Shown here piece by piece: positions 1 through 64,000 of a DNA stretch of 64,000 nucleotides. The stretch is from Salinirubrum litoreum (lineage in GTDB: Archaea; Halobacteriota; Halobacteria; Halobacteriales; Haloferacaceae): positions 1,488,001-1,552,000 of the forward strand of contig NZ_JAJCVJ010000001.1 of NCBI RefSeq assembly GCF_020567425.1, given 5' to 3'. The notes below the pieces were generated by a model, which saw only the letters and a program-made list of their open reading frames with translations, was not told the DNA's origin and searched no databases. Made by a program: the position numbers and the translations under genes. Position 1 is the first letter of the stretch. The number at the start of each line of letters is the position of its first letter.

Positions 1-1422
1 GGTCCACGTGACACCGAAGACGGTCGGCGACGCGAGCGTCGTCAGGATCGCGGCGGCGACCACGGCCGGGGTGTAGATGTCCGCGAAGCGGTCGACGAAG
101 CGTTCCCGCTCGGACTTCTTCGACTGGGCGGCCTCCACGAGGTCGACGACCTTCGAGAGCGTGGAGTTCTCTGCGGTTGCGGTCGTCTCCACCTCCAGAT
201 ACCCCTCGGCGAGGATGCTCCCGCCGTACACCTCGTCGCCGGGCGACACGTCCCGCGGGACCGACTCGCCCGTGATCGGCGACTCGTCGACTGCCGACCG
301 GCCCTCGCTGACCACGCCGTCGAGGGGGATCTTCTCGCCCGGCCGGACCAGCACCGTCTCGCCGACCGCGACCGACTCCACGGGGACGGTCGTCTCCGCG
401 CCGTCTCTGCGGACCGTCGCGGTGTCCGGCGACAGTTCCATCAGTTCCCGCATCGAGGTGCGCGCCCGGTCCATCGAGAAGCGTTCGAGCAACTCGGCGA
501 CGCTGAACAGCACCGCCAGCGTCGCGGCCTCGAACGGGAGGTTCACGAGCAGTGCGCCGATGACGCCCGCGCCCATCAGGAAGTCGATGTCGAGGTTCAG
601 GTTCTTCGCGGAGTAGTAGCCGTTCCGGACGATGGTCTGGCCGGCGACGGCGGCGGCTCCGAGATACGCGAGCCACGCGACCGTGATCTCCCGGCCGACG
701 ACCGTCCCGAGCACGGGGTCCGCGATCCCGGCGAGTGGGAGGAACCACTCGAACGAGAGGCCGACCGCGAGCAGGATCGCGCCGGCCCACGTATTCAGGC
801 CGCGCGTGCTGGTCCACACGTCGTGGGGCGACCGGTCGTCGCTGCCGTCGCCGTCGGCGTCCGCGACGCTGTAGCCCGCCCCCTCGATGGCGGCGACGAT
901 GCCGGCGCGACTGGTCGCGTCGGGGTCGTAGGTCACCTCGACCGTCCCGGTCGTGGGTCGGGTCTCGAACTCGATCACGCCCGCGACGCGCGCGAGGGCG
1001 TTCTCGACCTTCCCGGCACAGGAGGGGCAGTCCATCTCCGGGACCGACAGCGAGTCGGTGACGCCGGACTCGATCTCGTAGCCCGCCGAGCGCACCCGGT
1101 CGCGGATCGCGTCGGGCGTGGTCTCCTCGGGATCGTAGGTGACGACGAGGGTGCCGGTCGCCGGGCGGGGGTCGATGTCGAGGATACCCGACAGCGACGC
1201 GACGCTCGACTCGACGTTCCCCGCACAGGAGGGACAGTCCATCTCCGGGACCGAGAGTCGGAGGACGGTTCCCTCGTCCCCCGCGTCGCCGCTCGACTGA
1301 CCGCCGTGCTCGTCGTGGGCGTGGTCGTCGGACGCACACCCACACGACACGTCGCCGTCGGGGTCGTGACCGCCGGCGGACCCGCCGGAATCACCGTCCT
1401 CGTGGCCGTGTGGATCACTCAT
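1..1422 (-). CDS. Heavy-metal translocating P1B-type ATPase (3' end outside window)
   Basis: This is the N-terminal 474 codons of a metal-exporting P-type ATPase; the rest lies beyond position 1. A His/Cys-rich leader (residues 1-50) precedes two heavy-metal-associated domains, each with an MDCPSC metal-binding motif (Cys63/66 and Cys132/135). Membrane helices and the actuator domain with a TGES motif near residue 385 follow. The frame leaves the window in the helix before the expected CPx metal-site motif, so the substrate cannot be read. The MDCxxC type and the His-rich leader favour Zn/Cd/Pb over Cu, but this is inference. The ATG at 1422 lies about 27 nt downstream of a TATA-like TTAATAT (1447-1453), which fits a leaderless transcript. 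Confidence 0.93.
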   Translation of the reverse strand, partial: MSDPHGHEDGDSGGSAGGHDPDGDVSCGCASDDHAHDEHGGQSSGDAGDEGTVLRLSVPEMDCPSCAGNVESSVASLSGILDIDPRPATGTLVVTYDPEETTPDAIRDRVRSAGYEIESGVTDSLSVPEMDCPSCAGKVENALARVAGVIEFETRPTTGTVEVTYDPDATSRAGIVAAIEGAGYSVADADGDGSDDRSPHDVWTSTRGLNTWAGAILLAVGLSFEWFLPLAGIADPVLGTVVGREITVAWLAYLGAAAVAGQTIVRNGYYSAKNLNLDIDFLMGAGVIGALLVNLPFEAATLAVLFSVAELLERFSMDRARTSMRELMELSPDTATVRRDGAETTVPVESVAVGETVLVRPGEKIPLDGVVSEGRSAVDESPITGESVPRDVSPGDEVYGGSILAEGYLEVETTATAENSTLSKVVDLVEAAQSKKSERERFVDRFADIYTPAVVAAAILTTLASPTVFGVTWT

Positions 1423-1650
1423 TACCCCACGGTAGCCGTCGGACGGATATTAATCCCCCTATCACGAGAACCGGGATGGTTAGGAAGAATTGTTATCTCA
1501 AATCGATTCGATTAACAACACTGTCGGCCCGAGAGGTGAGCGACCCACGACACCACGGGGCACGATCACCAGACTGCGGACCCGTTCGGGGCTGGACGCG
1601 ACGAGATTCGTTCCGACGTACTTTTCACTCGCCACCGTTTCACGCATCGT

Positions 1651-2043
1651 ATGGCAGATTTCAAGGTCACGGTCGCCGACCCGGACTCGGGGACGACCTA
1701 CCAGCGCGACGTCGACGGACAGGACGCGAACCGATTCCTCGGCCGAGAGATCGGCGAGGAGGTCGACGGCGGTGCCGTCGGTCTGTCCGGCTTCACGCTG
1801 GAGATCACCGGCGGGTCCGACGCGGCCGGCCGACCGATGCGCGAGGACGTGGCGGGTGCGAACCTGAAGGAACTCCTGCTCGACGGCGGTGCGGGCTACA
1901 ACCCGTCCCGTGACGGCGAGCGCAGGCGCGTCACCGTTCGCGGCCGGCAGATCAGCGAGGAGACGGCCCAGATCAACGCCCGCGTCGTCGACGGCGAGGG
2001 CGACGTCGCCGAGGCGTTCGAAGGCGGCGACGACGACGAGTAA
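1651..2043 (+). CDS. rps6e: 30S ribosomal protein S6e
   Basis: A 130-residue protein that matches the archaeal S6e core along its whole length: N-terminal [18 protein letters not shown], a central [11 protein letters not shown] segment and a [12 protein letters not shown] block near residue 95. It is a component of the small ribosomal subunit. The acidic C-terminal tail ([14 protein letters not shown]) is typical of haloarchaea. A TTTTCAC-type box about 27 nt upstream of the ATG indicates leaderless transcription. The next gene starts 2 nt after its stop, so the two are probably co-transcribed. Confidence 0.97.
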
Positions 2044-2045
2044 GG

Positions 2046-2471
2046 ATGGCAGACCGCGTCGCCAGCGACAACCCGAGCGTCACCACCCACGACGCGCGGG
2101 TCGTCCGGGCCGGCGGGACGCGCAGACCGTGCGTCCGCCTGCCGGCCGACGCGGTCCCCACCGACGACTACGTCCGGGTCGTCTGTGACGGCCGGGAGTA
2201 CCACGGTCGCTTCGTCGCGGACAGCGAGGGAATCGTGCTCCGTGGACTGTACGACAACAGACGCATCGCCCGCGAGGACCGCGACGCCCCGAACCGCCTC
2301 GTCGAGTGGCTGGCGTCGGCGGACGTGGAGATCGGTCGCATGATCGCCTGCGACGAGATCGAGTCGGGCTTTCTCTACGGGCTTCGGAAACCGGGCGAGC
2401 GCGTGTTCTACGACGCCACCGAGTCGCCGGACTCCTCGCTTGCGGACATCGCGCGGAACCTGGACGGCTGA
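2046..2471 (+). CDS. Conserved haloarchaeal protein (DUF7112-like)
   Basis: A 141-residue soluble acidic protein with no enzymatic motif that I recognise. The middle reads like a small beta-rich fold (PTDDYVRVVCDGREYHGRF), followed by a helical C-terminal half. It starts 2 nt after the S6e stop and is surely in the same transcript, so a ribosome- or translation-linked role is possible but unproven. The family assignment is from memory of the usual haloarchaeal neighbour of S6e. Confidence 0.8.
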   Translation: MADRVASDNPSVTTHDARVVRAGGTRRPCVRLPADAVPTDDYVRVVCDGREYHGRFVADSEGIVLRGLYDNRRIAREDRDAPNRLVEWLASADVEIGRMIACDEIESGFLYGLRKPGERVFYDATESPDSSLADIARNLDG

Positions 2472-2568
2472 GTCGCAGGAGGAGCGAGGAGACGGGCGGG
2501 TCGTCGACAGACGACGCGACTCACCGGAAGTCACGCTCCTTTTACTCCCCGGTCGCGTTCGCCGGGAC

Positions 2569-3024
2569 ATGAGCAAACTCTCGGAGTTCCTCGCGGGCGA
2601 GCGCCCGGAGGACGTGGCGCTGTTCCTCGCAGACGACTACCTCGACGAGGACGGGACCATCGCGTCGCACGGCGAGTCGGTCGACGGCGGCGTCGTCCTC
2701 GTCGCCGACGGCGAGCAGGGCCGGAGCATCTTCTCGGCCGGCACCGGCATGGACGCGATGCAGTTCGCGAAGGGTGCGATGGGCAACGAGGGCGACATCG
2801 CCGCGGACCTCGCCGGCGGCGTCTGTCCCGCGAGTGAGTCGGTAGACGCGAACGAAGCCGACGAGGACGACGCAGACCACGCGGTCCAGTTCGTCTTCGC
2901 GTTCGCCGAGGAGCAGAACGAGGAGGTCGGCGGCCTGTACGCCGAGGGTGACGTGATCCACGCCTACGCCCACTGTGACTGCGGGGAGTCGTTCTCGCAC
3001 AAGTGGGTCACCGGCGAGCGGTAG
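2569..3024 (+). CDS. Conserved haloarchaeal protein (DUF5807-like)
   Basis: A 151-residue acidic protein. Its N-terminus (MSKLSEFLAGERPEDVALFL), a central segment beginning FAFAEEQNEEVGGLYAEGD, and a C-terminal CDCGESFSHKW with a possible metal-binding CxC resemble a haloarchaea-only family. The ATG at 2569 is preferred over upstream starts because a TTTTACTCC box lies about 28 nt upstream (2538-2546). The TAG stop abuts the ATG of the PfkB kinase with no gap, so the two are translationally linked. Function is unknown. Confidence 0.8.
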   Translation: MSKLSEFLAGERPEDVALFLADDYLDEDGTIASHGESVDGGVVLVADGEQGRSIFSAGTGMDAMQFAKGAMGNEGDIAADLAGGVCPASESVDANEADEDDADHAVQFVFAFAEEQNEEVGGLYAEGDVIHAYAHCDCGESFSHKWVTGER

Positions 3025-3948
3025 ATGGCCCGCGTCGTCACGGTCGGCAGCGCGGTCGTCGACCGCGTCTACCCGGTGACGAACCTCCCCGCGCCGGACG
3101 GCGGCGCGTTCGCCCGCGACGAGCAACTCGCAGACGGCGGGGTCGCCGCGAACGTCGCGGTCGCCTCGGCCCGTCTCGGCCACGAGGCCGGCGTCGTCAG
3201 CCGGGTCGGCGGTGACGCGGACGGCGACCGGGTCGTCACCGCCCTCGACGCCGAGGGCGTGGAGACCACCCGTCTCGCTCGCGGCGACGAGCGGACCTCC
3301 TTCTCGCTGATCCTCCGTGACGACGACGGCGAGCGGATGATCGTCAACGGCGGGGCGGCGGTCGGTGCCCTCCGCCTCGACGCGGCCGACCGCGACTACT
3401 ACCGCGACGCGGACGCCGTCTTCACCAGCGCGTACGCGCCCGACCCGGTCGTCTCGACGCTCCTCGACGACGCCCGTGCCGGCGACTGCCCGCCGCTCCT
3501 CTTCGACCTCGCGGGCCCCTTCGCGGAACTCGACGGCCGGGGGACGACCCGCGAGACGGTCGACGCCCTCCTCCCGCACGTCGACTGCTTCCTCGCCGGC
3601 GAGGTGGCGCTCCGGTCGTACCTCGACTGCACCGGCCGCGAGGCGGCCGAGGAGCTACAGGGGAACGGCGTCGAGCGGACGGCCTTGACTCGCGGGGCAG
3701 ACGGTGCACTCCTGATCGAGGGCGAGGAAGTCGTCGAGGTCCCGGCGTTCGACGTGCCGGTCCGGGACACGACCGGCGCGGGGGACGCCTTCGCCGCCGG
3801 CCTCGTGGACGCGTGGCTCTGTCGTGATCTGCCGGCCCGAGAAGCGGGGCGGTTCGCCGCCGCCGTCGCCGCCGAGAACTGCACTGCCGAGGGTGCCCGT
3901 GGGGGTCTGCCGGACCGGGAAACCGTCGCCGAGCGATTGGCGGAGTAG
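3025..3948 (+). CDS. PfkB-family carbohydrate/nucleoside kinase
   Basis: A 307-residue ribokinase-fold sugar kinase. The N-terminus has the family pattern of GSAVVDRVYPV followed by a glycine-rich DGGVAANVAVASARLG segment. Near residue 250 is the PfkB signature DTTGAGDAFAAG, whose Asp is the catalytic base and whose Gly-rich turn forms the anion hole. The substrate cannot be assigned from sequence: ribose, fructose, KDG and nucleosides are all phosphorylated by this family. It follows the DUF5807-like gene without a gap. Its stop codon directly abuts the stop codon of the opposing DHH gene. Confidence 0.93.
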   Translation: MARVVTVGSAVVDRVYPVTNLPAPDGGAFARDEQLADGGVAANVAVASARLGHEAGVVSRVGGDADGDRVVTALDAEGVETTRLARGDERTSFSLILRDDDGERMIVNGGAAVGALRLDAADRDYYRDADAVFTSAYAPDPVVSTLLDDARAGDCPPLLFDLAGPFAELDGRGTTRETVDALLPHVDCFLAGEVALRSYLDCTGREAAEELQGNGVERTALTRGADGALLIEGEEVVEVPAFDVPVRDTTGAGDAFAAGLVDAWLCRDLPAREAGRFAAAVAAENCTAEGARGGLPDRETVAERLAE

Positions 3949-5238
3949 TTACTCCTCGGCGGATTCGGTGTCCGTCTCGTCGTCTGTGTCGTCGGCCTCG
4001 GCTTCTTCTTCGGCGAGTCGCTCGAAGCCGGCCAGAATGACGCGCCGGGCGGCCGACCCCTGTGTCGTCCAGTGGTGGGCGTAGTCCAGCATGTCGTCGT
4101 AGATGTCCGGCTTACAGCCGGCGGCCTTCGGGTGCCCGCCGCCGTTGACCTGCGCGGCGACCTCGTGACAGCGCTCGAAGGCGTCCGTGCCACGGATGGA
4201 CGCGGAGCCGGCGGGCTTGACGATCACGGAGGCGTCCGCGCCCTGTTCGCGCATCCCTTCTGCGACCTCGTTCTGTGAACACCGGCCGTAGGTGACGCCC
4301 ACGGTCCACTCGCCGACCTCGTGGAACTCGGCGCGGTCCAGCGCCGTCTCGATGAGGGCCTCCTTCTCGACGCGGCGTTCTTCGACGAACTCCAGTGCGA
4401 AGTCGGGGAGGTCGGCACCGTACTCGCCGACGACCGCGACGTACTCCGCCGCGCCGGTCCAGTAGGCGTAGTCCGCGAGGTCGTCGCTCCGGGGGTCCTC
4501 GCGGAGCCAGAGGTCGTGGTCCCGCGTCACGGCGGCGAGTTCGTGGAGGTAGTCGGGGAAGTCGTAGTCCAGCGAGCGGAGGGTCACGTCGGCGGTACAC
4601 TCCTCGTCGGAGTCGCCGACCACGAGGTCGACGCCCGCCTCGCGGACCTGTGCGGCGACCGCGTCGTCCCACTGGTGGTGGTCGAACCACCGCACCGTGG
4701 CGTCGTGTTCTCGCAGGGCAGTCAGGGCGTCCTCGACGTACTCGAACCGGTCCGGACAGAGGTCACAGACGAACACCTCGACGCCCGGTTCGGCGTACGC
4801 GGCGACACGTTCGAGGGCGTCCTCGACGTTGTGCGGACCGGCACCGAGCAGGGCGACCGACGACGTCGGTGGCTCGTCGTCCGCGAGGCCGACGGTCTCG
4901 TCGGCGTCCGCGTCGAACTCGTCGGTCGGCGTCTCCGGGTCGAGCGCGTCGGTCTCGTCGGCGAGGGCACCACTCTCTTCGTCGAGCAGTGGTTCGGGGT
5001 CCTCGAAGTTCGCGGCGGCGACGGCGGCGTCGTACGCCTCGCGGATCAGCGCGACACAGCCCAGTCCGTCCGCGTCGGTGTCGGCGACGACCACCACCTC
5101 CGCACCCTCGACCGCTTCGCGGGCCTGTTCCTCGGCGCGTTCCTCGTCTAACGTGTCGGGGTAGAAGAAGCCGGCACCCGGCAGTTGGGACTTCCGGGAG
5201 AGCGACAGCCTGTCCGAGTCGATGAGGTCTTCGTCCAT
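3949..5238 (-). CDS. DHH-family phosphoesterase (RecJ-like)
   Basis: A 429-residue DHH/DHHA1 phosphoesterase. Motif I is VVADTDADGLG (residues 51-60), the DHH motif is in FDHHQWDD near residue 186, and the DHHA1 domain carries GGGHPKAAG near residue 383. These match the metal-dependent RecJ/nanoRNase superfamily, which hydrolyses phosphodiester bonds in DNA, oligoribonucleotides or cyclic dinucleotides. An Asp/Glu-rich insertion at about residues 85-125 (LLDEESGALADETDALDPE region) is a low-complexity haloarchaeal feature. It converges tail-to-tail with the PfkB gene with no intervening base. The exact substrate is undetermined. Confidence 0.9.
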   Translation of the reverse strand: MDEDLIDSDRLSLSRKSQLPGAGFFYPDTLDEERAEEQAREAVEGAEVVVVADTDADGLGCVALIREAYDAAVAAANFEDPEPLLDEESGALADETDALDPETPTDEFDADADETVGLADDEPPTSSVALLGAGPHNVEDALERVAAYAEPGVEVFVCDLCPDRFEYVEDALTALREHDATVRWFDHHQWDDAVAAQVREAGVDLVVGDSDEECTADVTLRSLDYDFPDYLHELAAVTRDHDLWLREDPRSDDLADYAYWTGAAEYVAVVGEYGADLPDFALEFVEERRVEKEALIETALDRAEFHEVGEWTVGVTYGRCSQNEVAEGMREQGADASVIVKPAGSASIRGTDAFERCHEVAAQVNGGGHPKAAGCKPDIYDDMLDYAHHWTTQGSAARRVILAGFERLAEEEAEADDTDDETDTESAEE

Positions 5239-5387
5239 ACGGATCGCTGGGGACGGAGGGGAAAAACGGCGGTGGTTGCCGTGCGCGTGTCGGCCTCGGC
5301 GACAGGCGAGCCTCGGTGTCTGCGACCGCGAGTCCGGGAACTGCCCCCGTCAGAAAGTTTTTGCCGGACAGCGCCCTACCGTGGTCC

Positions 5388-5759
5388 ATGGATAGAGACG
5401 ACCGCGACGACCCGTTCGACAACATCTTCGACGAGATCGAACGGATGATGGGCGAGATGACTGGAAACGTCGACGACGGGTCCGGCTTCGCCTCCGAGAC
5501 TCACGTCGACGTGTACGACGAGGGCGACACCCTCCGACTCGTCGCGGATCTGCCGGGCGTCACGAAAGACGGAATCGACCTGAAGTGTGACGGCGAGACG
5601 CTGACCATCTCTGCGGCCAGCGACCACCGCGAGTACGACGAACACGTCCGTCTCCCGGCCCGCGTCGACGAGCACTCCGCGCGTGCGACGTTCAACAACG
5701 GTGTGCTCGAAGTGACGTTCGACCGCGTCGAGGACTCCGCCGAGATCGACGTGGAGTAG
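5388..5759 (+). CDS. Hsp20/alpha-crystallin family small heat-shock protein
   Basis: A 123-residue small chaperone. After an acidic N-terminus (MDRDDRDDPFDNIFDEIERM), the alpha-crystallin domain starts near residue 40 (THVDVYDEGDTLRLVADLPG) and ends in the typical NNGVLEVTF strand near residue 105. The C-terminal extension is short. The ATG at 5388 is chosen because an AAAGTTTTTG box lies about 27 nt upstream; longer frames would translate the promoter. It stands alone between oppositely oriented genes. Confidence 0.94.
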   Translation: MDRDDRDDPFDNIFDEIERMMGEMTGNVDDGSGFASETHVDVYDEGDTLRLVADLPGVTKDGIDLKCDGETLTISAASDHREYDEHVRLPARVDEHSARATFNNGVLEVTFDRVEDSAEIDVE

Positions 5760-5816
5760 TCCCGACCCCCGCGTTCCTTCTTCGACCTTCGACCTACTGT
5801 TCTGCAGTGCGCTCGA

Positions 5817-6725
5817 TCAGCCGTCGCTCCTCTCGGCAGTCCGCTCGATCAGCGCCGCGAGTCGGTCCCAGAAGCCGGCGTCGTACTTCGTCGCCGCGTC
5901 GATCGTCGGGCGGGCGTTCGTCTCCGAGACGACCAGTCGGTCGCCGGACTCCAGGAGGTCCACGCCGAGGTAGTCGGTCCCCAGCGTCTCGGCGACCGAC
6001 TCTGCGAGTCGCCGGTGGCGCTCCGGGAGGTCGACGCCGACCGCCTCGGCCCCCCGGTGGACGTTGTGTTTCCAGTGGCCCGACTCGACCGCCTCGGGAT
6101 CGAGTCGGCGCTCGACACCGCCGACGCACGTGCCGTCGACGACCATCGCCCGGAAGTCGCGGGCGTCGGGGAGATACTCCTGCAGGAGGTACGACCGGTC
6201 GCCGGTCGCCCGGTAGTCGTGGACCAGATCGAGATAGTCGGTGACGCCGAGTGCCGAGTCCGGATCGCTCACTTTCACGACGCCGACGCCTCGGGTCGTG
6301 GAGTTCGGCTTCACGACGACCGGCGCGTCGAACTCGGCGAGGGCCTCCGCGACGGTCGCGTCGTCCACCGGGTTCGAGACCATCGTCGTCTGCGGGACCG
6401 GGAGGTCCGCCGCGGCACAGGCCGCGAGCACCCCGGCCTTGTTCCGGGAGGTGAGCACCCCCTCGCGGTCGGTCACCCACGGGACCGCCAACAGGGCGTC
6501 GACCACGCCGCCCTCCATCGCCCGGGAGGGGTAGACGAAGCCGACGTCGACCGCCGGGAGGTCGGCCTGTCTGTCGTCGGTCGCCGAGTCGCCGCGCTCA
6601 CCGCCGGCGACCGACAGGGTGCGTTCTTTGGCCTGTACCGGCACGACCTCGATACCCCGGTCGGCGAGTGGCCCCCGCATCCGCTCGAAGGTCTCGGCCT
6701 GCGTCGTGACCGCCAGCCGCGTCAT
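5817..6725 (-). CDS. RimK-like ATP-grasp ligase
   Basis: A 302-residue ATP-grasp enzyme. The central domain has VPQTTMVSNP, the ATP-binding VVVKPNSTTRGVGVVKV (about residues 135-151), and the metal-binding SETNARPTID near residue 270. This is the RimK/LysX/MptN family, which forms amide bonds between a carboxylate and an amino group (for example glutamate ligation to proteins, amino-group carriers or coenzymes). The substrate cannot be inferred because there are no arginine/lysine or cofactor genes alongside it. It is 82 nt downstream of nothing co-oriented except cstA (start 8643, stop 6808), so it may be read from that transcript. Confidence 0.88.
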   Translation of the reverse strand: MTRLAVTTQAETFERMRGPLADRGIEVVPVQAKERTLSVAGGERGDSATDDRQADLPAVDVGFVYPSRAMEGGVVDALLAVPWVTDREGVLTSRNKAGVLAACAAADLPVPQTTMVSNPVDDATVAEALAEFDAPVVVKPNSTTRGVGVVKVSDPDSALGVTDYLDLVHDYRATGDRSYLLQEYLPDARDFRAMVVDGTCVGGVERRLDPEAVESGHWKHNVHRGAEAVGVDLPERHRRLAESVAETLGTDYLGVDLLESGDRLVVSETNARPTIDAATKYDAGFWDRLAALIERTAERSDG

Positions 6726-6807
6726 ACCACGGCTTGCGGTGCCGGCGACAAAGCACTGTCCGTCCGAGGTGCGTCGGAAAAAGCCGCGAGTCGGTCGTCG
6801 CTGGTCG

Positions 6808-8643
6808 TCAGTCGTCGGTCGGGTCGCCGCCGTCGGTGGCGACGACGCCGGATTCGCGTGCCTGCGAGACGTTTTTGACGCCCATGAACGCCAGTGCCAG
6901 TCCGAGTCCGACCAGCACCAGCGCGAGGACGATCTGGAGTCCCGTCGAGAACTGTGTGATCAGCGTCGGAGCCTGTCCGGGGTCGAGTCCCGGCCACTGC
7001 CCCTGGATGAAGCGCAGGTACAGCAACTCGTAGAGGCTCTTGTACAGCAGGGCGGTCGTCGTGATGGCGAACATGATCGCCATCGGGCCGCCGGTGCTGA
7101 TGAGCTGTTTGTCGTCCTTCCAGTTGGCGAGCCAGACCGTCGCCACCAGCAGCGCGAGTGCGGCGAGCGTCTGGTTCGCGCCGCCGAACAGCGGCCAGAG
7201 GTCCGACCAACTGCCGGACGCGACGAGCAGGTACGCCGGCGTCACCTGCAGGGCGACGTTGACGTAGCGGTTCGTCGTCGTCTGCTCGACGGCCGTCTCG
7301 GGCGTGCCGACGATCTCCTCGAACATGTACCGACCGAGGCGGATCGCGGTGTCCGTGCTCGTCAACAGGAAGCTGACGAGCACGAGTCCCATGAACGGCG
7401 CGGCCAGCGTCTCGGGGATGCCGAAGCCGACGTTGAGGATCAGCCCCCCACCGGCGGCGAAGTTCGGCAGTGCCAGCCCGATCCCGCCGCCCGCGTCGGT
7501 GAAGCCGTACACCGCGACGGTGACGATGGCGACGGTGGCGAGGAGTCCCTCGCCGAGCATCGCCCCGTACCCGATCGGCCGGGCGTCCGTCTCCTTGTTC
7601 AACTGCTTGGCCGTCGTCCCCGAGGAGACCAGCGAGTGGAACCCGCTGATCGTCCCGCAGGCGATGGTGACGAACAGCAGTGGGAACAGGGGACCGAAGC
7701 CGTTGCCCATGAAGCCGGTGTACGCCGGCAGTGCGATCTCCAACTGCCCGCCCGCGCCGAGTGCCGTGCCGACGACGACGGCGAGCAACGTGCCACCGAC
7801 ACCGGCGTACAGCAGGCTCGACGTGAGGAAGTCACGCGGCTGGAGCAGCACCCACACCGGCAGAACGCTGGCCACCAGCCCGTACAGCATCACGACGACG
7901 ATCCAGCCGCCGATGTTCGCACTCCCCAGCACCGCCGGGAGTGGCAGTCCCGCGCCGAACAGCACGATCGGGTCGACACCCTCCATCGCCGGTGCGACGT
8001 CGGCCGCGACGGCCAGCGGGAAGTTGACACCGACCCAGATGCCGCCGAACACCGCCGCGACGAACACGGCGGTCCCCGGCAGGAACGGGAGGTCGAACTG
8101 GTAGAGGTACGCGCCGAACAGCAGCGCCAGCCCGATGTAGACCAGACTCGCCGTCGCCGCCGACGGGTAGGCGTCGAAGACGATGGCGATGACCAGCGCG
8201 AAGACGGCGATGACGAGGATGATCGTCAGGAACGCGAACCAGAGGATCATGCTCTTGCCGCGCTCGCCGACGTACTGACCGATGATGTAGCCGATACTCT
8301 TGCCCTCGTGTCGCATCGACGAGGACAGCGACATGAAGTCGTGAACCGCACCGAACAGCGGGTTCCCGATGGCGACCCACAGGAACGCCGGCAACCAGCC
8401 CCACGCCAACGCGGCCGTGATCGGGCCGACGATCGGCGCACCGCCCGCGATACTCGAATAGTGATGCCCCAAGAGGACGGGCTTCTTCGACGGAACGTAC
8501 TCCTGCCCGTCCTCGTACTTGTGTGCCGGTGTCTCCGCGTCGTCGTCCAGCTCGACGAACCGGGAGAGGTACCGCGAGTACCCGAGATACCCGACGGTGA
8601 ACGTCCCGAGCACCAGCACGACCAGCGTGATAGCCTGTACCAT
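6808..8643 (-). CDS. cstA: Carbon starvation protein CstA (peptide/pyruvate transporter)
   Basis: A 611-residue polytopic membrane protein with more than a dozen hydrophobic helices and the CstA hallmarks GHHYSSIAGGAPIVGP (about residues 65-80), GNPLFGAVHDFMSL, and SGFHSLVSSGTTAKQLNKE near residue 340. Family members import peptides or pyruvate during starvation. The ATG at 8643 is chosen over one 21 nt upstream because a GTGAGG Shine-Dalgarno precedes it by 8 nt and a TTTTAAG TATA box lies about 38 nt upstream, leaving a short leader. This is one of the few clearly leadered genes here. Confidence 0.95.
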   Translation of the reverse strand: MVQAITLVVLVLGTFTVGYLGYSRYLSRFVELDDDAETPAHKYEDGQEYVPSKKPVLLGHHYSSIAGGAPIVGPITAALAWGWLPAFLWVAIGNPLFGAVHDFMSLSSSMRHEGKSIGYIIGQYVGERGKSMILWFAFLTIILVIAVFALVIAIVFDAYPSAATASLVYIGLALLFGAYLYQFDLPFLPGTAVFVAAVFGGIWVGVNFPLAVAADVAPAMEGVDPIVLFGAGLPLPAVLGSANIGGWIVVVMLYGLVASVLPVWVLLQPRDFLTSSLLYAGVGGTLLAVVVGTALGAGGQLEIALPAYTGFMGNGFGPLFPLLFVTIACGTISGFHSLVSSGTTAKQLNKETDARPIGYGAMLGEGLLATVAIVTVAVYGFTDAGGGIGLALPNFAAGGGLILNVGFGIPETLAAPFMGLVLVSFLLTSTDTAIRLGRYMFEEIVGTPETAVEQTTTNRYVNVALQVTPAYLLVASGSWSDLWPLFGGANQTLAALALLVATVWLANWKDDKQLISTGGPMAIMFAITTTALLYKSLYELLYLRFIQGQWPGLDPGQAPTLITQFSTGLQIVLALVLVGLGLALAFMGVKNVSQARESGVVATDGGDPTDD

Positions 8644-8893
8644 GTGTGCCTCACGGACAATCATGGGAAACCGTCACTTAAAACTTGCTTTCGAAGTGAT
8701 ACGCTGGTTGAGGTATCGAAAACGAGCTTGTGACGGAACGAGCGCACCGGAGAAGGTCGAATCGTGAGAGACCTATTAATTTGAGAATAGGATTCGGACT
8801 TGTATGCTTTGTGGCTCCGGGCGGTGGCGACACTCCCCCGGTCACGGAACGAGTCGGCCGGAGCGAGTCACGCGGGGTCGCAGGAGCGCCCCC
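8644..8893. promoter_or_regulatory. Intergenic promoter region of cstA with an AT-rich dyad
   Basis: This 250-nt gap lies between arsA-like and cstA, both read leftward. It contains the cstA TATA box (around 8678-8687, TTTTAAG on the minus strand). Further upstream, inside a conspicuously AT-rich patch, is a perfect 6-bp dyad, CCTATT (8772-8777) and AATAGG (8786-8791), separated by 8 nt. The dyad could be an operator for starvation control of cstA or part of the upstream gene's terminator; the sequence does not decide. No plausible gene is present. Confidence 0.45.
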
Positions 8894-9868
8894 TCAGTCG
8901 GAGGCGGTCGCGTCCGGGGCGACCGACACGTCGAGTTCGGCGGCGACCTCCCGTAAGAGGTCCCCGCGAACCTCGGCGACCCGGGTCTCGATGGCGGCGA
9001 CCAGTGGCACCTCGAAGCGACTCCGGATCGTCGCCAGTCGGTCCTGCTCGGTCGCCACGCGGTCCCGGAGGTAGCGCGCGCCGCGACCCTGCTCGTCGTC
9101 GTCCGGCGCCGGCGTGAGGCGGTTGACGACCAACCCCTCGACGGCGAGGTCGTACTCCGACAGACCCGCGACGGCGCGCTCCGTCTCCCGGATCGAGAGG
9201 GTGTCCGGGTTCAGGACGAGGAAGAAACTCGCCTGCTCGCGCAGGGTCTCCTCGGCGTACTCGAACAGCTCTTTCCGTGCCTGCAGTCGGGCGATGATCG
9301 GGTCGCCGTCGAGCATCCGCCGTGGCTCCTGGTTGCCGATCGCGGCGCGCTCGAACAGTTTCACGCTCTGCTGGCGCTTGGCGAGCAGACGGTCGATCCA
9401 CCCCTGCAGGAACTCCGGGAGCGAGAGCAGTCGCAGGGTCCCGCCGGTCGGCGAGGTGTCGAAGACGACCCGGTCGTAGTCGTCGCTGTCGCGCATCACG
9501 TCGACGAAGCGGTCGAACAGCGCCGACTCGTACGCGCCGGGCGTCTGGTGGGCCATCTCGATCTGCCGGTCGATCTCGTTGACGAGCGCCGGACTCACCT
9601 GATCGCCGAGGGCGCGTTTCGTCTCCATGAGGTGTTCTTCGACCTCCTCGTCGGGGTCGATCTCCATCGCGTGGAGGTTGTCGACGCCGTCGACCGGCCG
9701 AGGGTCGTCGTCGAACTGCTGGTCGAACACGTCCGAGGTGCTGTGTGCCGGGTCGGTCGAGACGACCAGCGTCTGCTGGTCCGCGTTCGCGCACTTCAGC
9801 GCGTAGGCGCTGGAGACCGTGGTCTTGCCGACACCACCCTTCCCGCCGAAGAAGACGAACTTCTCCAT
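8894..9868 (-). CDS. ArsA/Get3-family ATPase
   Basis: A 324-residue P-loop ATPase of the ArsA/Get3 type. The deviant Walker A GGKGGVGKTT occupies residues 8-17, the switch I DPAHSTSDVF is near 40, and the switch II FDTSPTGGTLRLL is near 135. It is a single-domain form, as in Get3, and lacks the arsenite-binding triple cysteines of bacterial ArsA, so a role in membrane-protein targeting or another chaperone function is likelier than arsenite export. It starts 1 nt after the stop of the 98-residue gene upstream and is evidently co-transcribed with it. Confidence 0.93.
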   Translation of the reverse strand: MEKFVFFGGKGGVGKTTVSSAYALKCANADQQTLVVSTDPAHSTSDVFDQQFDDDPRPVDGVDNLHAMEIDPDEEVEEHLMETKRALGDQVSPALVNEIDRQIEMAHQTPGAYESALFDRFVDVMRDSDDYDRVVFDTSPTGGTLRLLSLPEFLQGWIDRLLAKRQQSVKLFERAAIGNQEPRRMLDGDPIIARLQARKELFEYAEETLREQASFFLVLNPDTLSIRETERAVAGLSEYDLAVEGLVVNRLTPAPDDDEQGRGARYLRDRVATEQDRLATIRSRFEVPLVAAIETRVAEVRGDLLREVAAELDVSVAPDATASD

Positions 9869-9869
9869 A

Positions 9870-10166
9870 TCAGAAGTGGTACTGGTGGCCCTTGCGTTCG
9901 AGGACGCTCCCCCGGTCCCACATCCGCCGTTCCCACGCCTCGAACTCGTCGTCGAGGTACGGGAGCAGTTCGGCGGTGTAGTACGAGACGGGACTCGGGA
10001 TGCCGAAGGCGTCCGGGAAACACGCGAGCATGAACGTGTCCATCACGTCCTCGGCCTCCTGTTCGATCTTCTCGTAGGCCGGGTGCGAGATCATCCCGTG
10101 GTAGAGCCCCCGGAGCCACTCGTCGAGCACCGCCCGGAACCGGTCGATCCTGTCCGCCAGTGTCAT
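9870..10166 (-). CDS. Conserved haloarchaeal protein, 98 aa, in operon with the ArsA/Get3 gene
   Basis: A 98-residue protein that begins MTLADRIDRFRAVLDEWLRG and is rich in aromatic residues (SYYTAELLPYLDDEFEAWERRMW). It is mostly helical by inspection, with no transmembrane segment and no known motif. The ATG at 10166 is preferred over one 12 nt upstream because a GTTTTTC box lies about 30 nt upstream. It ends 1 nt before the ArsA/Get3 start, so it is a candidate partner of that ATPase. I do not recognise the family. Confidence 0.8.
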   Translation of the reverse strand: MTLADRIDRFRAVLDEWLRGLYHGMISHPAYEKIEQEAEDVMDTFMLACFPDAFGIPSPVSYYTAELLPYLDDEFEAWERRMWDRGSVLERKGHQYHF

Positions 10167-10280
10167 GTACTCACACACTCGACTGCTCCGGGAGAAAAAC
10201 GTGTCGCTCGGTGCGGTGGTGTCGCGGTGTCGCCGACACCGACCCGTGTCGACCCCCGGGGCGAGTCGACGCGCCCGGAT

Positions 10281-10868
10281 TCACGCCGGCGGATCGAGTC
10301 GCTTCACGACCTCGGCGGGGTTCCCCTGCACCACGCAGTCGCTCGGCACGTCGTCGGTGACGACCGCACCGCTGGCGACCATCGCTCTGTCGCCCACCGT
10401 CACACCCGGATTGAGGACGGCCCGGCCGCCGACCCACACCTCGTCGCCGACCGTGACCGGTTTGCCGTACTCCAGTCGCGTCCTGCGGGACTCGGCGTCC
10501 AGTGGATGCGTCGCGGTGTAGACGTGGACACCCGGTCCCAGCAGGCAGTCGTCGCCGAACTCGATCCGGCAGACGTCGAGGAAGACACAGCCGTAGTTGG
10601 CGAAGAAGTCGTCGCCGACGTGGATCTGCTCGCCGTAGTCACACCGGAAGGGCGGTTCGACGGTCACGCGGTCGCCCACGGAGCCGAACCACTCGGCGAG
10701 GAGGTCGGCGCGACCGGCCGCGTCGGTCGGGTCGGTCGTGTTGAACCGGCGGGTCCACTCGGCGGCCGCCTCCCGGCGGGCTACGAGGTCCGGGACCATC
10801 GGGTCGTAGAGGTCGCCGGCGAGCATCTTCTCGCGTTCGGAGCGGTCGTCTGTGTCGTCCGGTGTCAC
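10281..10868 (-). CDS. Hexapeptide-repeat O-acetyltransferase (maltose/galactoside acetyltransferase type)
   Basis: A 195-residue left-handed beta-helix acetyltransferase. The N-terminus REKMLAGDLYDPMVPDLVARR is the Mac/NodL cap domain. Hexapeptide repeats run from about residue 75 (YGEQIHVGDDFFANYGCVFLD) to the C-terminal VVTDDVPSDCVVQGNPAEVV. The catalytic His is in the YTATHPLD segment. It transfers acetyl from acetyl-CoA to a sugar hydroxyl; the acceptor is unknown. The start is a GTG at 10868 with a CTATTTC box about 25 nt upstream. An open frame continues far upstream across an oppositely oriented gene but is not coding. Confidence 0.9.
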   Translation of the reverse strand: MTPDDTDDRSEREKMLAGDLYDPMVPDLVARREAAAEWTRRFNTTDPTDAAGRADLLAEWFGSVGDRVTVEPPFRCDYGEQIHVGDDFFANYGCVFLDVCRIEFGDDCLLGPGVHVYTATHPLDAESRRTRLEYGKPVTVGDEVWVGGRAVLNPGVTVGDRAMVASGAVVTDDVPSDCVVQGNPAEVVKRLDPPA

Positions 10869-10944
10869 GACCGGAGTTCGGCGGAGATGGGGAAATAGCT
10901 GTGGTCGTCGTCCACGCCTCGCCGGCGTACCGGGCAGTGACGCC

Positions 10945-11020
10945 ACTCGACTCGAAGACGACCGGCTGGACCGTACTCGACTCGAATCCCACGGGCGGTG
11001 GCGCCACTCGTCTTGAAAGG
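10945..11020. repeat. Three imperfect 30-nt direct repeats
   Basis: The word ACTCGWCTYGAA starts at 10945, 10975 and 11006, giving a period of 30-31 nt. The repeats lie between the divergent acetyltransferase (start 10868, minus) and the small winged-helix gene (start 11072, plus). The spacing of about three helical turns suggests a phased binding site for a regulator, possibly the neighbouring helix-turn-helix protein. This is inference from position only. Confidence 0.4.
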
Positions 11021-11071
11021 CCACAGGGCTGCGGCGGTGTACGGAAGGTGTCGACACACCACACACTATCC

Positions 11072-11278
11072 GTGACCGAGCGTCTCGACACGGTGCCCGA
11101 ACTGCTCGCGGAGACCGGCCCCGCGACCGCCCCGGAACTGGCCCGTCGCCTCGACGCCCACCCCGTCGCGGTCGAACGCCGGTGTGAACGACTCCTGCGT
11201 GCCGGGCGACTCCAGCGGACGACCGGCGGGCGGTACGTCGTCTGCGAGGCCGACGGGCCGCGCCGGGCGTCCGACTGA
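11072..11278 (+). CDS. Small winged-helix DNA-binding protein
   Basis: A 68-residue protein starting at a GTG: VTERLDTVPELLAETGPATAPELARRLDAHPVAVERR and on, in separate helices. The pattern of three helices and a terminal wing (LQRTTGGRYVVCEAD) matches a minimal MarR/ArsR-like winged helix. The upstream region has three direct repeats but no convincing TATA box at the expected distance, so the exact start is uncertain. It lies 62 nt upstream of the COG0523 metallochaperone, on the same strand; that gene has its own promoter. Confidence 0.6.
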   Translation: MTERLDTVPELLAETGPATAPELARRLDAHPVAVERRCERLLRAGRLQRTTGGRYVVCEADGPRRASD

Positions 11279-11340
11279 GGTCGCGGCCGGCGGTCGCCGG
11301 AGGACGGAGACTTAAGCCGACCGGGACCCGTGCGACCGAC

Positions 11341-12669
11341 ATGAGCGACGCGATTCCGGTGACGATCCTCTCGGGCAGTCTCGGCGCGGGCAAGACGACA
11401 CTGGTCAACCACCTGCTCCGGAACGCGGGCCGGGAGATCGCCGTCCTCGTCAACGACGTGGGCGAGATCAACGTCGACGCCGACCTCATCGCCGACGGGT
11501 CGGAACTCGACGTGGACGACGGCGTGGCGGAACTGTCGAACGGCTGTATCTGCTGTGGCCTGCAGGACGACCTGAACACCGAGGTCGTCCGTCTCGCGCG
11601 CGAGCGAGACTTCACCCACCTCGTCGTGGAAGCGTCGGGGATCTCCGAACCGGCCCCCATCGCTCGGCTGTTCACCACCGGGTCGCAGGCCGCCGCACTG
11701 TACGAGGTGGACACGCTGGCGACCGTGGTCGATTCACGTCTCTTCTACGAGTCGTTCGTCGGGAGCGGTGGCAGTGAGTCGGCGACCGACGACTCGACGA
11801 CGGAGGACGACACGGCCGGCACCGGCGAACCGGTCGCGGACGAGGTGGAGAAGCGCGGGCCGGACGAGGACGGCACCCGGCCGCTCTCCGATCTCCTCGT
11901 CGAGCAGATCGAGTACGCCGACGTGCTCCTGTTGAACAAGTGTGACCTGCTCGGCGACGCCGAACTGGATCGCGTCGAGGACCTGCTTCGGGCACTCCAG
12001 CCAGAGGCCGAGATCGTCCGGACGACCCACAGCGCGGTCGACCCCGACCGCCTGCTCGGCACCGGCCTGTTCGACGTGGGTCGGATGGGCGAGACCGCCG
12101 GCTGGAAGCGCGCACTGGACGAGGCGGAGCACGACCACGGCGAGGAGACGGCAGAGAGCCACACCGACCACGACGAGGATATCGACGCGACCCACGACCA
12201 CGCCGACCACCGGCACCCGCCGGAGGAGTACGGCGTCTCCTCGTTCACCTACCGGCGACGCCGGCCCTTCCACCCCGAACGGGTCGCCGAAGTCCTCGGC
12301 GACCTGCCCGCGACCGTCGTCCGGTCGAAGGGCACCTGCTGGATCGCCGGGAGCGACCAGCAGCAGGTGTTCAGTCAGGCCGGTCCCTCGGCACGTGTGA
12401 CGGCCACCGGCCAGTGGATCGCCGAGATGCCCGAACTCGACCAGCAGTTGTACCGGTCGAACCGGTCGGACCTCGACTGGGACGAGGAGTGGGGCGACCG
12501 CCGGACCGGCCTCGTCTTCATCGGCACCGGTGTCGACGAGGACGCGATCGTCGCGGCACTGGACGACGCCCTGCTGACCGACGCGGAACTCGCCGACTGG
12601 CGGTCGTTCTCCCCCGATCCGTTCCCGGCCGGGCCGGAGGCCGACGACGTGGTGCTGGCCGAGCCCTGA
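11341..12669 (+). CDS. CobW/COG0523 GTP-dependent metallochaperone
   Basis: A 442-residue G3E-family GTPase. Walker A is GSLGAGKTT (residues 12-20), the metal-binding CxCC is CICC (69-72), and the G4 motif is LLLNKCDLL near residue 200. Two acidic or His-rich insertions follow: about 135-180, and a His-cluster with repeated HD/DH pairs at 260-295. A CobW C-terminal domain begins near 300. Such proteins use GTP to deliver metal, most often Zn, to client enzymes; the His-rich loop supports a Zn or Co/Ni role. A CTTAAGCC box at 11309-11317 gives a leaderless ATG at 11341. Confidence 0.93.
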   Translation: MSDAIPVTILSGSLGAGKTTLVNHLLRNAGREIAVLVNDVGEINVDADLIADGSELDVDDGVAELSNGCICCGLQDDLNTEVVRLARERDFTHLVVEASGISEPAPIARLFTTGSQAAALYEVDTLATVVDSRLFYESFVGSGGSESATDDSTTEDDTAGTGEPVADEVEKRGPDEDGTRPLSDLLVEQIEYADVLLLNKCDLLGDAELDRVEDLLRALQPEAEIVRTTHSAVDPDRLLGTGLFDVGRMGETAGWKRALDEAEHDHGEETAESHTDHDEDIDATHDHADHRHPPEEYGVSSFTYRRRRPFHPERVAEVLGDLPATVVRSKGTCWIAGSDQQQVFSQAGPSARVTATGQWIAEMPELDQQLYRSNRSDLDWDEEWGDRRTGLVFIGTGVDEDAIVAALDDALLTDAELADWRSFSPDPFPAGPEADDVVLAEP

Positions 12670-12787
12670 CTCACTCCCTGCGTGTCTCCCGTCGGCTTCG
12701 AGCCGGATCGTGCCCCACGCCAACACGCGCGGCACGCATTGCCGTGACTGGGAGTTATATCCGACTGGAGATATATGCACGAGACAC

Positions 12788-14134
12788 ATGAGACGAGGCT
12801 TCAACACCCGAAGTCTACACGCCGGGCAGGACCCCGACCCCGCCACCGGGTCGCGCGCCCCGCCGATCTACCAGACCACCTCCTACGTCTTCGAGGACGC
12901 CGACTACGCCGCCGACCTCTACGCCCTCGAAGCGGACGGCGACATCTACTCGCGCATCTCGAACCCGACCGTCCGACAGTTGGAAGTCAGACTGGCGGAC
13001 CTCTCGGGCGGGACCGGCGCGGTCGCCACGGCCTCCGGGATGGCCGCACTCGACGCCGCGACGACCGTCCTCGCCGAGGTCGGCGACAACGTCGTCGCCT
13101 CGGCCGACATGTACGGCGGGACGCAGACCTACTTCGAGAAGATGGCGACGCGCCGGGGCATCGAGACCCGCATCGTCGACACGCTCGACTACGACGCCTA
13201 CGCCGACGCCATCGACGCCGACACCGCGTTCGTCCACGCCGAGACGCTGGCGAACCCCTCGCTCGTCACGCCGGACTTCGAGCGACTCGCCGAGGTCGCC
13301 CACGCGCAGGGCGCACCGCTGTTCGTCGACAACACCTTCGCCACGCCCTACCTCTGTCGGCCGCTGGAACACGGGGCCGACCTCGTCTGGGAGTCCACGA
13401 CGAAGTGGATCCACGGCCACGGCACCACCATCGGCGGCGCGCTGATCGACGGCGGGTCGTTCCCGTGGGAACAGGCCGACTACCCCGAGGTCGCCGGCGA
13501 CAACCCGGCGTACCACGACGTGGACTTCTCGGAGCGCTTTCCGGACGCCCCGCTCGCGGCGGCCGCGCGCTTCCGGTCGGTCCGGAGTCTCGGCAACGGC
13601 CAGTCGCCCTTCGACGCCTGGCAGACGATGCAGGGCCTGGAGACGCTCCCCCTGCGGATGGACCGCCACTGCGAGAACGCCCACCTCGTCGCCGAGTTCC
13701 TCCGAGACCACGAGGACGTGGCGTGGGTCACCTACCCCGGACTGGACGACCACCCGACCCACGAGAACGCCGCCGAATATCTCGCGGACTTCGGCGGGAT
13801 GCTCACCTTCGGCCTCGACGGCGGCTACGACGCCGGCCGGCGACTGTGTGAGGAGACGGACCTCGCCAGTTTCCTCGCCAACGTCGGCGACGCGAAGACA
13901 CTGATCATCCACCCGGCGTCGACCACCCACGCGCAACTCTCGCCCAACCAGCAGCGCGAGGCGGGCGTCCAGCCAGACATGCTCCGCCTGTCGGTCGGCA
14001 TCGAGAGCGCGGAGGACGTGATCGCCGACCTCCGGCAGGGTATCGCGTCGGCGACCGACAGCGACGGTCCAGCGGGCGTGGCCGGCGGGACCGAAAGCAC
14101 CACGGGGGACGCGCCCGACGACACGACAACATGA
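12788..14134 (+). CDS. metY: O-acetylhomoserine sulfhydrylase (first copy)
   Basis: A 448-residue PLP enzyme of the Cys/Met metabolism family. N-terminal [14 protein letters not shown], the PLP-stacking region YSRISNPT near 55-61, and the Schiff-base lysine Lys206 in [10 protein letters not shown] are present. It converts O-acetylhomoserine plus sulfide to homocysteine. The ATG at 12788 sits 25-30 nt after a TTATAT box (12755-12760). The C-terminal tail is acidic and low-complexity. It overlaps metX by the ATGA tetranucleotide, so translation is coupled. The second metY copy downstream is clearly diverged from this one. Confidence 0.94.
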
Positions 14135-15342
14135 CGACCCGCGACAGCGCCGACCTCGGCGCGTTCACCTTCGAGTGCGGGCAGGCCATCGACGACCTCC
14201 GGGTCGCCTACGAGACCTACGGCGAGTTCGACGGCGACAACGCGGTCCTCGTCTGTCACGCCCTGACCGGGAGCCAGCACGTCGCCGGGTTCGCGGGCGG
14301 CGGGAGCGAGACGAGTGGACAGGCCCGCGCGTGGTGGAACGACATCGTCGGCCCGGGGAAGGCCATCGACACGAACGACTACTACGTGGTCTGTGCGAAC
14401 GTCCCCGGTTCCTGTTACGGCACCAGCGGTCCCGCCAGCGAGGGTCCGGACGGCGATCCCTACGGGACCGACTTCCCGCCGGTGACGGTCGGCGACTGGA
14501 GTCGCGCACAGCGCCGCCTGCTCGATCACCTCGGCGTCGGTCGTCTCCGCGCGGTCGTCGGGGGGAGCGTCGGCGGGATGAACGTCCTCGACTGGGCGGC
14601 CCGCTACCCGGACGACGCCGACCTGATCGTCCCGGTCGCCACCGCCGCGCGACTCGACCCGCAGTGTCTCGCCATCGACGCCATCGCCCGGCGAGCGATC
14701 ACCACCGACCCGAACTGGCAGGGCGGGGCGTACTACGGCACCGGCGAGACACCGGACGACGGACTCGCGCTGGCCCGCCAACTCGGGCACGTGATGTACC
14801 TCTCGAAGGCGTCGATGGCGGACAAGTTCGGCCGGCGCTCGGCCGGGCGGGACGCCATCAGGGACACGTTCCCCTCCGATCCGGCGGCGGGCTTCTTCCC
14901 GTACCGCGACGTGGAGTCGTACCTCGACTACAACGCCGAGCGCTTCGTGGAGCGCTTCGACGCCAACAGCTACCTCTATCTGACGCGAGCGATGGACGAC
15001 TTCGACCTCTCGGAGGGGTACGAGTCGGACGCCGACGCACTCGCCGCCTTCGAGGGCGAGGCGCTGGTGATGTCCTTCACGGGCGACTGGCACTTCACGA
15101 CCGACCAAGCAGAGGAGTTGGCCGAGGCGTTCCGGACCTCGGACGTGGGTGTCGCCCACCACGTGATCGACTCGGACCACGGCCACGACGCCTTCCTCGT
15201 CGAACCGGAGAAGGTCGGCCCGCCACTGCGTGACTTCCTCGATTCGGGACTCGCCGGGCGGTCGGTGACCGACACGGTGGAGAGCGACGAGGACGACGAG
15301 AGCGACTTCGCGCCGGTCCACAACAGTCTGTTCTCGGGGTGA
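14131..15342 (+). CDS. metX: Homoserine O-acetyltransferase
   Basis: A 403-residue alpha/beta hydrolase-fold acyltransferase. The nucleophile elbow is GGSVGGM with Ser146, an oxyanion-region HALTGSQH lies near residue 43-50, and the terminal His is in [12 protein letters not shown] near residue 350. It makes O-acetylhomoserine from homoserine and acetyl-CoA, the substrate of the MetY enzymes on both sides. Its ATG overlaps the metY stop by 4 nt. The acidic tail ([16 protein letters not shown]) is haloarchaeal in style. Confidence 0.95.
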
Positions 15343-15438
15343 GCGTCAGCATCAGACGGCGGTCACCTCGCGTCACGGCTGTCGGCAGAACCTGCACAGG
15401 ACGACTACCTTTACCCGCAGCGACGCCGAAGCCCGCGT

Positions 15439-16737
15439 ATGGCAGACGACGACGAGCAACCGGGATTCGCCACACGCAGTCTCCACGCCGGACAGGAACC
15501 GGACCCCGCCACCGGAGCGCGGGCACCACCCATCTACCAGACGACCTCCTACGTCTTCGACGACGCGGAGGACGCCGCGAAGCAGTTCGCCTTAGAGAAG
15601 GAGGGCCACATCTACTCGCGGCTGATGAACCCGACCGTCGGGATGTTGCAGGAGCGACTCGCCTCGCTCGAAGGCGGCATCGGCGCGGCCGCGACCGCCT
15701 CCGGGATGGCCTCCTTCGACCTCGCCAACTTCCTGCTGGCCGAAGCGGGCGACAACATCGTCTCCTCCTCGTCGCTGTACGGCGGCACCTACACCTACCT
15801 CACCCACACCGTCGAGCGCCGGGGCGTCTCGACGCGGTTCGTGGACACCCTGGACTACGACGCCTACGCCGAGGCAATCGACGAGGACACCGCCTACGTC
15901 CACTTAGAGACCATCGGCAACCCCGCCTTGGTCACGCCGGACATCCAGCAGATCGCCGACATCGCCCACGAACACGGGACGCCGCTGTTCGTGGACAACA
16001 CCTTCGCCACCCCGTACCTCTGCCGCCCGCTCGAACACGGCGCGGACCTCGTCTGGGACTCCACGACGAAGTGGCTCACCGGGTCCGGGTCGACGGTCGG
16101 CGGCGCACTCATCGACGGCGGGTCGTTCCCGTGGGCGGAGTACGCCGACGACTACCCCGAGATCGCCAAGCCGAACCCGGCCTACCACGGCGTCAACTTC
16201 GAGGAGCGGTTCGGCCAGGCCGCGTTCACCTACGCCGCCATCGCCCGCGGCCTGCGTGACCTCGGAAACAGCCAGTCGCCGTTCGACGCGTGGGTCACCC
16301 TCCAGAAACTGGAGTCGCTCCCGATGCGGATGGAGCGTCACTGTGCGAACGCGCAGGTCGTCGCGGAGTTCCTCGAGGACCACCCGCAGGTCGCGTGGGT
16401 CGACTACCCCGGCCTGGCGTCCCACGAGACGCACGCGGAGGCCTCCGAGTACCTCGACGGCGGCTACGGCGGCATGATCGCCTTCGGACTCGCCGGCGGC
16501 TACGAGGCCGCGAAGGGGACCGTCGAGGGCGTCGAACTCGCCTCGCTGCTGGCGAACGTCGGCGACGCGAAGACGCTCGTCATCCACCCCGCCTCGACCA
16601 CCCACCAGCAGTTGACCGACGAGGAGAAGCAGGCGGCCGGCGTCACCGACGACATGGTGCGCCTGTCGGTCGGCATCGAGGACGCCGACGACATCGTCGC
16701 CGATCTGGATCAGGCGATCACGGCGGCGTCGCGGTAA
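15439..16737 (+). CDS. O-acetylhomoserine sulfhydrylase (second copy)
   Basis: A 432-residue paralogue of the upstream MetY with the same PLP architecture: [14 protein letters not shown] at the N-terminus, YSRLMNPT near 59-66 and the Schiff-base lysine Lys211 in STTKWLTGSG. It has its own TATA box (CTTTACCC, 15407-15414) and a leaderless ATG, so it can be expressed separately from metY-metX. The Lys-loop differs from copy one (WLTGSG against WIHGHG), hinting at a different partner or substrate such as O-acetylserine or methanethiol. That is inference. Confidence 0.93.
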   Translation: MADDDEQPGFATRSLHAGQEPDPATGARAPPIYQTTSYVFDDAEDAAKQFALEKEGHIYSRLMNPTVGMLQERLASLEGGIGAAATASGMASFDLANFLLAEAGDNIVSSSSLYGGTYTYLTHTVERRGVSTRFVDTLDYDAYAEAIDEDTAYVHLETIGNPALVTPDIQQIADIAHEHGTPLFVDNTFATPYLCRPLEHGADLVWDSTTKWLTGSGSTVGGALIDGGSFPWAEYADDYPEIAKPNPAYHGVNFEERFGQAAFTYAAIARGLRDLGNSQSPFDAWVTLQKLESLPMRMERHCANAQVVAEFLEDHPQVAWVDYPGLASHETHAEASEYLDGGYGGMIAFGLAGGYEAAKGTVEGVELASLLANVGDAKTLVIHPASTTHQQLTDEEKQAAGVTDDMVRLSVGIEDADDIVADLDQAITAASR

Positions 16738-16765
16738 CGCCACCCTCACTCGCTTCTGCGGCCGG

Positions 16766-16966
16766 TCACCGCTCCAGCATGAGTTCGTAAGCGAGTCCGA
16801 AGACGAACAGTCCCAGCGTCGTCTCGACGAACGGGTCGGCGTGGAGCAGGAGACACTCCAGCGAGACGTTCATCCGCTCGCCACTCGGCAAGACGCAGAG
16901 AACCGAGAAGGCGAGACCGGCAGCCGCGAGGGCCGTACGGACGAGTCGCGTGAGGAATCCGAACAC
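16766..16966 (-). CDS. Small membrane protein, 66 aa
   Basis: A 66-residue protein with two hydrophobic segments, about residues 5-25 (LVRTALAAAGLAFSVLCVL) and 43-62 (PFVETTLGLFVFGLAYEL). The ATG at 16966 lies 27 nt downstream of a TTTATG box (16991-16997), which supports a real leaderless gene rather than a chance frame. Function is unknown. It is read toward the metY copy, convergent with it. Confidence 0.65.
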   Translation of the reverse strand: MFGFLTRLVRTALAAAGLAFSVLCVLPSGERMNVSLECLLLHADPFVETTLGLFVFGLAYELMLER

Positions 16967-17032
16967 GACGCGAGGTGGTCCCGGCTTCCGGCATAAACGT
17001 CCGGACGTGGGAGCCGGGTCGTGCCGCCTCGC

Positions 17033-17662
17033 TCAGTCGAGTTCGACACGCCCGCTCGTCGCACTCCGGAGGCGGTCCCGGAGGGCGTCGGCCTCGGCGA
17101 CCGGCACGCGCACGGCGAACGACACGTCGGACTCGTAGCTGGCTTCGAACTCGACGCCTTCACTCTCCAAGATGCCGCGGACCGTCCCGGAGTCGTCGTA
17201 CTCGCAGGTCGCCGTGAACCGCTCGTGGGGGACTTCCTCGACGACGCCGGCCGCGTCGACCGCCTCTTTCACGGCCCGTGAGTAGGCTCGCGCGAGACCG
17301 CCGACGCCGAGGTTGGTCCCGCCGTAGTAGCGCGTGACGACCACCGCGAGATTTCTGAGATCGCGCTGCTGGAGGACGTTCAGCGCGGGCTTGCCGGCGG
17401 AACCGGTCGGTTCGCCGTCGTCCGACGCGTACTCGCGGAGCATCACGTCGCCGGGCGCGCGGTCGGCCGATGGCTCGCCTGCGGGGACGCGGTACGCGGG
17501 GACGTTGTGGGTCGCGTCGGGGTGTGCCTCGCGGATCTCGGCGACGAACGCCTCGGCCGCCTCGACGGTGTCGACCGGTGCGACGTAGCCGACGAACTCG
17601 GAGCCCTGGACCTCGAAGCGTGCCTCGGCGCGGCCGGCGACGGTGTGGAATGTGTCGGTCAT
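17033..17662 (-). CDS. IMPACT/YigZ-family protein
   Basis: A 209-residue protein. The N-terminal IMPACT domain carries the family block GEPTGSAGKPALNVLQ (about residues 87-102) and VVTRYYGGTNLGVGGLARAY (about 109-128). A C-terminal ferredoxin-like DUF1949 domain (CEYDDSGTVRGILESEGVEF) follows. Bacterial YigZ and eukaryotic IMPACT are linked to translation and stress control, but the biochemical activity is not settled. The gene precedes no other gene on its strand within 50 nt except the HTH-ACT gene upstream (stop 17712). Confidence 0.92.
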   Translation of the reverse strand: MTDTFHTVAGRAEARFEVQGSEFVGYVAPVDTVEAAEAFVAEIREAHPDATHNVPAYRVPAGEPSADRAPGDVMLREYASDDGEPTGSAGKPALNVLQQRDLRNLAVVVTRYYGGTNLGVGGLARAYSRAVKEAVDAAGVVEEVPHERFTATCEYDDSGTVRGILESEGVEFEASYESDVSFAVRVPVAEADALRDRLRSATSGRVELD

Positions 17663-17711
17663 GCTGTGGGTGGCAGTGGGTCGGGGGCGGAGTCGGGAAG
17701 CGGCGGACGAG

Positions 17712-18215
17712 TCACGACAGTTCGACCGACCGGACGAAGTCGAGATCGACGAGTGCGTTCAGCAGGTCGCCCGGGAGCGGTTCGTCGGTGATGACGTACA
17801 GTTTGGGGTCGTCGGTGAACTCCGGGTCCTCGCTGATCGTCTGGCGGATCGAGATGTCGTAGTCGGCGATCAGCGTCGTGACCTGTGCGACGATGCCCGG
17901 TTCGTCGGCGTCGGCGACGCCCACGGTGAGGACGGTGAGGTCGAGCACCGGCGCGAGGTCCATCAGACTCGGGATCGCGGAGATGTTCCGGAAGATGCGC
18001 GTCAACTCGGGGTCGTCGAGGATGGCGTCGGTCGTCGAGTCCACGACCCGGCGGTCCACGCCGATCTCGCGGGCGATGCCGGTGTTGGGGATCTCGATCC
18101 CCCCGGAGACGACCCGGCCGTCCTCGTTCACCGAGAAGCCGCGTTCGAGCAAGAGACGGATGACCGCCTGCTGGCTCGGGCTCCCCTCGAACTTCTCCAT
18201 GATCTCGTCGAACAT
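17712..18215 (-). CDS. HTH plus ACT-domain regulator (COG2061 type)
   Basis: A 167-residue protein. The N-terminal half (residues 1-80, with NTGIAREIGVDRRVVDSTTDAIL) is a helix-turn-helix-like segment. The C-terminal half (from about residue 90, TVLTVGVADADEPGIVAQVTTL) is an ACT domain, the usual amino-acid sensor. The family is annotated as predicted allosteric regulators of amino-acid metabolism, which fits the Met and His genes nearby, though no target is shown. A weak CTAAGT box lies about 27 nt upstream of the ATG. Confidence 0.88.
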   Translation of the reverse strand: MFDEIMEKFEGSPSQQAVIRLLLERGFSVNEDGRVVSGGIEIPNTGIAREIGVDRRVVDSTTDAILDDPELTRIFRNISAIPSLMDLAPVLDLTVLTVGVADADEPGIVAQVTTLIADYDISIRQTISEDPEFTDDPKLYVITDEPLPGDLLNALVDLDFVRSVELS

Positions 18216-18337
18216 TCGTCCTGGGCTGGGACCGTCGGGAACTTAGCACTGTGGTTGCCGGTGGCTCCACGAGAGAGGTGCCGGGGACCCACGGCACGAC
18301 GGGAAGTTTCAACTACGGTCCGCCTGCATCGAGTCGT

Positions 18338-19168
18338 ATGCCCGAACTCCAGTCCTGCTACTTCTGTGGCGAGATCGGCGACGCGCTGACCGCCGTCGAC
18401 GTGGTGCCCGCCGCCCTCGCCGACGAGTCCACCCAGCGGACGGTCGTCGTCTGCTCGACCTGCCAGCGAAAGCTCGACGCCGTGCTCGCTCCCCTCCGAG
18501 ACCTCGCCACCGCAGGCGCGACTGGCGAGGCCGACGTGGACGACGACACGACAGCGGAGCACACCGCACCGACCGAGGAGGACGCGGCCGGAACAGCCGA
18601 GGTCGGCGAGCCGAACGACGCCGACGGCACCATCGACGCCGAGAGTCCCCTCGCGCCGACGGACCACGTCGACGAGTCGACAGACGACACCGGGTCGGGC
18701 GGCATAACCTTCGCGGACGCCGCCGGGGCGTCGGACGACGCGACCGACGAGCAGGGCGACGGTATCGAGTTCTCGGGCAGTGCCGACACTGCAGACGACG
18801 AAGCCGACGACACCCGCCTCGGTGGTACCGACGGCGACTCCGACGCCGCGCTCGGTAGCGAAGACGAGGCCGCGGCCGACGAGACGGAGACACCGAGCGA
18901 CGACTCCTCCGAGGACTCGCAGACAGCGAGCGAGGAAGCGTCTCCCGGCGACGCCGCCGCAGACGCACCCAGAGACGACCCGCCGACCGGCTACCGGAAG
19001 GTCGTCAGACTGCTTCAGAATCGGGAGTTCCCGGTCGAGCGCGAGTCGTTCGTCGACCTGGCGTCGAACGCCTACGAACTGGAGGAGTCGACCGTGTCGG
19101 CGTCGCTGGATCGACTGGTCGAGCGCGGGGCGCTGGTGGAGTCCGACGGGCAGTTGCAGAAACCCTGA
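18338..19168 (+). CDS. Zinc-ribbon / acidic linker / winged-helix protein
   Basis: A 276-residue protein in three parts. Residues 1-55 form a zinc-ribbon-like domain with CYFCGE and VCSTCQRK (two CxxC pairs). Residues 60-205 are an extremely acidic Ser/Thr/Asp/Glu/Ala linker. Residues 210-276 are a winged helix (YRKVVRLLQNREFPVERESF, then STVSASLDRLVERGALVES). This looks like a transcription or chromatin-associated factor with a disordered tether. The leaderless ATG at 18338 follows an AGTTTCAAC box (18305-18313). The specific function is unknown. Confidence 0.82.
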   Translation: MPELQSCYFCGEIGDALTAVDVVPAALADESTQRTVVVCSTCQRKLDAVLAPLRDLATAGATGEADVDDDTTAEHTAPTEEDAAGTAEVGEPNDADGTIDAESPLAPTDHVDESTDDTGSGGITFADAAGASDDATDEQGDGIEFSGSADTADDEADDTRLGGTDGDSDAALGSEDEAAADETETPSDDSSEDSQTASEEASPGDAAADAPRDDPPTGYRKVVRLLQNREFPVERESFVDLASNAYELEESTVSASLDRLVERGALVESDGQLQKP

Positions 19169-19199
19169 GTAGCAGAGGCCACCCGCGCGCCGGTCCGCC

Positions 19200-19784
19200 T
19201 CAGAGATCGCCTTTCGTACTCGGGGTGTCCGACCGGCGCTCGTCCAGTCGGGTCGCGTCGTCCAGCGTTCTGGCGAGACCCTTGAACAGCGCCTCGACCT
19301 CGTGGTGGGCGTTCTCGCCCGTCACCTCGGCGTGGAGCGTCAGGCCGGCGTTCGTCGCCAGCGAGCGCGCGAAGTGCTTGCCCATGTGACTCGTGAACTC
19401 GCCGACGCGTTCCTGTGAGAACTCGCCCTCGAAGTGGAAACTCGGACGGCCCGAGACGTCCACGACGACCGAGGCGACCGCCTCGTCCAGCGGGACGCGC
19501 CGGTCTGCGAAGCGGCGGATGCCACGCTTGTCGCCGAGTGCCTCGTCGAACGCCTCGCCGAGGACGATCGCCACGTCCTCGACCGTGTGGTGGTCGTCGA
19601 CGTGGAGGTCGCCGTCACACTCGACGGTGAGGTCGAACAGGCCGTGCTTGGCGAAGGCGGTGAGCATGTGGTCGAAGAAGCCGATGCCGGTGTCGACGCG
19701 GGCGTCGCCGTCGCCGTCCACGTCGAGCGTCAGGTCGATTGCCGTCTCGCTCGTCTCGCGCGACACGGCGGCCGTCCGGTCCAT
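19200..19784 (-). CDS. hisB: Imidazoleglycerol-phosphate dehydratase
   Basis: A 194-residue IGPD enzyme (histidine biosynthesis, dehydration of imidazoleglycerol phosphate). It carries both duplicated-domain signatures, [16 protein letters not shown] with [14 protein letters not shown] (residues about 37-75) and the second-half HMGKHFARS and [16 protein letters not shown]. The His clusters bind the two catalytic Mn ions. The length is that of the monofunctional enzyme, without the phosphatase domain of some bacterial HisB proteins. hisA lies 0.5 kb away on the same strand. Confidence 0.96.
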
Positions 19785-19916
19785 ACCGCCTCTCCTCGCT
19801 CCCGGCCCATGACGGTTGCGCTCCCCTCGGCCGTCTCGTTGGCGCTCGCTCCGGCAGTCGCACGTCCGACAGCCGTCTGCCGTGGTTTCATGCGAACAGT
19901 TGTCGTATCGGGTGGT

Positions 19917-20129
19917 ATGACCGTCAGCACCGATCTCCTGGCGATCAGCAGTCTCGCCGGTGGCGTCCTGCTGTGTTCCTCAGCGACGGTCGTCGGCGTC
20001 GCGCTCGGGCTTCCGGCGCTCGCACTCGGAGTCTGTCTGGTCGTGGTCTCGCTCGTCGACCGCGCCCGCCGGTACGCCGGCGGCCACGCCGAGTCGGGCC
20101 ACGGCACCGACTCGGGGGGACTCCCGTGA
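19917..20129 (+). CDS. Small membrane protein, 70 aa, coupled to the next gene
   Basis: A 70-residue protein with two hydrophobic helices ([20 protein letters not shown] and [18 protein letters not shown]) and a Gly/His-rich tail. The ATG at 19917 lies about 27 nt after a GGTTTCATG box and suits a leaderless start. Its TGA overlaps the GTG of the next small gene. No family is recognised. The pair sits antisense in orientation to the flanking hisB and hisA. Confidence 0.6.
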
Positions 20130-20293
20130 TCCTGACGAGCGTGAAGACGGCGGCGTTGACCGTCTACACGTTCCTCGTCGGTGGCCTGCTCGTCGCCTCG
20201 CAGTCGCCCGGCGCGATGGTGCTCGGTGTCGGTCTCTGTTGTGTCGTCGCGCTGGTACTCATCCGGGGACTGGGAACGACCGCGACGAACTGA
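20126..20293 (+). CDS. Small membrane protein, 55 aa
   Basis: A 55-residue protein that starts at a GTG overlapping the upstream stop (GTGA at 20126-20129). It has two predicted transmembrane helices: residues about 7-25 (KTAALTVYTFLVGGLLVAS) and 28-47 (GAMVLGVGLCCVVALVLIRG). The overlap implies translational coupling, so the two products may form a hetero-oligomeric membrane complex. The function is not recognised. Confidence 0.6.
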   Translation: MILTSVKTAALTVYTFLVGGLLVASQSPGAMVLGVGLCCVVALVLIRGLGTTATN

Positions 20294-20308
20294 GTCGGCT
20301 GCGGTCGT

Positions 20309-21031
20309 TCAGGCGTCCATCGCCTCGCGGAGCGTGAACCGGCCCTCGTAGAGTGCGGTGCCGACGACGACCGCGCTCGCGCCGGCCTCGCGGAGCGCCC
20401 GCACGTCGTCGACCGAGGCGACCCCGCCACTGGCGATCACGGGAATCTCGACCGCCTCGACCAGTCGCTCGACGCCTTCGGTTCTGACGCCCGCGAGTCG
20501 TCCCTCCACGTCGACGTCGGTGAAGAGGATGCCACCCGCGCCGAGGTCCTCGTAGCGCTCGGCGGCCTCGGCCGGGTCGAGACCGGTGCCCTCAGTCCAC
20601 CCGGAGACGACGACCTCGCCGTCTTTCGCGTCGAGGCTCACGACCACGCTGTCGGGGTGGACCTCGCTGATCTCGGCGACGATCTCGGGCGTCTCGACGG
20701 CGGCGGTCCCGAGGATCACGCGGTCCACGCCCCGGTCGAGGAGGTCGATGGCGTCCTCGGCCGTCCGGATACCCCCGCCGAGTTGGATCGGCACGTCGAC
20801 CGCCTCGCGGATGGCCTCGACTGCGGGCGCGTTCTCGCGTTCGCCCTCGAAGGCACCGTCGAGGTCCACGAGGTGGAGGCTCTGTGCGCCCTCGGCGATC
20901 CAGCGTTCGGCGGCCTCGACCGGGTCGCCGTAGCGTTTCTCCGTCCCGCGTTCACCCTGCACGAGTTGGACGACCTCGCCGTCTTGCATATCGACGGCGG
21001 GGACGACCTCGAACTCCGGAAAGTGGCTCAT
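20309..21031 (-). CDS. hisA: Phosphoribosylformimino-AICAR phosphate isomerase
   Basis: A 240-residue TIM-barrel isomerase. The catalytic Asp is in VVPAVDMQDGEVVQL (residues 9-23), the second is in LFTDVDVEGRLAG near 138, and the phosphate-binding loops are PIQLGGGIRT near 80 and IPVIASGGVAS near 172. It catalyses the Amadori rearrangement in histidine biosynthesis. The paired half-barrel phosphate motifs and the length distinguish it from HisF. It is preceded by a 0.74-kb intergenic region holding a structured repeat element. Confidence 0.96.
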   Translation of the reverse strand: MSHFPEFEVVPAVDMQDGEVVQLVQGERGTEKRYGDPVEAAERWIAEGAQSLHLVDLDGAFEGERENAPAVEAIREAVDVPIQLGGGIRTAEDAIDLLDRGVDRVILGTAAVETPEIVAEISEVHPDSVVVSLDAKDGEVVVSGWTEGTGLDPAEAAERYEDLGAGGILFTDVDVEGRLAGVRTEGVERLVEAVEIPVIASGGVASVDDVRALREAGASAVVVGTALYEGRFTLREAMDA

Positions 21032-21139
21032 ACTGGTGGTGGGACCGGTGTGGTGGTGAAGACTACGATTGTGGCTGGATCGGGGGGTCGGTGCTCGACT
21101 GTGGTGACTACTGTCGGGAGAGAAATGGATTCACAGACC

Positions 21140-21630
21140 GGAACTGCGACAGCACCGCAAACCGCGACAGCACCAGCAACGCTACTCGATCCGGTACAAA
21201 CGGAATATTCGACCGCGACAGCACAGCACCTCAATCCTCCCCAGCCTCGGCTCGCTCTCCGCACCGCCCGCGAGCCTCCCTCGCACGTCTGGCGAGAGAC
21301 ACGCTCGCGCTGATCCGACTGGTCCACCGCGAGTTGCACGATGCGTCGCAGAATCCACCGGGTGGGACTGAAAGGGGCCGACCGCTCGACCCATCCCCGA
21401 CGCCGGTAGCACCGGAGGGAAGGCGAGCCGGCTTGCCGGCTCGCCTGACTGAGGAGCGCCCCAAGTCGCGGATGGTCGAGCGGTCGGGGGCTTTCACCTC
21501 TCGTCGTCCGCGACTGATTCAGCAGAACCCACATCGTACGGGGGCTTTCACTCCTCGGTGTCTGCGACCCACTCGGCAGAATCAATCTCTCACGGGAGCT
21601 TTCGCCCCTCGTCGTCGCCACCCGATTGGA
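21140..21630 (-). repeat. Structured intergenic element, copy A
   Basis: This fills most of the 740-nt gap between ftsZ2 and hisA. Read on the minus strand it has three 54-nt units (cores at 21594, 21540 and 21486), each containing GTGAAAGCCCCC or a variant. Then come an outer stem CGACCGCTCGACC / GGTCGAGCGGTCG, an inner perfect 12-bp hairpin (21421-21446, loop TT), the motif CTTTCAGTCCCACCC (21360-21375), a covarying 28-nt hairpin (21249-21276) and a GC tail rich in TGTCGCGG. No open frame is convincing. It is the best-ordered copy of a five-copy family. The remainder of the gap holds only the hisA promoter region and a T-run below ftsZ2. Confidence 0.75.
21249..21276 (-). ncRNA. Candidate structured-RNA hairpin, copy A
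   Basis: Read on the minus strand this is a perfect 7-bp stem GGCTCGC / GCGAGCC around the 14-nt loop GGGCGGTGCGGAGA. It is flanked by GAGGGAG on the 5' side and GAGGCTGGGGAGGA on the 3' side. The same loop and flanks occur at 28966-28993 and 44522-44549 with different but still perfectly paired stems. I infer a structured RNA; no transcription start is visible close by. Confidence 0.55.
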
Positions 21631-21687
21631 CCGACTCAATCGAATCTTCGCAAACGTCGTACTCGTCAGACACGTCTCACAGATCGA

Positions 21688-21705
21688 CCACACAAAAAGA
21701 ACCGG
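21688..21705 (-). terminator. Possible ftsZ2 terminator T-run
   Basis: On the minus strand, about 75 nt after the ftsZ2 stop, the sequence GGTTCTTTTTGTGTGG provides a T-run of five within an otherwise GC-rich stretch. Archaeal termination commonly uses such T-tracts without a hairpin. Short and unverified. Confidence 0.3.
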
Positions 21706-21772
21706 CGTCGTCGGCGTCGTAGTCGTCGAAGCCGCCGAAACCGCATCGTCGGCACACCGCGACCGGACAGCC

Positions 21773-22939
21773 CTAGCGGATCACGTCGAGGCCGTTGTTC
21801 TGCTCGACCTCTTCGCGACCGCCGTCGGACTGCCACGAGTTCGCGTTCTGTTTCGCGTCGAACTCCGAGTCAGCAGATTCGATGCTCTGGCGGGACTTGT
21901 CGGCCTGCTTCTGGGTGCTCGGGCCGAGTACCTGCGCGGACTGGACGCCCGTCATGATCGCCATGACGCGCACCTTGCCCTTGTACTCGTCCTGGATCCG
22001 TGCGCCCCAGATCACGTTGGCGCTGGCCTCCAGTCGCTCGGTGATGTTGTCCGCGATGCCCTCGGCCTCTTTCAGCGTGAGGTCCGGGCCACCCGTGATG
22101 TGGACGAGACCGCCGGATGCGCCCCGGTAGTCCACGTCCAGCAGTGGGTGGTTCATCGCGTCGTTCACCACTTCCTGCGTCTTGTTCTTGTCCTGTGTCT
22201 CCCCGACGAGCATCACCGCCACGCCACCCTGGTTCATGATGGTGGACATGTCGGCGTAGTCGAGGTTGATCAGGCTCGGCTGGGTGATCGTCTCCGAGAT
22301 CCCCTTGACGGTCTCGGCGATGATCTGGTCCATCACCGAGAACGCCTTCCCGATGGGCAGGTTCGGGACGTAGTCGAGCAGGCGGTTGTTGTCGAGGACG
22401 ATGATCGAGTCGGCCTCGTTGCGAAGCTTCTCGAGACCTTCCTCGGCTTTCACCGTCCGGGCGCGCTCGACGTTGAACGGCGTCGAGACCATCCCGACGA
22501 CGATCGCACCCTGCTCTTTGGCGATCTTGGAGACGACCGGCGCGGCGCCGGTCCCGGTCCCGCCACCCATCCCGGCGGTGACGAAGACCAGGTCGGCGTT
22601 GCCGATGACCTCCTTGACCGTCCCCTGTGCCATCTCCGTGGCGCGCTCCCCCATCGAGGGGTCGCCACCGGCACCCAGCCCCTGCGTGAGCGACTTGCCG
22701 ACCAGGATCTTCGTGTCGGCTTCGATCATCTTCAGGTGCTGTTTGTCGGTGTTGATGGCGATCGTCTCCGCGCCTTCCACACCGATGTTGTAGAGCCGGT
22801 TGATCGTGTTGTTGCCGGCACCACCACAGCCGACGATGACGATTCGGGGGTCCCCGAACTCGTCGTCGTCCATGTCCGCGTTCATCTCCCGCTTCTCGGC
22901 TTCCGCGTTGTCGAGGGCGTCCTGCACGATATCCTGCAT
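21773..22939 (-). CDS. ftsZ2: Cell-division GTPase FtsZ (FtsZ2 type)
   Basis: A 388-residue tubulin-fold division protein. The nucleotide-binding GCGGAGNN is near residues 37-44, the tubulin signature GGGTGTG is at 125-131, and the T7 catalytic loop NLDYAD is at 225-230. All key residues are present, so it should polymerise and hydrolyse GTP. The variable C-terminal tail (about 320-388) ends GLDVIR. Assignment as FtsZ2 rather than FtsZ1 rests on the N-terminus [15 protein letters not shown] and on the gene order: the known cdrS-ftsZ2 pairing is present, and the secE/nusG genes often found near ftsZ1 are absent. It begins 2 nt after cdrS. Confidence 0.93.
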
Positions 22940-22941
22940 CG

Positions 22942-23124
22942 TTACACCTTGGCCCAGCTACGCTTCGTGCCGTTGTTCGACTCGCGGTTCTCCCGCTGTT
23001 CGTTGAGCATCTCGCGGACTGCCGAGCGGATGGCTTCCGAGCGATTCGGGAACTCTCCCGTCTCCACCATCTGTTCGACCTCCTCGATCTGCTGCTTCGG
23101 AATCCGTAGTGTCACACGCTCCAT
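22942..23124 (-). CDS. cdrS: Ribbon-helix-helix regulator CdrS
   Basis: A 60-residue MetJ/CopG-type DNA-binding protein: the beta strand [12 protein letters not shown], then helices [14 protein letters not shown] and [17 protein letters not shown]. In haloarchaea a short RHH protein of this kind, CdrS, is co-transcribed with ftsZ2 and controls division. The ATG at 23124 is preferred to one 9 nt upstream because GGGGGA precedes it at a usable distance. The promoter lies far upstream (TATA at 23305-23311), leaving a leader of about 150 nt that begins within a palindrome. The stop is 2 nt before ftsZ2. Confidence 0.92.
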
Positions 23125-23261
23125 GGTTTGCATTCCCCCGGTAAGACGGTACGACGGACGCGCCGTGTCGCGCCGGGTGACCCGACACGCGCGTTCCGTG
23201 CGACCGTCGTACACACCGAAACCGCACGACGTGAGAGGGCTATCCCACGCGGCCCCGGTCT

Positions 23262-23331
23262 GTAAGACGACCGTCTTACGCGACCGTAATCACAGACTGA
23301 CGGGTTATAAAGATTACGGCGGTCGTAAGAC
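23262..23331 (-). promoter_or_regulatory. cdrS-ftsZ2 promoter with a dyad framing the TATA box
   Basis: The TATA box (TTTATAA on the minus strand, 23305-23311) is bracketed by two copies of one inverted motif. The right copy, 23312-23331, is GATTACGG-5 nt-GTAAGAC. The left copy, 23273-23291, is its reverse complement with 4 nt in the middle. The left arm also overlaps a perfect palindrome, GTAAGACG-AC-CGTCTTAC (23262-23279), placed where transcription should start. A further half-site GTAAGACG lies at 23141-23148. This layout fits cooperative binding of RHH dimers (CdrS or CdrL) that would block TBP/TFB and the start site. Confidence 0.7.
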
Positions 23332-23371
23332 AATCGTCCGATTCCGGCGTTTGCGGACGTTTCGAGACTGT

Positions 23372-24004
23372 TTACGACCGTTCTAGCACGTCGGCCGCCG
23401 GCGTCCGGCGGCCACACCCCGGGCAGAAGGCCCAGTCAGAGCGCAGTTCGTCGCCGCAGTCACAGAAGACTCGGTGGGTCGCCTTCTCGCCGCAGTTCGG
23501 GCAGTAGACGTGCTCTGCACCCATGTTTTCGCCACACTGCCCACACGTCTTACGCGCCGATTCGGGGTCGTTCTTCGGCCGCTCGTCGTCGTTTGCAGGA
23601 CGTGTCTTACGCGACTCGGCGTCGGTCGTCTGCTCGACGGACGCGTCGGCGTTCTGTGCGGAGACGCCGTCGAGCGAGACGTTTACTGTGAACTCAGGGC
23701 TCTGCCGCGCCGGGTGACCGACCGGAGCCTCCCGCGCGTCCAGTCGCTCGGCGAGCAGTTCGTCGATACGGTCGGACAGCACCGCGTCGAGACTGCCCGG
23801 GTGTGGCTCCTCGGCAGTGGTCGCGTCGGTCGTCCCGGGCGTGCCGGTCCCACCGGTCGTGTCGGTCGGAGTCGACTCGCTCGGGCCACGCTCCGCGTCG
23901 AGGTACGCGCGCAGTGCCTCGCGCATCACCTCGCTCTTGGAGGCGTCGAACTCCTCCAGACGGCGGACGAGGTCGTCGTCCGCTCGGAACGTGATCTTGC
24001 TCAT
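23372..24004 (-). CDS. cdrL: CdrL: ribbon-helix-helix plus double zinc-ribbon protein
   Basis: A 210-residue protein. Residues 1-42 form an RHH domain (MSKITFRADDDLVRRLEEF, then KSEVMREALRAYL). A Pro/Thr/Asp-rich linker follows, and the last 60 residues hold a double zinc ribbon with four CxxC-like pairs (CGQCGEN, YCPNCGE, CDCGDE, FCPGCGRR). It matches the long RHH protein encoded next to cdrS-ftsZ2 in haloarchaea (CdrL). A TTAAAATA box (24029-24036) gives a leaderless ATG at 24004. Its stop lies 40 nt upstream of the cdrS operator, so the two genes are transcribed from separate promoters but in the same direction. Confidence 0.88.
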   Translation of the reverse strand: MSKITFRADDDLVRRLEEFDASKSEVMREALRAYLDAERGPSESTPTDTTGGTGTPGTTDATTAEEPHPGSLDAVLSDRIDELLAERLDAREAPVGHPARQSPEFTVNVSLDGVSAQNADASVEQTTDAESRKTRPANDDERPKNDPESARKTCGQCGENMGAEHVYCPNCGEKATHRVFCDCGDELRSDWAFCPGCGRRTPAADVLERS

Positions 24005-24186
24005 CGTCCGACGCATCTGCGTCTGGGTATTTTAATCTTCCTGCCGTGTCTGACGCCTGTCTGTCGAACCGTCGCCGAGGTGGGCTGGCTCCGGTGAGTC
24101 GGCCCACGGCGGGAGTGTCACACCGAACCACGCCGACGGCGAAGGGAAATTCTTAAACACACATCGTGTCCTACGTAGGAGTGCGA

Positions 24187-24260
24187 CCGGGTTTAGCTCA
24201 GCCTGGCAGAGCAGCCGACTGTAGATCGGCTTGCCCCCCGTTCAAATCGGGGAACCCGGA
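24187..24260 (+). tRNA. trnY: tRNA-Tyr (GTA)
   Basis: A complete cloverleaf: acceptor stem CCGGGTT / AACCCGG, D-arm GCTC...GAGC, anticodon arm GCCGA-CTGTAGA-TCGGC with anticodon GTA at 24221-24223, T-arm CCCCG-TTCAAAT-CGGGG and discriminator A at 24260. There is no intron and CCA is not encoded. A TTCTTAAAC TATA box lies about 30 nt upstream (24150-24158). Confidence 0.97.
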
Positions 24261-24370
24261 CTCGCGGTGTCACACGCACCGTCTTCTCCCGATTTCCCCC
24301 ACCACGACCGCAGAGACCGTGGTGTATCGTTTCACGGAACTGCTTTACGGCTCCCCCGCCCAGTCGGCGT

Positions 24371-24979
24371 ATGGACTACGAAGCGAGCCTCGACAGGGCG
24401 CTCGACGAGGTGCCGGACCTCGGCGGTTCAGACGAGCGTCTCGTCGTCCCCGACGCTCAGGCACAGAAAGACGGCGCGTTCACACGACTGACGAACCTCT
24501 CGGCCATCGCCGACGCACTGGCCCGCGATCCCGAACACCTCCACCGGTCGATCCAGCGCGAACTCGGGACGAACGGCCAGTACGAGGACGGTCGTGCGCG
24601 CTACAACGGGAACTTCTCCGGGAGCGACTTCGACGCCACCGTCCGGAGCTACATGGACGAGTACGTCCTCTGTTCGGAGTGTGGCCTGCCGGACACCCGC
24701 CTCGTCACCGAGGGGCGCAACCAGATGCTCCGGTGTGACGCCTGCGGGGCGTTCCGCCCGGTCGCCAAGCGCAGTTCCAGCAGCCAGCGCACCGAGCGCC
24801 CGGACGTCGAGGAGGGGCGCACCTACGAGGTCAAGATCACCGGCACCGGCCGCAAGGGCGACGGTGTCGCCGAGAAGGGCAAGTACACCATCTTCGTCCC
24901 CGGCGCACAGGAGGGCGACGTGGTACAGATCTACATCGAGAACATCTCCGGCACGCTCGCGTTCGCCAAACTCGTCTGA
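24371..24979 (+). CDS. aif2b: Translation initiation factor aIF2 subunit beta with C-terminal TRAM domain
   Basis: A 202-residue protein. The N-terminal region and central domain (LTNLSAIADALARDPEHLHR, YMDEYVLCSECGLPDTRL) match archaeal aIF2-beta. The C4 zinc ribbon uses CSECG and CDACGA near residues 96-122. From about residue 140 a TRAM RNA-binding domain follows (YEVKITGTGRKGDGVAEKGK, then FVPGAQEGDVVQIYI). The TRAM fusion is usual in haloarchaea. aIF2 delivers initiator tRNA to the ribosome. A GCTTTACGG box at 24341-24349 supports a leaderless ATG. Confidence 0.96.
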   Translation: MDYEASLDRALDEVPDLGGSDERLVVPDAQAQKDGAFTRLTNLSAIADALARDPEHLHRSIQRELGTNGQYEDGRARYNGNFSGSDFDATVRSYMDEYVLCSECGLPDTRLVTEGRNQMLRCDACGAFRPVAKRSSSSQRTERPDVEEGRTYEVKITGTGRKGDGVAEKGKYTIFVPGAQEGDVVQIYIENISGTLAFAKLV

Positions 24980-25031
24980 TCCGGTTCTCGCAGGCTGTTT
25001 TCGCGGAGCGACCACGTCCGACAGCGACGCC

Positions 25032-25886
25032 TCACCCCCCGACGCGACCGACCGTCACCTCGAACGGGACGACCTCGACGCGGCGGTAGTCGCCGTCGGC
25101 CATCTGTCCGACGACCTCGCGGCCCATCTCCCGCCACTCCCGACGGAGGGCGTCGAACTCCGACGACGTGAGCTGTCGCCGGAGTTCGGTCTCGTGGCGA
25201 TCCAACCCCTCGCCGGTCGCCTTCTGTCTCGCGCTCTCGACGTGGTGTTCGTCGTAGGGTGGCTCGACACGCTTCTCGTGGTAGTAGGTGCGCGTCCGCA
25301 CGTCCGACAGCCCTGTCTCACGGAAGCGTCGGGCGACCGTCTCGCCGAGTGCCACGTCGGTCTCGACGCCCGCGAGGTACGCCTCGCGGACCTGCGACTC
25401 CAGCGTGACCTCCCTGTCGACCGTCGAGTCGACACCCACCTCGGCGTTGTTCGGTTCGACGGCCGCGACGAGATCACTGGAGACGCGGGCGAACTCCCGG
25501 AGTGCTGGAGTCGGATCGGGCAGGTTGACCAACAGTGCCTGACAGACGACGAGGTCGGCACAGTCGTCGCGGAGTGGGAGGCGCGTCGCGTCGCCCGCGA
25601 CCGGGGAGAAGTCCGGCGAGTCGGCACCTCCGAATTCGTCGTCGCTCTCGTCGTCACCCCCACCGAGTTCCTCGCGCGCGACGGCCAGCAGGTCGGTGTC
25701 GGCGTCGACGCCGACGACCTCGGCCTCCGACTCCTCGCGCAACACACCGGAGAGTTCGCCGGTGCCACAGCCGACGTCGACGATCCGGTCTCGGCTATCG
25801 AGCGCGAGATCGGCGAGCGCCGCGCGGGAGTCGGCCCACATCCCCGCGCGGGTGCGGGCGAGATACTCGGCCGAGAATCTGCGCAT
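25032..25886 (-). CDS. Class I SAM-dependent methyltransferase
   Basis: A 284-residue Rossmann methyltransferase. Motif I is VDVGCGTGELSG (about residues 36-47), motif II GVDAD is near 58, and motif IV is LVVCQALLVNLPDPTPAL near 115. The segment VAAVEPNNAEVGVDSTVDRE resembles arsenite/ubiquinone-type methyltransferases but gives no substrate. The ATG directly abuts the stop of the endonuclease IV gene (25886/25887), so they form an operon. An acidic low-complexity insertion at about 75-90 is a haloarchaeal feature. Confidence 0.88.
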   Translation of the reverse strand: MRRFSAEYLARTRAGMWADSRAALADLALDSRDRIVDVGCGTGELSGVLREESEAEVVGVDADTDLLAVAREELGGGDDESDDEFGGADSPDFSPVAGDATRLPLRDDCADLVVCQALLVNLPDPTPALREFARVSSDLVAAVEPNNAEVGVDSTVDREVTLESQVREAYLAGVETDVALGETVARRFRETGLSDVRTRTYYHEKRVEPPYDEHHVESARQKATGEGLDRHETELRRQLTSSEFDALRREWREMGREVVGQMADGDYRRVEVVPFEVTVGRVGG

Positions 25887-26714
25887 CTAGGCGTGCCACT
25901 CGCGGACGCGGTCGATGTTCCACGCGAAACTCTTACCGTCCTCGGTCGGCGTCTCCAGGACGAGCGGAACGTCCACGAGGTCCGGATGCGTGAGGAACGC
26001 GCGCATCCCGTCCTCGCCGATCAATCCCTCGCCGATGTGGGCGTGTTCGTCCTTGTTGGTGCCACAGGCGTGTTTCGAGTCGTTCAGGTGGATGCACTCG
26101 AGGTGGTCGAGGCCGACGACCTCGTCGAACGCCCGGACCGTCTCCTCGACACCCTCCGGGGTCGAGAGGTCGTAGCCCGCCGCGAAGGCGTGGGCCGTGT
26201 CGAGACAGACGTCGAGATCCTGCTGGCTCTCCTCGAGGACGGTGGCGAGATGTTCGAAGTCGCCGCCGAGTTTCGTCCCACTGCCGGCGTCGGACTCGAT
26301 CAGGACGGTCACGCCGTCCGGCACGTCGAGTTCGTCCAGCGCGGAGACGGCGTTCGACAGGCCACCCTCGACGCCCGCGCCGGTGTGTGCGCCGAGGTGG
26401 ACGTTGACGTAGCTGATGTCGAGTTTGTCGGCGGCGTCGACCTCCTGCTGCATCGAGTCGATCGACTTCTCGCGCAGGCCGTCTTTCGGCGTACAGAGGT
26501 TGACGAGGTACGACGAGTGGATGACCCACGGCCCGTCGAGCGAGTCGGCGGTGCCCTCGCGGAAGCGCTCGGCCTCCTCGTCGCCGATGTTCGGGTCCTG
26601 CCAGACCTGCGGTGAGTGGGTGAATATCTGTCCGCAGTTCCCGCCCACGTCGAGTTGGTTCTCGACCGCGTTGTCGACCCCGCCAGCGATGGATACGTGT
26701 GCTCCGACGCGCAT
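25887..26714 (-). CDS. nfo: Endonuclease IV (AP endonuclease)
   Basis: A 275-residue TIM-barrel AP endonuclease. Signature segments are [20 protein letters not shown] at the N-terminus, [12 protein letters not shown] near residue 104, [14 protein letters not shown] near 170 and [20 protein letters not shown] near 210, which carry the His/Asp/Glu ligands of the three zinc ions. It cleaves DNA 5' of abasic sites in base-excision repair. A CTTTGCC box about 27 nt upstream suits a leaderless start. The methyltransferase follows with no gap. Confidence 0.96.
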
Positions 26715-26952
26715 ACCGGGGGAATGTGGGTGGTCGGCAAAGGCGCTTCGCTCTCGGGCGTGTCGGCATCGGGTCGGTGTGGCTCGATCGCCGCGCAGTC
26801 GGTGTAATACGCCGGTACGCCGCCGAGACGTATCAGTTCGACTTCCGTGTCAGGTGTCGTCGTGTGTCGTGGCCGTATCCGTGGTATCGAGTATCACACG
26901 CTCGGCACATCAGCGTCCAAACACATATTATCGCGCCGACCGAGGTGGGAGT

Positions 26953-27495
26953 ATGACCGAGTCAGCCGGCCTCGCGGTCGGTGAGACCGCACCGGAGTTC
27001 ACCGCCCCGCTGGTGCACCCGGACGGCACGACCACCGACACCCCGCTCTCGGAGTTGCTCGCGGAGCGGCCCGTCCTGTTGTCGTTCTACACCGTCGACT
27101 TCAGCCCGGACTGCATCGAGGAGTGGTGTTCGTTCCGCGACTTCGACTGGTTCGCCAGCGGCGAGCAGGTGTCGGTCGTGGGCATCAGCAAGTCCGGTCC
27201 ACGGCTCCACCGCTCCTTTATCGACCGCCTCGATCTGGGCTTCCCGCTGTACTCCGATCCGAACCTCGACGTGGCGAAGGCCTTCGGCGTGGACTACCGC
27301 GCGTTCAAACTGTTCTCGCGGTCGCGCCGGTCCTGCTTCCTGATCGACACCGACCGGACGATCCGCTACCGCTGGGTCGGCGAGCACTGGCTCGACCCGA
27401 CGCGGGACACCCCGCCCGTGGGCGAGATTCACGACGCCATCCGCGAGGAACTGGGCGACCCCGACACCGAGCAGTTCGGCATGGGTGGCTTCTGA
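26953..27495 (+). CDS. Peroxiredoxin/thioredoxin-fold protein
   Basis: A 180-residue AhpC/TSA-like protein. The N-terminus VGETAPEFTAPLVHPDGTTT is typical of peroxiredoxins. The active-site region reads FYTVDFSPDCIEEWCSFRD, with Cys near residue 54 and a second Cys five residues later (CxxxxC). The usual PxxxT/SxxC context is altered to FSPDC, so the peroxidatic residue is likely but not certain. It would reduce peroxides or hypochlorous species. An ACATATTATC box (26923-26932) gives a leaderless ATG. A tandem hairpin repeat follows the stop. Confidence 0.87.
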   Translation: MTESAGLAVGETAPEFTAPLVHPDGTTTDTPLSELLAERPVLLSFYTVDFSPDCIEEWCSFRDFDWFASGEQVSVVGISKSGPRLHRSFIDRLDLGFPLYSDPNLDVAKAFGVDYRAFKLFSRSRRSCFLIDTDRTIRYRWVGEHWLDPTRDTPPVGEIHDAIREELGDPDTEQFGMGGF

Positions 27496-27517
27496 CGTTG
27501 CTCGTCTCGGCGGGCGG

Positions 27518-27687
27518 ACCACCTCGGCAAGAGGCCGAGGTGTCCGTTCAGACCACCCCGGCATGAGGCCGAGGTGTCCGTTCAGACCACCCCGGCATGA
27601 GGCCGAGGTGTCCTCTCAGACCACCCCGGTAAGAGGCCGGGCTGTCCTCTCAGACCACCCCGGCATGAGGCCGGGCTGTCCTCTCAG
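27518..27687. repeat. Five tandem 34-nt hairpin units
   Basis: Exact 34-nt periodicity starts at 27518, 27552, 27586, 27620 and 27654. Each unit begins ACCACC and contains a short inverted repeat, CCTCGGC-AAGAG-GCCGAGG in unit 1 and CCCGGC-ATGAG-GCCGGG in unit 5, with matching changes on both arms. The array occupies the space between two convergent genes and runs over the stop codon (27684-27686) of the leftward gene. A bidirectional terminator or RNA-stability element is plausible; CRISPR is excluded because there are no spacers. Confidence 0.85.
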
Positions 27688-28328
27688 ACCACGTCGCCTC
27701 TGACGGTCGTCCCGGTCTGTTCGGCGCGGTAGGCGCGCATCGCGTCGGCCGCGTCGCTCGCCTCGCCTTCCTCGACGCCGAGCATCTCCAGTGCGCCCGA
27801 GAGCGTCGGGAACGGGAGTTCGCCGCCGCGTAGTTTCTCGAAGGACTCCTCGGCGACCTGTCCGTCGGCCCAGAGTTGGACGCCACGGGGATCGAGAATC
27901 TGCTCGTAGCGGTCGCGGGTCAGCGCGCCCTTCAGTCGCTGGGTCACGTTGTCGTCGAAACTCGCGTTGCAGACTTCGAGGTGGATCGGTTCGTCCTCGT
28001 CCAGCAGGTGCGCGGCGAGACAGCGCTCGGGTGCGGCGTGGCCGTTGTCGTTCGCCCGGACGTACTCGGGGTACTGCTCGGCCCACTCGGCGCGGACCGA
28101 CCGACCGACGCCCTTCACGCCGAGTTCGCGCTCGAAGCGCTCGGCCGCCTCGCCGTCGCCTCGCAGGAGGATGTCTTTGGTGACGTACACGTCGAGGCGG
28201 TCGATGGGATCGAGGCCGAGTGCCACGTCGCCGTAGACCCACACCTCGCGGATCGGGACCGGCAGGGTGTCGGACTCGACGGTCTCGATCAACTGCGCTA
28301 CGCGGTCGAGGGCGGCGTCACGGTCCAT
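27684..28328 (-). CDS. Conserved haloarchaeal protein (DUF7095-like)
   Basis: A 214-residue soluble protein. The N-terminal part, with VPIREVWVYGDVALGLDPIDRLDVYVTKDILL, has the feel of a nucleotidyltransferase-like GDxxLG...DxDV arrangement (GDVALG then DRLDVYV), but the spacing and the rest are not diagnostic, so I do not assign activity. A CLAAHLLDEDEPIHLEVCNASF segment is conserved in my recollection of the family. Its 3' end reaches into the tandem 34-nt repeat. The name is a memory-based family match. Confidence 0.72.
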   Translation of the reverse strand: MDRDAALDRVAQLIETVESDTLPVPIREVWVYGDVALGLDPIDRLDVYVTKDILLRGDGEAAERFERELGVKGVGRSVRAEWAEQYPEYVRANDNGHAAPERCLAAHLLDEDEPIHLEVCNASFDDNVTQRLKGALTRDRYEQILDPRGVQLWADGQVAEESFEKLRGGELPFPTLSGALEMLGVEEGEASDAADAMRAYRAEQTGTTVRGDVV

Positions 28329-28554
28329 ACGGGTGGTGGGTGGTGGGTGGGGAAAACGGTTTCCGACGATACTCGGAGGGATACGTTTTCGATGTGGATT
28401 CTGGTGGCTCGGTCGTCGGCACGAACTCGGTCGAATCGGTCGTGGAGAAATCGGTCGAATCGGTCGTGAACAACTCAGTCGAATCGGTTACAGACAACGA
28501 GGGGTGAAAGCCCCCGACCGCTCGACCCGCCGCGACTTGGTGCGCGCTTCCCTC

Positions 28555-28587
28555 ACGAGGGCGCGTCGCTTCGCTCCGCGCCCTCGT
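28555..28587 (+). ncRNA. Central hairpin of element copy B
   Basis: An 11-bp perfect stem ACGAGGGCGCG (28555-28565) / CGCGCCCTCGT (28577-28587) with loop TCGCTTCGCTC. The same hairpin recurs on the minus strand in copy C (31442-31474) unchanged. In copy D (44056-44088) both arms carry one compensatory change (GAGGGCGCG to GAGAGCGCG, with CGCGCCCTC to CGCGCTCTC) and the loop is identical. Confidence 0.55.
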
Positions 28588-28965
28588 TCAGTCCAGTGCT
28601 ACCGGCGTCGGGGCGGGGTCGAGCGGTCGGCCCCTTTCAGTCCCACCCGGAATTTGGCGACCCATCGTGTCGTCACTAGTCGTCACCCGGAATCACGTCG
28701 AGATTTGGAACCCGGTTCTCTCGTAGTCCCCACACCTCCCCGACTGCTGAGCGACCGACCTGCGAGCAGGCCCTCGCTGTCGCTCGGACACTGCTCGGTG
28801 TCGGTCGCCACCAGATCGCGTCCTGTCGGGGTTCCGGAATCGGCCGGAACGGGTGACGAACGGGCTGTCTGTGAGTGGGATAAAAGTGTCCGAGTTTTTT
28901 ATAAACCCCGAGTTGCATGCGATTCGGCTCACAAATCGGCGCGCGCGAGGAACGTGCGCGAGGGA

Positions 28966-28993
28966 GGGGACCGGGCAGTGCGGAGAGGTCCCC
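28966..28993 (+). ncRNA. Candidate structured-RNA hairpin, copy B
   Basis: A perfect 7-bp stem GGGGACC / GGTCCCC closes the loop GGGCAGTGCGGAGA. Loop and flanks (GAGGGAG before, GAGGCTGGGGAGGA after) match copies A and D, while five of the seven base pairs differ from copy A. A TATA-like TTTTTTATAAACC lies 62-73 nt upstream of the hairpin, so a transcript starting near 28925 could carry it. Confidence 0.55.
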
Positions 28994-29240
28994 GAGGCTG
29001 GGGAGGATCGAGGTGCGGTGCTGTCGCGGATGCGGTGGCGGGTGCGGTGCGGGGCTGTGCTGTCGCGGTCGTCTCGTCGGTGTGCTAGCAATCGTAGCGG
29101 TGCTGGTGCTGTCGCGGTTCACGGTGCGGTTCCCTGCGCTAGCAATCGTCGCGGTGCTGTCGCGGTCTGCGGTACTGTCGACGTAGCAGTCAGAGTCACA
29201 GTCCCAGCCAGCAGTCACCCCACCACGATCCCACCACACC

Positions 29241-29267
29241 GAGTATCACGAGTATCACGAGTATCAC
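29241..29267. repeat. Short tandem repeat of GAGTATCAC
   Basis: Three exact copies of the 9-mer GAGTATCAC follow each other and a partial fourth (GAATCAC) follows. The array overlaps the stop codon of the leftward DUF4442 gene at 29264-29266. A simple-sequence slippage product is the likeliest explanation. Confidence 0.7.
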
Positions 29268-29716
29268 GAATCACGCCGAACGTACAGCGTCTTCTCGCAG
29301 GTCGCGTGCACAACACCATCCTCGTCGACCACCTCCACCTCGTACACCCGGTCCATCGACTCCCCGCGATCCAGCGAGGTCCGAATCTCCCGAATCTCGC
29401 TCGTCGTCAGTCGAAAGTCGGCGTACAGCGTCGACTCGCCGGGCTTCCGGAACTCGATCTCGGCGGACTTGTCCCAGACGGTGAACGCCGACCCCAGCCG
29501 ACGCTTCAGCATCACCATGTAGATCGGATCGACCGCGCCGTAGATGCTCCCGCCGAAGGTGGTGCCGACGAGGTTCCGGGTGCGCCAGTTGCGCGGGATC
29601 ACGACCTGCACGCGCGACCAGTCCTCGGCGATGTACCGGACGCGAGCGCCGGTGCCGCGATAGGCCGGAAAGCGGTTGAAGACGTGTCGCCAGAGGCGGG
29701 TCCGGAGGGATTCCAT
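29264..29716 (-). CDS. DUF4442 hot-dog-fold protein
   Basis: A 150-residue protein beginning MESLRTRLWRHVFNRFPAYR, with GTGARVRYIAEDWSRVQVVI and NLVGTTFGGSIYGAVDPIYMV (about residues 50-75), then EIEFRKPGESTLYADFRL. These match the DUF4442 branch of the thioesterase hot-dog superfamily. A role in acyl-CoA or lipid metabolism is inferred from the fold only. The ATG at 29716 lies about 27 nt downstream of GGTTTTCC and diverges from ncsA. Confidence 0.87.
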   Translation of the reverse strand: MESLRTRLWRHVFNRFPAYRGTGARVRYIAEDWSRVQVVIPRNWRTRNLVGTTFGGSIYGAVDPIYMVMLKRRLGSAFTVWDKSAEIEFRKPGESTLYADFRLTTSEIREIRTSLDRGESMDRVYEVEVVDEDGVVHATCEKTLYVRRDS

Positions 29717-29802
29717 GCGGGCACTGCTCGCGGTCGCCGGAAAACCACACCGATCTGTCGAAGGCGAAACCGTCATGCCCGCCGGCGGGCAACGCCGGGG
29801 TG

Positions 29803-30771
29803 ATGGAGTGCGACAAGTGCGGCCGCGACGCGGTGATGCACGCCGGCTACTCCGGGGCACACCTCTGTGGCGACCACTTCTGTGCCACCGTCGAGAAGCG
29901 TGTCCGCCGACGAATCCGCGAGGACTCGCTCCTCCCGGACGACGCCACGCCCGACGACCCGGTGACGTGGGTGATCGGCCTCTCCGGCGGGAAGGACAGC
30001 GTCGTCCTCACCGAGATTCTGGCGGACACCTTCGGCCGAGACCCCTGCGTCGAACTGATCGCGCTGTCGATCCACGAGGGTATCGAGGGCTACCGCGACG
30101 AGTCGCTCGACGCCTCGAAGGAACTCACGGCCGATCTGGACATCCACCACGAGGTCGTCACCTACGAGGAGGACCTGGGCGTCCGGATGGACGACGTGGT
30201 GGAGAAGGACCCCGAGAACATGGCCGCCTGCGCCTACTGCGGCGTCTTCCGCCGGGACCTCTTGGAGAGCTACGCCGAGGAACTCGGCGCGGACCTCCTG
30301 CTCACGGGTCACAACCTCGACGACGAGGCCGAGACCGCGCTGATGAACGTACTGGAGGGCGACGTGAAACAGATCGCCAAGCACTTCGACGCGAGTCTCG
30401 GCCCGATGGACGAACGCGCCGAGACCGAGCACTTCGTCCCGCGGGCCAAGCCCCTGCGGGACGTGCCGGAGAAGGAGGTGGCGCTGTTCGCCCACCTGCA
30501 GGATCTGCCGGCCCACATCACCGAGTGTCCCCACGCCAGCGAAGCGTATCGCGGCGAGGTGCAGGAGGTGATGCTCGGGTTGGAGGAGAACCATCCCGGC
30601 ACGCGCCACTCGATCATGGCCGGCTACGAGGAACTGGCCGAACTGGCGGCGAGTCGGTACGGCGAAGATTCCGACGGGAGCGACCTCGGTGAGTGTGAAC
30701 GCTGTGGCTCGACGACGGGGCGGGACGTCTGTCGGAAGTGTCGGCTGATCGAAGCTGTCGAAGCTGTGTGA
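29803..30771 (+). CDS. ncsA: tRNA 2-thiolation protein NcsA (Ncs6/TtuA family)
   Basis: A 322-residue PP-loop ATP pyrophosphatase. An N-terminal zinc site (CDKCGR, then CGDHFC) is followed by the PP-loop SGGKDS (residues 61-66), the AACAYCGVFRR cysteine motif near 140, the GHNLDDEAET block near 165, and a C-terminal zinc ribbon CERCGSTTG / CRKC. It adenylates and thiolates wobble uridine-34 of Lys/Glu/Gln tRNAs using a ubiquitin-like SAMP as sulfur donor. An in-frame GTG lies 3 nt upstream of the chosen ATG. It is close to ftsZ2, a linkage I recall from other haloarchaea. Confidence 0.94.
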   Translation: MECDKCGRDAVMHAGYSGAHLCGDHFCATVEKRVRRRIREDSLLPDDATPDDPVTWVIGLSGGKDSVVLTEILADTFGRDPCVELIALSIHEGIEGYRDESLDASKELTADLDIHHEVVTYEEDLGVRMDDVVEKDPENMAACAYCGVFRRDLLESYAEELGADLLLTGHNLDDEAETALMNVLEGDVKQIAKHFDASLGPMDERAETEHFVPRAKPLRDVPEKEVALFAHLQDLPAHITECPHASEAYRGEVQEVMLGLEENHPGTRHSIMAGYEELAELAASRYGEDSDGSDLGECERCGSTTGRDVCRKCRLIEAVEAV

Positions 30772-30824
30772 GACGTGTTGGTTTTTGATCGGGAGACGGT
30801 CGGTGGATGCTGTCGAACCGTCGA

Positions 30825-31685
30825 CTGCGACTGAGACTGCGACTGCACCGCGAACCGCGACCGTGACTGCTACGTCGACAGCACCGCAGACAGCGACAGC
30901 ACCGCGACGATTGCTAGCGCGGGGAACCGCACCCGCACCGCGACTGTTAGTAGCGCATCTACCAGCGGAACCGCGACCGCACCCGCACAGCACCGCAATC
31001 GCACGAGCCACGAACCCCCAACCGACTGCGTGACTCACGGGAGCGCGCCCACGAGGGGCGCGCTCGGTTGCGTTACTCGTCCCTCGCGTGCGCGTCGGGG
31101 TCGCGCACGCGCCGACCGCACCGCAACAGCACTGCCAACTCTCCACCACAACTCACGACACACTTACCAGTCGCATGGGCTGGCGCGACCTCTGTGTCGC
31201 GCCGACGGTCGCAGGGAGGCGTTCACGCTGAAACCGACTGGTCCACCGGGAGTTGCGTGCGCCTTCACAAACTCGGGTGGGACTGAAAGGGGCCGGCGGT
31301 CTCGTGAGGGAACCGAACGAGACGTTGGAGAGCTTTGCTCTCCAGTACTCTCGACTGGTCCCCGACGCCGGTAGCAGAGCGAGACCTCCGGTCTCGCCAG
31401 CAGTCGGGCGACTCCCGTGTCGCCCGACGACACGGGACTGAACGAGGGCGCGGAGCGAAGCGACGCGCCCTCGTGAGGGAAGCGCGTGGTTCGAGAGACG
31501 CCGAGGGCGTCTCTCGTCATCACGAGAGAGCTTCGCTCTCTCGAACGACACCAAGTCGCGGACCATCGAGAGCGCGGGGGCTTTCACCTCTCGTTGTCCG
31601 CGACTCACTCAGCAGAAATTGCGTCTCACGGGGGCTTTCACCCCACGTTGTCAACAACTATCTCGACCGAGTTCACCGGAGAGTC
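30825..31685 (-). repeat. Structured intergenic element, copy C (expanded)
   Basis: This fills the 944-nt space between the convergent ncsA and GH15 genes. Read on the minus strand it carries two 54-nt units (GGGGGCTTTC cores at 31630 and 31576 as seen on the plus strand), the outer stem in an altered but paired form (CTCTCGA..TGGTCC / GGACCA..TCGAGAG), a row of perfect hairpins (31327-31543), CTTTCAGTCCCACCC (31275-31289) and a GC tail reaching about 30825. The 28-nt hairpin is replaced by a divergent region with a 10-bp hairpin of GAGCGCGCCC. No gene is credible in this gap. Confidence 0.72.
31327..31543. repeat. Row of six perfect hairpins inside copy C
   Basis: Consecutive perfect inverted repeats: 31327-31343 (7 bp, loop TTT), 31379-31397 (8 bp, loop TCC), 31403-31428 (10 bp, loop TCCCGT), 31442-31474 (11 bp, 11-nt loop), 31492-31516 (11 bp, loop GAG) and 31523-31543 (9 bp, loop TTC). 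Most loops are only three bases. Related hairpins occur in copies D and E. Such density indicates a structured RNA or palindrome-driven expansion. Confidence 0.8.
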
Positions 31686-31715
31686 GTGTTTTCCGACTCC
31701 AGAGACTCGAAAGTC

Positions 31716-33905
31716 CTAGTCGTCCGCCAAAGCTTCCACACTGTCGACATCCAACAACCCGTCCGCATCCAACCGCGCCACCGTCGCAAGTCGAAGCGCG
31801 TGCGGCCAGCCCAGCGGGGTCGCGCTGTCCGGCGTCCCGTCGTCGAAGAACTGCTCGGGGAGATACCCCCCGGCGGTCGAGAGCGCCCCGCCGACCGACA
31901 CGAGCGAGAGCAGGTGGCGAGCGCGCTCGGCGAATCGCTCGGCACGCGGGTCGTCGTGTTCGGCCAACAATCCAGCGAGCTCTGCGGCCGCGTTCGCACC
32001 CCACGCGGTCGAGACGGTCCAGACCTTCTCCCGACCCTGCGTGCGAGTCCGCCAGTCGTCGCCCTCGAACCGGATCAGGCCTTCTATCTCTGGGGTCTCG
32101 CGGTGCAGACCCTCGATGGTCGTCTCGACGTGCGAGACGAGTCGGTCCAGTCGCTCTGAATCCACACTACGCGTCGCGTCCGACTCGTCGTACGCCCGGT
32201 GCGCACCGACCAGCGCGAGCGTCGAGGAGTCCAGCCTGTCGTCGAGCGCGGACTCGTCGTCCGCACCGGCGGTCGCGTGGTCCTGATCCGGCGGGGCCTC
32301 GGGGTCGTGTTCCCGGAGGGCGAAGACGCCGCGTTCCGGCACCCACAGGTCGTCGACCGCGTCGTACACCGACTCCGCACTCTCGGTAGCCTGCTCACGC
32401 GCTGCTCCCGAGACCGGCGCGTCGGCCAGTCGGGCGTAGGCGTCGAGGAACGTCGCGGTCGTGTGGGCGAACCGACCGGTCATGTTCTCCCAGGCGTTCT
32501 GGCAGGTGATCGGCCGGCCGTCCTCGGCGAGCGTCTCGTCCAAGCCAGCCAGCGCGTCGGCGAGCGTCTCCCGAATCTCGCCGTCGAGGTCGGCGTCGAG
32601 ATCGTCACCCCGCTCCGCGAGCAGTTCCGCGAGGAAGCCCACCACGCTGCCGGTCTGGTCCGCCTGGTAGTCCACGTCGTCGCCGGCCTCCAGCCGACCG
32701 TGTGCCCACCCCGGCGCGAGACGCCCGTCCCGTGCCCAGACGCGGTGGGGCCACGAGCCGTCTGCACACTGCGTTCGGCAGTACATCCGGGCGCTCCGGG
32801 CGTGCCAGTCCGCCAGGGCGAGGTCGTAGGTCGCGTCCGCCGAGAGCAGGAACCGGGAGATCTCGCCGTCGTCGCGGAACCAGGTGTAGCCGTAGCCGCC
32901 GGAGTAGACGTAGAAGGGGTCGAAGTCCGGCCCGGCGATGCGGAGACCGGTCTCGGCAGAGAGCAGCGAGACGACCCGCAGATCCGGGACGGCGGTGTCC
33001 GGGACGTCGTCCTCGCTCGCCCGCCGGAGTACGTCGCTCCGGGCGTTCTCGGCGGCGGTGACCAGCGCGTCCGTGTCGTGGTGCGCGTCGGCCAGCGCGG
33101 TCAGTCGACCCAGCGCGGCCTCCCGACCCGTCTCGGTCGCGTCGGTCGGGAGCGTGACCAGCGTGGCACCGCCCGACTCGACTGGGACCTCGCCGACCAG
33201 ATCACCACTCAGCCGACCCTCCTCGTAGCGACCCTCGGTCAGCGGTCGTGGGAGGTCGACGGCGTCCGGTCCCAGCACCTCCTCGAACCGGATCGGCACG
33301 CGCCCCTGCAGATCGGCGAAGCCGGTCGCACTCCCGAAGAAGTCGTGTTCGTCGGCGTGGAACACCTCGCACGCGTCGTCGTGTCGGAGCTGACCCAACT
33401 GGGTCTCCTGTCGGTCCGGCGCGAAGCCGACGTAGGCGATCAGCGTCGGCTTGGTCCCGTCGTCGCCGGCCGTCAGTCCGTCGCAGTCGAAGTGTGTCAG
33501 GTGCGCGTCGTCGAGCGTCAGATCGTACTGGACGACCTCGCCGTCGCCCGCGCGGTGGCGCGTGACGACCATCGCGGTGTCGGCGTGGTACGACTGCTCG
33601 ACCGTCTCCCAGTCGTCGAGCCACGTCACGTGCGGGTCGTCGGAGTCCGCCTCGCCCGGGTCGGCATCGCTCGTCTCGACTGGCTCACTCGAATCCGCGA
33701 CACACAGCCCGAACCGGGAGCGTTCGATCCCGTTCAGCCCGGAGAGTGGATAGCCGAAGTCCCGCACCCGCCCGTCGGAGTCGACGTGGACCAGTCGCCC
33801 CGCGTCGCCCGCGAACAACCCCCGTGTCGTCCGCCGCTCGCCGGGGAACCGTGCCGCCTCCCCACGATGGCGTTTGTAGTCGTTCAACGCGTCGCGCAGT
33901 TGCAT
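31716..33905 (-). CDS. Glycoside hydrolase family 15 (glucoamylase/trehalase-like)
   Basis: A 729-residue protein. The N-terminal beta-sandwich region (RLVHVDSDGRVRDFGYPLSG) precedes an (alpha/alpha)6 barrel with GGYGYTWFRDDGEISRFLLS near residue 345 (the WxRD substrate motif) and later LIRFEGDDWRTRTQGREKVWTVSTAW pieces near 640. GH15 enzymes release glucose from alpha-glucans. No signal peptide is present, so it acts in the cytoplasm. The ATG at 33905 lies about 30 nt below TTTTATG (33932-33938). It is divergent from the GH13 gene, and both fit glycogen/malto-oligosaccharide breakdown. Confidence 0.92.
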   Translation of the reverse strand: MQLRDALNDYKRHRGEAARFPGERRTTRGLFAGDAGRLVHVDSDGRVRDFGYPLSGLNGIERSRFGLCVADSSEPVETSDADPGEADSDDPHVTWLDDWETVEQSYHADTAMVVTRHRAGDGEVVQYDLTLDDAHLTHFDCDGLTAGDDGTKPTLIAYVGFAPDRQETQLGQLRHDDACEVFHADEHDFFGSATGFADLQGRVPIRFEEVLGPDAVDLPRPLTEGRYEEGRLSGDLVGEVPVESGGATLVTLPTDATETGREAALGRLTALADAHHDTDALVTAAENARSDVLRRASEDDVPDTAVPDLRVVSLLSAETGLRIAGPDFDPFYVYSGGYGYTWFRDDGEISRFLLSADATYDLALADWHARSARMYCRTQCADGSWPHRVWARDGRLAPGWAHGRLEAGDDVDYQADQTGSVVGFLAELLAERGDDLDADLDGEIRETLADALAGLDETLAEDGRPITCQNAWENMTGRFAHTTATFLDAYARLADAPVSGAAREQATESAESVYDAVDDLWVPERGVFALREHDPEAPPDQDHATAGADDESALDDRLDSSTLALVGAHRAYDESDATRSVDSERLDRLVSHVETTIEGLHRETPEIEGLIRFEGDDWRTRTQGREKVWTVSTAWGANAAAELAGLLAEHDDPRAERFAERARHLLSLVSVGGALSTAGGYLPEQFFDDGTPDSATPLGWPHALRLATVARLDADGLLDVDSVEALADD

Positions 33906-34007
33906 TGCCTGTGGCGATGAATCGCCCCGTCATAAAATTTGGTGTAATTGTAGTTCACAGCTCGCCGGAAGGGGAAGCGTCAAGCCGGTCGCCCGTGGCA
34001 ACCCGGT

Positions 34008-36353
34008 ATGCACCACCCCGGCCCGCCCCGGTTCACCTCGGTCGGCCGACCGGTCGAACTCGCGCCCCGTGCTCCCGAGCAGTCGGTGACAGCCGTCGAG
34101 TTCGACGATCCGACCGACCCTGCCGAACTGGCCCACCGCATCGACGGCGACGCCTTCGCGTGGACGCTCGTTGACACGCCCACCGAGAGCGACGTGACCC
34201 TCGGCGACGGGCCGGTCGTCCACCTCACGCCGGACGAGTCTGGCGTCTACCGGTGCCGACTCACGGCACCAGATGGAGACCACACGGTCGTCGTCCGCGC
34301 GTTCCCCGACGAGCGCAGACCGGCAGCGTTCGCCGTGCCGGTCGCGGACCTTCCCACACCCGCACACCGCATCGACCGCGTCTCGCTCGTGGGGCCGTTC
34401 AACGAGCACCGACCCGGACGGGACCGGCCCGAACTGGTCGACGGCGAGTACGTCGCCGAGACGCGACTGCTCCCCGGCGTCCACCGGTACAGCCTGCTGG
34501 TCAACGACGACTACGAGGAGGCGTACCACGACGAACTCGTCGTGCCGGGACCGGGCCGTCCCCGCGTCGGTCTCGACGCCGAGGTCGATTCGGACGAGGT
34601 CGTCGTCACCGCCGACGCCGAGCGCCCGCCGACTCGCATCGGTGGCGGTGCCGGGCGGTCGACCGACTCGGCGTCGGTAGCGGGCGACGACGAGTCGGTC
34701 TCGGAGACACCACTCTCGGTCGAGTTCCACCTCGACACGCGCGACGGCCTGACGCGCGAGAACGTGACCGTCGAGGGCGAGACACTCCGGATTCCACGGT
34801 CGGCACTGCCGGGGGACGCGGAGTCGGACACGGCCGACGCGAGCGACGCAGTCGACGAACCCGTCAGAGTCCACGCGGTCGCAGTCGGTCAGCGCCACAG
34901 CGTGGCCGACACGGTGGCGATCACGGCGGACGACGGGGGTGAGTCGGCGGCAGACGACGGGAGCGACGACCGGTCGACCGACGACACCGACACGGCTCTC
35001 CCCACGGTCCACCGGCCGAACGACCCGCCCGAGTGGGGCGAGTCGCCGACCATCTACGAGATCTTCGTCCGGACCTTCGCGGGCGGGACCCTCGACACCA
35101 CCTTCGCGGAACTCGAACGCAGAGTACCGTATCTCGACTCACTCCACGTCGACGCGGTGTGGCTCACGCCGGTCGTCGCCAGTCCGACCCGGCACGGCTA
35201 CCACGTCACCGACTACTTCGACACCGCCGCGGACCTCGGCTCTCGCGCCGAGTTCGAGTCGTTCGTCGCCGCCTGCCACGACCACGACATTCAGGTGATC
35301 TTCGACCTCGTGGTCAACCACACCTCGCGGGACCACCCCGCGTTCCAACTCCACTCGGCGGGGGTGCCGAACTACGAGAATCTCTACGACCGGGTCGACG
35401 AGACACCCTTCGCGCCGAACGGGGCGACCGTCCCGAGCGAGGACCGCGACCCCGACTGGGCCGGACCGGGCGCGCCGGACTTCTACTTCAACTGGACGCG
35501 CATCCCGAACGTGAACTACGACTCGCTGGCGGTCCGGGCGTGGATGCTCGCGGTGATCGACGAGTGGGCCGCGGTCGTGGACGGCTTCCGGTGTGACGTG
35601 GCGTGGGGCGTCCCCCACGGCTTCTGGAAGGAGGTCGCCGACCGACTGCCCGACGACTTCCTGCTCTTGGACGAGACCATCCCGGCGGATCCCGCCTACC
35701 ACGAGTCGGAGTTCGACGTCCACTACGACACGCGGCTCTACCACACCCTGCGCGAGATCGGCGACGGCGACCGCCCCGCGACTGCCGTCTTCGACGCGCT
35801 GGACCGCGTCGCGAGCGACGGCTTCCCGCGCTCTGCCGTCCAGATGCGCTACGTCGAGAACCACGACGAAACCAGATATCTGACCGACTGCGGCCGGAGT
35901 CAACTCGCGGCCGCGACCGCGATCACGTTCACCCTGCCGGGTGCGCCGATGCTCTACGCCGGGCAGGAGCGCGGCGTCCCGGGCCAGCGCGGCCGGATGC
36001 GGTGGCACGACGGCGACGACGACCTCACCGCGTTCCACCGGGCGTGTGCCCGCCTCCGTCGGGAGTTCCCCGAACTCGGCACCGCCGACGACGAGTCGGT
36101 CGAACAGGTGGCGCTGTCGCCCGCGCCGGACCACCTCGTCGCGTTCCGGCGCGAGGTCGGCGGGAGGGGAGACGCCGGCGACAGTAGCGAGGACGCGGAC
36201 GCACTGGTGGTCGTCTGCAACTTCGACGACGATCCGGAGACGACGACCGTCGTGGACGCGACGGTCGGCGAGACCGACCTGCTGTCGGGCGAGTCGGTCG
36301 TCGTGGAGGGCGTCGTGCAGGTCGAGCGTGCGGTGGTCCTGCGAGCGGTCTGA
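34008..36353 (+). CDS. GH13 alpha-amylase-family glucanohydrolase (cytoplasmic)
   Basis: A 781-residue enzyme. About 340 residues of N-terminal beta-rich modules, with an acidic linker at 305-330, precede the catalytic barrel. The four GH13 regions are DLVVNH (residues 433-438), GFRCDVAW with nucleophile Asp530, LLLDETI with acid/base Glu556, and VENHDE with Asp620. A C-terminal beta domain follows. The N-terminal modules and lack of a signal peptide suggest a neopullulanase or maltogenic-type enzyme acting on imported or stored malto-oligosaccharides. The promoter is weakly defined; only GCGTCAAGC lies near -27. Confidence 0.93.
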   Translation: MHHPGPPRFTSVGRPVELAPRAPEQSVTAVEFDDPTDPAELAHRIDGDAFAWTLVDTPTESDVTLGDGPVVHLTPDESGVYRCRLTAPDGDHTVVVRAFPDERRPAAFAVPVADLPTPAHRIDRVSLVGPFNEHRPGRDRPELVDGEYVAETRLLPGVHRYSLLVNDDYEEAYHDELVVPGPGRPRVGLDAEVDSDEVVVTADAERPPTRIGGGAGRSTDSASVAGDDESVSETPLSVEFHLDTRDGLTRENVTVEGETLRIPRSALPGDAESDTADASDAVDEPVRVHAVAVGQRHSVADTVAITADDGGESAADDGSDDRSTDDTDTALPTVHRPNDPPEWGESPTIYEIFVRTFAGGTLDTTFAELERRVPYLDSLHVDAVWLTPVVASPTRHGYHVTDYFDTAADLGSRAEFESFVAACHDHDIQVIFDLVVNHTSRDHPAFQLHSAGVPNYENLYDRVDETPFAPNGATVPSEDRDPDWAGPGAPDFYFNWTRIPNVNYDSLAVRAWMLAVIDEWAAVVDGFRCDVAWGVPHGFWKEVADRLPDDFLLLDETIPADPAYHESEFDVHYDTRLYHTLREIGDGDRPATAVFDALDRVASDGFPRSAVQMRYVENHDETRYLTDCGRSQLAAATAITFTLPGAPMLYAGQERGVPGQRGRMRWHDGDDDLTAFHRACARLRREFPELGTADDESVEQVALSPAPDHLVAFRREVGGRGDAGDSSEDADALVVVCNFDDDPETTTVVDATVGETDLLSGESVVVEGVVQVERAVVLRAV

Positions 36354-36471
36354 CTCCGACGGCCACCGCGGCCATCACGTGGGTCGCGTCGTCGACACGA
36401 CGCCCGTCGAGTGTCTCGCGTCACCGAATCTCACCGAGCGATGTAAGTAGACCCGTGAGACAACACGTCGT

Positions 36472-37530
36472 ATGGACGATTCGTCGCTGGCCGACCTCCT
36501 CTCGCAGTTCGGCCTCTCCGACAAGGAGATCGACACCTACCTCACCCTCCTCGATCACGGCGAGGCGAAGGCGAGCACGGTCGCCGACGACGCCGGCGTC
36601 TCGAAGCGGTACGTCTACAGCATCAGCGAGAAACTGGAGGAACGCGGCTTCGTCACGGTCGACGACCACGTCGTCCCGACGACCATCCGCGCGAACCCAC
36701 CGGAGGAAGTCATCGACACGCTCTCTCGCAACTTAGACGAGATGGAACCCGCACTCGCCGACCGGTACACCCGGACCGCACCGGCCGACGCCCGGTTCGA
36801 GGTCGTCAAGTCCCGCGTCACGGTGCTGAAGCGCGCCGCGGAACTGATCGCCAACGCCGACGAGGAGGTCACGCTCTCTATCCCCCACGACCGCCTGCCG
36901 GAACTCGCCGACGAACTCCGGGCCGCACTCGATCGCGGTGTCCTCGTTCTCTTGGTCGTCTCCGGCGTCGAACCCGGTCCCGACCTCGGACTGGACGGAC
37001 TGGCGAGTGTCGCCCGCGCGTGGAGTCAGCCGATGCCGACGATGCTGACCGCCGACCGGCAGTCGGGGCTGGTCGCGCCGACCGAGATGATCACCCGGTC
37101 GAACGCCGGGAAGGAGGCCATCGCGTTCGGGCAACAGCAACTGGGGCCGATCCTCGTCGGGTCGTTCCTCGGGAACTACTGGCCGATGGCCGAGGAGGTG
37201 TACGCCGCCGAACCGACCGCCCTCCCCGCGACCTACCGCGACTTCCGGCACGCCGTCCTCGAAGCGGAACTCCACCGCCGCGCCGGCACACCGATCCGCG
37301 CTCGCGTTCGCGGGCGACTCGTCGGCGGCGAGGAGGAGAGCTTCGAGGAGTTCGTCGGCCGCGTGACCGACGTGCGACAGGGGCTGCTCGCGCCGGGGAA
37401 CAACTCCTTCCCGGTCGAGAACTCCTTCGACATCGAGACCGAGGAGGGTGTCCACCTCGCGGTCGGCGGTCTCGGCGCGTTCGTCGAGGACGTGGAGGCC
37501 AGCGAGGTGACGCTGGAACTGATCGAGTGA
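36472..37530 (+). CDS. trmB: TrmB-family sugar-responsive transcriptional regulator
   Basis: A 352-residue regulator. Residues 1-75 form the TrmB winged helix (LADLLSQFGLSDKEIDTYLT, then ASTVADDAGVSKRYVYSISEKLEERG). Then comes a short helical linker, and the C-terminal half (from about 100) is the sugar-binding domain. Haloarchaeal TrmB senses glucose and switches glycolysis/gluconeogenesis genes. I looked for the described TACT-N7-8-GAGTA operator near this gene and near the GH13/GH15 promoters and did not find it, so local regulation of those genes is unsupported. Confidence 0.9.
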   Translation: MDDSSLADLLSQFGLSDKEIDTYLTLLDHGEAKASTVADDAGVSKRYVYSISEKLEERGFVTVDDHVVPTTIRANPPEEVIDTLSRNLDEMEPALADRYTRTAPADARFEVVKSRVTVLKRAAELIANADEEVTLSIPHDRLPELADELRAALDRGVLVLLVVSGVEPGPDLGLDGLASVARAWSQPMPTMLTADRQSGLVAPTEMITRSNAGKEAIAFGQQQLGPILVGSFLGNYWPMAEEVYAAEPTALPATYRDFRHAVLEAELHRRAGTPIRARVRGRLVGGEEESFEEFVGRVTDVRQGLLAPGNNSFPVENSFDIETEEGVHLAVGGLGAFVEDVEASEVTLELIE

Positions 37531-37861
37531 CGACGCGAGACGGGTGACGTCTCGGAGAGACGAGTGACAGCGGACTGGACCGCGAGGCCGACGGCGACGT
37601 CGAGCCACACTCGATCGAGGGCGAGATCGACCGGAGGCCAGCGGCGGCCACGGTCGCTGTCGGGGGGTGGGCTCCGTCCGTCTCGTCCGATCTCGGCGGC
37701 GACGGTCGCCGGATTCCGTCGCCCTGTATCGGTCACAGTACATCGAAGCCTTGGTACGGGAGGAAATCAACTACTCCGGTAACGCGAACACCACACGCCG
37801 GCGTGGTCGGCCGCACTGGCCGGTCGTGTGGGAAAACCCAACGCGGCACCACGTGATTCCC
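37531..37861. other. Intergenic region downstream of trmB
   Basis: A 331-nt gap with no credible gene. It opens with a perfect 7-bp hairpin CGAGACG-GGTGA-CGTCTCG (37536-37554), 5 nt after the trmB stop, a possible 3' end or stability element. A 12-nt palindrome CACGCCGGCGTG lies near 37793-37804, and GGAAAACCC near 37830-37838 is the likely basal promoter of the reductase gene, 27 nt before its ATG. Confidence 0.5.
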
Positions 37862-39097
37862 ATGACCGAACACTACGATGTCGTCGTCGCCGGGGCGGGT
37901 CCTGCCGGCGCGCAGTGCGCGCGGGACCTCGCCGAACGCGGCTACGACACAGTCGTCCTCGAAACGGAGAGCGAGGCGGAGTTCCCCCGCCAGAGCAACA
38001 AGTCGACCGCCGGGACGTTCCCGTCCACGATGGGGTCGTTCAACATCCCCGACGACGTGGTGATGAACTACACCGACGAGGTCGTCATCGAGTCGCCGAA
38101 CGACGCCTACGGCCGCACCCAGTCGGGCGCGGTCCTGGAGTTCGCAGACTTCAAACGCTGGCTGGTCGCCGAGGGCCGCGACAACGGCGCGGAGTACATC
38201 TTCGACGCGCGTGTCACCAACCCGATCACCGAGAACGGGGAGATAATCGGCGTCGAGTACAATCGCGACGAGGAGGTCTACGGCGACATCGTCGTGGACG
38301 CGACCGGTCCGAACGCACCGCTGGCGAAGAAACTCGGCGTCGTCGACCTCGAACGGGAGAACCAAGCCATCGGGATCGAGTACGAGTTGGAGGGCATCGA
38401 GATCGACCACCCGGACTACGCGGACCTGACGGACGCGATGATGCTCCGACTGGACCACGACCTCGCGCCCGGCGGCTACTCCTGGATCTTCCACACCGGC
38501 GGCGACACCGCGAAGGTCGGCATCTGCTACATCCAGAACACGGCACACCAGGAGTACGCCCGCGACGGCTTCACGGTGGACGACTACCTCCAGTACTGGC
38601 TCGACACCGACCCCCGATTCGCGGACGCCGAGCGCATCGAGGGGAAACAACACCGTGGCTCTGCACACATCCAACTCCCCGAGGGACTGAGCGCCGCGAA
38701 CTTCATGGCGGTCGGCGACACCGTGCCGACGATCGACCCCCTCTGGGGCGAGGGCATCGGGAAGGGCCTCCAGTCGGGCCGCGCCGCCGCGATCACGGCC
38801 GACAACTGTCTGATGGCCGGACTCGACGACACCTCCGCCGAGGCGATGTCCACCTACGACCGCCTCTGGCACGAGACGGTCGCACCGAACGTGAAGAAAC
38901 GACTCCACATGACGCAACTGCTGTACCGCGGGACGAACGAGCGCTACGACAAACTCGTCCGCGATCTGAACAGTATCGGTGGTGACACCCTCCAGCGCGC
39001 CAACGGCGGGGATATTCGCGCACTCCTCCGGATCGTCAAGTCCGAAGACGTGCCGGTGATCGCCCGGTACGCGAAAGAACAGTTCTTCGGGCGGTAG
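37862..39097 (+). CDS. Geranylgeranyl reductase family flavoprotein
   Basis: A 411-residue FAD-dependent reductase. The dinucleotide fold begins MTEHYDVVVAGAGPAGAQCA. The family block GGYSWIFHTGGDTAKVGICYI is near residue 200, and the FAD-closing VGDTVPTIDPLWGEGIGKGL is near 285. Such enzymes saturate the isoprenoid chains of archaeal ether lipids (digeranylgeranylglycerophospholipid reductase) or of quinones/carotenoids. Without other lipid genes near, the precise substrate is open. The ATG at 37862 is set by the GGAAAACCC box 27 nt upstream. Confidence 0.9.
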   Translation: MTEHYDVVVAGAGPAGAQCARDLAERGYDTVVLETESEAEFPRQSNKSTAGTFPSTMGSFNIPDDVVMNYTDEVVIESPNDAYGRTQSGAVLEFADFKRWLVAEGRDNGAEYIFDARVTNPITENGEIIGVEYNRDEEVYGDIVVDATGPNAPLAKKLGVVDLERENQAIGIEYELEGIEIDHPDYADLTDAMMLRLDHDLAPGGYSWIFHTGGDTAKVGICYIQNTAHQEYARDGFTVDDYLQYWLDTDPRFADAERIEGKQHRGSAHIQLPEGLSAANFMAVGDTVPTIDPLWGEGIGKGLQSGRAAAITADNCLMAGLDDTSAEAMSTYDRLWHETVAPNVKKRLHMTQLLYRGTNERYDKLVRDLNSIGGDTLQRANGGDIRALLRIVKSEDVPVIARYAKEQFFGR

Positions 39098-39895
39098 CTA
39101 CTCCGTCTCGTCGAGTCGCACGAGCAGACTCACCCCGACGCGCTCGAAGCCGAGTCGTTCTGCGAGCGCCACCGACGACGACCACTCCTCCAGCGTCCGG
39201 TACTCCGGCACCAGCCCCGCGTCCAGCGCGTGGGCCGTCGCCGCAGAGACAGCGCGCGTCGCGTTCCCCTCGCCACGATACGCCGGACGCGAGACGACCG
39301 CGATGCCGGCGGTTCCGTGCGCGATTGAGTACTGTGTCGCCGCGACCACCTGTCCGTCACGTTCGACTGCGAAGGCCGGTCCGTCGTCGTCGGTCCGCAC
39401 ACCCGACCGGTCCCACTCGTCGGTGGGTGTCGCATCGCGTAGCGAGGTGAGTGACTCGGGTTCGATCAGTCCGACGGGAGACTGCTCGTCGTGGACCGGC
39501 GTGAACGTCGAGTCGTCACAGTAGCCGACGAACTGCGGCCCGAGTACCTCGGCGACTGCGGGGTCGTCGCTATCGACCAACCCACTGGCGGCAGCCTCGA
39601 CCACATCCCGTGCCTCGGTCGTGGTGGGGGCGACAGAACGTTGTGAGAGGGCCGACCGCAGTTCGTCGGTGAGTGCTGGTGGCGCGGAGACGACCACACC
39701 TTCTGGATGGACGAGGATGGCGACCGACCCGGTATCGCTCGCCACGACCGACGCGCCGAACGTGAAGACGCTCGCAGGCTCACAGTCCAAGAGTGCCGCC
39801 CAGTGGTCGCTGATCGTCTCGTGGGTCGCGTGCTTCACACCGCTGGTCTCGACAGGCACGGATGAAAGCGTACCGCCGGTGTGAGACGGAGCCAC
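39098..39895 (-). CDS. GNAT-family N-acetyltransferase
   Basis: A 265-residue protein. The N-terminal half (VPVETSGVKHATHETISDHW, then VFTFGASVVASDTGSVAILVHPEGV) is a GNAT-associated domain. The C-terminal half has the acetyl-CoA loop VVSRPAYRGEGNATRAV near residue 205 and ends with ALAERLGFERVGVSLLVRLDE. The acceptor is unknown. The GTG at 39895 is chosen because an ATATCAAAAC box lies about 27-34 nt upstream; the longer frame from 39958 would translate through that promoter. Confidence 0.85.
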   Translation of the reverse strand: MAPSHTGGTLSSVPVETSGVKHATHETISDHWAALLDCEPASVFTFGASVVASDTGSVAILVHPEGVVVSAPPALTDELRSALSQRSVAPTTTEARDVVEAAASGLVDSDDPAVAEVLGPQFVGYCDDSTFTPVHDEQSPVGLIEPESLTSLRDATPTDEWDRSGVRTDDDGPAFAVERDGQVVAATQYSIAHGTAGIAVVSRPAYRGEGNATRAVSAATAHALDAGLVPEYRTLEEWSSSVALAERLGFERVGVSLLVRLDETE

Positions 39896-40066
39896 GAGTC
39901 GTCGCTGAACCGACTGTATCGGTTTTGATATAGCACCATACAATTTATTGCGGCTCACAGCGACTCGACTCGGTCGCAGACGGGACCCGCAGAATCGGTC
40001 GAAGAGACGTCCTCGTGGCTACTCACGGAGATATTGGCAGAAATCGGACGAGAAACGCGTGAGTCC

Positions 40067-40978
40067 TCAGTCGTCGATCTCGCGGATCGACGTGAACTCG
40101 GCGGCGGCGATGGACTCGGCGACGGTCCGGGCGGTCGGTGTCTCGGGGATGTCGCTCGGATACTTCCGGCGGAACCAGCCGAGCAGGTTCTCCACGTCGC
40201 GTTCGAGCAGTTCGTTGGCGTTCTCGTGGTCGGTCGCCACTGCCTGGGGCCAGTCGAAGATGGTGATGCCGTCCTCGTCGACGAAGACGTTGTACTCGCT
40301 CATGTCGGCGTGGACGTAGCCCGCGTCGTAGGCTCCGGCGACCTCCCGGAGGATCAGATCGAGGACGCCGACGACCTGCCCCGAGTCGAAGCGGGCGCGG
40401 GCGAGTTCGACACCGGGGAGTTTCTCCATCACGATGGCGTGGCGGTTCTGGTCGATGGGACGCGGAACCGAGACATCGGGGTAGAGCGTCTCCAGCACCT
40501 CGTGTTCGCGCTCGGCCGCTTTCCGGGCGGTGTAGAGCCACGAGACGTGGTTCTTGTCCGAAGTGTAGTCGCGTTCCTTGTTCACCGCCCGGAAGTTCGT
40601 GTACCCCTCGCGGTGGAACTTCAGCGCCATCGGCTTGTACGACTGGACCTCGTAGACGTCCGACTCCTTGCCCACCCCGAGCGAGGAGCCGACGCCTTCG
40701 ACCGTGTCTCGCTGGGCGAACGTCCGCAAGGCGAGCGCGTCGTACCCCTCGAAGGTGAGCTGGTAGCCCTCGTACTGGATCGTCTTCCGCTGGATCAGTT
40801 CGCGTTGCATACAGCGATCCAGCCGGTAGTCGACGTTCTCCGGCGTCAGATCGGAGTAGTCGGGCAGTTTCTCGCGGTTCACCCATCGGCTGAACCGCAT
40901 CCCCTGCTCGACGCCCGACAGGAGATAGAAGTCGCCGGGTTCGAGGTCGGCCATCACGGCCGCGATGTTCCGCACCAT
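40067..40978 (-). CDS. rio2: RIO2 serine/threonine protein kinase
   Basis: A 303-residue atypical kinase. Residues 1-90 form the RIO2 winged helix (YRLDRCMQRELIQRKTIQYE). The nucleotide loop is GVGKESDVYEV near residue 100, the catalytic loop is VHADMSEYNVFVD near 221-233 and the metal-binding loop is TIFDWPQAV near 236. RIO2 acts in late 40S/30S subunit maturation. The CCCTTTTACG box (41001-41010) 27 nt upstream sets the ATG at 40978. Confidence 0.95.
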   Translation of the reverse strand: MVRNIAAVMADLEPGDFYLLSGVEQGMRFSRWVNREKLPDYSDLTPENVDYRLDRCMQRELIQRKTIQYEGYQLTFEGYDALALRTFAQRDTVEGVGSSLGVGKESDVYEVQSYKPMALKFHREGYTNFRAVNKERDYTSDKNHVSWLYTARKAAEREHEVLETLYPDVSVPRPIDQNRHAIVMEKLPGVELARARFDSGQVVGVLDLILREVAGAYDAGYVHADMSEYNVFVDEDGITIFDWPQAVATDHENANELLERDVENLLGWFRRKYPSDIPETPTARTVAESIAAAEFTSIREIDD

Positions 40979-41117
40979 GGCTCTCCGTCGGTGCGCAGGG
41001 CGTAAAAGGGCCGCGAGTCGGCCGACAGGGGGAGCACGTAAATCGTATGTCGCGATAGCAAATCTTCGGGTGGACGAATCGGGGCACACAGATTGCCCCG
41101 TGGGTGGCGGGGTCGTC

Positions 41118-41978
41118 CTACATCCCCATCGACATCGTGAACGAGATGGGCAGATCCGGCTGGACGACGAGCACGAACAGGCCGGCCAGCAGGCCGACGA
41201 TGCCGGTCGAGACCGCCAGCTCCCGCCCCCACGACGGGAGTCGTTCGACGGTGACGACGGTCGTCAGCGCGACCATCCAGAAGAAGTTCATCTCGCCGAA
41301 GAAGGGCATCAGGAGGAAGAACGGCGCGAAACAGACGAGGATACAGCGCGTGCCGTGCCGCGCGCCCTCGCGGAACGCCTCGGGGATGTCGTCGGTGTGC
41401 GGGGCGACGTGTCCACAGCAGTCGCGGAGGAGGCGCTGTTTGAACGCCGTGAGTTGGTAGAGTCCGGTGAGCACGAGGACGCCACCGATCACGAAGCGGG
41501 TGTGCGCCTGTGTGAAGCCGTGGATGCCACCGGGGAGAAGCAGGTGAAAGCCGAGTGGGATCACCGCGGAGAGTGCCCAGACGATGTGGTAGCTCGTGAG
41601 GAAGGAGGTGACCGAGAGCGCTGTCTGGGTGGTGGAGCCACGGTGGGCAGCGGTGTAGTCGCGGGCGAAGCGAGTCATCGGCGGGTGCATCATCGCCCAC
41701 ATCATCACGCCCCACATGACGGTGTAGTCGATCACCGCACCGACGGTACCGACGTGGAAGACCCCGAGTTCCATCGCGCCCGGCGCGGCCATCGGGACGC
41801 TGGCGTCCTGCATCAGCCACATCATCCCCGGCATCGGGACGTGGCCGTCCCACAGCAGCACCCACCACAGGGCGTCGAGACCGATCATCGCGACCACGGC
41901 GGTCGTCGCGCGGTCGAGCGAGAGGTCGAAGACGCCGTCCAGATCGACGTCGGGGAGGTAGTCGCTCGCGGTGCTCAC
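41118..41978 (-). CDS. DUF2182 integral membrane protein
   Basis: A 286-residue membrane protein with about seven helices, rich in Met and His (HVPMPGMMWLMQD, VMWGVMMWAMMHPP near residues 85-100, C-terminal FTMSMGM). The MWxxMMxPP block is typical of DUF2182 proteins, which are associated with copper or other metal handling, although no activity is established. It starts at a GTG (41978) preceded by a strong Shine-Dalgarno GGAGGTG at 7 nt spacing, so it is translated from a leadered mRNA, unlike most genes here. Confidence 0.85.
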   Translation of the reverse strand: MSTASDYLPDVDLDGVFDLSLDRATTAVVAMIGLDALWWVLLWDGHVPMPGMMWLMQDASVPMAAPGAMELGVFHVGTVGAVIDYTVMWGVMMWAMMHPPMTRFARDYTAAHRGSTTQTALSVTSFLTSYHIVWALSAVIPLGFHLLLPGGIHGFTQAHTRFVIGGVLVLTGLYQLTAFKQRLLRDCCGHVAPHTDDIPEAFREGARHGTRCILVCFAPFFLLMPFFGEMNFFWMVALTTVVTVERLPSWGRELAVSTGIVGLLAGLFVLVVQPDLPISFTMSMGM

Positions 41979-42240
41979 GCCGAGACACCTCCGGCGGCTA
42001 CCGGGACTCGGCGAGCAGTCGGCTGTCGGTCTCCCGAGAAGCGGGCGGGAGGGTCGTCGATACAACACGGCAGAGAACAGGTCGGACACATTGCGTCCGC
42101 AGAGACGGGGAGCAGGCGGAAAAGCGGGGGCGACGTTCCGGAGTTCCGTCACGTCGGGTCGGTCGTCGGGCATCGTCCCACGACGGCTCACGTCACCCCA
42201 CGTCGCCGTGGCTTTATCGGGGGATACCGTAGCCCGGATC

Positions 42241-42966
42241 ATGACAGACAGCGCGATCATCGTCGGTGCCTCCTCCGGGATCGGCGAGGCACTGGCCTAC
42301 GAACTCGCAGACGAGGGGTACGAAGTCGGACTCGCCGCGAGACGACTCGAACGACTCCAAGAGATCGGAAGCGATCTGCCGACGAAGGCGTACGTCGCCA
42401 AGATGGACGTGACAGAGGTGGAGGAAGCCCGCGACCGCCTCCGGCGACTGATCGACGCGATGGGTGGCTGTGACCTACTGGTGCTCTCGGCGGGCGTCGG
42501 CGACCTGAACCCGGACCTCGACTGGGAACCGGAGCGACAGACCGTGGACGTGAACGTCCGGGGGTTCACCGCGCTGGCGACACTGGGGATGCAGACCTTC
42601 GCGGAACAGGGATCGGGCCACCTCGTCGGCATCTCCTCGGTCGCGGCGAACTTCGGCAACGGCGGCGCGCCGGCGTACAACGCCTCGAAAGCCTACGTCG
42701 CCCGGTATCTGGAGGGGCTGCGCTACTGGGCCGACAACGCGGACGCCGACATCACCGTGACCGACGTGGAACCGGGGTTCGTGGACACGAAGATGGCCAT
42801 GGGCGACGAGTTGTTCTGGATGGCGAGTCCGGAGACGGCGGCCGAACAGATCGCGAGCGCGATTCGCGCGAAGCGCCGGCACGTCTACGTCACCCGACGC
42901 TGGCGGCTGGTCGCGTGGCTCCTCTCGGTTCTGCCGGAACGCGTCCTCTCGCGGCTGTTCGACTGA
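42241..42966 (+). CDS. Short-chain dehydrogenase/reductase
   Basis: A 241-residue classical SDR. The cofactor loop is IIVGASSGIGEALA (residues 6-19), the NAG-equivalent is LSAGVGD near 86, the catalytic Ser is in GISSVAANFG, and the YxxxK pair is in AYNASKAYV near 152-156. The C-terminus is basic and hydrophobic (RRWRLVAWLLSVLPERVLSRL), which suggests membrane association. NAD(P) preference and substrate are unknown. A GGCTTTATCG box (42207-42216) gives a leaderless ATG. Confidence 0.92.
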   Translation: MTDSAIIVGASSGIGEALAYELADEGYEVGLAARRLERLQEIGSDLPTKAYVAKMDVTEVEEARDRLRRLIDAMGGCDLLVLSAGVGDLNPDLDWEPERQTVDVNVRGFTALATLGMQTFAEQGSGHLVGISSVAANFGNGGAPAYNASKAYVARYLEGLRYWADNADADITVTDVEPGFVDTKMAMGDELFWMASPETAAEQIASAIRAKRRHVYVTRRWRLVAWLLSVLPERVLSRLFD

Positions 42967-43024
42967 CGTCGGGGACGACCACCGGAGGACAACCGCTTTG
43001 CCCCTCGCGGGCCGACCGACGGGC

Positions 43025-43873
43025 ATGGACGACCTCGCGGACCGGGAGTGGCGCGTGATCCCCGAGGAGCCACGCCCCGGTCCGATGCAGATGGCACTGG
43101 ACGAGATCGCCGCCGAGACGGCCGGCGCAGGCGGTCCGCGGACAGTTCGCGTCTACCGGTGGGAGCCGAGTTGTCTCTCGCTGGGCTACCGGCAGGCGGC
43201 CGACACGGTGGACTGGGACTACTGCGAGTCGGCCGGCGTCGACGTGACGCGCCGGCAGACCGGCGGCGGCGGCATCTACCACGACGCGGTCGGCGACATC
43301 TCCTACTCTATCGTCGCGCCGAAGTCGGAGCTACCGGGCGACCTCATGGACTGCTACCACCTGCTGTGTGAGCCGATTCTCGCGGCGATTCGCCGGATGG
43401 GCGTCCCGGCGCGGTTCGTCGACTCGGAACTGCCGGCGCTGTACGACCCGGCCTGCTACCTCCGGGCGCTCCACCCGGCACACGACGTGGTGGTGCCGGA
43501 TTCGAGTGAGGCTGACGAGGACGACGAGTCCGATGGTCGCGTTCGGAAGTTGGCCGGGAACGCGCAGTACCGCCGGAAGGACGCGGTGATCCAGCACGGC
43601 TCGATCACCTACTCGGTCCGGCCGGAGGCACACCTCGGCGTGTTCGCCGATCCGGGTGTCGATCCGGCGGGGTTCCGAGAGCGCGTGACCGGCGTCGACG
43701 AACACGCCGACTGCTCGCGGGCAGCGGCTGTGGACGTGCTGACCGAGACGCTGACCGAGTGGGCCGACGCCGAGGTGGGTGGGTGGAGTGAGGAGGAGGT
43801 GTCGCGGGCGCGAGAGCGCGTGGAGACGAAGTACGACGACGAGGAGTGGGTTCGGGAACGAAGACGAACGTGA
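43025..43873 (+). CDS. lplA: Lipoate-protein ligase A family protein
   Basis: A 282-residue BPL/LPL-fold protein. Matches are RVYRWEPSCLSLGYRQ (about residues 40-55), VTRRQTGGGGIYHDAVGDISYSI in pieces near 75-97, and the lysine segment RKLAGNAQYRRKDAVIQHGS near 180-195. It attaches lipoate, or octanoate, to the lipoyl domains of 2-oxoacid dehydrogenases or GcvH. An acidic insertion (SSEADEDDESDG) precedes the catalytic Lys. The ATG follows a CTTTGCCC box by 27 nt. The repeat element copy D begins about 24 nt after its stop. Confidence 0.91.
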   Translation: MDDLADREWRVIPEEPRPGPMQMALDEIAAETAGAGGPRTVRVYRWEPSCLSLGYRQAADTVDWDYCESAGVDVTRRQTGGGGIYHDAVGDISYSIVAPKSELPGDLMDCYHLLCEPILAAIRRMGVPARFVDSELPALYDPACYLRALHPAHDVVVPDSSEADEDDESDGRVRKLAGNAQYRRKDAVIQHGSITYSVRPEAHLGVFADPGVDPAGFRERVTGVDEHADCSRAAAVDVLTETLTEWADAEVGGWSEEEVSRARERVETKYDDEEWVRERRRT

Positions 43874-44375
43874 GACGGTTGCGACGTGGCTGTCGTGAAC
43901 TCGGTCCAATACGTCGGAGAGAACTCGGTCGAATCTGTCGCAGACGACGAGAAGTGAAAGCCCCCTGCGTCTCGACCCGCCGCGTCTGGCGAGAGCGAAG
44001 CTCTCGCTGAGTCTCGTTCGGTTCCCTCACGAGACACTCGGTGCGCGCTTCCCTCACGAGAGCGCGTCGCTTCGCTCCGCGCTCTCGTTCAGTCCAGTGC
44101 TACCAGCGTCGGGGCGGGATCGAGATTCTTGAGAGCGAAGCTCTCCAACGTCTCGTTCACTTCGTTCACGAGACCGCCGGCCCCGTTCAGTCCCACCCGT
44201 GTGCGACCCATCGTGCAACGCCCGGTGGACCAGTCGCTTTCAGCGATGCCCTACCTGCGACCGTCGGCGCGAGATGAACTCGCGCCAGCCCACTCGACTG
44301 GCAAGTGTGACGTGAGTCGGGCTTTCAGTTCGGTTGTCGCTGTGTGGTCGGCGTCTTCGTGAGCGTGCGAACAGG

Positions 44376-44473
44376 GCGAGACCGAGGGTCTCGCTGGCAA
44401 TCGGCGCGGCGCGCCGACGACAGAGCGGGACCAGAGGTCCCGCCAGCAACCGGCGCGGAGCGCCGGTGACGAA
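44376..44473 (+). repeat. Two tandem 49-nt double-hairpin modules
   Basis: Unit 1: hairpin GCGAGACC-GAG-GGTCTCGC (44376-44394), linker TGGCAA, hairpin TCGGCGC-GGC-GCGCCGA (44401-44417). Unit 2: GCGGGACC-AGA-GGTCCCGC (44425-44443), linker CAGCAA, hairpin CCGGCGC-GGA-GCGCCGG (44450-44466). The period is 49 nt, with base-pair substitutions on both arms. A third copy lies in element C (31379-31428). Confidence 0.75.
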
Positions 44474-44521
44474 GGTCAGCGAGAGCGTGTCTCTCGCCAG
44501 ACGCGAGAAACGCGCGAGGGA

Positions 44522-44549
44522 GGCTTGCGGGCGGTGCGGAGGGCAAGCC
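44522..44549 (+). ncRNA. Candidate structured-RNA hairpin, copy D
   Basis: A perfect 7-bp stem GGCTTGC / GCAAGCC closes the loop GGGCGGTGCGGAGG, with GAGG before and CGAGGTTGGGGAGGA after. Relative to copy A one C-G pair has become T-A on both arms while the loop is almost unchanged. This is the third member of the covarying set. Confidence 0.55.
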
Positions 44550-44861
44550 GAGGTTGGGGAGGACCGCTGTGCGGTGCAGTCGCGGAAGCGGTTCCTCGCG
44601 CGAGCACGAGTAGCGGTGTTGTCGCGGTCTGCGGTGCTATCGCGGTCGTCTCGTCGGTGTGCTAGATCGAGTAGTGGTGCTGGTCCGCGGTACTGTGTCG
44701 TCGCGGGTGCGGTCGAACAGTCCGGTTGTCCCCGAGAGCGTAGCGGTGGTGTCGCAGATCACAGATCCACGGTACTGTCGCAGGTCCCAATCCACACCCA
44801 AACCACGGTCCACTCGGCGACTCCAGACACAACCCAAACAAAAATCCAAAATTCGATCGAT

Positions 44862-45020
44862 TCAGGAGCGCAGTCGCCGACCGAGCGCCGCGAGAACCGC
44901 GACCCCACAGCCGACCAGTAAACCGGAGAGCGCGATAGCAAATCCGTACGGACTCACGGCGAAGCCCGTCTCGGAGAGTTCGACGGCGAACACCGGCCAG
45001 CCGAGGACCGGGACCGTCAC
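44862..45020 (-). CDS. Possible small membrane protein, 52 aa
   Basis: A frame that starts at a GTG (45020): VTVPVLGWPVFAVELSETGF, then a clear transmembrane helix (FAIALSGLLVGCGVAVLAALG) and a basic end GRRLRS. The positive-inside pattern looks genuine, but the start is uncertain: no TATA box lies at the expected distance, and the frame stays open upstream to 45188. It sits beside another small membrane protein read the other way. Confidence 0.4.
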   Translation of the reverse strand: MTVPVLGWPVFAVELSETGFAVSPYGFAIALSGLLVGCGVAVLAALGRRLRS

Positions 45021-45131
45021 CGACAGCGCCGCCGACGTGTCGGAGTCCGGGGTGAACCGTGGTTCGGCAACGCGGCGGACAGAACTGTCGTTCTGCGCGC
45101 AGTTATCCCGACTCCGTCCCTCTGCCGTGGT

Positions 45132-45428
45132 ATGCACCCGAAGCGTCGCCGGACACACACTGCCCGGCACACACCTCCGGTGAACCACCTGCTCGCCGTC
45201 TTCGCCCGCGTCCGGCCACTCGTCGTCCTGTTGGGACTGTTCGCAGGCGTCGGTCTCCTCCTCCTGTCGCTCCCGTCGGCTGTCCTCGGTGTGTTGACCC
45301 TGACCGGCGGACTGGTCGCCGGTCTACTGATCGCCTGCACGGTCCCCTTCGCGGTCGTCCGACTCGTGGTCGCCGGACTCGACACGGCCGCGGCCGGAGT
45401 CGACCACGACCGTCACCGACAGGACTGA
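45132..45428 (+). CDS. Small membrane protein, 98 aa
   Basis: A 98-residue protein with a basic N-terminus (MHPKRRRTHTARH) and two hydrophobic helices at about residues 28-50 (PLVVLLGLFAGVGLLLLSLP) and 52-80. It ends in a His/Asp-rich tail. An AGTTATCCC box (45101-45109) lies 25-30 nt upstream of the ATG, which supports expression. No family is recognised. It precedes pyrC by 56 nt, but pyrC has its own promoter. Confidence 0.6.
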   Translation: MHPKRRRTHTARHTPPVNHLLAVFARVRPLVVLLGLFAGVGLLLLSLPSAVLGVLTLTGGLVAGLLIACTVPFAVVRLVVAGLDTAAAGVDHDRHRQD

Positions 45429-45484
45429 CTGCCGACTTCGCCGGGGACCGCACGACTTTACCACCCCGCCACACCACTGCCGGT

Positions 45485-46798
45485 ATGCTCGTCAGAAACG
45501 CCACGCTGGCCGACGGTCGCGTCCGAGACGTCCGGATCGACGGCGAAACGATCGACGCGGTCGCCCCCGGCCTCACCCCCGAGTCGGACGAACGACTGCT
45601 CGACGCCGACGGCGACCTCCTCCTGCCCGGTGCGATCGACGTCCACGTCCACTTCCGCGAACCGGGCTACTCGCATAAAGAGACGTGGACCACCGGCTCT
45701 CGGTCGGCGGCGGCCGGCGGCGTCACGACCGTCGTCGATCAGCCGAACACCGACCCGGCCACGGTGACGGGTGACGCCTTCGACGGGAAGGCCCACCTCG
45801 CGGGCGAGTCGCTCGTGAACTGGGGGATCAACGGCGGCGTCACGCCCGACTGGGACCCCGACTCGCTCTTTTCGCGACCCCTGTTCGCGCTCGGCGAGGT
45901 CTTCCTCGCGGACTCGACCGGCGACATGGGCATCGACGCGGACCTGTTCGGCGAGGCGGTCGAGCGTGCGACCGACGCGGGCGTGACCGTGACGGTCCAC
46001 GCCGAGGACGCAGACCTGTTCGACGAGGAGGCGCTGGCCGAGGCGGAGGCGGACGCTGGCGTCGGCCGAGACGCGAACGCCGACCTGTGGAGTGCGTACC
46101 GCACACCCGAGGCCGAGGCCGCCGCAGTCGAGCGCGCAGTGGGAGTGGCCGAGAACGCGGGCGCGAGAATCCACGTCGCCCACACCAGCACGCCGGAGGG
46201 TGCCGACATCGCCAGCGACGCGGGGATGACCTGCGAAGTGACCCCACACCACCTCTTTCTGTCGCGGGACGACCTCGCCGATCTCGGTACCTACGGCCGG
46301 ATGAACCCGCCACTGCGCGACGAGACGCGGAGAGAGGCGCTCTGGGAGCGTGTCGTCGACGGAACCGTCGAGATGGTCGCCACCGACCACGCGCCCCACA
46401 CCCGCGACGAGAAGGAGACGACACTGCTCGACGCCCCGAGCGGCGTCCCCGGCGTCGAGACGATGCTCCCGCTCCTGCTCGAACGCGCCCGACGGGGTGA
46501 GATCGACTACGAGCGCATCCGCGACCTCACGGCGACGAACCCCGCCGAGGTGTTCGACCTGCCGGCGACAGGCAGAGTCGAGGCCGGCGCGGACGCCGAT
46601 CTGGTGCTAGTCGACCCCGAGTCGAGCCGCGAGATCCGCGGCGAGAACCTCCACTCGAACTGTGGCTGGACGCCGTTCGAGGGGAAACAGGGGGTCTTCC
46701 CGCGACTGACGATGGTCGGTGGGCAGGTGGTGTACGAACGCGACGGCGACGGCGAGCGATTTGCAGACGAGGCGGTCGGTGAGAACGTCAGAGCCTGA
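45485..46798 (+). CDS. pyrC: Dihydroorotase
   Basis: A 437-residue amidohydrolase of pyrimidine biosynthesis. Metal ligands lie in DVHVHFREPG (about residues 51-60), HAEDADLF near 180, HVAHTSTP near 233 and the final Asp in VATDHAPHTRDEK near 300-312. The HFREPG segment distinguishes dihydroorotase from allantoinase and hydantoinase. It cyclises carbamoyl-aspartate to dihydroorotate. A GACTTTACC box (45453-45461) gives a leaderless ATG. No other pyr genes are adjacent. Confidence 0.95.
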   Translation: MLVRNATLADGRVRDVRIDGETIDAVAPGLTPESDERLLDADGDLLLPGAIDVHVHFREPGYSHKETWTTGSRSAAAGGVTTVVDQPNTDPATVTGDAFDGKAHLAGESLVNWGINGGVTPDWDPDSLFSRPLFALGEVFLADSTGDMGIDADLFGEAVERATDAGVTVTVHAEDADLFDEEALAEAEADAGVGRDANADLWSAYRTPEAEAAAVERAVGVAENAGARIHVAHTSTPEGADIASDAGMTCEVTPHHLFLSRDDLADLGTYGRMNPPLRDETRREALWERVVDGTVEMVATDHAPHTRDEKETTLLDAPSGVPGVETMLPLLLERARRGEIDYERIRDLTATNPAEVFDLPATGRVEAGADADLVLVDPESSREIRGENLHSNCGWTPFEGKQGVFPRLTMVGGQVVYERDGDGERFADEAVGENVRA

Positions 46799-46822
46799 TC
46801 GGTCGCAGGCTCACCTGGCGTC

Positions 46823-47242
46823 TCACCGCGCTTCGACGTCGGCGGGCGTGAAGATCTCGACGTCGCCGTCGGGCGCGACGAGTAGCAGATAGAGGTCGAG
46901 CAGTTCGAACATCCCGCCGGCCGCCGCACTGTCGAAGTAGTCGAGATACTGGTTCCGGCCGTCACGACGCTCGGGGAACGCGACGGCCCACCGCTCCGTG
47001 TCGCTCCGTGTCGAGTCGGCGGACATTCCGTACACGACCTGTCCGATAGCGGTGTAGACGCGATCCTTCGGACTCCGATTCTCGCCTTTCACCTCGATGT
47101 ACCACGCGACCTCACTGTCGTCGGCGTCGGCTACCACGTCCGGAATGTCGCGGTTAGTGTCGATGTCGGTGGCGTCGAAGCCCTCCGAACGGAGAAACTC
47201 GATCACGAACTCCTGGACTGCGTCCTCGTCGGGGTAGCTCAC
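46823..47242 (-). CDS. PD-(D/E)XK nuclease-like haloarchaeal protein
   Basis: A 139-residue protein. An N-terminal helix (DEDAVQEFVIEFLRSEGFD) is followed by IPDVVADADDSEVAWYIEVKGE, a spacing of Asp...Glu-x-Lys that fits the catalytic core of the PD-(D/E)XK fold. A later DRVYTAIGQVVYGM helix is where such folds place a supporting residue. It may be a DNA-processing or nuclease-related protein, or a catalytically quiet relative. No partner is evident; it lies 40 nt downstream of the small membrane gene of the peptide transporter locus. Confidence 0.75.
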   Translation of the reverse strand: MSYPDEDAVQEFVIEFLRSEGFDATDIDTNRDIPDVVADADDSEVAWYIEVKGENRSPKDRVYTAIGQVVYGMSADSTRSDTERWAVAFPERRDGRNQYLDYFDSAAAGGMFELLDLYLLLVAPDGDVEIFTPADVEAR

Positions 47243-47281
47243 GAGCAGCAGTGAGTGGCTCCGCGACTAAGCCGTTCCGCC

Positions 47282-47662
47282 CTACAACACCGTCGTCGTC
47301 ACGATGACCCCGACCATCCCGCCGGCACCGAACCCCGAGATGCGGGCCATCGCCCGGCGGGAGTCCGCCTCGGTCCAGTCGGTGCCCGTGTCGAGGTGTC
47401 GCTGCATCTCCTCGAAGCCGCGCCCGGCGAAGATAGAGCCCGACCAGCCGAGGACGCCGAACCCCAGCGCGATAGCCGCCAGCGAGAAGGCTCTGGCACT
47501 CGCCCGCGAGAGGTCGTCCGGGTGGACGAGGAGGAAGAAGGCGAGCGTCGCGACGACGCCGGCGACGACACCGACCACCGCAGCGCCGACGACGAGACGG
47601 ACACGGGGCCGGAGCCACGCCGAGAGTGGCAGATCGACCGCCGACTCCTCGGTACTCGACAT
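47282..47662 (-). CDS. Membrane protein, 126 aa, in the peptide ABC operon
   Basis: A 126-residue protein with three hydrophobic helices: about residues 22-46 (RLVVGAAVVGVVAGVVATLA), 58-77 (FSLAAIALGFGVLGWSGSIF) and 108-126 (ISGFGAGGMVGVIVTTTVL). It begins 2 nt after the stop of the DppC-like permease, so it is part of that operon. I do not recognise a named family. A role in assembling or regulating the transporter is possible from position only. Confidence 0.75.
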   Translation of the reverse strand: MSSTEESAVDLPLSAWLRPRVRLVVGAAVVGVVAGVVATLAFFLLVHPDDLSRASARAFSLAAIALGFGVLGWSGSIFAGRGFEEMQRHLDTGTDWTEADSRRAMARISGFGAGGMVGVIVTTTVL

Positions 47663-47664
47663 CC

Positions 47665-48606
47665 TCAGTCGACGGCCTCGCGCATCCGGGGGTCCAGCGC
47701 GTCCCGCATCCCGTCACCGAGGAGGTTGAAGCCCAGCACGGTGATAGCGAGGAACAGGCCGGGGAAGAACGACATCCACCACTTCCCGGTCAGCAGCCCG
47801 TTCGAGACGCCGTTCGAGAGCATCAGCCCCCACGAGGGCGTGCCGGCCTCCGCGCCGAAGCCGAGGAACGACAGCGCCGCGAGGTCGATGATGGCCAGCC
47901 CGAAGTTGAGCGTCGACTGGACCGTGATCGGCGCGAGCGTGTTCGGCAGGACGTGTCTGGCGAGCACGCGCGGATCGGTCGCGCCGAGCGCGACGGTCGC
48001 GTCGATGTACTCGTCTTCCAGCACCTTCAGCGCCGCACCGCGCACGACACGGGCGAACCGGGGCGTGTAGACCAGCATCAGCGCGATGACCGCCTTCCAC
48101 AGACCCGCACCGAAGATGGCGACCAGTGCCAGCGCCAGCAGGAGCGACGGAAAGGCGAGCAGCACGTCCATCGTCCGCATGATGACGTTGTCCGTCACGT
48201 CGCCGTAGTACGCGGCGAGGATACCGAGACTGACACCGACCACGGTAGAGACGCCGACCGTGATCGTCCCGAACTTCATCGCCAGCCACGCGCCGTACAT
48301 CGTCCGCTTGAAGATGTCGCGGGCGGCCGCGTCCGTGCCGAACAGTTGCTCGTTCGCGGGCGCGGGGCCGGCCCACCCCGGCGGTGCGCGGTCCGGCACG
48401 CCCTCGCCGAGTCGGGAGAGGGTGATCGCCTGTAAGTCGAGGCCGAACCGGGCGATCAGCGCGATGCCGACCATCGTGAAGATGATCGAGAGGCCGACCA
48501 GCGCGAGGCGGTTCGAGAGCAGTTCGGTGAGGAACGGCGAGGAGCGCAGTCGTTCGAGAAAGCCCCGGCCGACCTCGCGTGACGCGTCGTCTGTCTCCGT
48601 GCTCAT
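47665..48606 (-). CDS. Peptide ABC transporter permease (DppC/OppC type)
   Basis: A 313-residue inner-membrane permease with six helices. The EAA-type cytoplasmic loop reads DATVALGATDPRVLARHVLP near residue 205, where it docks onto the ATPase. The N-terminal OppC-type helix and FGTDAAARDIFKRTMYGAWL segment (about 85-105) are typical. The ATG overlaps the upstream permease stop by 4 nt (ATGA, 48603-48606). A 60-residue loop between helices 1 and 2 is longer than in bacterial DppC. Confidence 0.93.
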   Translation of the reverse strand: MSTETDDASREVGRGFLERLRSSPFLTELLSNRLALVGLSIIFTMVGIALIARFGLDLQAITLSRLGEGVPDRAPPGWAGPAPANEQLFGTDAAARDIFKRTMYGAWLAMKFGTITVGVSTVVGVSLGILAAYYGDVTDNVIMRTMDVLLAFPSLLLALALVAIFGAGLWKAVIALMLVYTPRFARVVRGAALKVLEDEYIDATVALGATDPRVLARHVLPNTLAPITVQSTLNFGLAIIDLAALSFLGFGAEAGTPSWGLMLSNGVSNGLLTGKWWMSFFPGLFLAITVLGFNLLGDGMRDALDPRMREAVD

Positions 48607-49748
48607 TGTTGGATCCGTGGATCGAGGTAGCTGTAGGTGATGTCGACGCCCAGGTTGACCAGGGTGAACAGCAGCGCGAACGTGAGGACGGTCCCCTGCA
48701 CCAGCGGGTAGTCGGTCGCGCCGATGGCGGAGACGAGCATCGTCCCGATGCCGCCGATGCCGAAGACGGTCTCGGTCAGCACCGCGCCGCCGAGCAGACT
48801 CCCGAACTGGATGCCGATGACGGTGATGACCGGGATCAGCGCGTTCTGGAAGCCGTGTTTCATGACGGTGATCTTCGCGCCCTGCCCCTTCGCGCGGGCG
48901 GTCCGCATGTAGTCCTGCCGGACGACTTCGAGCATCGACGACCGCATCATCCGGGAGATGAGCGCGGTCGAGTAGATGCCGATGACCGCCGCAGGCAAGA
49001 ACAGGTGGTGGACCGCCGACCCGAAGGCGTCGAACCGACCGAGAATCAGCGTGTCGATGGTGACCATCCCCGTCAGCGGCGCGGGCGTCTCGGCGGTCAA
49101 CTGGACGATCTCGACGAACGGGAGCGTCACGCCGGCGACCGTGATCGACCCGATCCACGGTGCGGGGAGGAACCGGTCCGGCCCCAGGATCGTGAACGGG
49201 TACCACTGGTTGTCGAGGAAGATGGTCGAGCCGATCCGCCCACTGGTCGGGAACACTCCGAGATACGTCGACAGGAGGAGGATCAGGATCGGACCGGACC
49301 AGTAGATCGGCACCGAGATACCGCTCAGTGCGCCGATCCGGGTCGCCTGGTCGGTCAGCGTGTCCTGTTTCACCGCCGAGAGGATTCCCAGCGGGATACC
49401 GACGAAGATGCCCATCGCCTGGCCGAACAGCGCGAGTTCGATGGTGACGGGGAGTTTGTCGGCCAGCACCTCACGGACCGGCGTGCCTTTGGCGATCTGG
49501 TAGGAGTCGCCGAACTCGAAGGTCGCCGCCTCGCCGAGGAAGCGGACGTACTGGACCCAGATCGGATCGTTCAACCCGAGGTCGGTGACACACTGCTGGA
49601 TCTGCTGGCTGGAGGCTCGCTGGCCGAGGATGATCCGGCAGGGGTTCCCCGGTGCCGACTGGAGAATGGCGAACACGAGCGTCCCGACCCCGAACAGCAC
49701 GGGGATCAACAGCAGGAGTCGCTTGAGGACGAACCGTTTGGATACCAT
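48603..49748 (-). CDS. Peptide ABC transporter permease (DppB/OppB type)
   Basis: A 381-residue permease. The N-terminus KRFVLKRLLLLIPVLFGVGT and SAPGNPCRIILGQ are characteristic of OppB/DppB, and the EAA loop is DYMRTARAKGQGAKITVMKH near residue 285. It has six helices and an unusually long extracellular loop (about 170-240). A TTTAAC box near 49783-49788 lies 35-40 nt upstream of the ATG, which suggests an internal promoter in addition to read-through from the binding-protein gene. Confidence 0.93.
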   Translation of the reverse strand: MVSKRFVLKRLLLLIPVLFGVGTLVFAILQSAPGNPCRIILGQRASSQQIQQCVTDLGLNDPIWVQYVRFLGEAATFEFGDSYQIAKGTPVREVLADKLPVTIELALFGQAMGIFVGIPLGILSAVKQDTLTDQATRIGALSGISVPIYWSGPILILLLSTYLGVFPTSGRIGSTIFLDNQWYPFTILGPDRFLPAPWIGSITVAGVTLPFVEIVQLTAETPAPLTGMVTIDTLILGRFDAFGSAVHHLFLPAAVIGIYSTALISRMMRSSMLEVVRQDYMRTARAKGQGAKITVMKHGFQNALIPVITVIGIQFGSLLGGAVLTETVFGIGGIGTMLVSAIGATDYPLVQGTVLTFALLFTLVNLGVDITYSYLDPRIQQ

Positions 49749-49871
49749 GCGCGTGTAGAGTGTGGATGTGTGACAGTGGGTGTTAAATCGTGCGTTCGAG
49801 TGACGTAGTGGTCGTCGTCAGCGGGCCAGCAGAAACGGTCCGCCGGGACCGCGCGAGTGGCCGCCGCGTCC

Positions 49872-51623
49872 TCAGTTGTCGAGCGAGACCGTGTTGAGGA
49901 ACGGTCCACCGACCGAGGAGACCGTGTAGCCCGACACCGCCTGGTTCACCGCACGCAGTGTCTGGGCGTAGTCGATGAACACCCACGGCGCTTCGTCGTG
50001 GGCGATCTGGTTCGCCTCCTGGTAGGCGCTCGTGCGCTCGCTATCGTCGTAGGTGGCCTGTGCGTCACGGACGAGCTGCATGTACTCCGTGTTGGCCCAC
50101 CCGGCCGCGTTGAGCGTCGAGTAACCCTCGGTGTCGTAGCTGACCCAGTCCTGCCCGTCCGGCACCGCGTCCAGCGGGACCTTCGGATCGAGCAGGACGT
50201 ACAGGAAGTTGTCCGGGTCCGCGTTGTCGGTGTACCAGCCGAGGAAACAGGCGTCGTGGCGACCCTGATCCGTGTAGTCGAGGTACGACGAGAACGTGGA
50301 GAACTGGTTGATGTTCACCGTGATGTCCACGCCGGAGAGCCCTTCGAGGTCGGACTTCACCTGGTTCGCCGTCTCGATGGGACTCGGGTTGTAGCCGCGG
50401 GGGTTCGAGAACGTCGCCAGTTCGAACTCCAGTGAACTGATGCCGGCGTCCTCGAACAGCGAGAGCGCCTCGTCGGTGTCGGTCGGATACGGGTCCAGAT
50501 CCTCGTTGTAGCCGGCCACGTCCGGGGGGAGCGGCTGGTCAGCCTGAGTAGCGAAGCCCTGGTAGATCTGATTGACGATGGCCTCGGTGTTCACGGCGTA
50601 GCTGATGGCCCGCCGGACGCGCCGGTCGCGGAACTCCTCCTTCCGGGCCATGTTGAACGCCATGTAGCCGACGTTGATCCCGTTCTTCGACTCCAGCGAC
50701 GCCGTGTCGGCGTTGTCCGCCTGCTGGGACGACTGGGAGTCGAGGTTGTCGGTGATGTGCGAGTCGCCGTTGATGACGTCCTGCACGCGCGTCGAGTTCT
50801 GGCCGATCGTCTTGAAGACGACCTGCTCGACGTTCGGCCCGTCGCCGAAGTAGTCGGTGTTGGCCGCCAGCAGGACACGCTGGTTCCCGTTGTCGAGCTG
50901 GTCGAACGAGAAGACGCCGGTCCCCTGCGGGTTCGCGCCGAGGTCGGCCTGCGAGGAGCCGAGCGACTCGATCTGTTGCTGGGAGAGGATCGACGCCGCG
51001 AACATCGCCAGGTTCCGCAGGAACGGGGCGTACTGCTGGGTCAGTTCGATGGTGACCTCGTAGTCCGAGGAGTCGTCGACGCTGTCGACCCAGTTGCCGA
51101 AGGTGAACGGGCCGTAGCCCGACCGGGTGTCGTCGCCGAGGTAGTACTCGTACTCCGAGTCGATGAAGCGTCGGATGGTCGCGCGGACGTCGGCGGCCGT
51201 GAACTCCGCCCCGTTGTGGAACGTGACGCCCTCACGCAGAGTGAGCGTCGCGGTCGTTCCCTCCAGCGAGAAGTCCGTCGCCAGCCCCTCGGTCAACTCG
51301 CCGCCACTGCCGGGGACGAACCCGACGAGTTGGTCGAAGATCTGGTTCGTGACCTTCGCCACCTCGCCGCTGGTGGTCTGCTGTGGGTCGTAGTTCGTCG
51401 GGTGGTCGCCACGGGCGTAGACGAGCGTCCCGGAGACGTCCGCCGAGTCGTCGCCGTCGTCGGTCTCCGTCTCGGTGTCGTCCATGTCGCCGTCGGTGTC
51501 CGTCCCGGTGTCCGTCTCCGTACCGGGGTCCTGCTGTTGACAGCCTGCGAGCGCCGCCGTGGCCGTCGCGCCGCCGACCGCCTTCAGGAACCGCCGCCTG
51601 TCTACGCTGTCATCCTGTGACAT
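49872..51623 (-). CDS. Peptide-binding lipoprotein of ABC transporter (SBP family 5)
   Basis: A 583-residue substrate-binding protein. The N-terminus has a Tat motif RRRFLK (residues 9-14) and a lipobox ending LAGC with Cys28, so it is exported folded and lipid-anchored. A Thr/Asp/Glu-rich tether (30-60) follows, then the family-5 fold (DPQQTTSGEVAKVTNQIFDQ and YAVNTEAIVNQIYQG). It captures peptides or other oligomeric solutes. The ATG at 51623 has a GGGAGGG Shine-Dalgarno 6 nt upstream and a TAAAATC box near 51675, so the mRNA is leadered. Confidence 0.95.
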   Translation of the reverse strand: MSQDDSVDRRRFLKAVGGATATAALAGCQQQDPGTETDTGTDTDGDMDDTETETDDGDDSADVSGTLVYARGDHPTNYDPQQTTSGEVAKVTNQIFDQLVGFVPGSGGELTEGLATDFSLEGTTATLTLREGVTFHNGAEFTAADVRATIRRFIDSEYEYYLGDDTRSGYGPFTFGNWVDSVDDSSDYEVTIELTQQYAPFLRNLAMFAASILSQQQIESLGSSQADLGANPQGTGVFSFDQLDNGNQRVLLAANTDYFGDGPNVEQVVFKTIGQNSTRVQDVINGDSHITDNLDSQSSQQADNADTASLESKNGINVGYMAFNMARKEEFRDRRVRRAISYAVNTEAIVNQIYQGFATQADQPLPPDVAGYNEDLDPYPTDTDEALSLFEDAGISSLEFELATFSNPRGYNPSPIETANQVKSDLEGLSGVDITVNINQFSTFSSYLDYTDQGRHDACFLGWYTDNADPDNFLYVLLDPKVPLDAVPDGQDWVSYDTEGYSTLNAAGWANTEYMQLVRDAQATYDDSERTSAYQEANQIAHDEAPWVFIDYAQTLRAVNQAVSGYTVSSVGGPFLNTVSLDN

Positions 51624-51801
51624 AGGAAACCCTCCCGAGCGACCGCTTGTAAGTGTGACGGAGTGTGTGACCAGGATTTTACTCACCGGCTTCCTGCGAG
51701 TTACCCAGTTTCGAGCCGGTTTTTACCGACCACCTGCCGACCGGCTACATCCACGAGTCGGCCGACTACCTACGTCGCGAGACGACGAAAACAGCCGAGT
51801 C

Positions 51802-54462
51802 TCACTCGTCGGGTTGCTCGTACTTGTGACACGCCGAGGGGTGTGGCTCGTCCTGCAACACCGGGTTCGACCGCTCACAGACGCTCTCGAACCGGTCGCG
51901 GAGCGTCTCGGCCGCTTGCTCCCACTCCTCGTCGACGACCTGTTCGAGCGCCCGCCGAACCGTCGCATGGTTCTCGCCCGAGAGGGGCATCTCGAAGAAG
52001 TCGTTGTAGATGGTGTCCACCACCGCGTCCGTCGCCACGCCGTCCGCCTCCTCGGTCGTCGTCGCCACGCCGCCGTCCGTCGTCGCCACCCCCGCGGACT
52101 CCCGCACCGACTCGCGGGCCGACTCCACCGAGATGCGTTCCGCCTCGACGCGCTGACGGAGGTTCATCACGTTCCGGTAGGCCTCCTGGTCGATCTCGAT
52201 CTCGTCCGGCGGGATGACCTCGGGACAGCGCGTCCGGAAGTGACAGCCAGAGGGCGGGTCGATGGGCGAGGGCACGTCGCCCTCCAGGATCGTCCGGTCG
52301 GTGGTCGTCGTCGGGTCGGGTTCCGGGATCGACGAGAGCAGGGCGCGGGTGTAGGGGTGTTTCGGATCGCCGAACAGTTCGTCGGTCTCGGCGATCTCGA
52401 CGATCTCGCCGAGATACATCACGGCGACGCGGTCGCAGATGTGCCGGACGACGCTCAGGTCGTGGGCGATGAACAGGAAGGTGAGGCCGAACTCCACCTG
52501 CAGTTCCTCGAGGAGGTTGAGAATCTGGGCCTGCACGCTCACGTCCAGCGCGGAGACCGGTTCGTCACAGACGATGAAGTCCGGGTCGACCGCCAGTGCG
52601 CGGGCGATACCGACGCGCTGGCGCTGGCCGCCGGAGAGTTCGTGCGGGTAGCGGTCGAACTGGTCGGCGCTGAGCCCGACCGCCTCCAGCAACTCGAAGA
52701 CGCGGTCCCGGCGCTGTTGGCGACGACCGGTCTCGTCGTCGGCTTCCTCGGCCGGGAGGTCGTGGATCTTCAGCGGTTCGGCGACCGTCTGGCCGACCGT
52801 CATCCGGGGGTCGAGACTCGACAGCGGGTCCTGGAAGATCATCTGGAGGTCCCGGCGCTTCTCCCGCAGGCCGTCCTTGTCGAGCGAGGCGAGGTCGTCG
52901 CCCGCGAACAGGACCTTGCCGTCGGTCGGTTCCAGCAGTCGGAGGATGGTTCGCCCGGTCGTCGACTTGCCACAACCCGACTCCCCGACCAGTCCGAGCG
53001 TCTCGCCCTCGTAGATGTCGAAGCTCACGCCGTCGACCGCCTTGACGGTGCCGGGGTTCCGGCCGAGATACTCGTCCAGCAGGTCGTCGGCCCGCGAGAA
53101 GTGTTTCTTCAGGTTCTGGACCGACAGCAGTTGGTCGTCGGTTCTCGTGGATTCGCTGGCGGCGATACCGCCTCTGTCGGTGCCGTACTCCGTGGTGTCG
53201 AAGTCGTCGAGGATGCACTTCGATCGGTGGTCCACGTCGTCCGGGCCGTGCTGGAGGAACGGCACGTCACCCTCCCGGCACTCCGGTTGGGCCCACGGAC
53301 AGCGGTCGGCGAAGTGACACCCTTCGGGCATGTCGATCAGACTCGGGACGTTCCCTTCGATGGGGACGAGACGCTCCGAGTCCTCGCGCGGGATAGATTC
53401 GAGCAGGGCGTAGGTGTACGGATGCGAGGGGTTGGCGAAGATCTCCTCGACGGGACCCTCCTCGACGATCTCGCCGGCGTACATCACGGCCACGCGGTCA
53501 CAGACTTCGGCGACGACACCGAGGTCGTGGGTGATGAAGAGGACGGACATCCCGAGGTCCGCCTGGAGGTCGTCGATGAGGTCGAGAATCTGCGCCTGGA
53601 TCGTCACGTCGAGCGCGGTCGTCGGTTCGTCGGCGATCAGCATCTTCGGCTGACAGGCCAGCGCGATGGCGATCAGGACGCGCTGGCGCATCCCGCCGGA
53701 GAACTCGTGGGGGTACTCGTCCAGTCGGGAGGCGGCCTCGGGGATGCCGACCTGTTCGAGCATCTGGATCACGTCCCGGCGGATGTCGTCGTTCAGTCCG
53801 TCGCCACCGGGGAGAATCTCCCGAACCGCGTTCAGCCACGAGTCCTTCCGGCGACCGCCGTAGCGGTGGAGACGGAGCGACTCGGCGACCTGCTCGCCGA
53901 CGGTCAGCGCCGGGTTGAGCGAGGTCATCGGGTCCTGGAAGATCATCCCCATGTCGCCGCCCCGGACCTGCCGCATCACGTCTTCGGGGGCGCGGGTCAG
54001 ATCGACGTAGCCGTCGGTGATCTCGATCGCCCCCTCTCGGAGGAAGGATGGGTCGCGGCGGATCAGTTCGCGTGCGAGGTCGGTCTCGGTGCGGTCGTCG
54101 CCGCCGGCCGACTGGCGGACGTCGCTCGGGACCGCGCTCGTGTCGACGGTCGCCGACTCGACGTGGACGAAGCCGTCCCGTCCGTCACCGGCGACCTTCG
54201 TTGGGTGATCGCCGGCGAAGCGTGCGACCGTCTCGGGGGCGTGGAACTTCACCTGTCCGCCCGCGATGCGGCCGGGGTCGTCGATCAGTCCCATCGTCGA
54301 GAGCGCGGTGACGCTCTTGCCGGACCCGGACTCGCCGACCAGGCCGACCGTCTCGCCCTCGCGGATCGTCAGGTCGACGCCGTCGACGGCCTTCACCGCC
54401 CCGCGTTCGGTGTCGAACTGTGTCCGGAGGTTCGACAGCGAGAGGAGGTCACTCATTGTCAT
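51802..54462 (-). CDS. Fused DppD-DppF double ATPase of peptide ABC transporter
   Basis: An 886-residue protein with two ABC modules. Module 1 has Walker A GESGSGKS (residues 43-50), signature FSGGMRQR and Walker [12 protein letters not shown]. Module 2, starting near residue 430, has Walker [10 protein letters not shown], signature LSGGQRQR and DEPVSALD. Each ends in an oligopeptide-transporter Cys-rich tail ([27 protein letters not shown]). Module 1 carries a 75-residue insertion (about 74-150) between Walker A and the Q-loop MIFQDP. An acidic C-terminal extension of about 100 residues follows. The leaderless ATG at 54462 has GCTATTTGC about 26 nt upstream. Confidence 0.93.
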
Positions 54463-54543
54463 GGTGTGTCCCCCCGTCGCGCAAATAGCTTTCCACTCGG
54501 TGGAAGCGAACGATTTACCCGACTCGGCGCGGGACGGAGTAGC

Positions 54544-55071
54544 ATGGACGAGACGGACCCCGCCACGCAGGACCCACGGGAGGCGCATCCCCTGTCGGGC
54601 GTGCTCGCCTTCTGGGAGGACGTGACCGACGACATGGAGGCGACCGCCGAGGAGTACCGCGAGGCCGGGTGGGACGTGTTGGCGCTCCACCCCGGCGACG
54701 TGACCGCCCTGCCGGCGACCTACGCCGACGGGACCGAGAGCGACGAGTTCGGCCTCGACGTACTGGTGCCGGGCGACGAGTTCCGCGAACTGGAGTCGCT
54801 GGTGGCCGACACCGCCTTCGACGCCTACGAGGCCTACCGCGCCCTGCAGAACGACACCGTCTTTCTCGTCGTCGTGATGCAGGCCGAGTCGGCGGGGAAG
54901 GCGGTCGTCTTCCCGGTGTACTACGCCACGAGCGAGGCCGACCGCATGATCGAACTCGCCCGCGAGGCCGGCGAGATGCACACCTTCGTCCGCCCGCTAT
55001 CGAACGACCGGCGGGTCGAGTTCACCCAGCGGGAACCGGCGTCGTTGCTCCCCCCGAGTGGCGGCGAGTGA
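54544..55071 (+). CDS. Conserved haloarchaeal protein, 175 aa
   Basis: A soluble acidic protein: [60 protein letters not shown]. It looks like a compact alpha/beta domain with no catalytic motif that I recognise. It resembles DUF7529-type haloarchaeal proteins from memory. A CGATTTACCC box (54510-54519) gives a leaderless ATG at 54544. It is divergent from the fused ATPase, and the two share an 81-nt promoter region. Confidence 0.78.
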
Positions 55072-55170
55072 GGCGTCGAACAGCAACGGACGAGAGGTCG
55101 AACAACAACGGACGAGCGGTCGAACAGCGGCGAGTCGGGGCCGGGCAGGGAGGACGACGGCGGCCTCGCA

Positions 55171-55467
55171 CTACAGTTCGTCACGATACCGGAGGCTCGC
55201 ACGGTTCAGTTCCGCCACCCGGTCCGGGTCGTCCAGCATCGACTCCGCGATGGCGATGGCCGCCCGCAGTTGGTCCGCCGTGAGCGACTCGACGGCCGGT
55301 CGGTCGGCGACGTGGTCGTACCAGACGTCCCCGAACAGCGTGTCGAGGACGATCCGCTGGAAGCAGTGATCGGCCCGAACCGGCCACGCCGGAGTCGCCT
55401 GCGCCGGCAGGCGCTCGCCCGTCAGTTCCCGGTACTGCCGCCGGAGCGCGGTGGTGTCCTCCAGCAC
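55171..55467 (-). CDS. Conserved haloarchaeal protein, 98 aa
   Basis: A 98-residue protein, from a GTG: VLEDTTALRRQYRELTGERL, then RADHCFQRIVLDTLFGDVWYDHV and LTADQLRAAIAIAESMLDDP. Helical, with conserved-looking His/Cys (DHCFQRI). No family function is recognised. The GTG at 55467 is preferred because a CGTAACC box lies about 35 nt upstream and the residues before it read as non-coding. It is divergent from a membrane protein gene. Confidence 0.65.
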   Translation of the reverse strand: MLEDTTALRRQYRELTGERLPAQATPAWPVRADHCFQRIVLDTLFGDVWYDHVADRPAVESLTADQLRAAIAIAESMLDDPDRVAELNRASLRYRDEL

Positions 55468-55594
55468 GGGCGGGACTCGGGACCAGACCGACGAGTCGGT
55501 TACGGTCCGGCGGGTCGCCGCGTCCCGAACACGGTCGCACCGTCGCCGACTGCACGATCGACAAGCCCACTTTGCTCGCGCCCCTGTCACGAGT

Positions 55595-55954
55595 ATGGCG
55601 GACGACTCCGACACGCGGACCCGGACCGACGCGGGCGGTCCGACTGCCGAGGACACCGCGAGCGACGCCGACGGCACGGCCGACCGACGTGACGACGATC
55701 TCGACGAGTACCTCGACCCGGAACTCGACCCCGTGAGCGAGTCGGGGTCGGACGACACCATCCCGGGCCCGTTCTCGCTGTCCCAACTCGTCCGCGGCCT
55801 GCACTTCCTCGTGGCCGGTCTCCTCACGCCCTTCGTCTGGTTCGCCTACCAGGACGGCAACCTGCCACAGGTCGCCTCGTTGGGACTGCTCGTCGCGCTC
55901 CTCCTCGCCGCCGGCGTCGTCACCGGTCGGATCACGGAGCGACGGTTCGGCTGA
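55595..55954 (+). CDS. Membrane protein with acidic N-terminus, 119 aa
   Basis: Residues 1-60 are a disordered acidic Ser/Thr/Asp stretch. Two transmembrane helices follow, about 72-92 (GLHFLVAGLLTPFVWFAY) and 96-115 (VASLGLLVALLLAAGVVTG), ending ITERRFG. A CTTTGC box lies about 27 nt before the ATG. Function is unknown. It is followed after 155 nt by the co-directional trkH. Confidence 0.7.
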   Translation: MADDSDTRTRTDAGGPTAEDTASDADGTADRRDDDLDEYLDPELDPVSESGSDDTIPGPFSLSQLVRGLHFLVAGLLTPFVWFAYQDGNLPQVASLGLLVALLLAAGVVTGRITERRFG

Positions 55955-56109
55955 GTGCGCCCCGGCGGCCCGGCGGCGCGGTTCCCGCCGACACGGAGAC
56001 AACGGTTTGTACCGGGAGGCCGAACCGACCGGCCAGTGGTGACAGCGCGAGCGCGTCCAGCCGACGAACCGGGTCCACGAGTGGCGAGCAGTCGGGGTGA
56101 GGGGCGGCC

Positions 56110-57603
56110 GTGACCGTCCGTGTCGACTGGCGCGTCAGCCTCCGGTTCGTCGGCACCGTCCTGAAGTGGCTCTGGGTGCCACTGCTCGTCCCCCTGCCGG
56201 TCGCTCTGCTCGACGGGACACCCCTGTTACCGTTTCTCGGCACCATCGCCGGGGCCGTCCTCCTCGGTCTGGGACTCGAACGACTCGCCGACCCCGAGGA
56301 CCTGCGGGCACGCGAGGCGTTCCTGATGGTCGCGCTCACGTGGCTCTCGGTCGCGGTCGTCGGCGCGGTCCCCTTCGTGCTGGCCGGGAACGGGACGCTC
56401 GCCGCGCCGGTGAACGCGCTGTTCGAGAGCATGAGCGGGATCACGACCACCGGCGCGACCGTGGTCGTGGACTTCTCGGCCCACTCGCGGGCGATCATGC
56501 TCTGGCGGGCGACCCTCCAGTGGCTCGGCGGCCTCGGTATCCTCGTCCTGGCGACGGCCGTCCTCTCGCAGTTGTCGGTCGGAGGGGCACAGCTGATGGA
56601 GACCGAGAGCCAGACGCGCGACGTGAACAAGCTCACCCCCCGCATCTCCGAGACCGCGACCATCCTCTGGAAGCTCTACATCGGCCTGACCGCCCTGCAG
56701 GTGGCGGTGCTGTACGGCCTCCGACTCGTCGGGCTGGCCCCCGAGATGACGCTGTACGACGCGGTGGCCCACGCCTTCACGACAATCTCGACGGCCGGCT
56801 TCTCCCCGCGCGGCGACAGCATCGCCGCCTTCTCGCCGGCCGTGCAGTGGGCCGTCACCCCGTTCATGATCGTCGGCGCGACGAGTTTCGTCCTGCTGTA
56901 CTTCGTCCTGCGCGGGGACTTCGGGCGACTCCGCCGGAGCGACGAGTTCCGGTTCTACCTCGGCCTGCTCTCGCTGTTCACGGCCGGCGTGACCGCCGTC
57001 CTGCTGATCGACGGGACCTTCGCCGGGCCGACGGAGACGGTCCGCCACGCGCTGTTTCAGGTGGTCTCCATCGTGACGACGACCGGCTACGCGAGTACCG
57101 ACTTCGACGTGTGGTCGCCGGCCGCCAAGCACCTGCTGTTCGTCTGCATGTTCGTCGGCGGGATGGCCGGCAGCACGACCTGTTCGATCAAGGCCCTGCG
57201 CTGGCTGGTCGTGCTGAAGGCGTTCCGCCGGGACCTGTTCACCGCCGCGATTCCGAACGCGATTCGCCCAGTTCGCCTCAGCGGGCAGGCCGTCGACGAG
57301 GAGACGATCCGGGACATCTACGCGTACACGCTGATCAGCCTGCTGTTCTTCATCGTCGCGACGATCGTCGTCGTCATCGACGCCTCCCGGAACGGACTCG
57401 CCCTCACGGAGTTCGAGGCGATGGGTGCGGCCGCCTCGACGTTCTTCAACGTCGGCCCGGCGTTCGGCATCGCGGGGCCGTTCGCCTCCTACGTCACCTT
57501 CCCGACCGAGACGAAACTGCTGATGACCTTCCTCATGTGGCTCGGTCGGATCGAGATCATCCCCGTTCTCGTGCTGTTGACGCCCTCCTACTGGCGGTCG
57601 TGA
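56110..57603 (+). CDS. trkH: TrkH-type potassium uptake channel subunit
   Basis: A 497-residue membrane protein of the TrkH/KtrB superfamily with four M1-P-M2 repeats. The filter-like loops are SGITTTGATVV (near 115), TISTAGFSPRG (near 228), VTTTGYAS (near 325) and NVGPAFG (near 455). Each holds the conserved Gly that lines the K+ path. Potassium uptake is central to the salt-in strategy of haloarchaea. It begins with a GTG. No trkA gene is next to it, so the regulatory subunit must be elsewhere. Confidence 0.94.
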   Translation: MTVRVDWRVSLRFVGTVLKWLWVPLLVPLPVALLDGTPLLPFLGTIAGAVLLGLGLERLADPEDLRAREAFLMVALTWLSVAVVGAVPFVLAGNGTLAAPVNALFESMSGITTTGATVVVDFSAHSRAIMLWRATLQWLGGLGILVLATAVLSQLSVGGAQLMETESQTRDVNKLTPRISETATILWKLYIGLTALQVAVLYGLRLVGLAPEMTLYDAVAHAFTTISTAGFSPRGDSIAAFSPAVQWAVTPFMIVGATSFVLLYFVLRGDFGRLRRSDEFRFYLGLLSLFTAGVTAVLLIDGTFAGPTETVRHALFQVVSIVTTTGYASTDFDVWSPAAKHLLFVCMFVGGMAGSTTCSIKALRWLVVLKAFRRDLFTAAIPNAIRPVRLSGQAVDEETIRDIYAYTLISLLFFIVATIVVVIDASRNGLALTEFEAMGAAASTFFNVGPAFGIAGPFASYVTFPTETKLLMTFLMWLGRIEIIPVLVLLTPSYWRS

Positions 57604-57696
57604 GCGTCTGCACGACCGTCTCGCGGTCGGTCGCGACCCGTCGCCTCGACCGCCGGTTCCAGCAGGCCTTTGCCACTCGCTCTCGCACCACATCGT

Positions 57697-59232
57697 ATGT
57701 CAACGGACGACAGTAACTCGGCGGAGTCGGCGGCCACGACAGACGACCCCGAGTCGCCTGACGCCTACGACGCCCTCCTCGACCGGTACCGTCGGATCTC
57801 GAACCTCCAGCAGTCCGCGATGTTCCTCAACTGGGACCAGCAGGTGACGATGCCTTCCGGCGGGGCACCCGGTCGCGCCCAGCAACTCTCGGCGCTGACC
57901 GAGACGAGCCACGAACTCCTCGTGGACGACGAGGTCGGCGACTGGCTGGCCGACCTCGCGGACGCCGAGTTGTCGGACGAGCAGTCTGCGACCGTCCGGG
58001 AAATTCGCACGGACTACGAGCGCAGCGAGGCGGTTCCGGGCGAGTTGATGGGCGAGATCAGCCGCACCGCCGCCGAGAGCCAACAGATCTGGCAGGACGC
58101 GAAGGCCGACGACGACTTCGACGCCTTCGCGCCGCGACTCGAACAGATGCGGGAACTCCAGATCGAGCGTGCTCGGCACATCGCACCCGAGAAACCGCCC
58201 TACGAGGTCATGTACGAGGACACGTACCAGACGTTCCCCATCGAGAAGATGGCGGCGCTGTTCGACACGCTCCGGGCGGAACTCCCGCCGCTGATCGCCG
58301 ACATCGAGGCGTCGGACACCGACCTCGCGGACCCCTTCGAGGGCGAGTATCCCGAGGCCGACCAGCGCGCGCTCTGTGAGGCGGCGCTGGACTTCCTCGG
58401 CTACGACCGCGACCGCGGACGCCTCGACACCGCGCCGCACCCCTTCATGGCCGGCAACCAGTTCGACGCCCGGGTGACGACCCGGTTCAAGCCCACGGAC
58501 CCACTGGACGCGCTGACGGCCACGATCCACGAGTTCGGTCACGCGACGTACCAACTCGGCCTCCGGCAGGACAAGTACGGCGAACCGCTGGGGCAGTCAC
58601 GCGGGAGCGTCCACGAGTCGCAGTCGCGCTTCTGGGAGAACCACGTCGGCCGCACGAAGCCGTTCTGGGAGGAGTTCCTCCCCACGCTGCAGGAGCATCT
58701 CGACGGCCACGACGATCTGACGGTCGACGAGGTCTACGAAGCGGTCAACCGTGTCTACCCGGACAACCTGATCCGCGTCGAGGCGGACGAGTTGACCTAC
58801 CACATGCACATCATCCTGCGGTGTGAGATCGACCGCGCCTACGTCGCCGGCGACGTCGAGGTCGCAGAGATTCCGCAGGTGTGGAACGAGAAGATGGAGG
58901 AGTACCTCGGCGTCGTCCCCGACACCGACACGGAGGGCTGTCTCCAGGACATCCACTGGACTTCGCGGTACGCGGCGTTCCAGACGTACACGGTCGGCAG
59001 CGTCGTCGCCGCGCAGTTGAACGCCGCGATTCGCGAGGATCTTGACGTGGATGGGCTGATTCAGGACCGGGAGTTCGAGCCACTGCGCGAGTGGATGACC
59101 GAGCACGTCCACCGGTACGGCCAGCGCTACGAGACGCCGGAACTGATCGAGGTGGCGACCGGCGAGCCGCTGACGGCGGACTACTTCGTCGACTACGTCC
59201 ACGAGAAGTTCGGCGAGTTGTACGATCTGTGA
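57697..59232 (+). CDS. Carboxypeptidase Taq (M32 metallopeptidase)
   Basis: A 511-residue M32 zinc carboxypeptidase. The zinc motif HEFGH is at residues 278-282. Other family blocks are HPFMAGNQFDARVTTRF near 248, ESQSRFWENHVGR near 307 and VEADELTYHMHIILR near 352. It trims C-terminal residues from peptides, which fits the peptide uptake genes upstream. The ATG at 57697 follows a CCTTTGCC box by about 27 nt. Length and motifs are complete. Confidence 0.96.
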   Translation: MSTDDSNSAESAATTDDPESPDAYDALLDRYRRISNLQQSAMFLNWDQQVTMPSGGAPGRAQQLSALTETSHELLVDDEVGDWLADLADAELSDEQSATVREIRTDYERSEAVPGELMGEISRTAAESQQIWQDAKADDDFDAFAPRLEQMRELQIERARHIAPEKPPYEVMYEDTYQTFPIEKMAALFDTLRAELPPLIADIEASDTDLADPFEGEYPEADQRALCEAALDFLGYDRDRGRLDTAPHPFMAGNQFDARVTTRFKPTDPLDALTATIHEFGHATYQLGLRQDKYGEPLGQSRGSVHESQSRFWENHVGRTKPFWEEFLPTLQEHLDGHDDLTVDEVYEAVNRVYPDNLIRVEADELTYHMHIILRCEIDRAYVAGDVEVAEIPQVWNEKMEEYLGVVPDTDTEGCLQDIHWTSRYAAFQTYTVGSVVAAQLNAAIREDLDVDGLIQDREFEPLREWMTEHVHRYGQRYETPELIEVATGEPLTADYFVDYVHEKFGELYDL

Positions 59233-59234
59233 GT

Positions 59235-59375
59235 TCGGTCGAGTGACTCGGTTTACTGGGTCGAACACGTCGCGAACGACGAGCGGTGAGAGCCCCCGGC
59301 GTCTCGACCCTCCGGGTCTGGCGAGAGCAACGCTCTCGCCGAGTCTCGTCACCGGCGCGTTCACCCGCGTCTCGA
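59235..59375 (+). repeat. Truncated structured intergenic element, copy E
   Basis: This lies in the 148-nt gap between two convergent genes. It contains the conserved box ACGAGCGGTGAGAGCCCCC (59279-59297), a short GTCTCGACC arm, and a perfect hairpin GGCGAGAGC-AAC-GCTCTCGCC (59320-59340) that matches one in copy D. The central hairpin, the CTTTCAGTCCCACC motif and the 28-nt hairpin are missing, so this is a remnant. Confidence 0.65.
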
Positions 59376-59380
59376 TGCCG

Positions 59381-59800
59381 TCACGCCTCGAACAGCTCTC
59401 GGTACACGCGCCCGAACACCTGTCGGCGGAGCGTCCCGGCGGCGGCCTCCGGTTCCTGCTGGTAGGTCGCCGCGAGCACTCGATCCGCGAACGGAGCGTG
59501 GTGCCAGACGACGTTGTCCACGTCCTCGCTCCCGACCGTCGTCACCTCGGCGTCGCGGTCGGCACACCACGCCTCGAACTCCTCGCGGTCGCCCCGGTGG
59601 ACGACCAGCAGGGAGGCGAACAGCGCGTCACGCGCCGTCTCGATCACCTCGCCGGTGACGCGCTCGCGGTACTCCGCCCGGTCGAAGTCCATCGCCTTGG
59701 CCGTCTCGCGGACGACCACCTGCGCGGTCGGGCCGACCGACTCGTACAACTCGCGTGCCTCGGCCGCCGTCTCGGGTGCGAAGACGCCCTCGCGTTCCAT
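59381..59800 (-). CDS. DUF5809 family protein
   Basis: A 139-residue helical acidic protein: MEREGVFAPETAAEARELYE, then VVVRETAKAMDFDRAEYRER and WHHAPFADRVLAATYQQEPE. The haloarchaea-only family DUF5809 is recalled from its standard place beside a DUF5810 protein and rimI, the order seen here. No function is known. Confidence 0.82.
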   Translation of the reverse strand: MEREGVFAPETAAEARELYESVGPTAQVVVRETAKAMDFDRAEYRERVTGEVIETARDALFASLLVVHRGDREEFEAWCADRDAEVTTVGSEDVDNVVWHHAPFADRVLAATYQQEPEAAAGTLRRQVFGRVYRELFEA

Positions 59801-59825
59801 GTCTCGTGCGTCCGCCGCCTCCGGT

Positions 59826-60323
59826 TTAGCTGTTCCCGTCCGCGTCCTCGTCCGGCGTCTCGGCGTCGGTGGACGCCGCGTCCGCTCGCCCGTCGGCGCT
59901 CGCGTCCGCTTCCTCGTCGTCGCCGTCGTCCAGCATCTCTCGCGTCATCGCCCGCGCCTCCTGCAGGACCGACTGCGCCTCGGCGTCCAACTCCGCCGAC
60001 GCGGCCTGCCTGCCGGCGGCCGCCGGGTCGACGCCGAGGTCGTGGCCCGTCCGGTCGCCGTGCTGGTGCGCGTGGTCGGCGTGTCCGTGGCCGGCGTGGT
60101 CGTCGGTCGTGTCCTCGAAGACGGCGTCGTAGTCCGACTCCTCGGCGAGGTCGGCCACCTGCGGAGCGAGGTCCTCGGGGCCGCCCTCGCGCCAGTCCGG
60201 CACCGACTCGTCCAGCCAGTCGGCGTGGTCGTCCTCGTGGAGCAGTGCGGTGAAGGCGAGGTGGTTGGCGAGGTGTTCGGCGTCCTGCTGTGGCACCTCA
60301 CAGACCGGACAGGCGTATCCCAT
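59826..60323 (-). CDS. DUF5810 family protein (zinc-binding N-terminus)
   Basis: A 165-residue protein. The N-terminus MGYACPVCEVPQQDAEHLANHLAFTALLH pieces form a C2H2-like motif: CPVC then HLANH, with spacing compatible with a zinc finger. The middle is His-rich (DDHAGHGHADHAHQHGDRTG) and the C-terminus is an acidic Ala/Asp/Glu tail. A metal- or nucleic-acid-binding role is inferred. It lies between DUF5809 and rimI on the same strand with gaps of 25 and 54 nt. Confidence 0.82.
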   Translation of the reverse strand: MGYACPVCEVPQQDAEHLANHLAFTALLHEDDHADWLDESVPDWREGGPEDLAPQVADLAEESDYDAVFEDTTDDHAGHGHADHAHQHGDRTGHDLGVDPAAAGRQAASAELDAEAQSVLQEARAMTREMLDDGDDEEADASADGRADAASTDAETPDEDADGNS

Positions 60324-60377
60324 ACCCCCGCGTTCGGCCCGCAGGCTCAAAACGAGTCTGCCTTCGGAACTGCTCAC

Positions 60378-60890
60378 TCACTGGGCGTCGAACCACTCGT
60401 CGACGTCCAGCACCATCACCAGCGCCGTCTCGCCGTCCTCGTAGTAGCCCGGCACGCGCCGCAGGAGTTCGAAGCCCTCGTCGCGGTACAGCGCCAGTGC
60501 CGGGTCGTTGTGCTCGCGGACTTCCAGTTTCACCAGCGTCGCGCCGTCGGCCGCCATCCGCCGGATCGCCTGCGAGAGGAGTCGCCTGCCCAGTCCGGCA
60601 CCGCGCGCGTCCGGCCGAACCGCGAGGTCCTTCACGTGGCCGATATCCCGCCCGTAGTTCGGCGTCACGTCCGCGACGACGTAGCCGACGATCTCCGGTC
60701 CCCGCACCGCGACGAGAAACGCCGGTTCGCCGAGGAAGCGCTCGAACGCCGAGAAGGGCCACGGCTGGGGGAACGCCGACTTCTCGATCCGGAACACCGA
60801 CAGCAGATCCGCCTGACTCGCCGCCCGGAGTTCGACCGACTCCTCGGTCTCGTTCGCCTCCGGGTCGGCGTCCGGCGGGTGGGACGTCAC
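60378..60890 (-). CDS. rimI: Ribosomal-protein/N-terminal alanine acetyltransferase (RimI/ArdA type)
   Basis: A 170-residue GNAT enzyme. The core runs from LRAASQADLLSVFRIEKSAF to the acetyl-CoA loop VKDLAVRPDARGAGLGRRLL (about residues 94-113) and EVREHNDPALALYRDEGFEL near 130-150, all typical of RimI/NAA10-like N-terminal acetyltransferases. It acetylates protein N-termini. The start is a GTG at 60890 with a GGCTTTTTGCG box about 27 nt upstream. Confidence 0.9.
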   Translation of the reverse strand: MTSHPPDADPEANETEESVELRAASQADLLSVFRIEKSAFPQPWPFSAFERFLGEPAFLVAVRGPEIVGYVVADVTPNYGRDIGHVKDLAVRPDARGAGLGRRLLSQAIRRMAADGATLVKLEVREHNDPALALYRDEGFELLRRVPGYYEDGETALVMVLDVDEWFDAQ

Positions 60891-60939
60891 ACGTCAGCAT
60901 AGGCCGTGCCGACGCAAAAAGCCGACGGCCCGCGGTCGC

Positions 60940-63096
60940 TCAGATCGGCTCGACTCGCACCGCACTGTGCTTGTACTCCGGAATCTTCGCCACCGGGTCG
61001 AGGGGGTCGTCGCTCGTCAGTGCGTTCACCAGCGGATCGGCGAAGTGGAAGGTCATGAACACCGTCCCGCGCCGGGTCGCCGGGGTCACGTCGACCGCGA
61101 CCGCGACCTCCTTGCGGTCGTTCCACACCCGCACCCGGTCACCGTCCGAGATGTCGCGCGCCTCGGCGTCGTCCGGGTGGATCTGGAGTGCGTCCTCCCG
61201 GTACATCCGCGTCAGCGTGTCCGAGCGCCGGGTCAGCGCCCCGCTGTTGAAGTGCTGGAGGACGCGGCCGGTCGTCAGGACCAACTCGCCGTCGGCGAGG
61301 TCGTCTGCCGGCGGGACGTGCTCGATGGGGACCAGCGGCGCGGTCGCCTCGCCGTTCGCGAACGTCTGGGTGTGGAGGACGCCGACCCCCTCGTCTGCAC
61401 CGGCCGGGAAGGGCCAGCGCTGGCTCCCGTGGCCGATCCCCTCGTAGCTCATCCCGGCGTAGATCGGCGTCACGTCGGTCAGTTCCGCGAAGACCGACTC
61501 GGGCGTCGGGAAGTCGAACCCCGGTCCCGCGAGATCGGCGGCGACGCCCAGTCGCTCGGTGAGTCGGCGAGCGATCTCGGTGAGCACCGTGAGGTCCTGC
61601 CGCGCCTCGCCGGGCAGATCCGCGTTCTCCCGCATCCGCATGACCTGCCGGTCGGTGTTGGTGACGGTGCCCGACTTCTCGGCCCACGCACTGCCCGGCA
61701 GCACCACGTCGGCGTGTTCGGCGGTCTCGGTCTCGAACAGGTCGAGGACGACACAGAGATCGAGTTTCTCGAACGAGTCCCGGACGCGGGTCGCGTTCGG
61801 TTCCGTCATCGCCGGGTTCTCGCCGAAGACGAACGCGCCGCGAATCTCGTCGCCGAACCGGTGGGTCATCTCGACTTCGGTCAGTCCCGGTTCTCCCGGT
61901 GGGTCGACGCCCCAGACCGCTGCGGTCTCGCGGCGGGCCGCCCCGTCTGTCACCTCGCGGTAGCCCGGCAGAACGTCCGGGAGTGCGCCCACGTCGCCCG
62001 CACCCTGCACGTTGTTCTGGCCCCGGAGGGGGTTGACGCCGGTGCCGCGTTTCCCGACGTTGCCCGTCACCAGCGCGAGGTTCAACAGGGCGTGGACGTT
62101 GTCGGTCCCGCAGTGGTGCTGGCTCATCCCCATCCCGGTGAACGCGGCCGCCTGGTCCGCCTCGGCGTAGGTCCGGGCCGCCTCGCGCAGGTCGTCCGGA
62201 TCGACCCCCGCGAGGTCGGCGTTCGCGTCCACGTCCACCTCGGCGAGGTGCGCCCGCAGGTCCTCGACCCCGGTCGTGCGCTCCGCGAGGAACGCCCGGT
62301 CTTCGAGTCCCTCCTCGAACACGACCGTCGTCATCGCGTTCAGCAGCGGGATGTCGTAGCCCGGTTCGACCGGGAGGTGGACGTCGGCGTGTCTCGTCGT
62401 GGCGGTCGCCCGTGGGTCGACGTGGATCATCGTCGTCCCGTCTTTCAGCGCCGGGCCGAGGTACGACTGGAAGATGATCGGGTGCTGTTCGGCGGGGTTC
62501 GCGCCGCAGACGAGGAAGGTGTCGGCCTCCCCGAGGTCGTCCAGGGTGTTCGTCATCGCGCCCGCGCCGAACCGGGCGCTCATCGCCGCGACGGTCGAGG
62601 AGTGACAGAGCCGCGCGCAGTTGTCCACGTTGTTCGTCCCGAGGACGCGGGCGAGTTTCTGGAAGACGTAGTTCTCCTCGTTCGTGCAGTTCGACGAGGC
62701 GAAGAAGCCCAGCGCGTCCGGGCCGTGCGTCTCGACGATGTCGGCGACCCCCGCCACGACGCGGTCGATGGCCTCGTCCCACGGCGCGGTGACGAGGTGG
62801 CCCGACTCCCGGACGAGTGGCTGGGTCAGTCGGTCGTCGTGGTCGACCACGTCGAAGGCGGCGACCCCTTTCGGGCAGACCTCGCCCCGACGGTTCACCG
62901 GCCCCTTCGTCCCGGTCGCCTTCCCGGACGCCTCGGCGTACTGGATCGTACAGCCGACGCCACAGAACGGGCAGACGCTCTGTGCCGGCCGGAAGGTGCG
63001 GTCCTCGGTCGGCGCGGCCGCGTCGGGGCCACCGTCAGTCGCCGCGTCCGGGCCGTCGGCGTCGGACTCGGACTCCTCGGAGGGCGTGTCACGCAT
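60940..63096 (-). CDS. fdhF: Formate dehydrogenase alpha subunit (cysteine type, molybdopterin)
   Basis: A 718-residue Mo/W-bis-MGD oxidoreductase. The [4Fe-4S] ligands are Cys42, Cys45, Cys49 and Cys74 (CPFCGVGC, CPKG). The Mo ligand and catalytic pair Cys164-His165 lie in NNVDNCARLCHSSTV, where the His immediately after the Cys is the formate dehydrogenase hallmark and is not found in assimilatory nitrate reductase. Further MGD-binding blocks are GANPAEQHP, QNNVQGAGDVG and TGRVLQHFNSGALTRR. An acidic 35-residue N-terminus has no Tat signal, so it is cytoplasmic. No beta/gamma subunit or Mo-cofactor gene is adjacent. Confidence 0.92.
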   Translation of the reverse strand: MRDTPSEESESDADGPDAATDGGPDAAAPTEDRTFRPAQSVCPFCGVGCTIQYAEASGKATGTKGPVNRRGEVCPKGVAAFDVVDHDDRLTQPLVRESGHLVTAPWDEAIDRVVAGVADIVETHGPDALGFFASSNCTNEENYVFQKLARVLGTNNVDNCARLCHSSTVAAMSARFGAGAMTNTLDDLGEADTFLVCGANPAEQHPIIFQSYLGPALKDGTTMIHVDPRATATTRHADVHLPVEPGYDIPLLNAMTTVVFEEGLEDRAFLAERTTGVEDLRAHLAEVDVDANADLAGVDPDDLREAARTYAEADQAAAFTGMGMSQHHCGTDNVHALLNLALVTGNVGKRGTGVNPLRGQNNVQGAGDVGALPDVLPGYREVTDGAARRETAAVWGVDPPGEPGLTEVEMTHRFGDEIRGAFVFGENPAMTEPNATRVRDSFEKLDLCVVLDLFETETAEHADVVLPGSAWAEKSGTVTNTDRQVMRMRENADLPGEARQDLTVLTEIARRLTERLGVAADLAGPGFDFPTPESVFAELTDVTPIYAGMSYEGIGHGSQRWPFPAGADEGVGVLHTQTFANGEATAPLVPIEHVPPADDLADGELVLTTGRVLQHFNSGALTRRSDTLTRMYREDALQIHPDDAEARDISDGDRVRVWNDRKEVAVAVDVTPATRRGTVFMTFHFADPLVNALTSDDPLDPVAKIPEYKHSAVRVEPI

Positions 63097-63235
63097 ACTC
63101 CCGCGTTCGGCGCAGAGTACAAAGACGTTCACCCCCGATACGCCGGGTGAGAGTCCGGCGACGACGGAGTCGGTCCCGCTGGCGGCGGCGACCGAGGAAC
63201 GAACTCCTTTTGCCGTGGGTCCCGTAGGGCGGAGT

Positions 63236-63418
63236 ATGACTGGCTCCGTCACGCCACCGACGCCACCGACGAACAAGCTGGAGATCACGCTCACCGGCTA
63301 CGTGCTCGCGGCCGGGATCGGCCTGCTGATGCTCCCGATCCTGCCGTTCCTCGCCCTGCTGTGGGTGTTCCAGCGCATCGGCGGGAAAGACGAACCCGAG
63401 CACGCCGGCGACGCCTGA
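63236..63418 (+). CDS. Small single-helix membrane protein, 60 aa
   Basis: A 60-residue protein: a short Pro/Thr-rich start, then one hydrophobic helix at about residues 20-46 (LTGYVLAAGIGLLMLPILPF, LALLWVFQ), and a charged tail (GGKDEPEHAGDA). A CTCCTTTTGCC box (63204-63214) lies 25-30 nt before the ATG, which supports a leaderless gene. It is divergent from the formate dehydrogenase gene. The family is not confidently named. Confidence 0.7.
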   Translation: MTGSVTPPTPPTNKLEITLTGYVLAAGIGLLMLPILPFLALLWVFQRIGGKDEPEHAGDA

Positions 63419-63536
63419 GCCGACGGCGACGGGAATCGCCGGGGTCGTCCGGCCGTGAGTGTGCGCCGGGCGTCCCGACGGCGACCGAGTGCCGCGACCG
63501 GTAGCGGTTTCACGCCGACCCGCGAAGCCCCGAGCG

Positions 63537-63980
63537 ATGAGTCTCGCCTCGTTTCTGACGCAGATGCCGTACGCCCGCCACCTCGGGATCGAGGTGACCG
63601 AGGCCGACGACGGCTACGCCGAGGGTCGCCTCTCGCTGGAACGGGAACACTCCTCGGTCCCCGGGGGCGGGGTCGCCCACGGCGGGGTCGCCTACTCGCT
63701 CGCGGACACGGTCGGCGGCGCGGCGGTGATGTCGCTCCACTGGGCACCGACACCGACGGTCGACATGCGGATGGACTACCTCGCGCCCGGGACCGACGAC
63801 CTCGTGGCGGAGGCCGACGTGATCCGGAACGGCGACAGCGTGGCGGTGGCGACCGTCACGGTCCGGGACGTGACCGGGACACACGTCGCCGACGCGCGCG
63901 GCGTGTTCAAGACCGGGCAACCAGACGGCGGGAGCGCGTGGGACGGCGACCACCTCGGCAGCGTGGCAGACGAGGACTGA
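63537..63980 (+). CDS. PaaI-family hot-dog thioesterase
   Basis: A 147-residue thioesterase. The family motif GGVAHGGVAYSLADTVGGAAV is present in full around residues 43-63, written here as GGVAHGG followed by SLADTVGG; its Asp is catalytic. VDMRMDYLAPG near 80 and the final VADARGVFKTG strand complete the hot-dog fold. It hydrolyses acyl-CoA thioesters, possibly aromatic ones. The ATG at 63537 is chosen because GCGGTTTCACG lies about 27 nt upstream. Confidence 0.92.
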   Translation: MSLASFLTQMPYARHLGIEVTEADDGYAEGRLSLEREHSSVPGGGVAHGGVAYSLADTVGGAAVMSLHWAPTPTVDMRMDYLAPGTDDLVAEADVIRNGDSVAVATVTVRDVTGTHVADARGVFKTGQPDGGSAWDGDHLGSVADED

Positions 63981-64000
63981 CACCCCCGGAACCGGTGAGA

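Follow-up and report, generated by a model that had tools for sequence, protein, structure and literature searches.

Covariation between the two arms of a helix is the standard proof of a conserved RNA structure. The window studied here, a stretch of 64,000 nucleotides of Salinirubrum litoreum DNA, carries four copies (A to D) of an intergenic hairpin whose helices show paired changes, which raises the question of whether the pairing is maintained in a transcript or in the DNA itself. An initial annotation had described helices of these copies, regarded the segment as one domain, and implied from the covariation that it folds as a transcript.

Four copies of the element in the window

The proposed helices are found by direct reading of the copies (Table 1). 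The outer stem is CGACCGCTCGACC/GGTCGAGCGGTCG in A and B, CTCTCGA..TGGTCC/GGACCA..TCGAGAG in C, and GTCTCGACCCGCC/GGCGGGATCGAGA, with a bulged A, in D; the central hairpin ACGAGGGCGCG-TCGCTTCGCTC-CGCGCCCTCGT of B and C is replaced by ACGAGAGCGCG/CGCGCTCTCGT in D, with the same 11-nt loop. The apical stem of copy A, which the annotation had omitted, has a quite different sequence that is equally paired (AGGCGAGCCGG/CCGGCTCGCCT). The end boxes had been said to pair as TGAAAG with CTTTCA, and this needs qualifying for D, whose right box CGTTCAGTCCCACC (CGTTCA, one substitution) leaves one A-G mismatch. This end stem shows no compensated variation among the four window copies and covaries only between genera, where A-U is changed to G-C in 6 copies.

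Copies C and D measure 312 nt and 244 nt, respectively, against about 144 nt for the core, owing to extra inserted hairpins, and folding shows that the inserted palindromes of C form hairpins of their own. With up to two mismatches, the right box has 5 matches in the window against 0.35 expected, one of them intragenic, at 14084. The leader repeats GAATCGGTCG..GACAACGAGGGG are a feature of copies from this genome, and a GGCTGGGGAGG-like motif lies downstream in 27 of 38 of them.

Table 1. Positions of the copies and of their associated parts in the window
Feature	Position	Strand	Description
Copy A, core hairpin with different apical hairpin	21361-21497	-	150.1 bits with the covariance model; fold z -7.3
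Extra left-end boxes before copy A	21483-21620	-	tandem, period ~54 nt
Leader of copy B	28440-28503	+	GAATCGGTCG..GACAACGAGGGG repeats ahead of the left box
Copy B, core hairpin	28504-28647	+	141.8 bits with the covariance model; fold -92.9 kcal/mol, z -8.7; order: left box GTGAAAG, C-rich internal loop, nested helices, apical hairpin, right box CTTTCAGTCCCACC
Downstream conserved part, composite unit of copy B	28648-29007	+	GAGGCTGGGGAGG motif at end; read in the sequence
Copy C, core hairpin and several inserted hairpins	31276-31587	-	DNA match
Copy D, core hairpin and inserted hairpins	43954-44197	+	partial model match 44036-44109

A repeat family of haloarchaeal genomes

Copies A to D are members of a family of hairpin repeats from intergenic DNA, with at least 45 strong copies in the S. 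litoreum genome. A DNA search of this genome returned 63 match pieces, with 73-90% identity to copy B over long matches, and a covariance model was built on 26 insertion-free copies; of its 68 matches, 45 reach E < 1e-7. The genome-wide statistics rest on these model and BLAST searches. The sequence GGTGGGACTGAAAG occurs 58 times, and its reversed control not once. The two largest contigs hold all but one of these 45 strong copies (P = 2e-4).

Of 60 relatives across the order, 39 are matched by the same model, and some of these harbor 30 to more than 50 copies. A pattern scan of named genomes gave at least 120 stretches; among the matches listed (80), nearly all are haloarchaeal, and the two bacterial records among them look like chance. 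No match to the element was found in the phage records searched. In viral contigs, the right-box pattern has a single match (L366, positions 2967-2985), on what may be a virus or a chromosomal fragment. Within the window, tRNA was the sole match to Rfam 15 at gathering thresholds. No description of the element, by sequence or in words, was found in the open-access literature, most subscription journals lying outside this search. The element is abundant in the intergenic DNA of haloarchaea and has apparently not been described before.

Fold and covariation of the individual helices

Full copies fold into a long hairpin in which conserved unpaired motifs interrupt the pairing at constant positions, most notably a CCC x CCC loop next to the boxes on their inner side. 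In long copies, additional palindromes fold as side hairpins, and some copies of the S. litoreum genome have no hairpin, as in L100 (GTGAAAGCCCCCGGCCCCTTTCAGTCCCACC). Almost all of the copies examined fold into this single interrupted hairpin, in agreement with the view of the segment as one domain.

The claim that further helices covary is amply confirmed outside the window. Among 26 copies from the S. litoreum genome, 97.1% of the cells are paired, against 81.4% after shuffling and at most 45% when slid, and 162 cells are doubly changed, against 47 and at most 17, respectively. In an alignment of 83 copies from many genera, double changes occur at 39 of 43 pairs (485 cells), with a covariation score of 0.298 against 0.086 for shuffled copies. 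Homologous copies with uncompensated broken pairs, which the annotation had named as a ground for refutation, do occur, at a low rate only: about 3% of cells are broken in the S. litoreum copies and 12% across genera, a figure that includes misalignment.

Each helix varies on its own. The arms of a same helix share normalised mutual information of 1.00, 0.91, 0.80, and 0.72 (z 8-13), whereas all comparisons between arms of different helices, even neighbours on one strand, remain at |z| <= 1.5. As the helices are mutually independent and their arms locked, the exchange of whole hairpins is excluded as the only cause of the coupling. This leaves either selection for pairing in each helix or local copying of one arm from the other.

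Pairing in RNA or in DNA

The G-U content distinguishes the element from tRNAs. With two exclusions, a position that reads G-U in each of the 26 copies and a pair of poor alignment, G-U accounts for 9 of 1066 cells in the S. litoreum copies and, across genera, for 8 of 1349 in the outer helices. The tRNAs of the same loci, a control of only 12 genes, have 25 of 279. This corresponds to about 1% in the element helices versus about 9% in the tRNAs, that is, roughly 7 to 15 times fewer G-U pairs. A-C cells, which would be G-U on the other strand, number 15 in the S. litoreum copies and 25 across genera. Read on the minus, G-rich strand, there are therefore 40 G-U and 17 A-C cells, a weak excess (p = 0.003, pooled).

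By a hand count, the double changes among the S. litoreum copies are mostly transversional (G-C to C-G), a change with no route via G-U. Both strands fold equally well (z -8.7 on the plus and -6.8 on the minus strand for copy B), and the apical loops also occur reverse-complemented (CAAG in 16 cases and CTTG in 1, GAA in 10 and TTC in 5). Among the marks of a structured RNA, compensatory changes are present both within the genome and across genera, and tolerance of G-U on the transcribed strand is absent. The near absence of G-U suggests that the match between arms is kept in the DNA itself and not in an RNA. Taken together, the low G-U content, the transversional double changes, and the equal folding of both strands favour Watson-Crick matching in DNA. 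The step from covariation to a folded transcript, which the annotation had implied, is not supported in view of the scarcity of G-U, the equal folding of the reverse strand, and a placement linked neither to 3' ends nor to convergent gene pairs, and with no strong preference for one orientation.

Genomic position and turnover

Gene context was derived from gene calls made with a simple codon-usage script. In their gene-orientation classes, the intergenic regions that carry the element match the other regions with a length of 150 nt or more (p = 0.30); 5 of 62 lie between convergent genes, against 37 of the 248 without it, and a further 22 of the 62 are found between divergent genes. Outside the S. 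litoreum genome, copies next to co-directional genes are weakly biased towards the orientation that would yield a G-rich-strand RNA (28 versus 13, p = 0.03), a bias not found in S. litoreum itself.

At the orthologs of three window loci in other genera, the element is mostly missing, few sites having been tested. In a congeneric pair of genomes (G002 and G029), 8 of 20 sampled copies could be matched at orthologous sites, where the flanking genes are about 85-93% identical. These eight pairs comprise 231 unchanged base pairs, 31 with one-sided changes (25 broken), some of which result from misaligned inner loops, and 19 with two-sided changes (16 paired). By our estimate, about 1 doubly changed paired cell would be expected from single changes, against the 16 observed. 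One copy of this genome pair is inverted as part of the complete intergenic region around it, close to an inverted repeat of short length (GGATTTCTGAG/CTCAGAATCC), and another is cleanly missing from the sister species, as a unit of about 300-310 bp between a stop codon and a promoter region. No clear target duplication was seen at that one empty site, which could also be a deletion.

Comparison with known repeats

The element behaves like the SMR-A, PATE, and REP repeats, but it fails certain SMR-A and REP features among those tested. SMR-A of Haloquadratum walsbyi is about 110 bp long, has inverted ends, makes no target duplication, reaches up to 54 copies that are commonly more than 95% identical, and has no known transposase; the sites at which a repeat is inverted or replaced were named SwitchRepeats (PMC3119063). 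The element is likewise haloarchaeal and too short for a transposase, its end boxes pair, and its one empty site has no clear duplication, but its copies are far more varied (73-90% to copy B). They stand alone in plain intergenic regions; SMR-A copies are described as using near-terminal palindromes of PATEs and of IS605-type elements as targets (PMC3119063). PATEs are short, transposase-free, and palindromic, as is the element, and make no target duplication; they have no terminal inverted repeats and share their ends with IS605-type elements (PMC3119063). By contrast, the ends of the element pair with each other and are absent at the Y1 transposases of its own genome. A link with the IS200/IS605 transposases of this genome was considered and rejected: it has three Y1 matches, and no boxes lie around any of them.

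Bacterial REP/BIME sequences with their RAYT (Y1) proteins are also high-copy, extragenic, imperfect palindromes. REP units are much shorter than the element, and a GTAG signature adjoins their hairpin. No GTAG is present at the conserved ends of the element, GTGAAAG and CTTTCAGTCCCACC, and none of the three Y1 matches is a cognate gene flanked by copies. The attC sites of integrons are imperfect palindromes too; they are recognised as folded single strands, with the structure kept and the sequence free. The conserved boxes of the element lack core sites of that type, and the element lies outside cassette arrays.

Origin of the matching arms

Several explanations can be weighed against these data. 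The main rival to the reading favoured below is a structured RNA: each copy would be read into RNA, possibly off the minus strand, and its hairpin would serve as a cis element or small RNA, with compensatory substitutions maintained by selection. This would be compatible with the covariation at 39 of 43 pairs, the conserved unpaired motifs, and the minus-strand and orientation excesses (40 to 17 and 28 to 13). We nevertheless regard it as rather unlikely in view of the tRNA comparison (G-U at about 1% against 9%), the equal folding of both strands, the mixed orientation of the copies with no like bias in S. litoreum, the turnover of sites between genera, and the failure to match any Rfam family. 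A role at gene ends, as transcription terminator or 3' UTR stabiliser, is scarcely credible: the hairpin is stable and some copies lie just past a stop codon, but convergent gene pairs are not enriched and many copies lie between divergent genes.

The copies could also be ordinary mobile repeats of the MITE, REP, or PATE kind, non-autonomous and folded as a single strand into the substrate of an IS200/IS605-type or other transposase. Their dispersal, the empty site, the inversion, and the similar small repeats known from Haloquadratum (PMC3119063) point that way; the lack of element ends at the Y1 transposases, the want of a clear target duplication, the near absence of copies from the smaller contigs, and the lack of phage records, with one viral contig, make it an improbable account. 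Ectopic gene conversion that swaps whole hairpins between copies, with no special coupling of arms, would fit the greater likeness of copies within a genome than elsewhere, and the orthologous sites at which stems differ while the flanks remain close. As sole cause it is disfavoured by the unlinked nested helices with locked arms, and swapping an inner or outer helix alone needs matching tracts on both arms; we judge it highly improbable.

The reading that we favour, with about even confidence, is a palindromic DNA repeat, non-autonomous, in which arm-templated correction keeps the two arms matched. It starts from what is observed, namely the hairpin fold, the family and its spread, the helix-by-helix coupling, the presence or absence at one site, and the inversion at another. 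The repeats would be dispersed, non-coding nested palindromes in haloarchaeal intergenic regions, and each would come and go as a unit. When a strand folds into a hairpin or cruciform in the course of replication or repair, one arm might serve as template for its partner (quasipalindrome correction), and a change in one arm would be either copied into the other or erased. The conserved boxes and inner motifs may be recognised by a putative protein, of the host or of the element, by which the unit spreads; no protein of this kind was found. Against this DNA reading, conservation across an order, seen for the right box, for the inner motifs, and for the CCC x CCC loop, demands selection or recognition and not mutation bias alone. 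Against it stand also the minus-strand G-U excess and the orientation bias, as weak hints of RNA, and the 25 cells with single uncompensated changes between G002 and G029. As for an autonomous partner, the Y1 transposases of the genome were found without a flanking element.

To the wider proposition, that these are pan-haloarchaeal chromosomal palindromes whose helices evolve separately, the two arms of each changing jointly with hardly any G-U or mismatch intermediates, and that arm-to-arm DNA templating produces RNA-like covariation without an RNA, we grant slightly less than even confidence. An abundant family with overwhelming covariation and no RNA-type G-U signature could mislead RNA discovery, and could also teach how polyploid archaea keep DNA palindromes symmetrical. 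If arm-to-arm templating is true, the family would be a natural system for measuring the mechanism.

Arrangement of copies and neighbouring repeats

Some further arrangements were observed. Extra left-end boxes about 54 nt apart also precede the hairpin at 31580-31650 (minus strand), and in another genome (L069, L072) the left-end box recurs with a period of about 90 nt, part of an old stem arm being retained. In S. litoreum, the leader that adjoins the left box of three copies (L027, L037, L094) is built of tandem units of about 24-27 nt, perfect or nearly so, and three other copies (L008, L015, L030) directly follow a tRNA gene. Close pairs of copies in opposite orientation are found in many genomes (L159, L139, L131, L103, L172, L112, L121, L105), mostly tail to tail, with the right boxes facing each other about 20-80 nt apart. 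Within the window, five 34-bp tandem units (GACCACCCCGGCATGAGGCCGAGGTGTCCTCTCA), themselves hairpin-like, lie at a gene end and past it, at 27483-27692. Two inverted 80-nt repeats, at 29123-29202 and 30854-30933, are 91% complementary to each other and flank two genes; they appear to form the distal ends of the composite units to which copies B and C belong.
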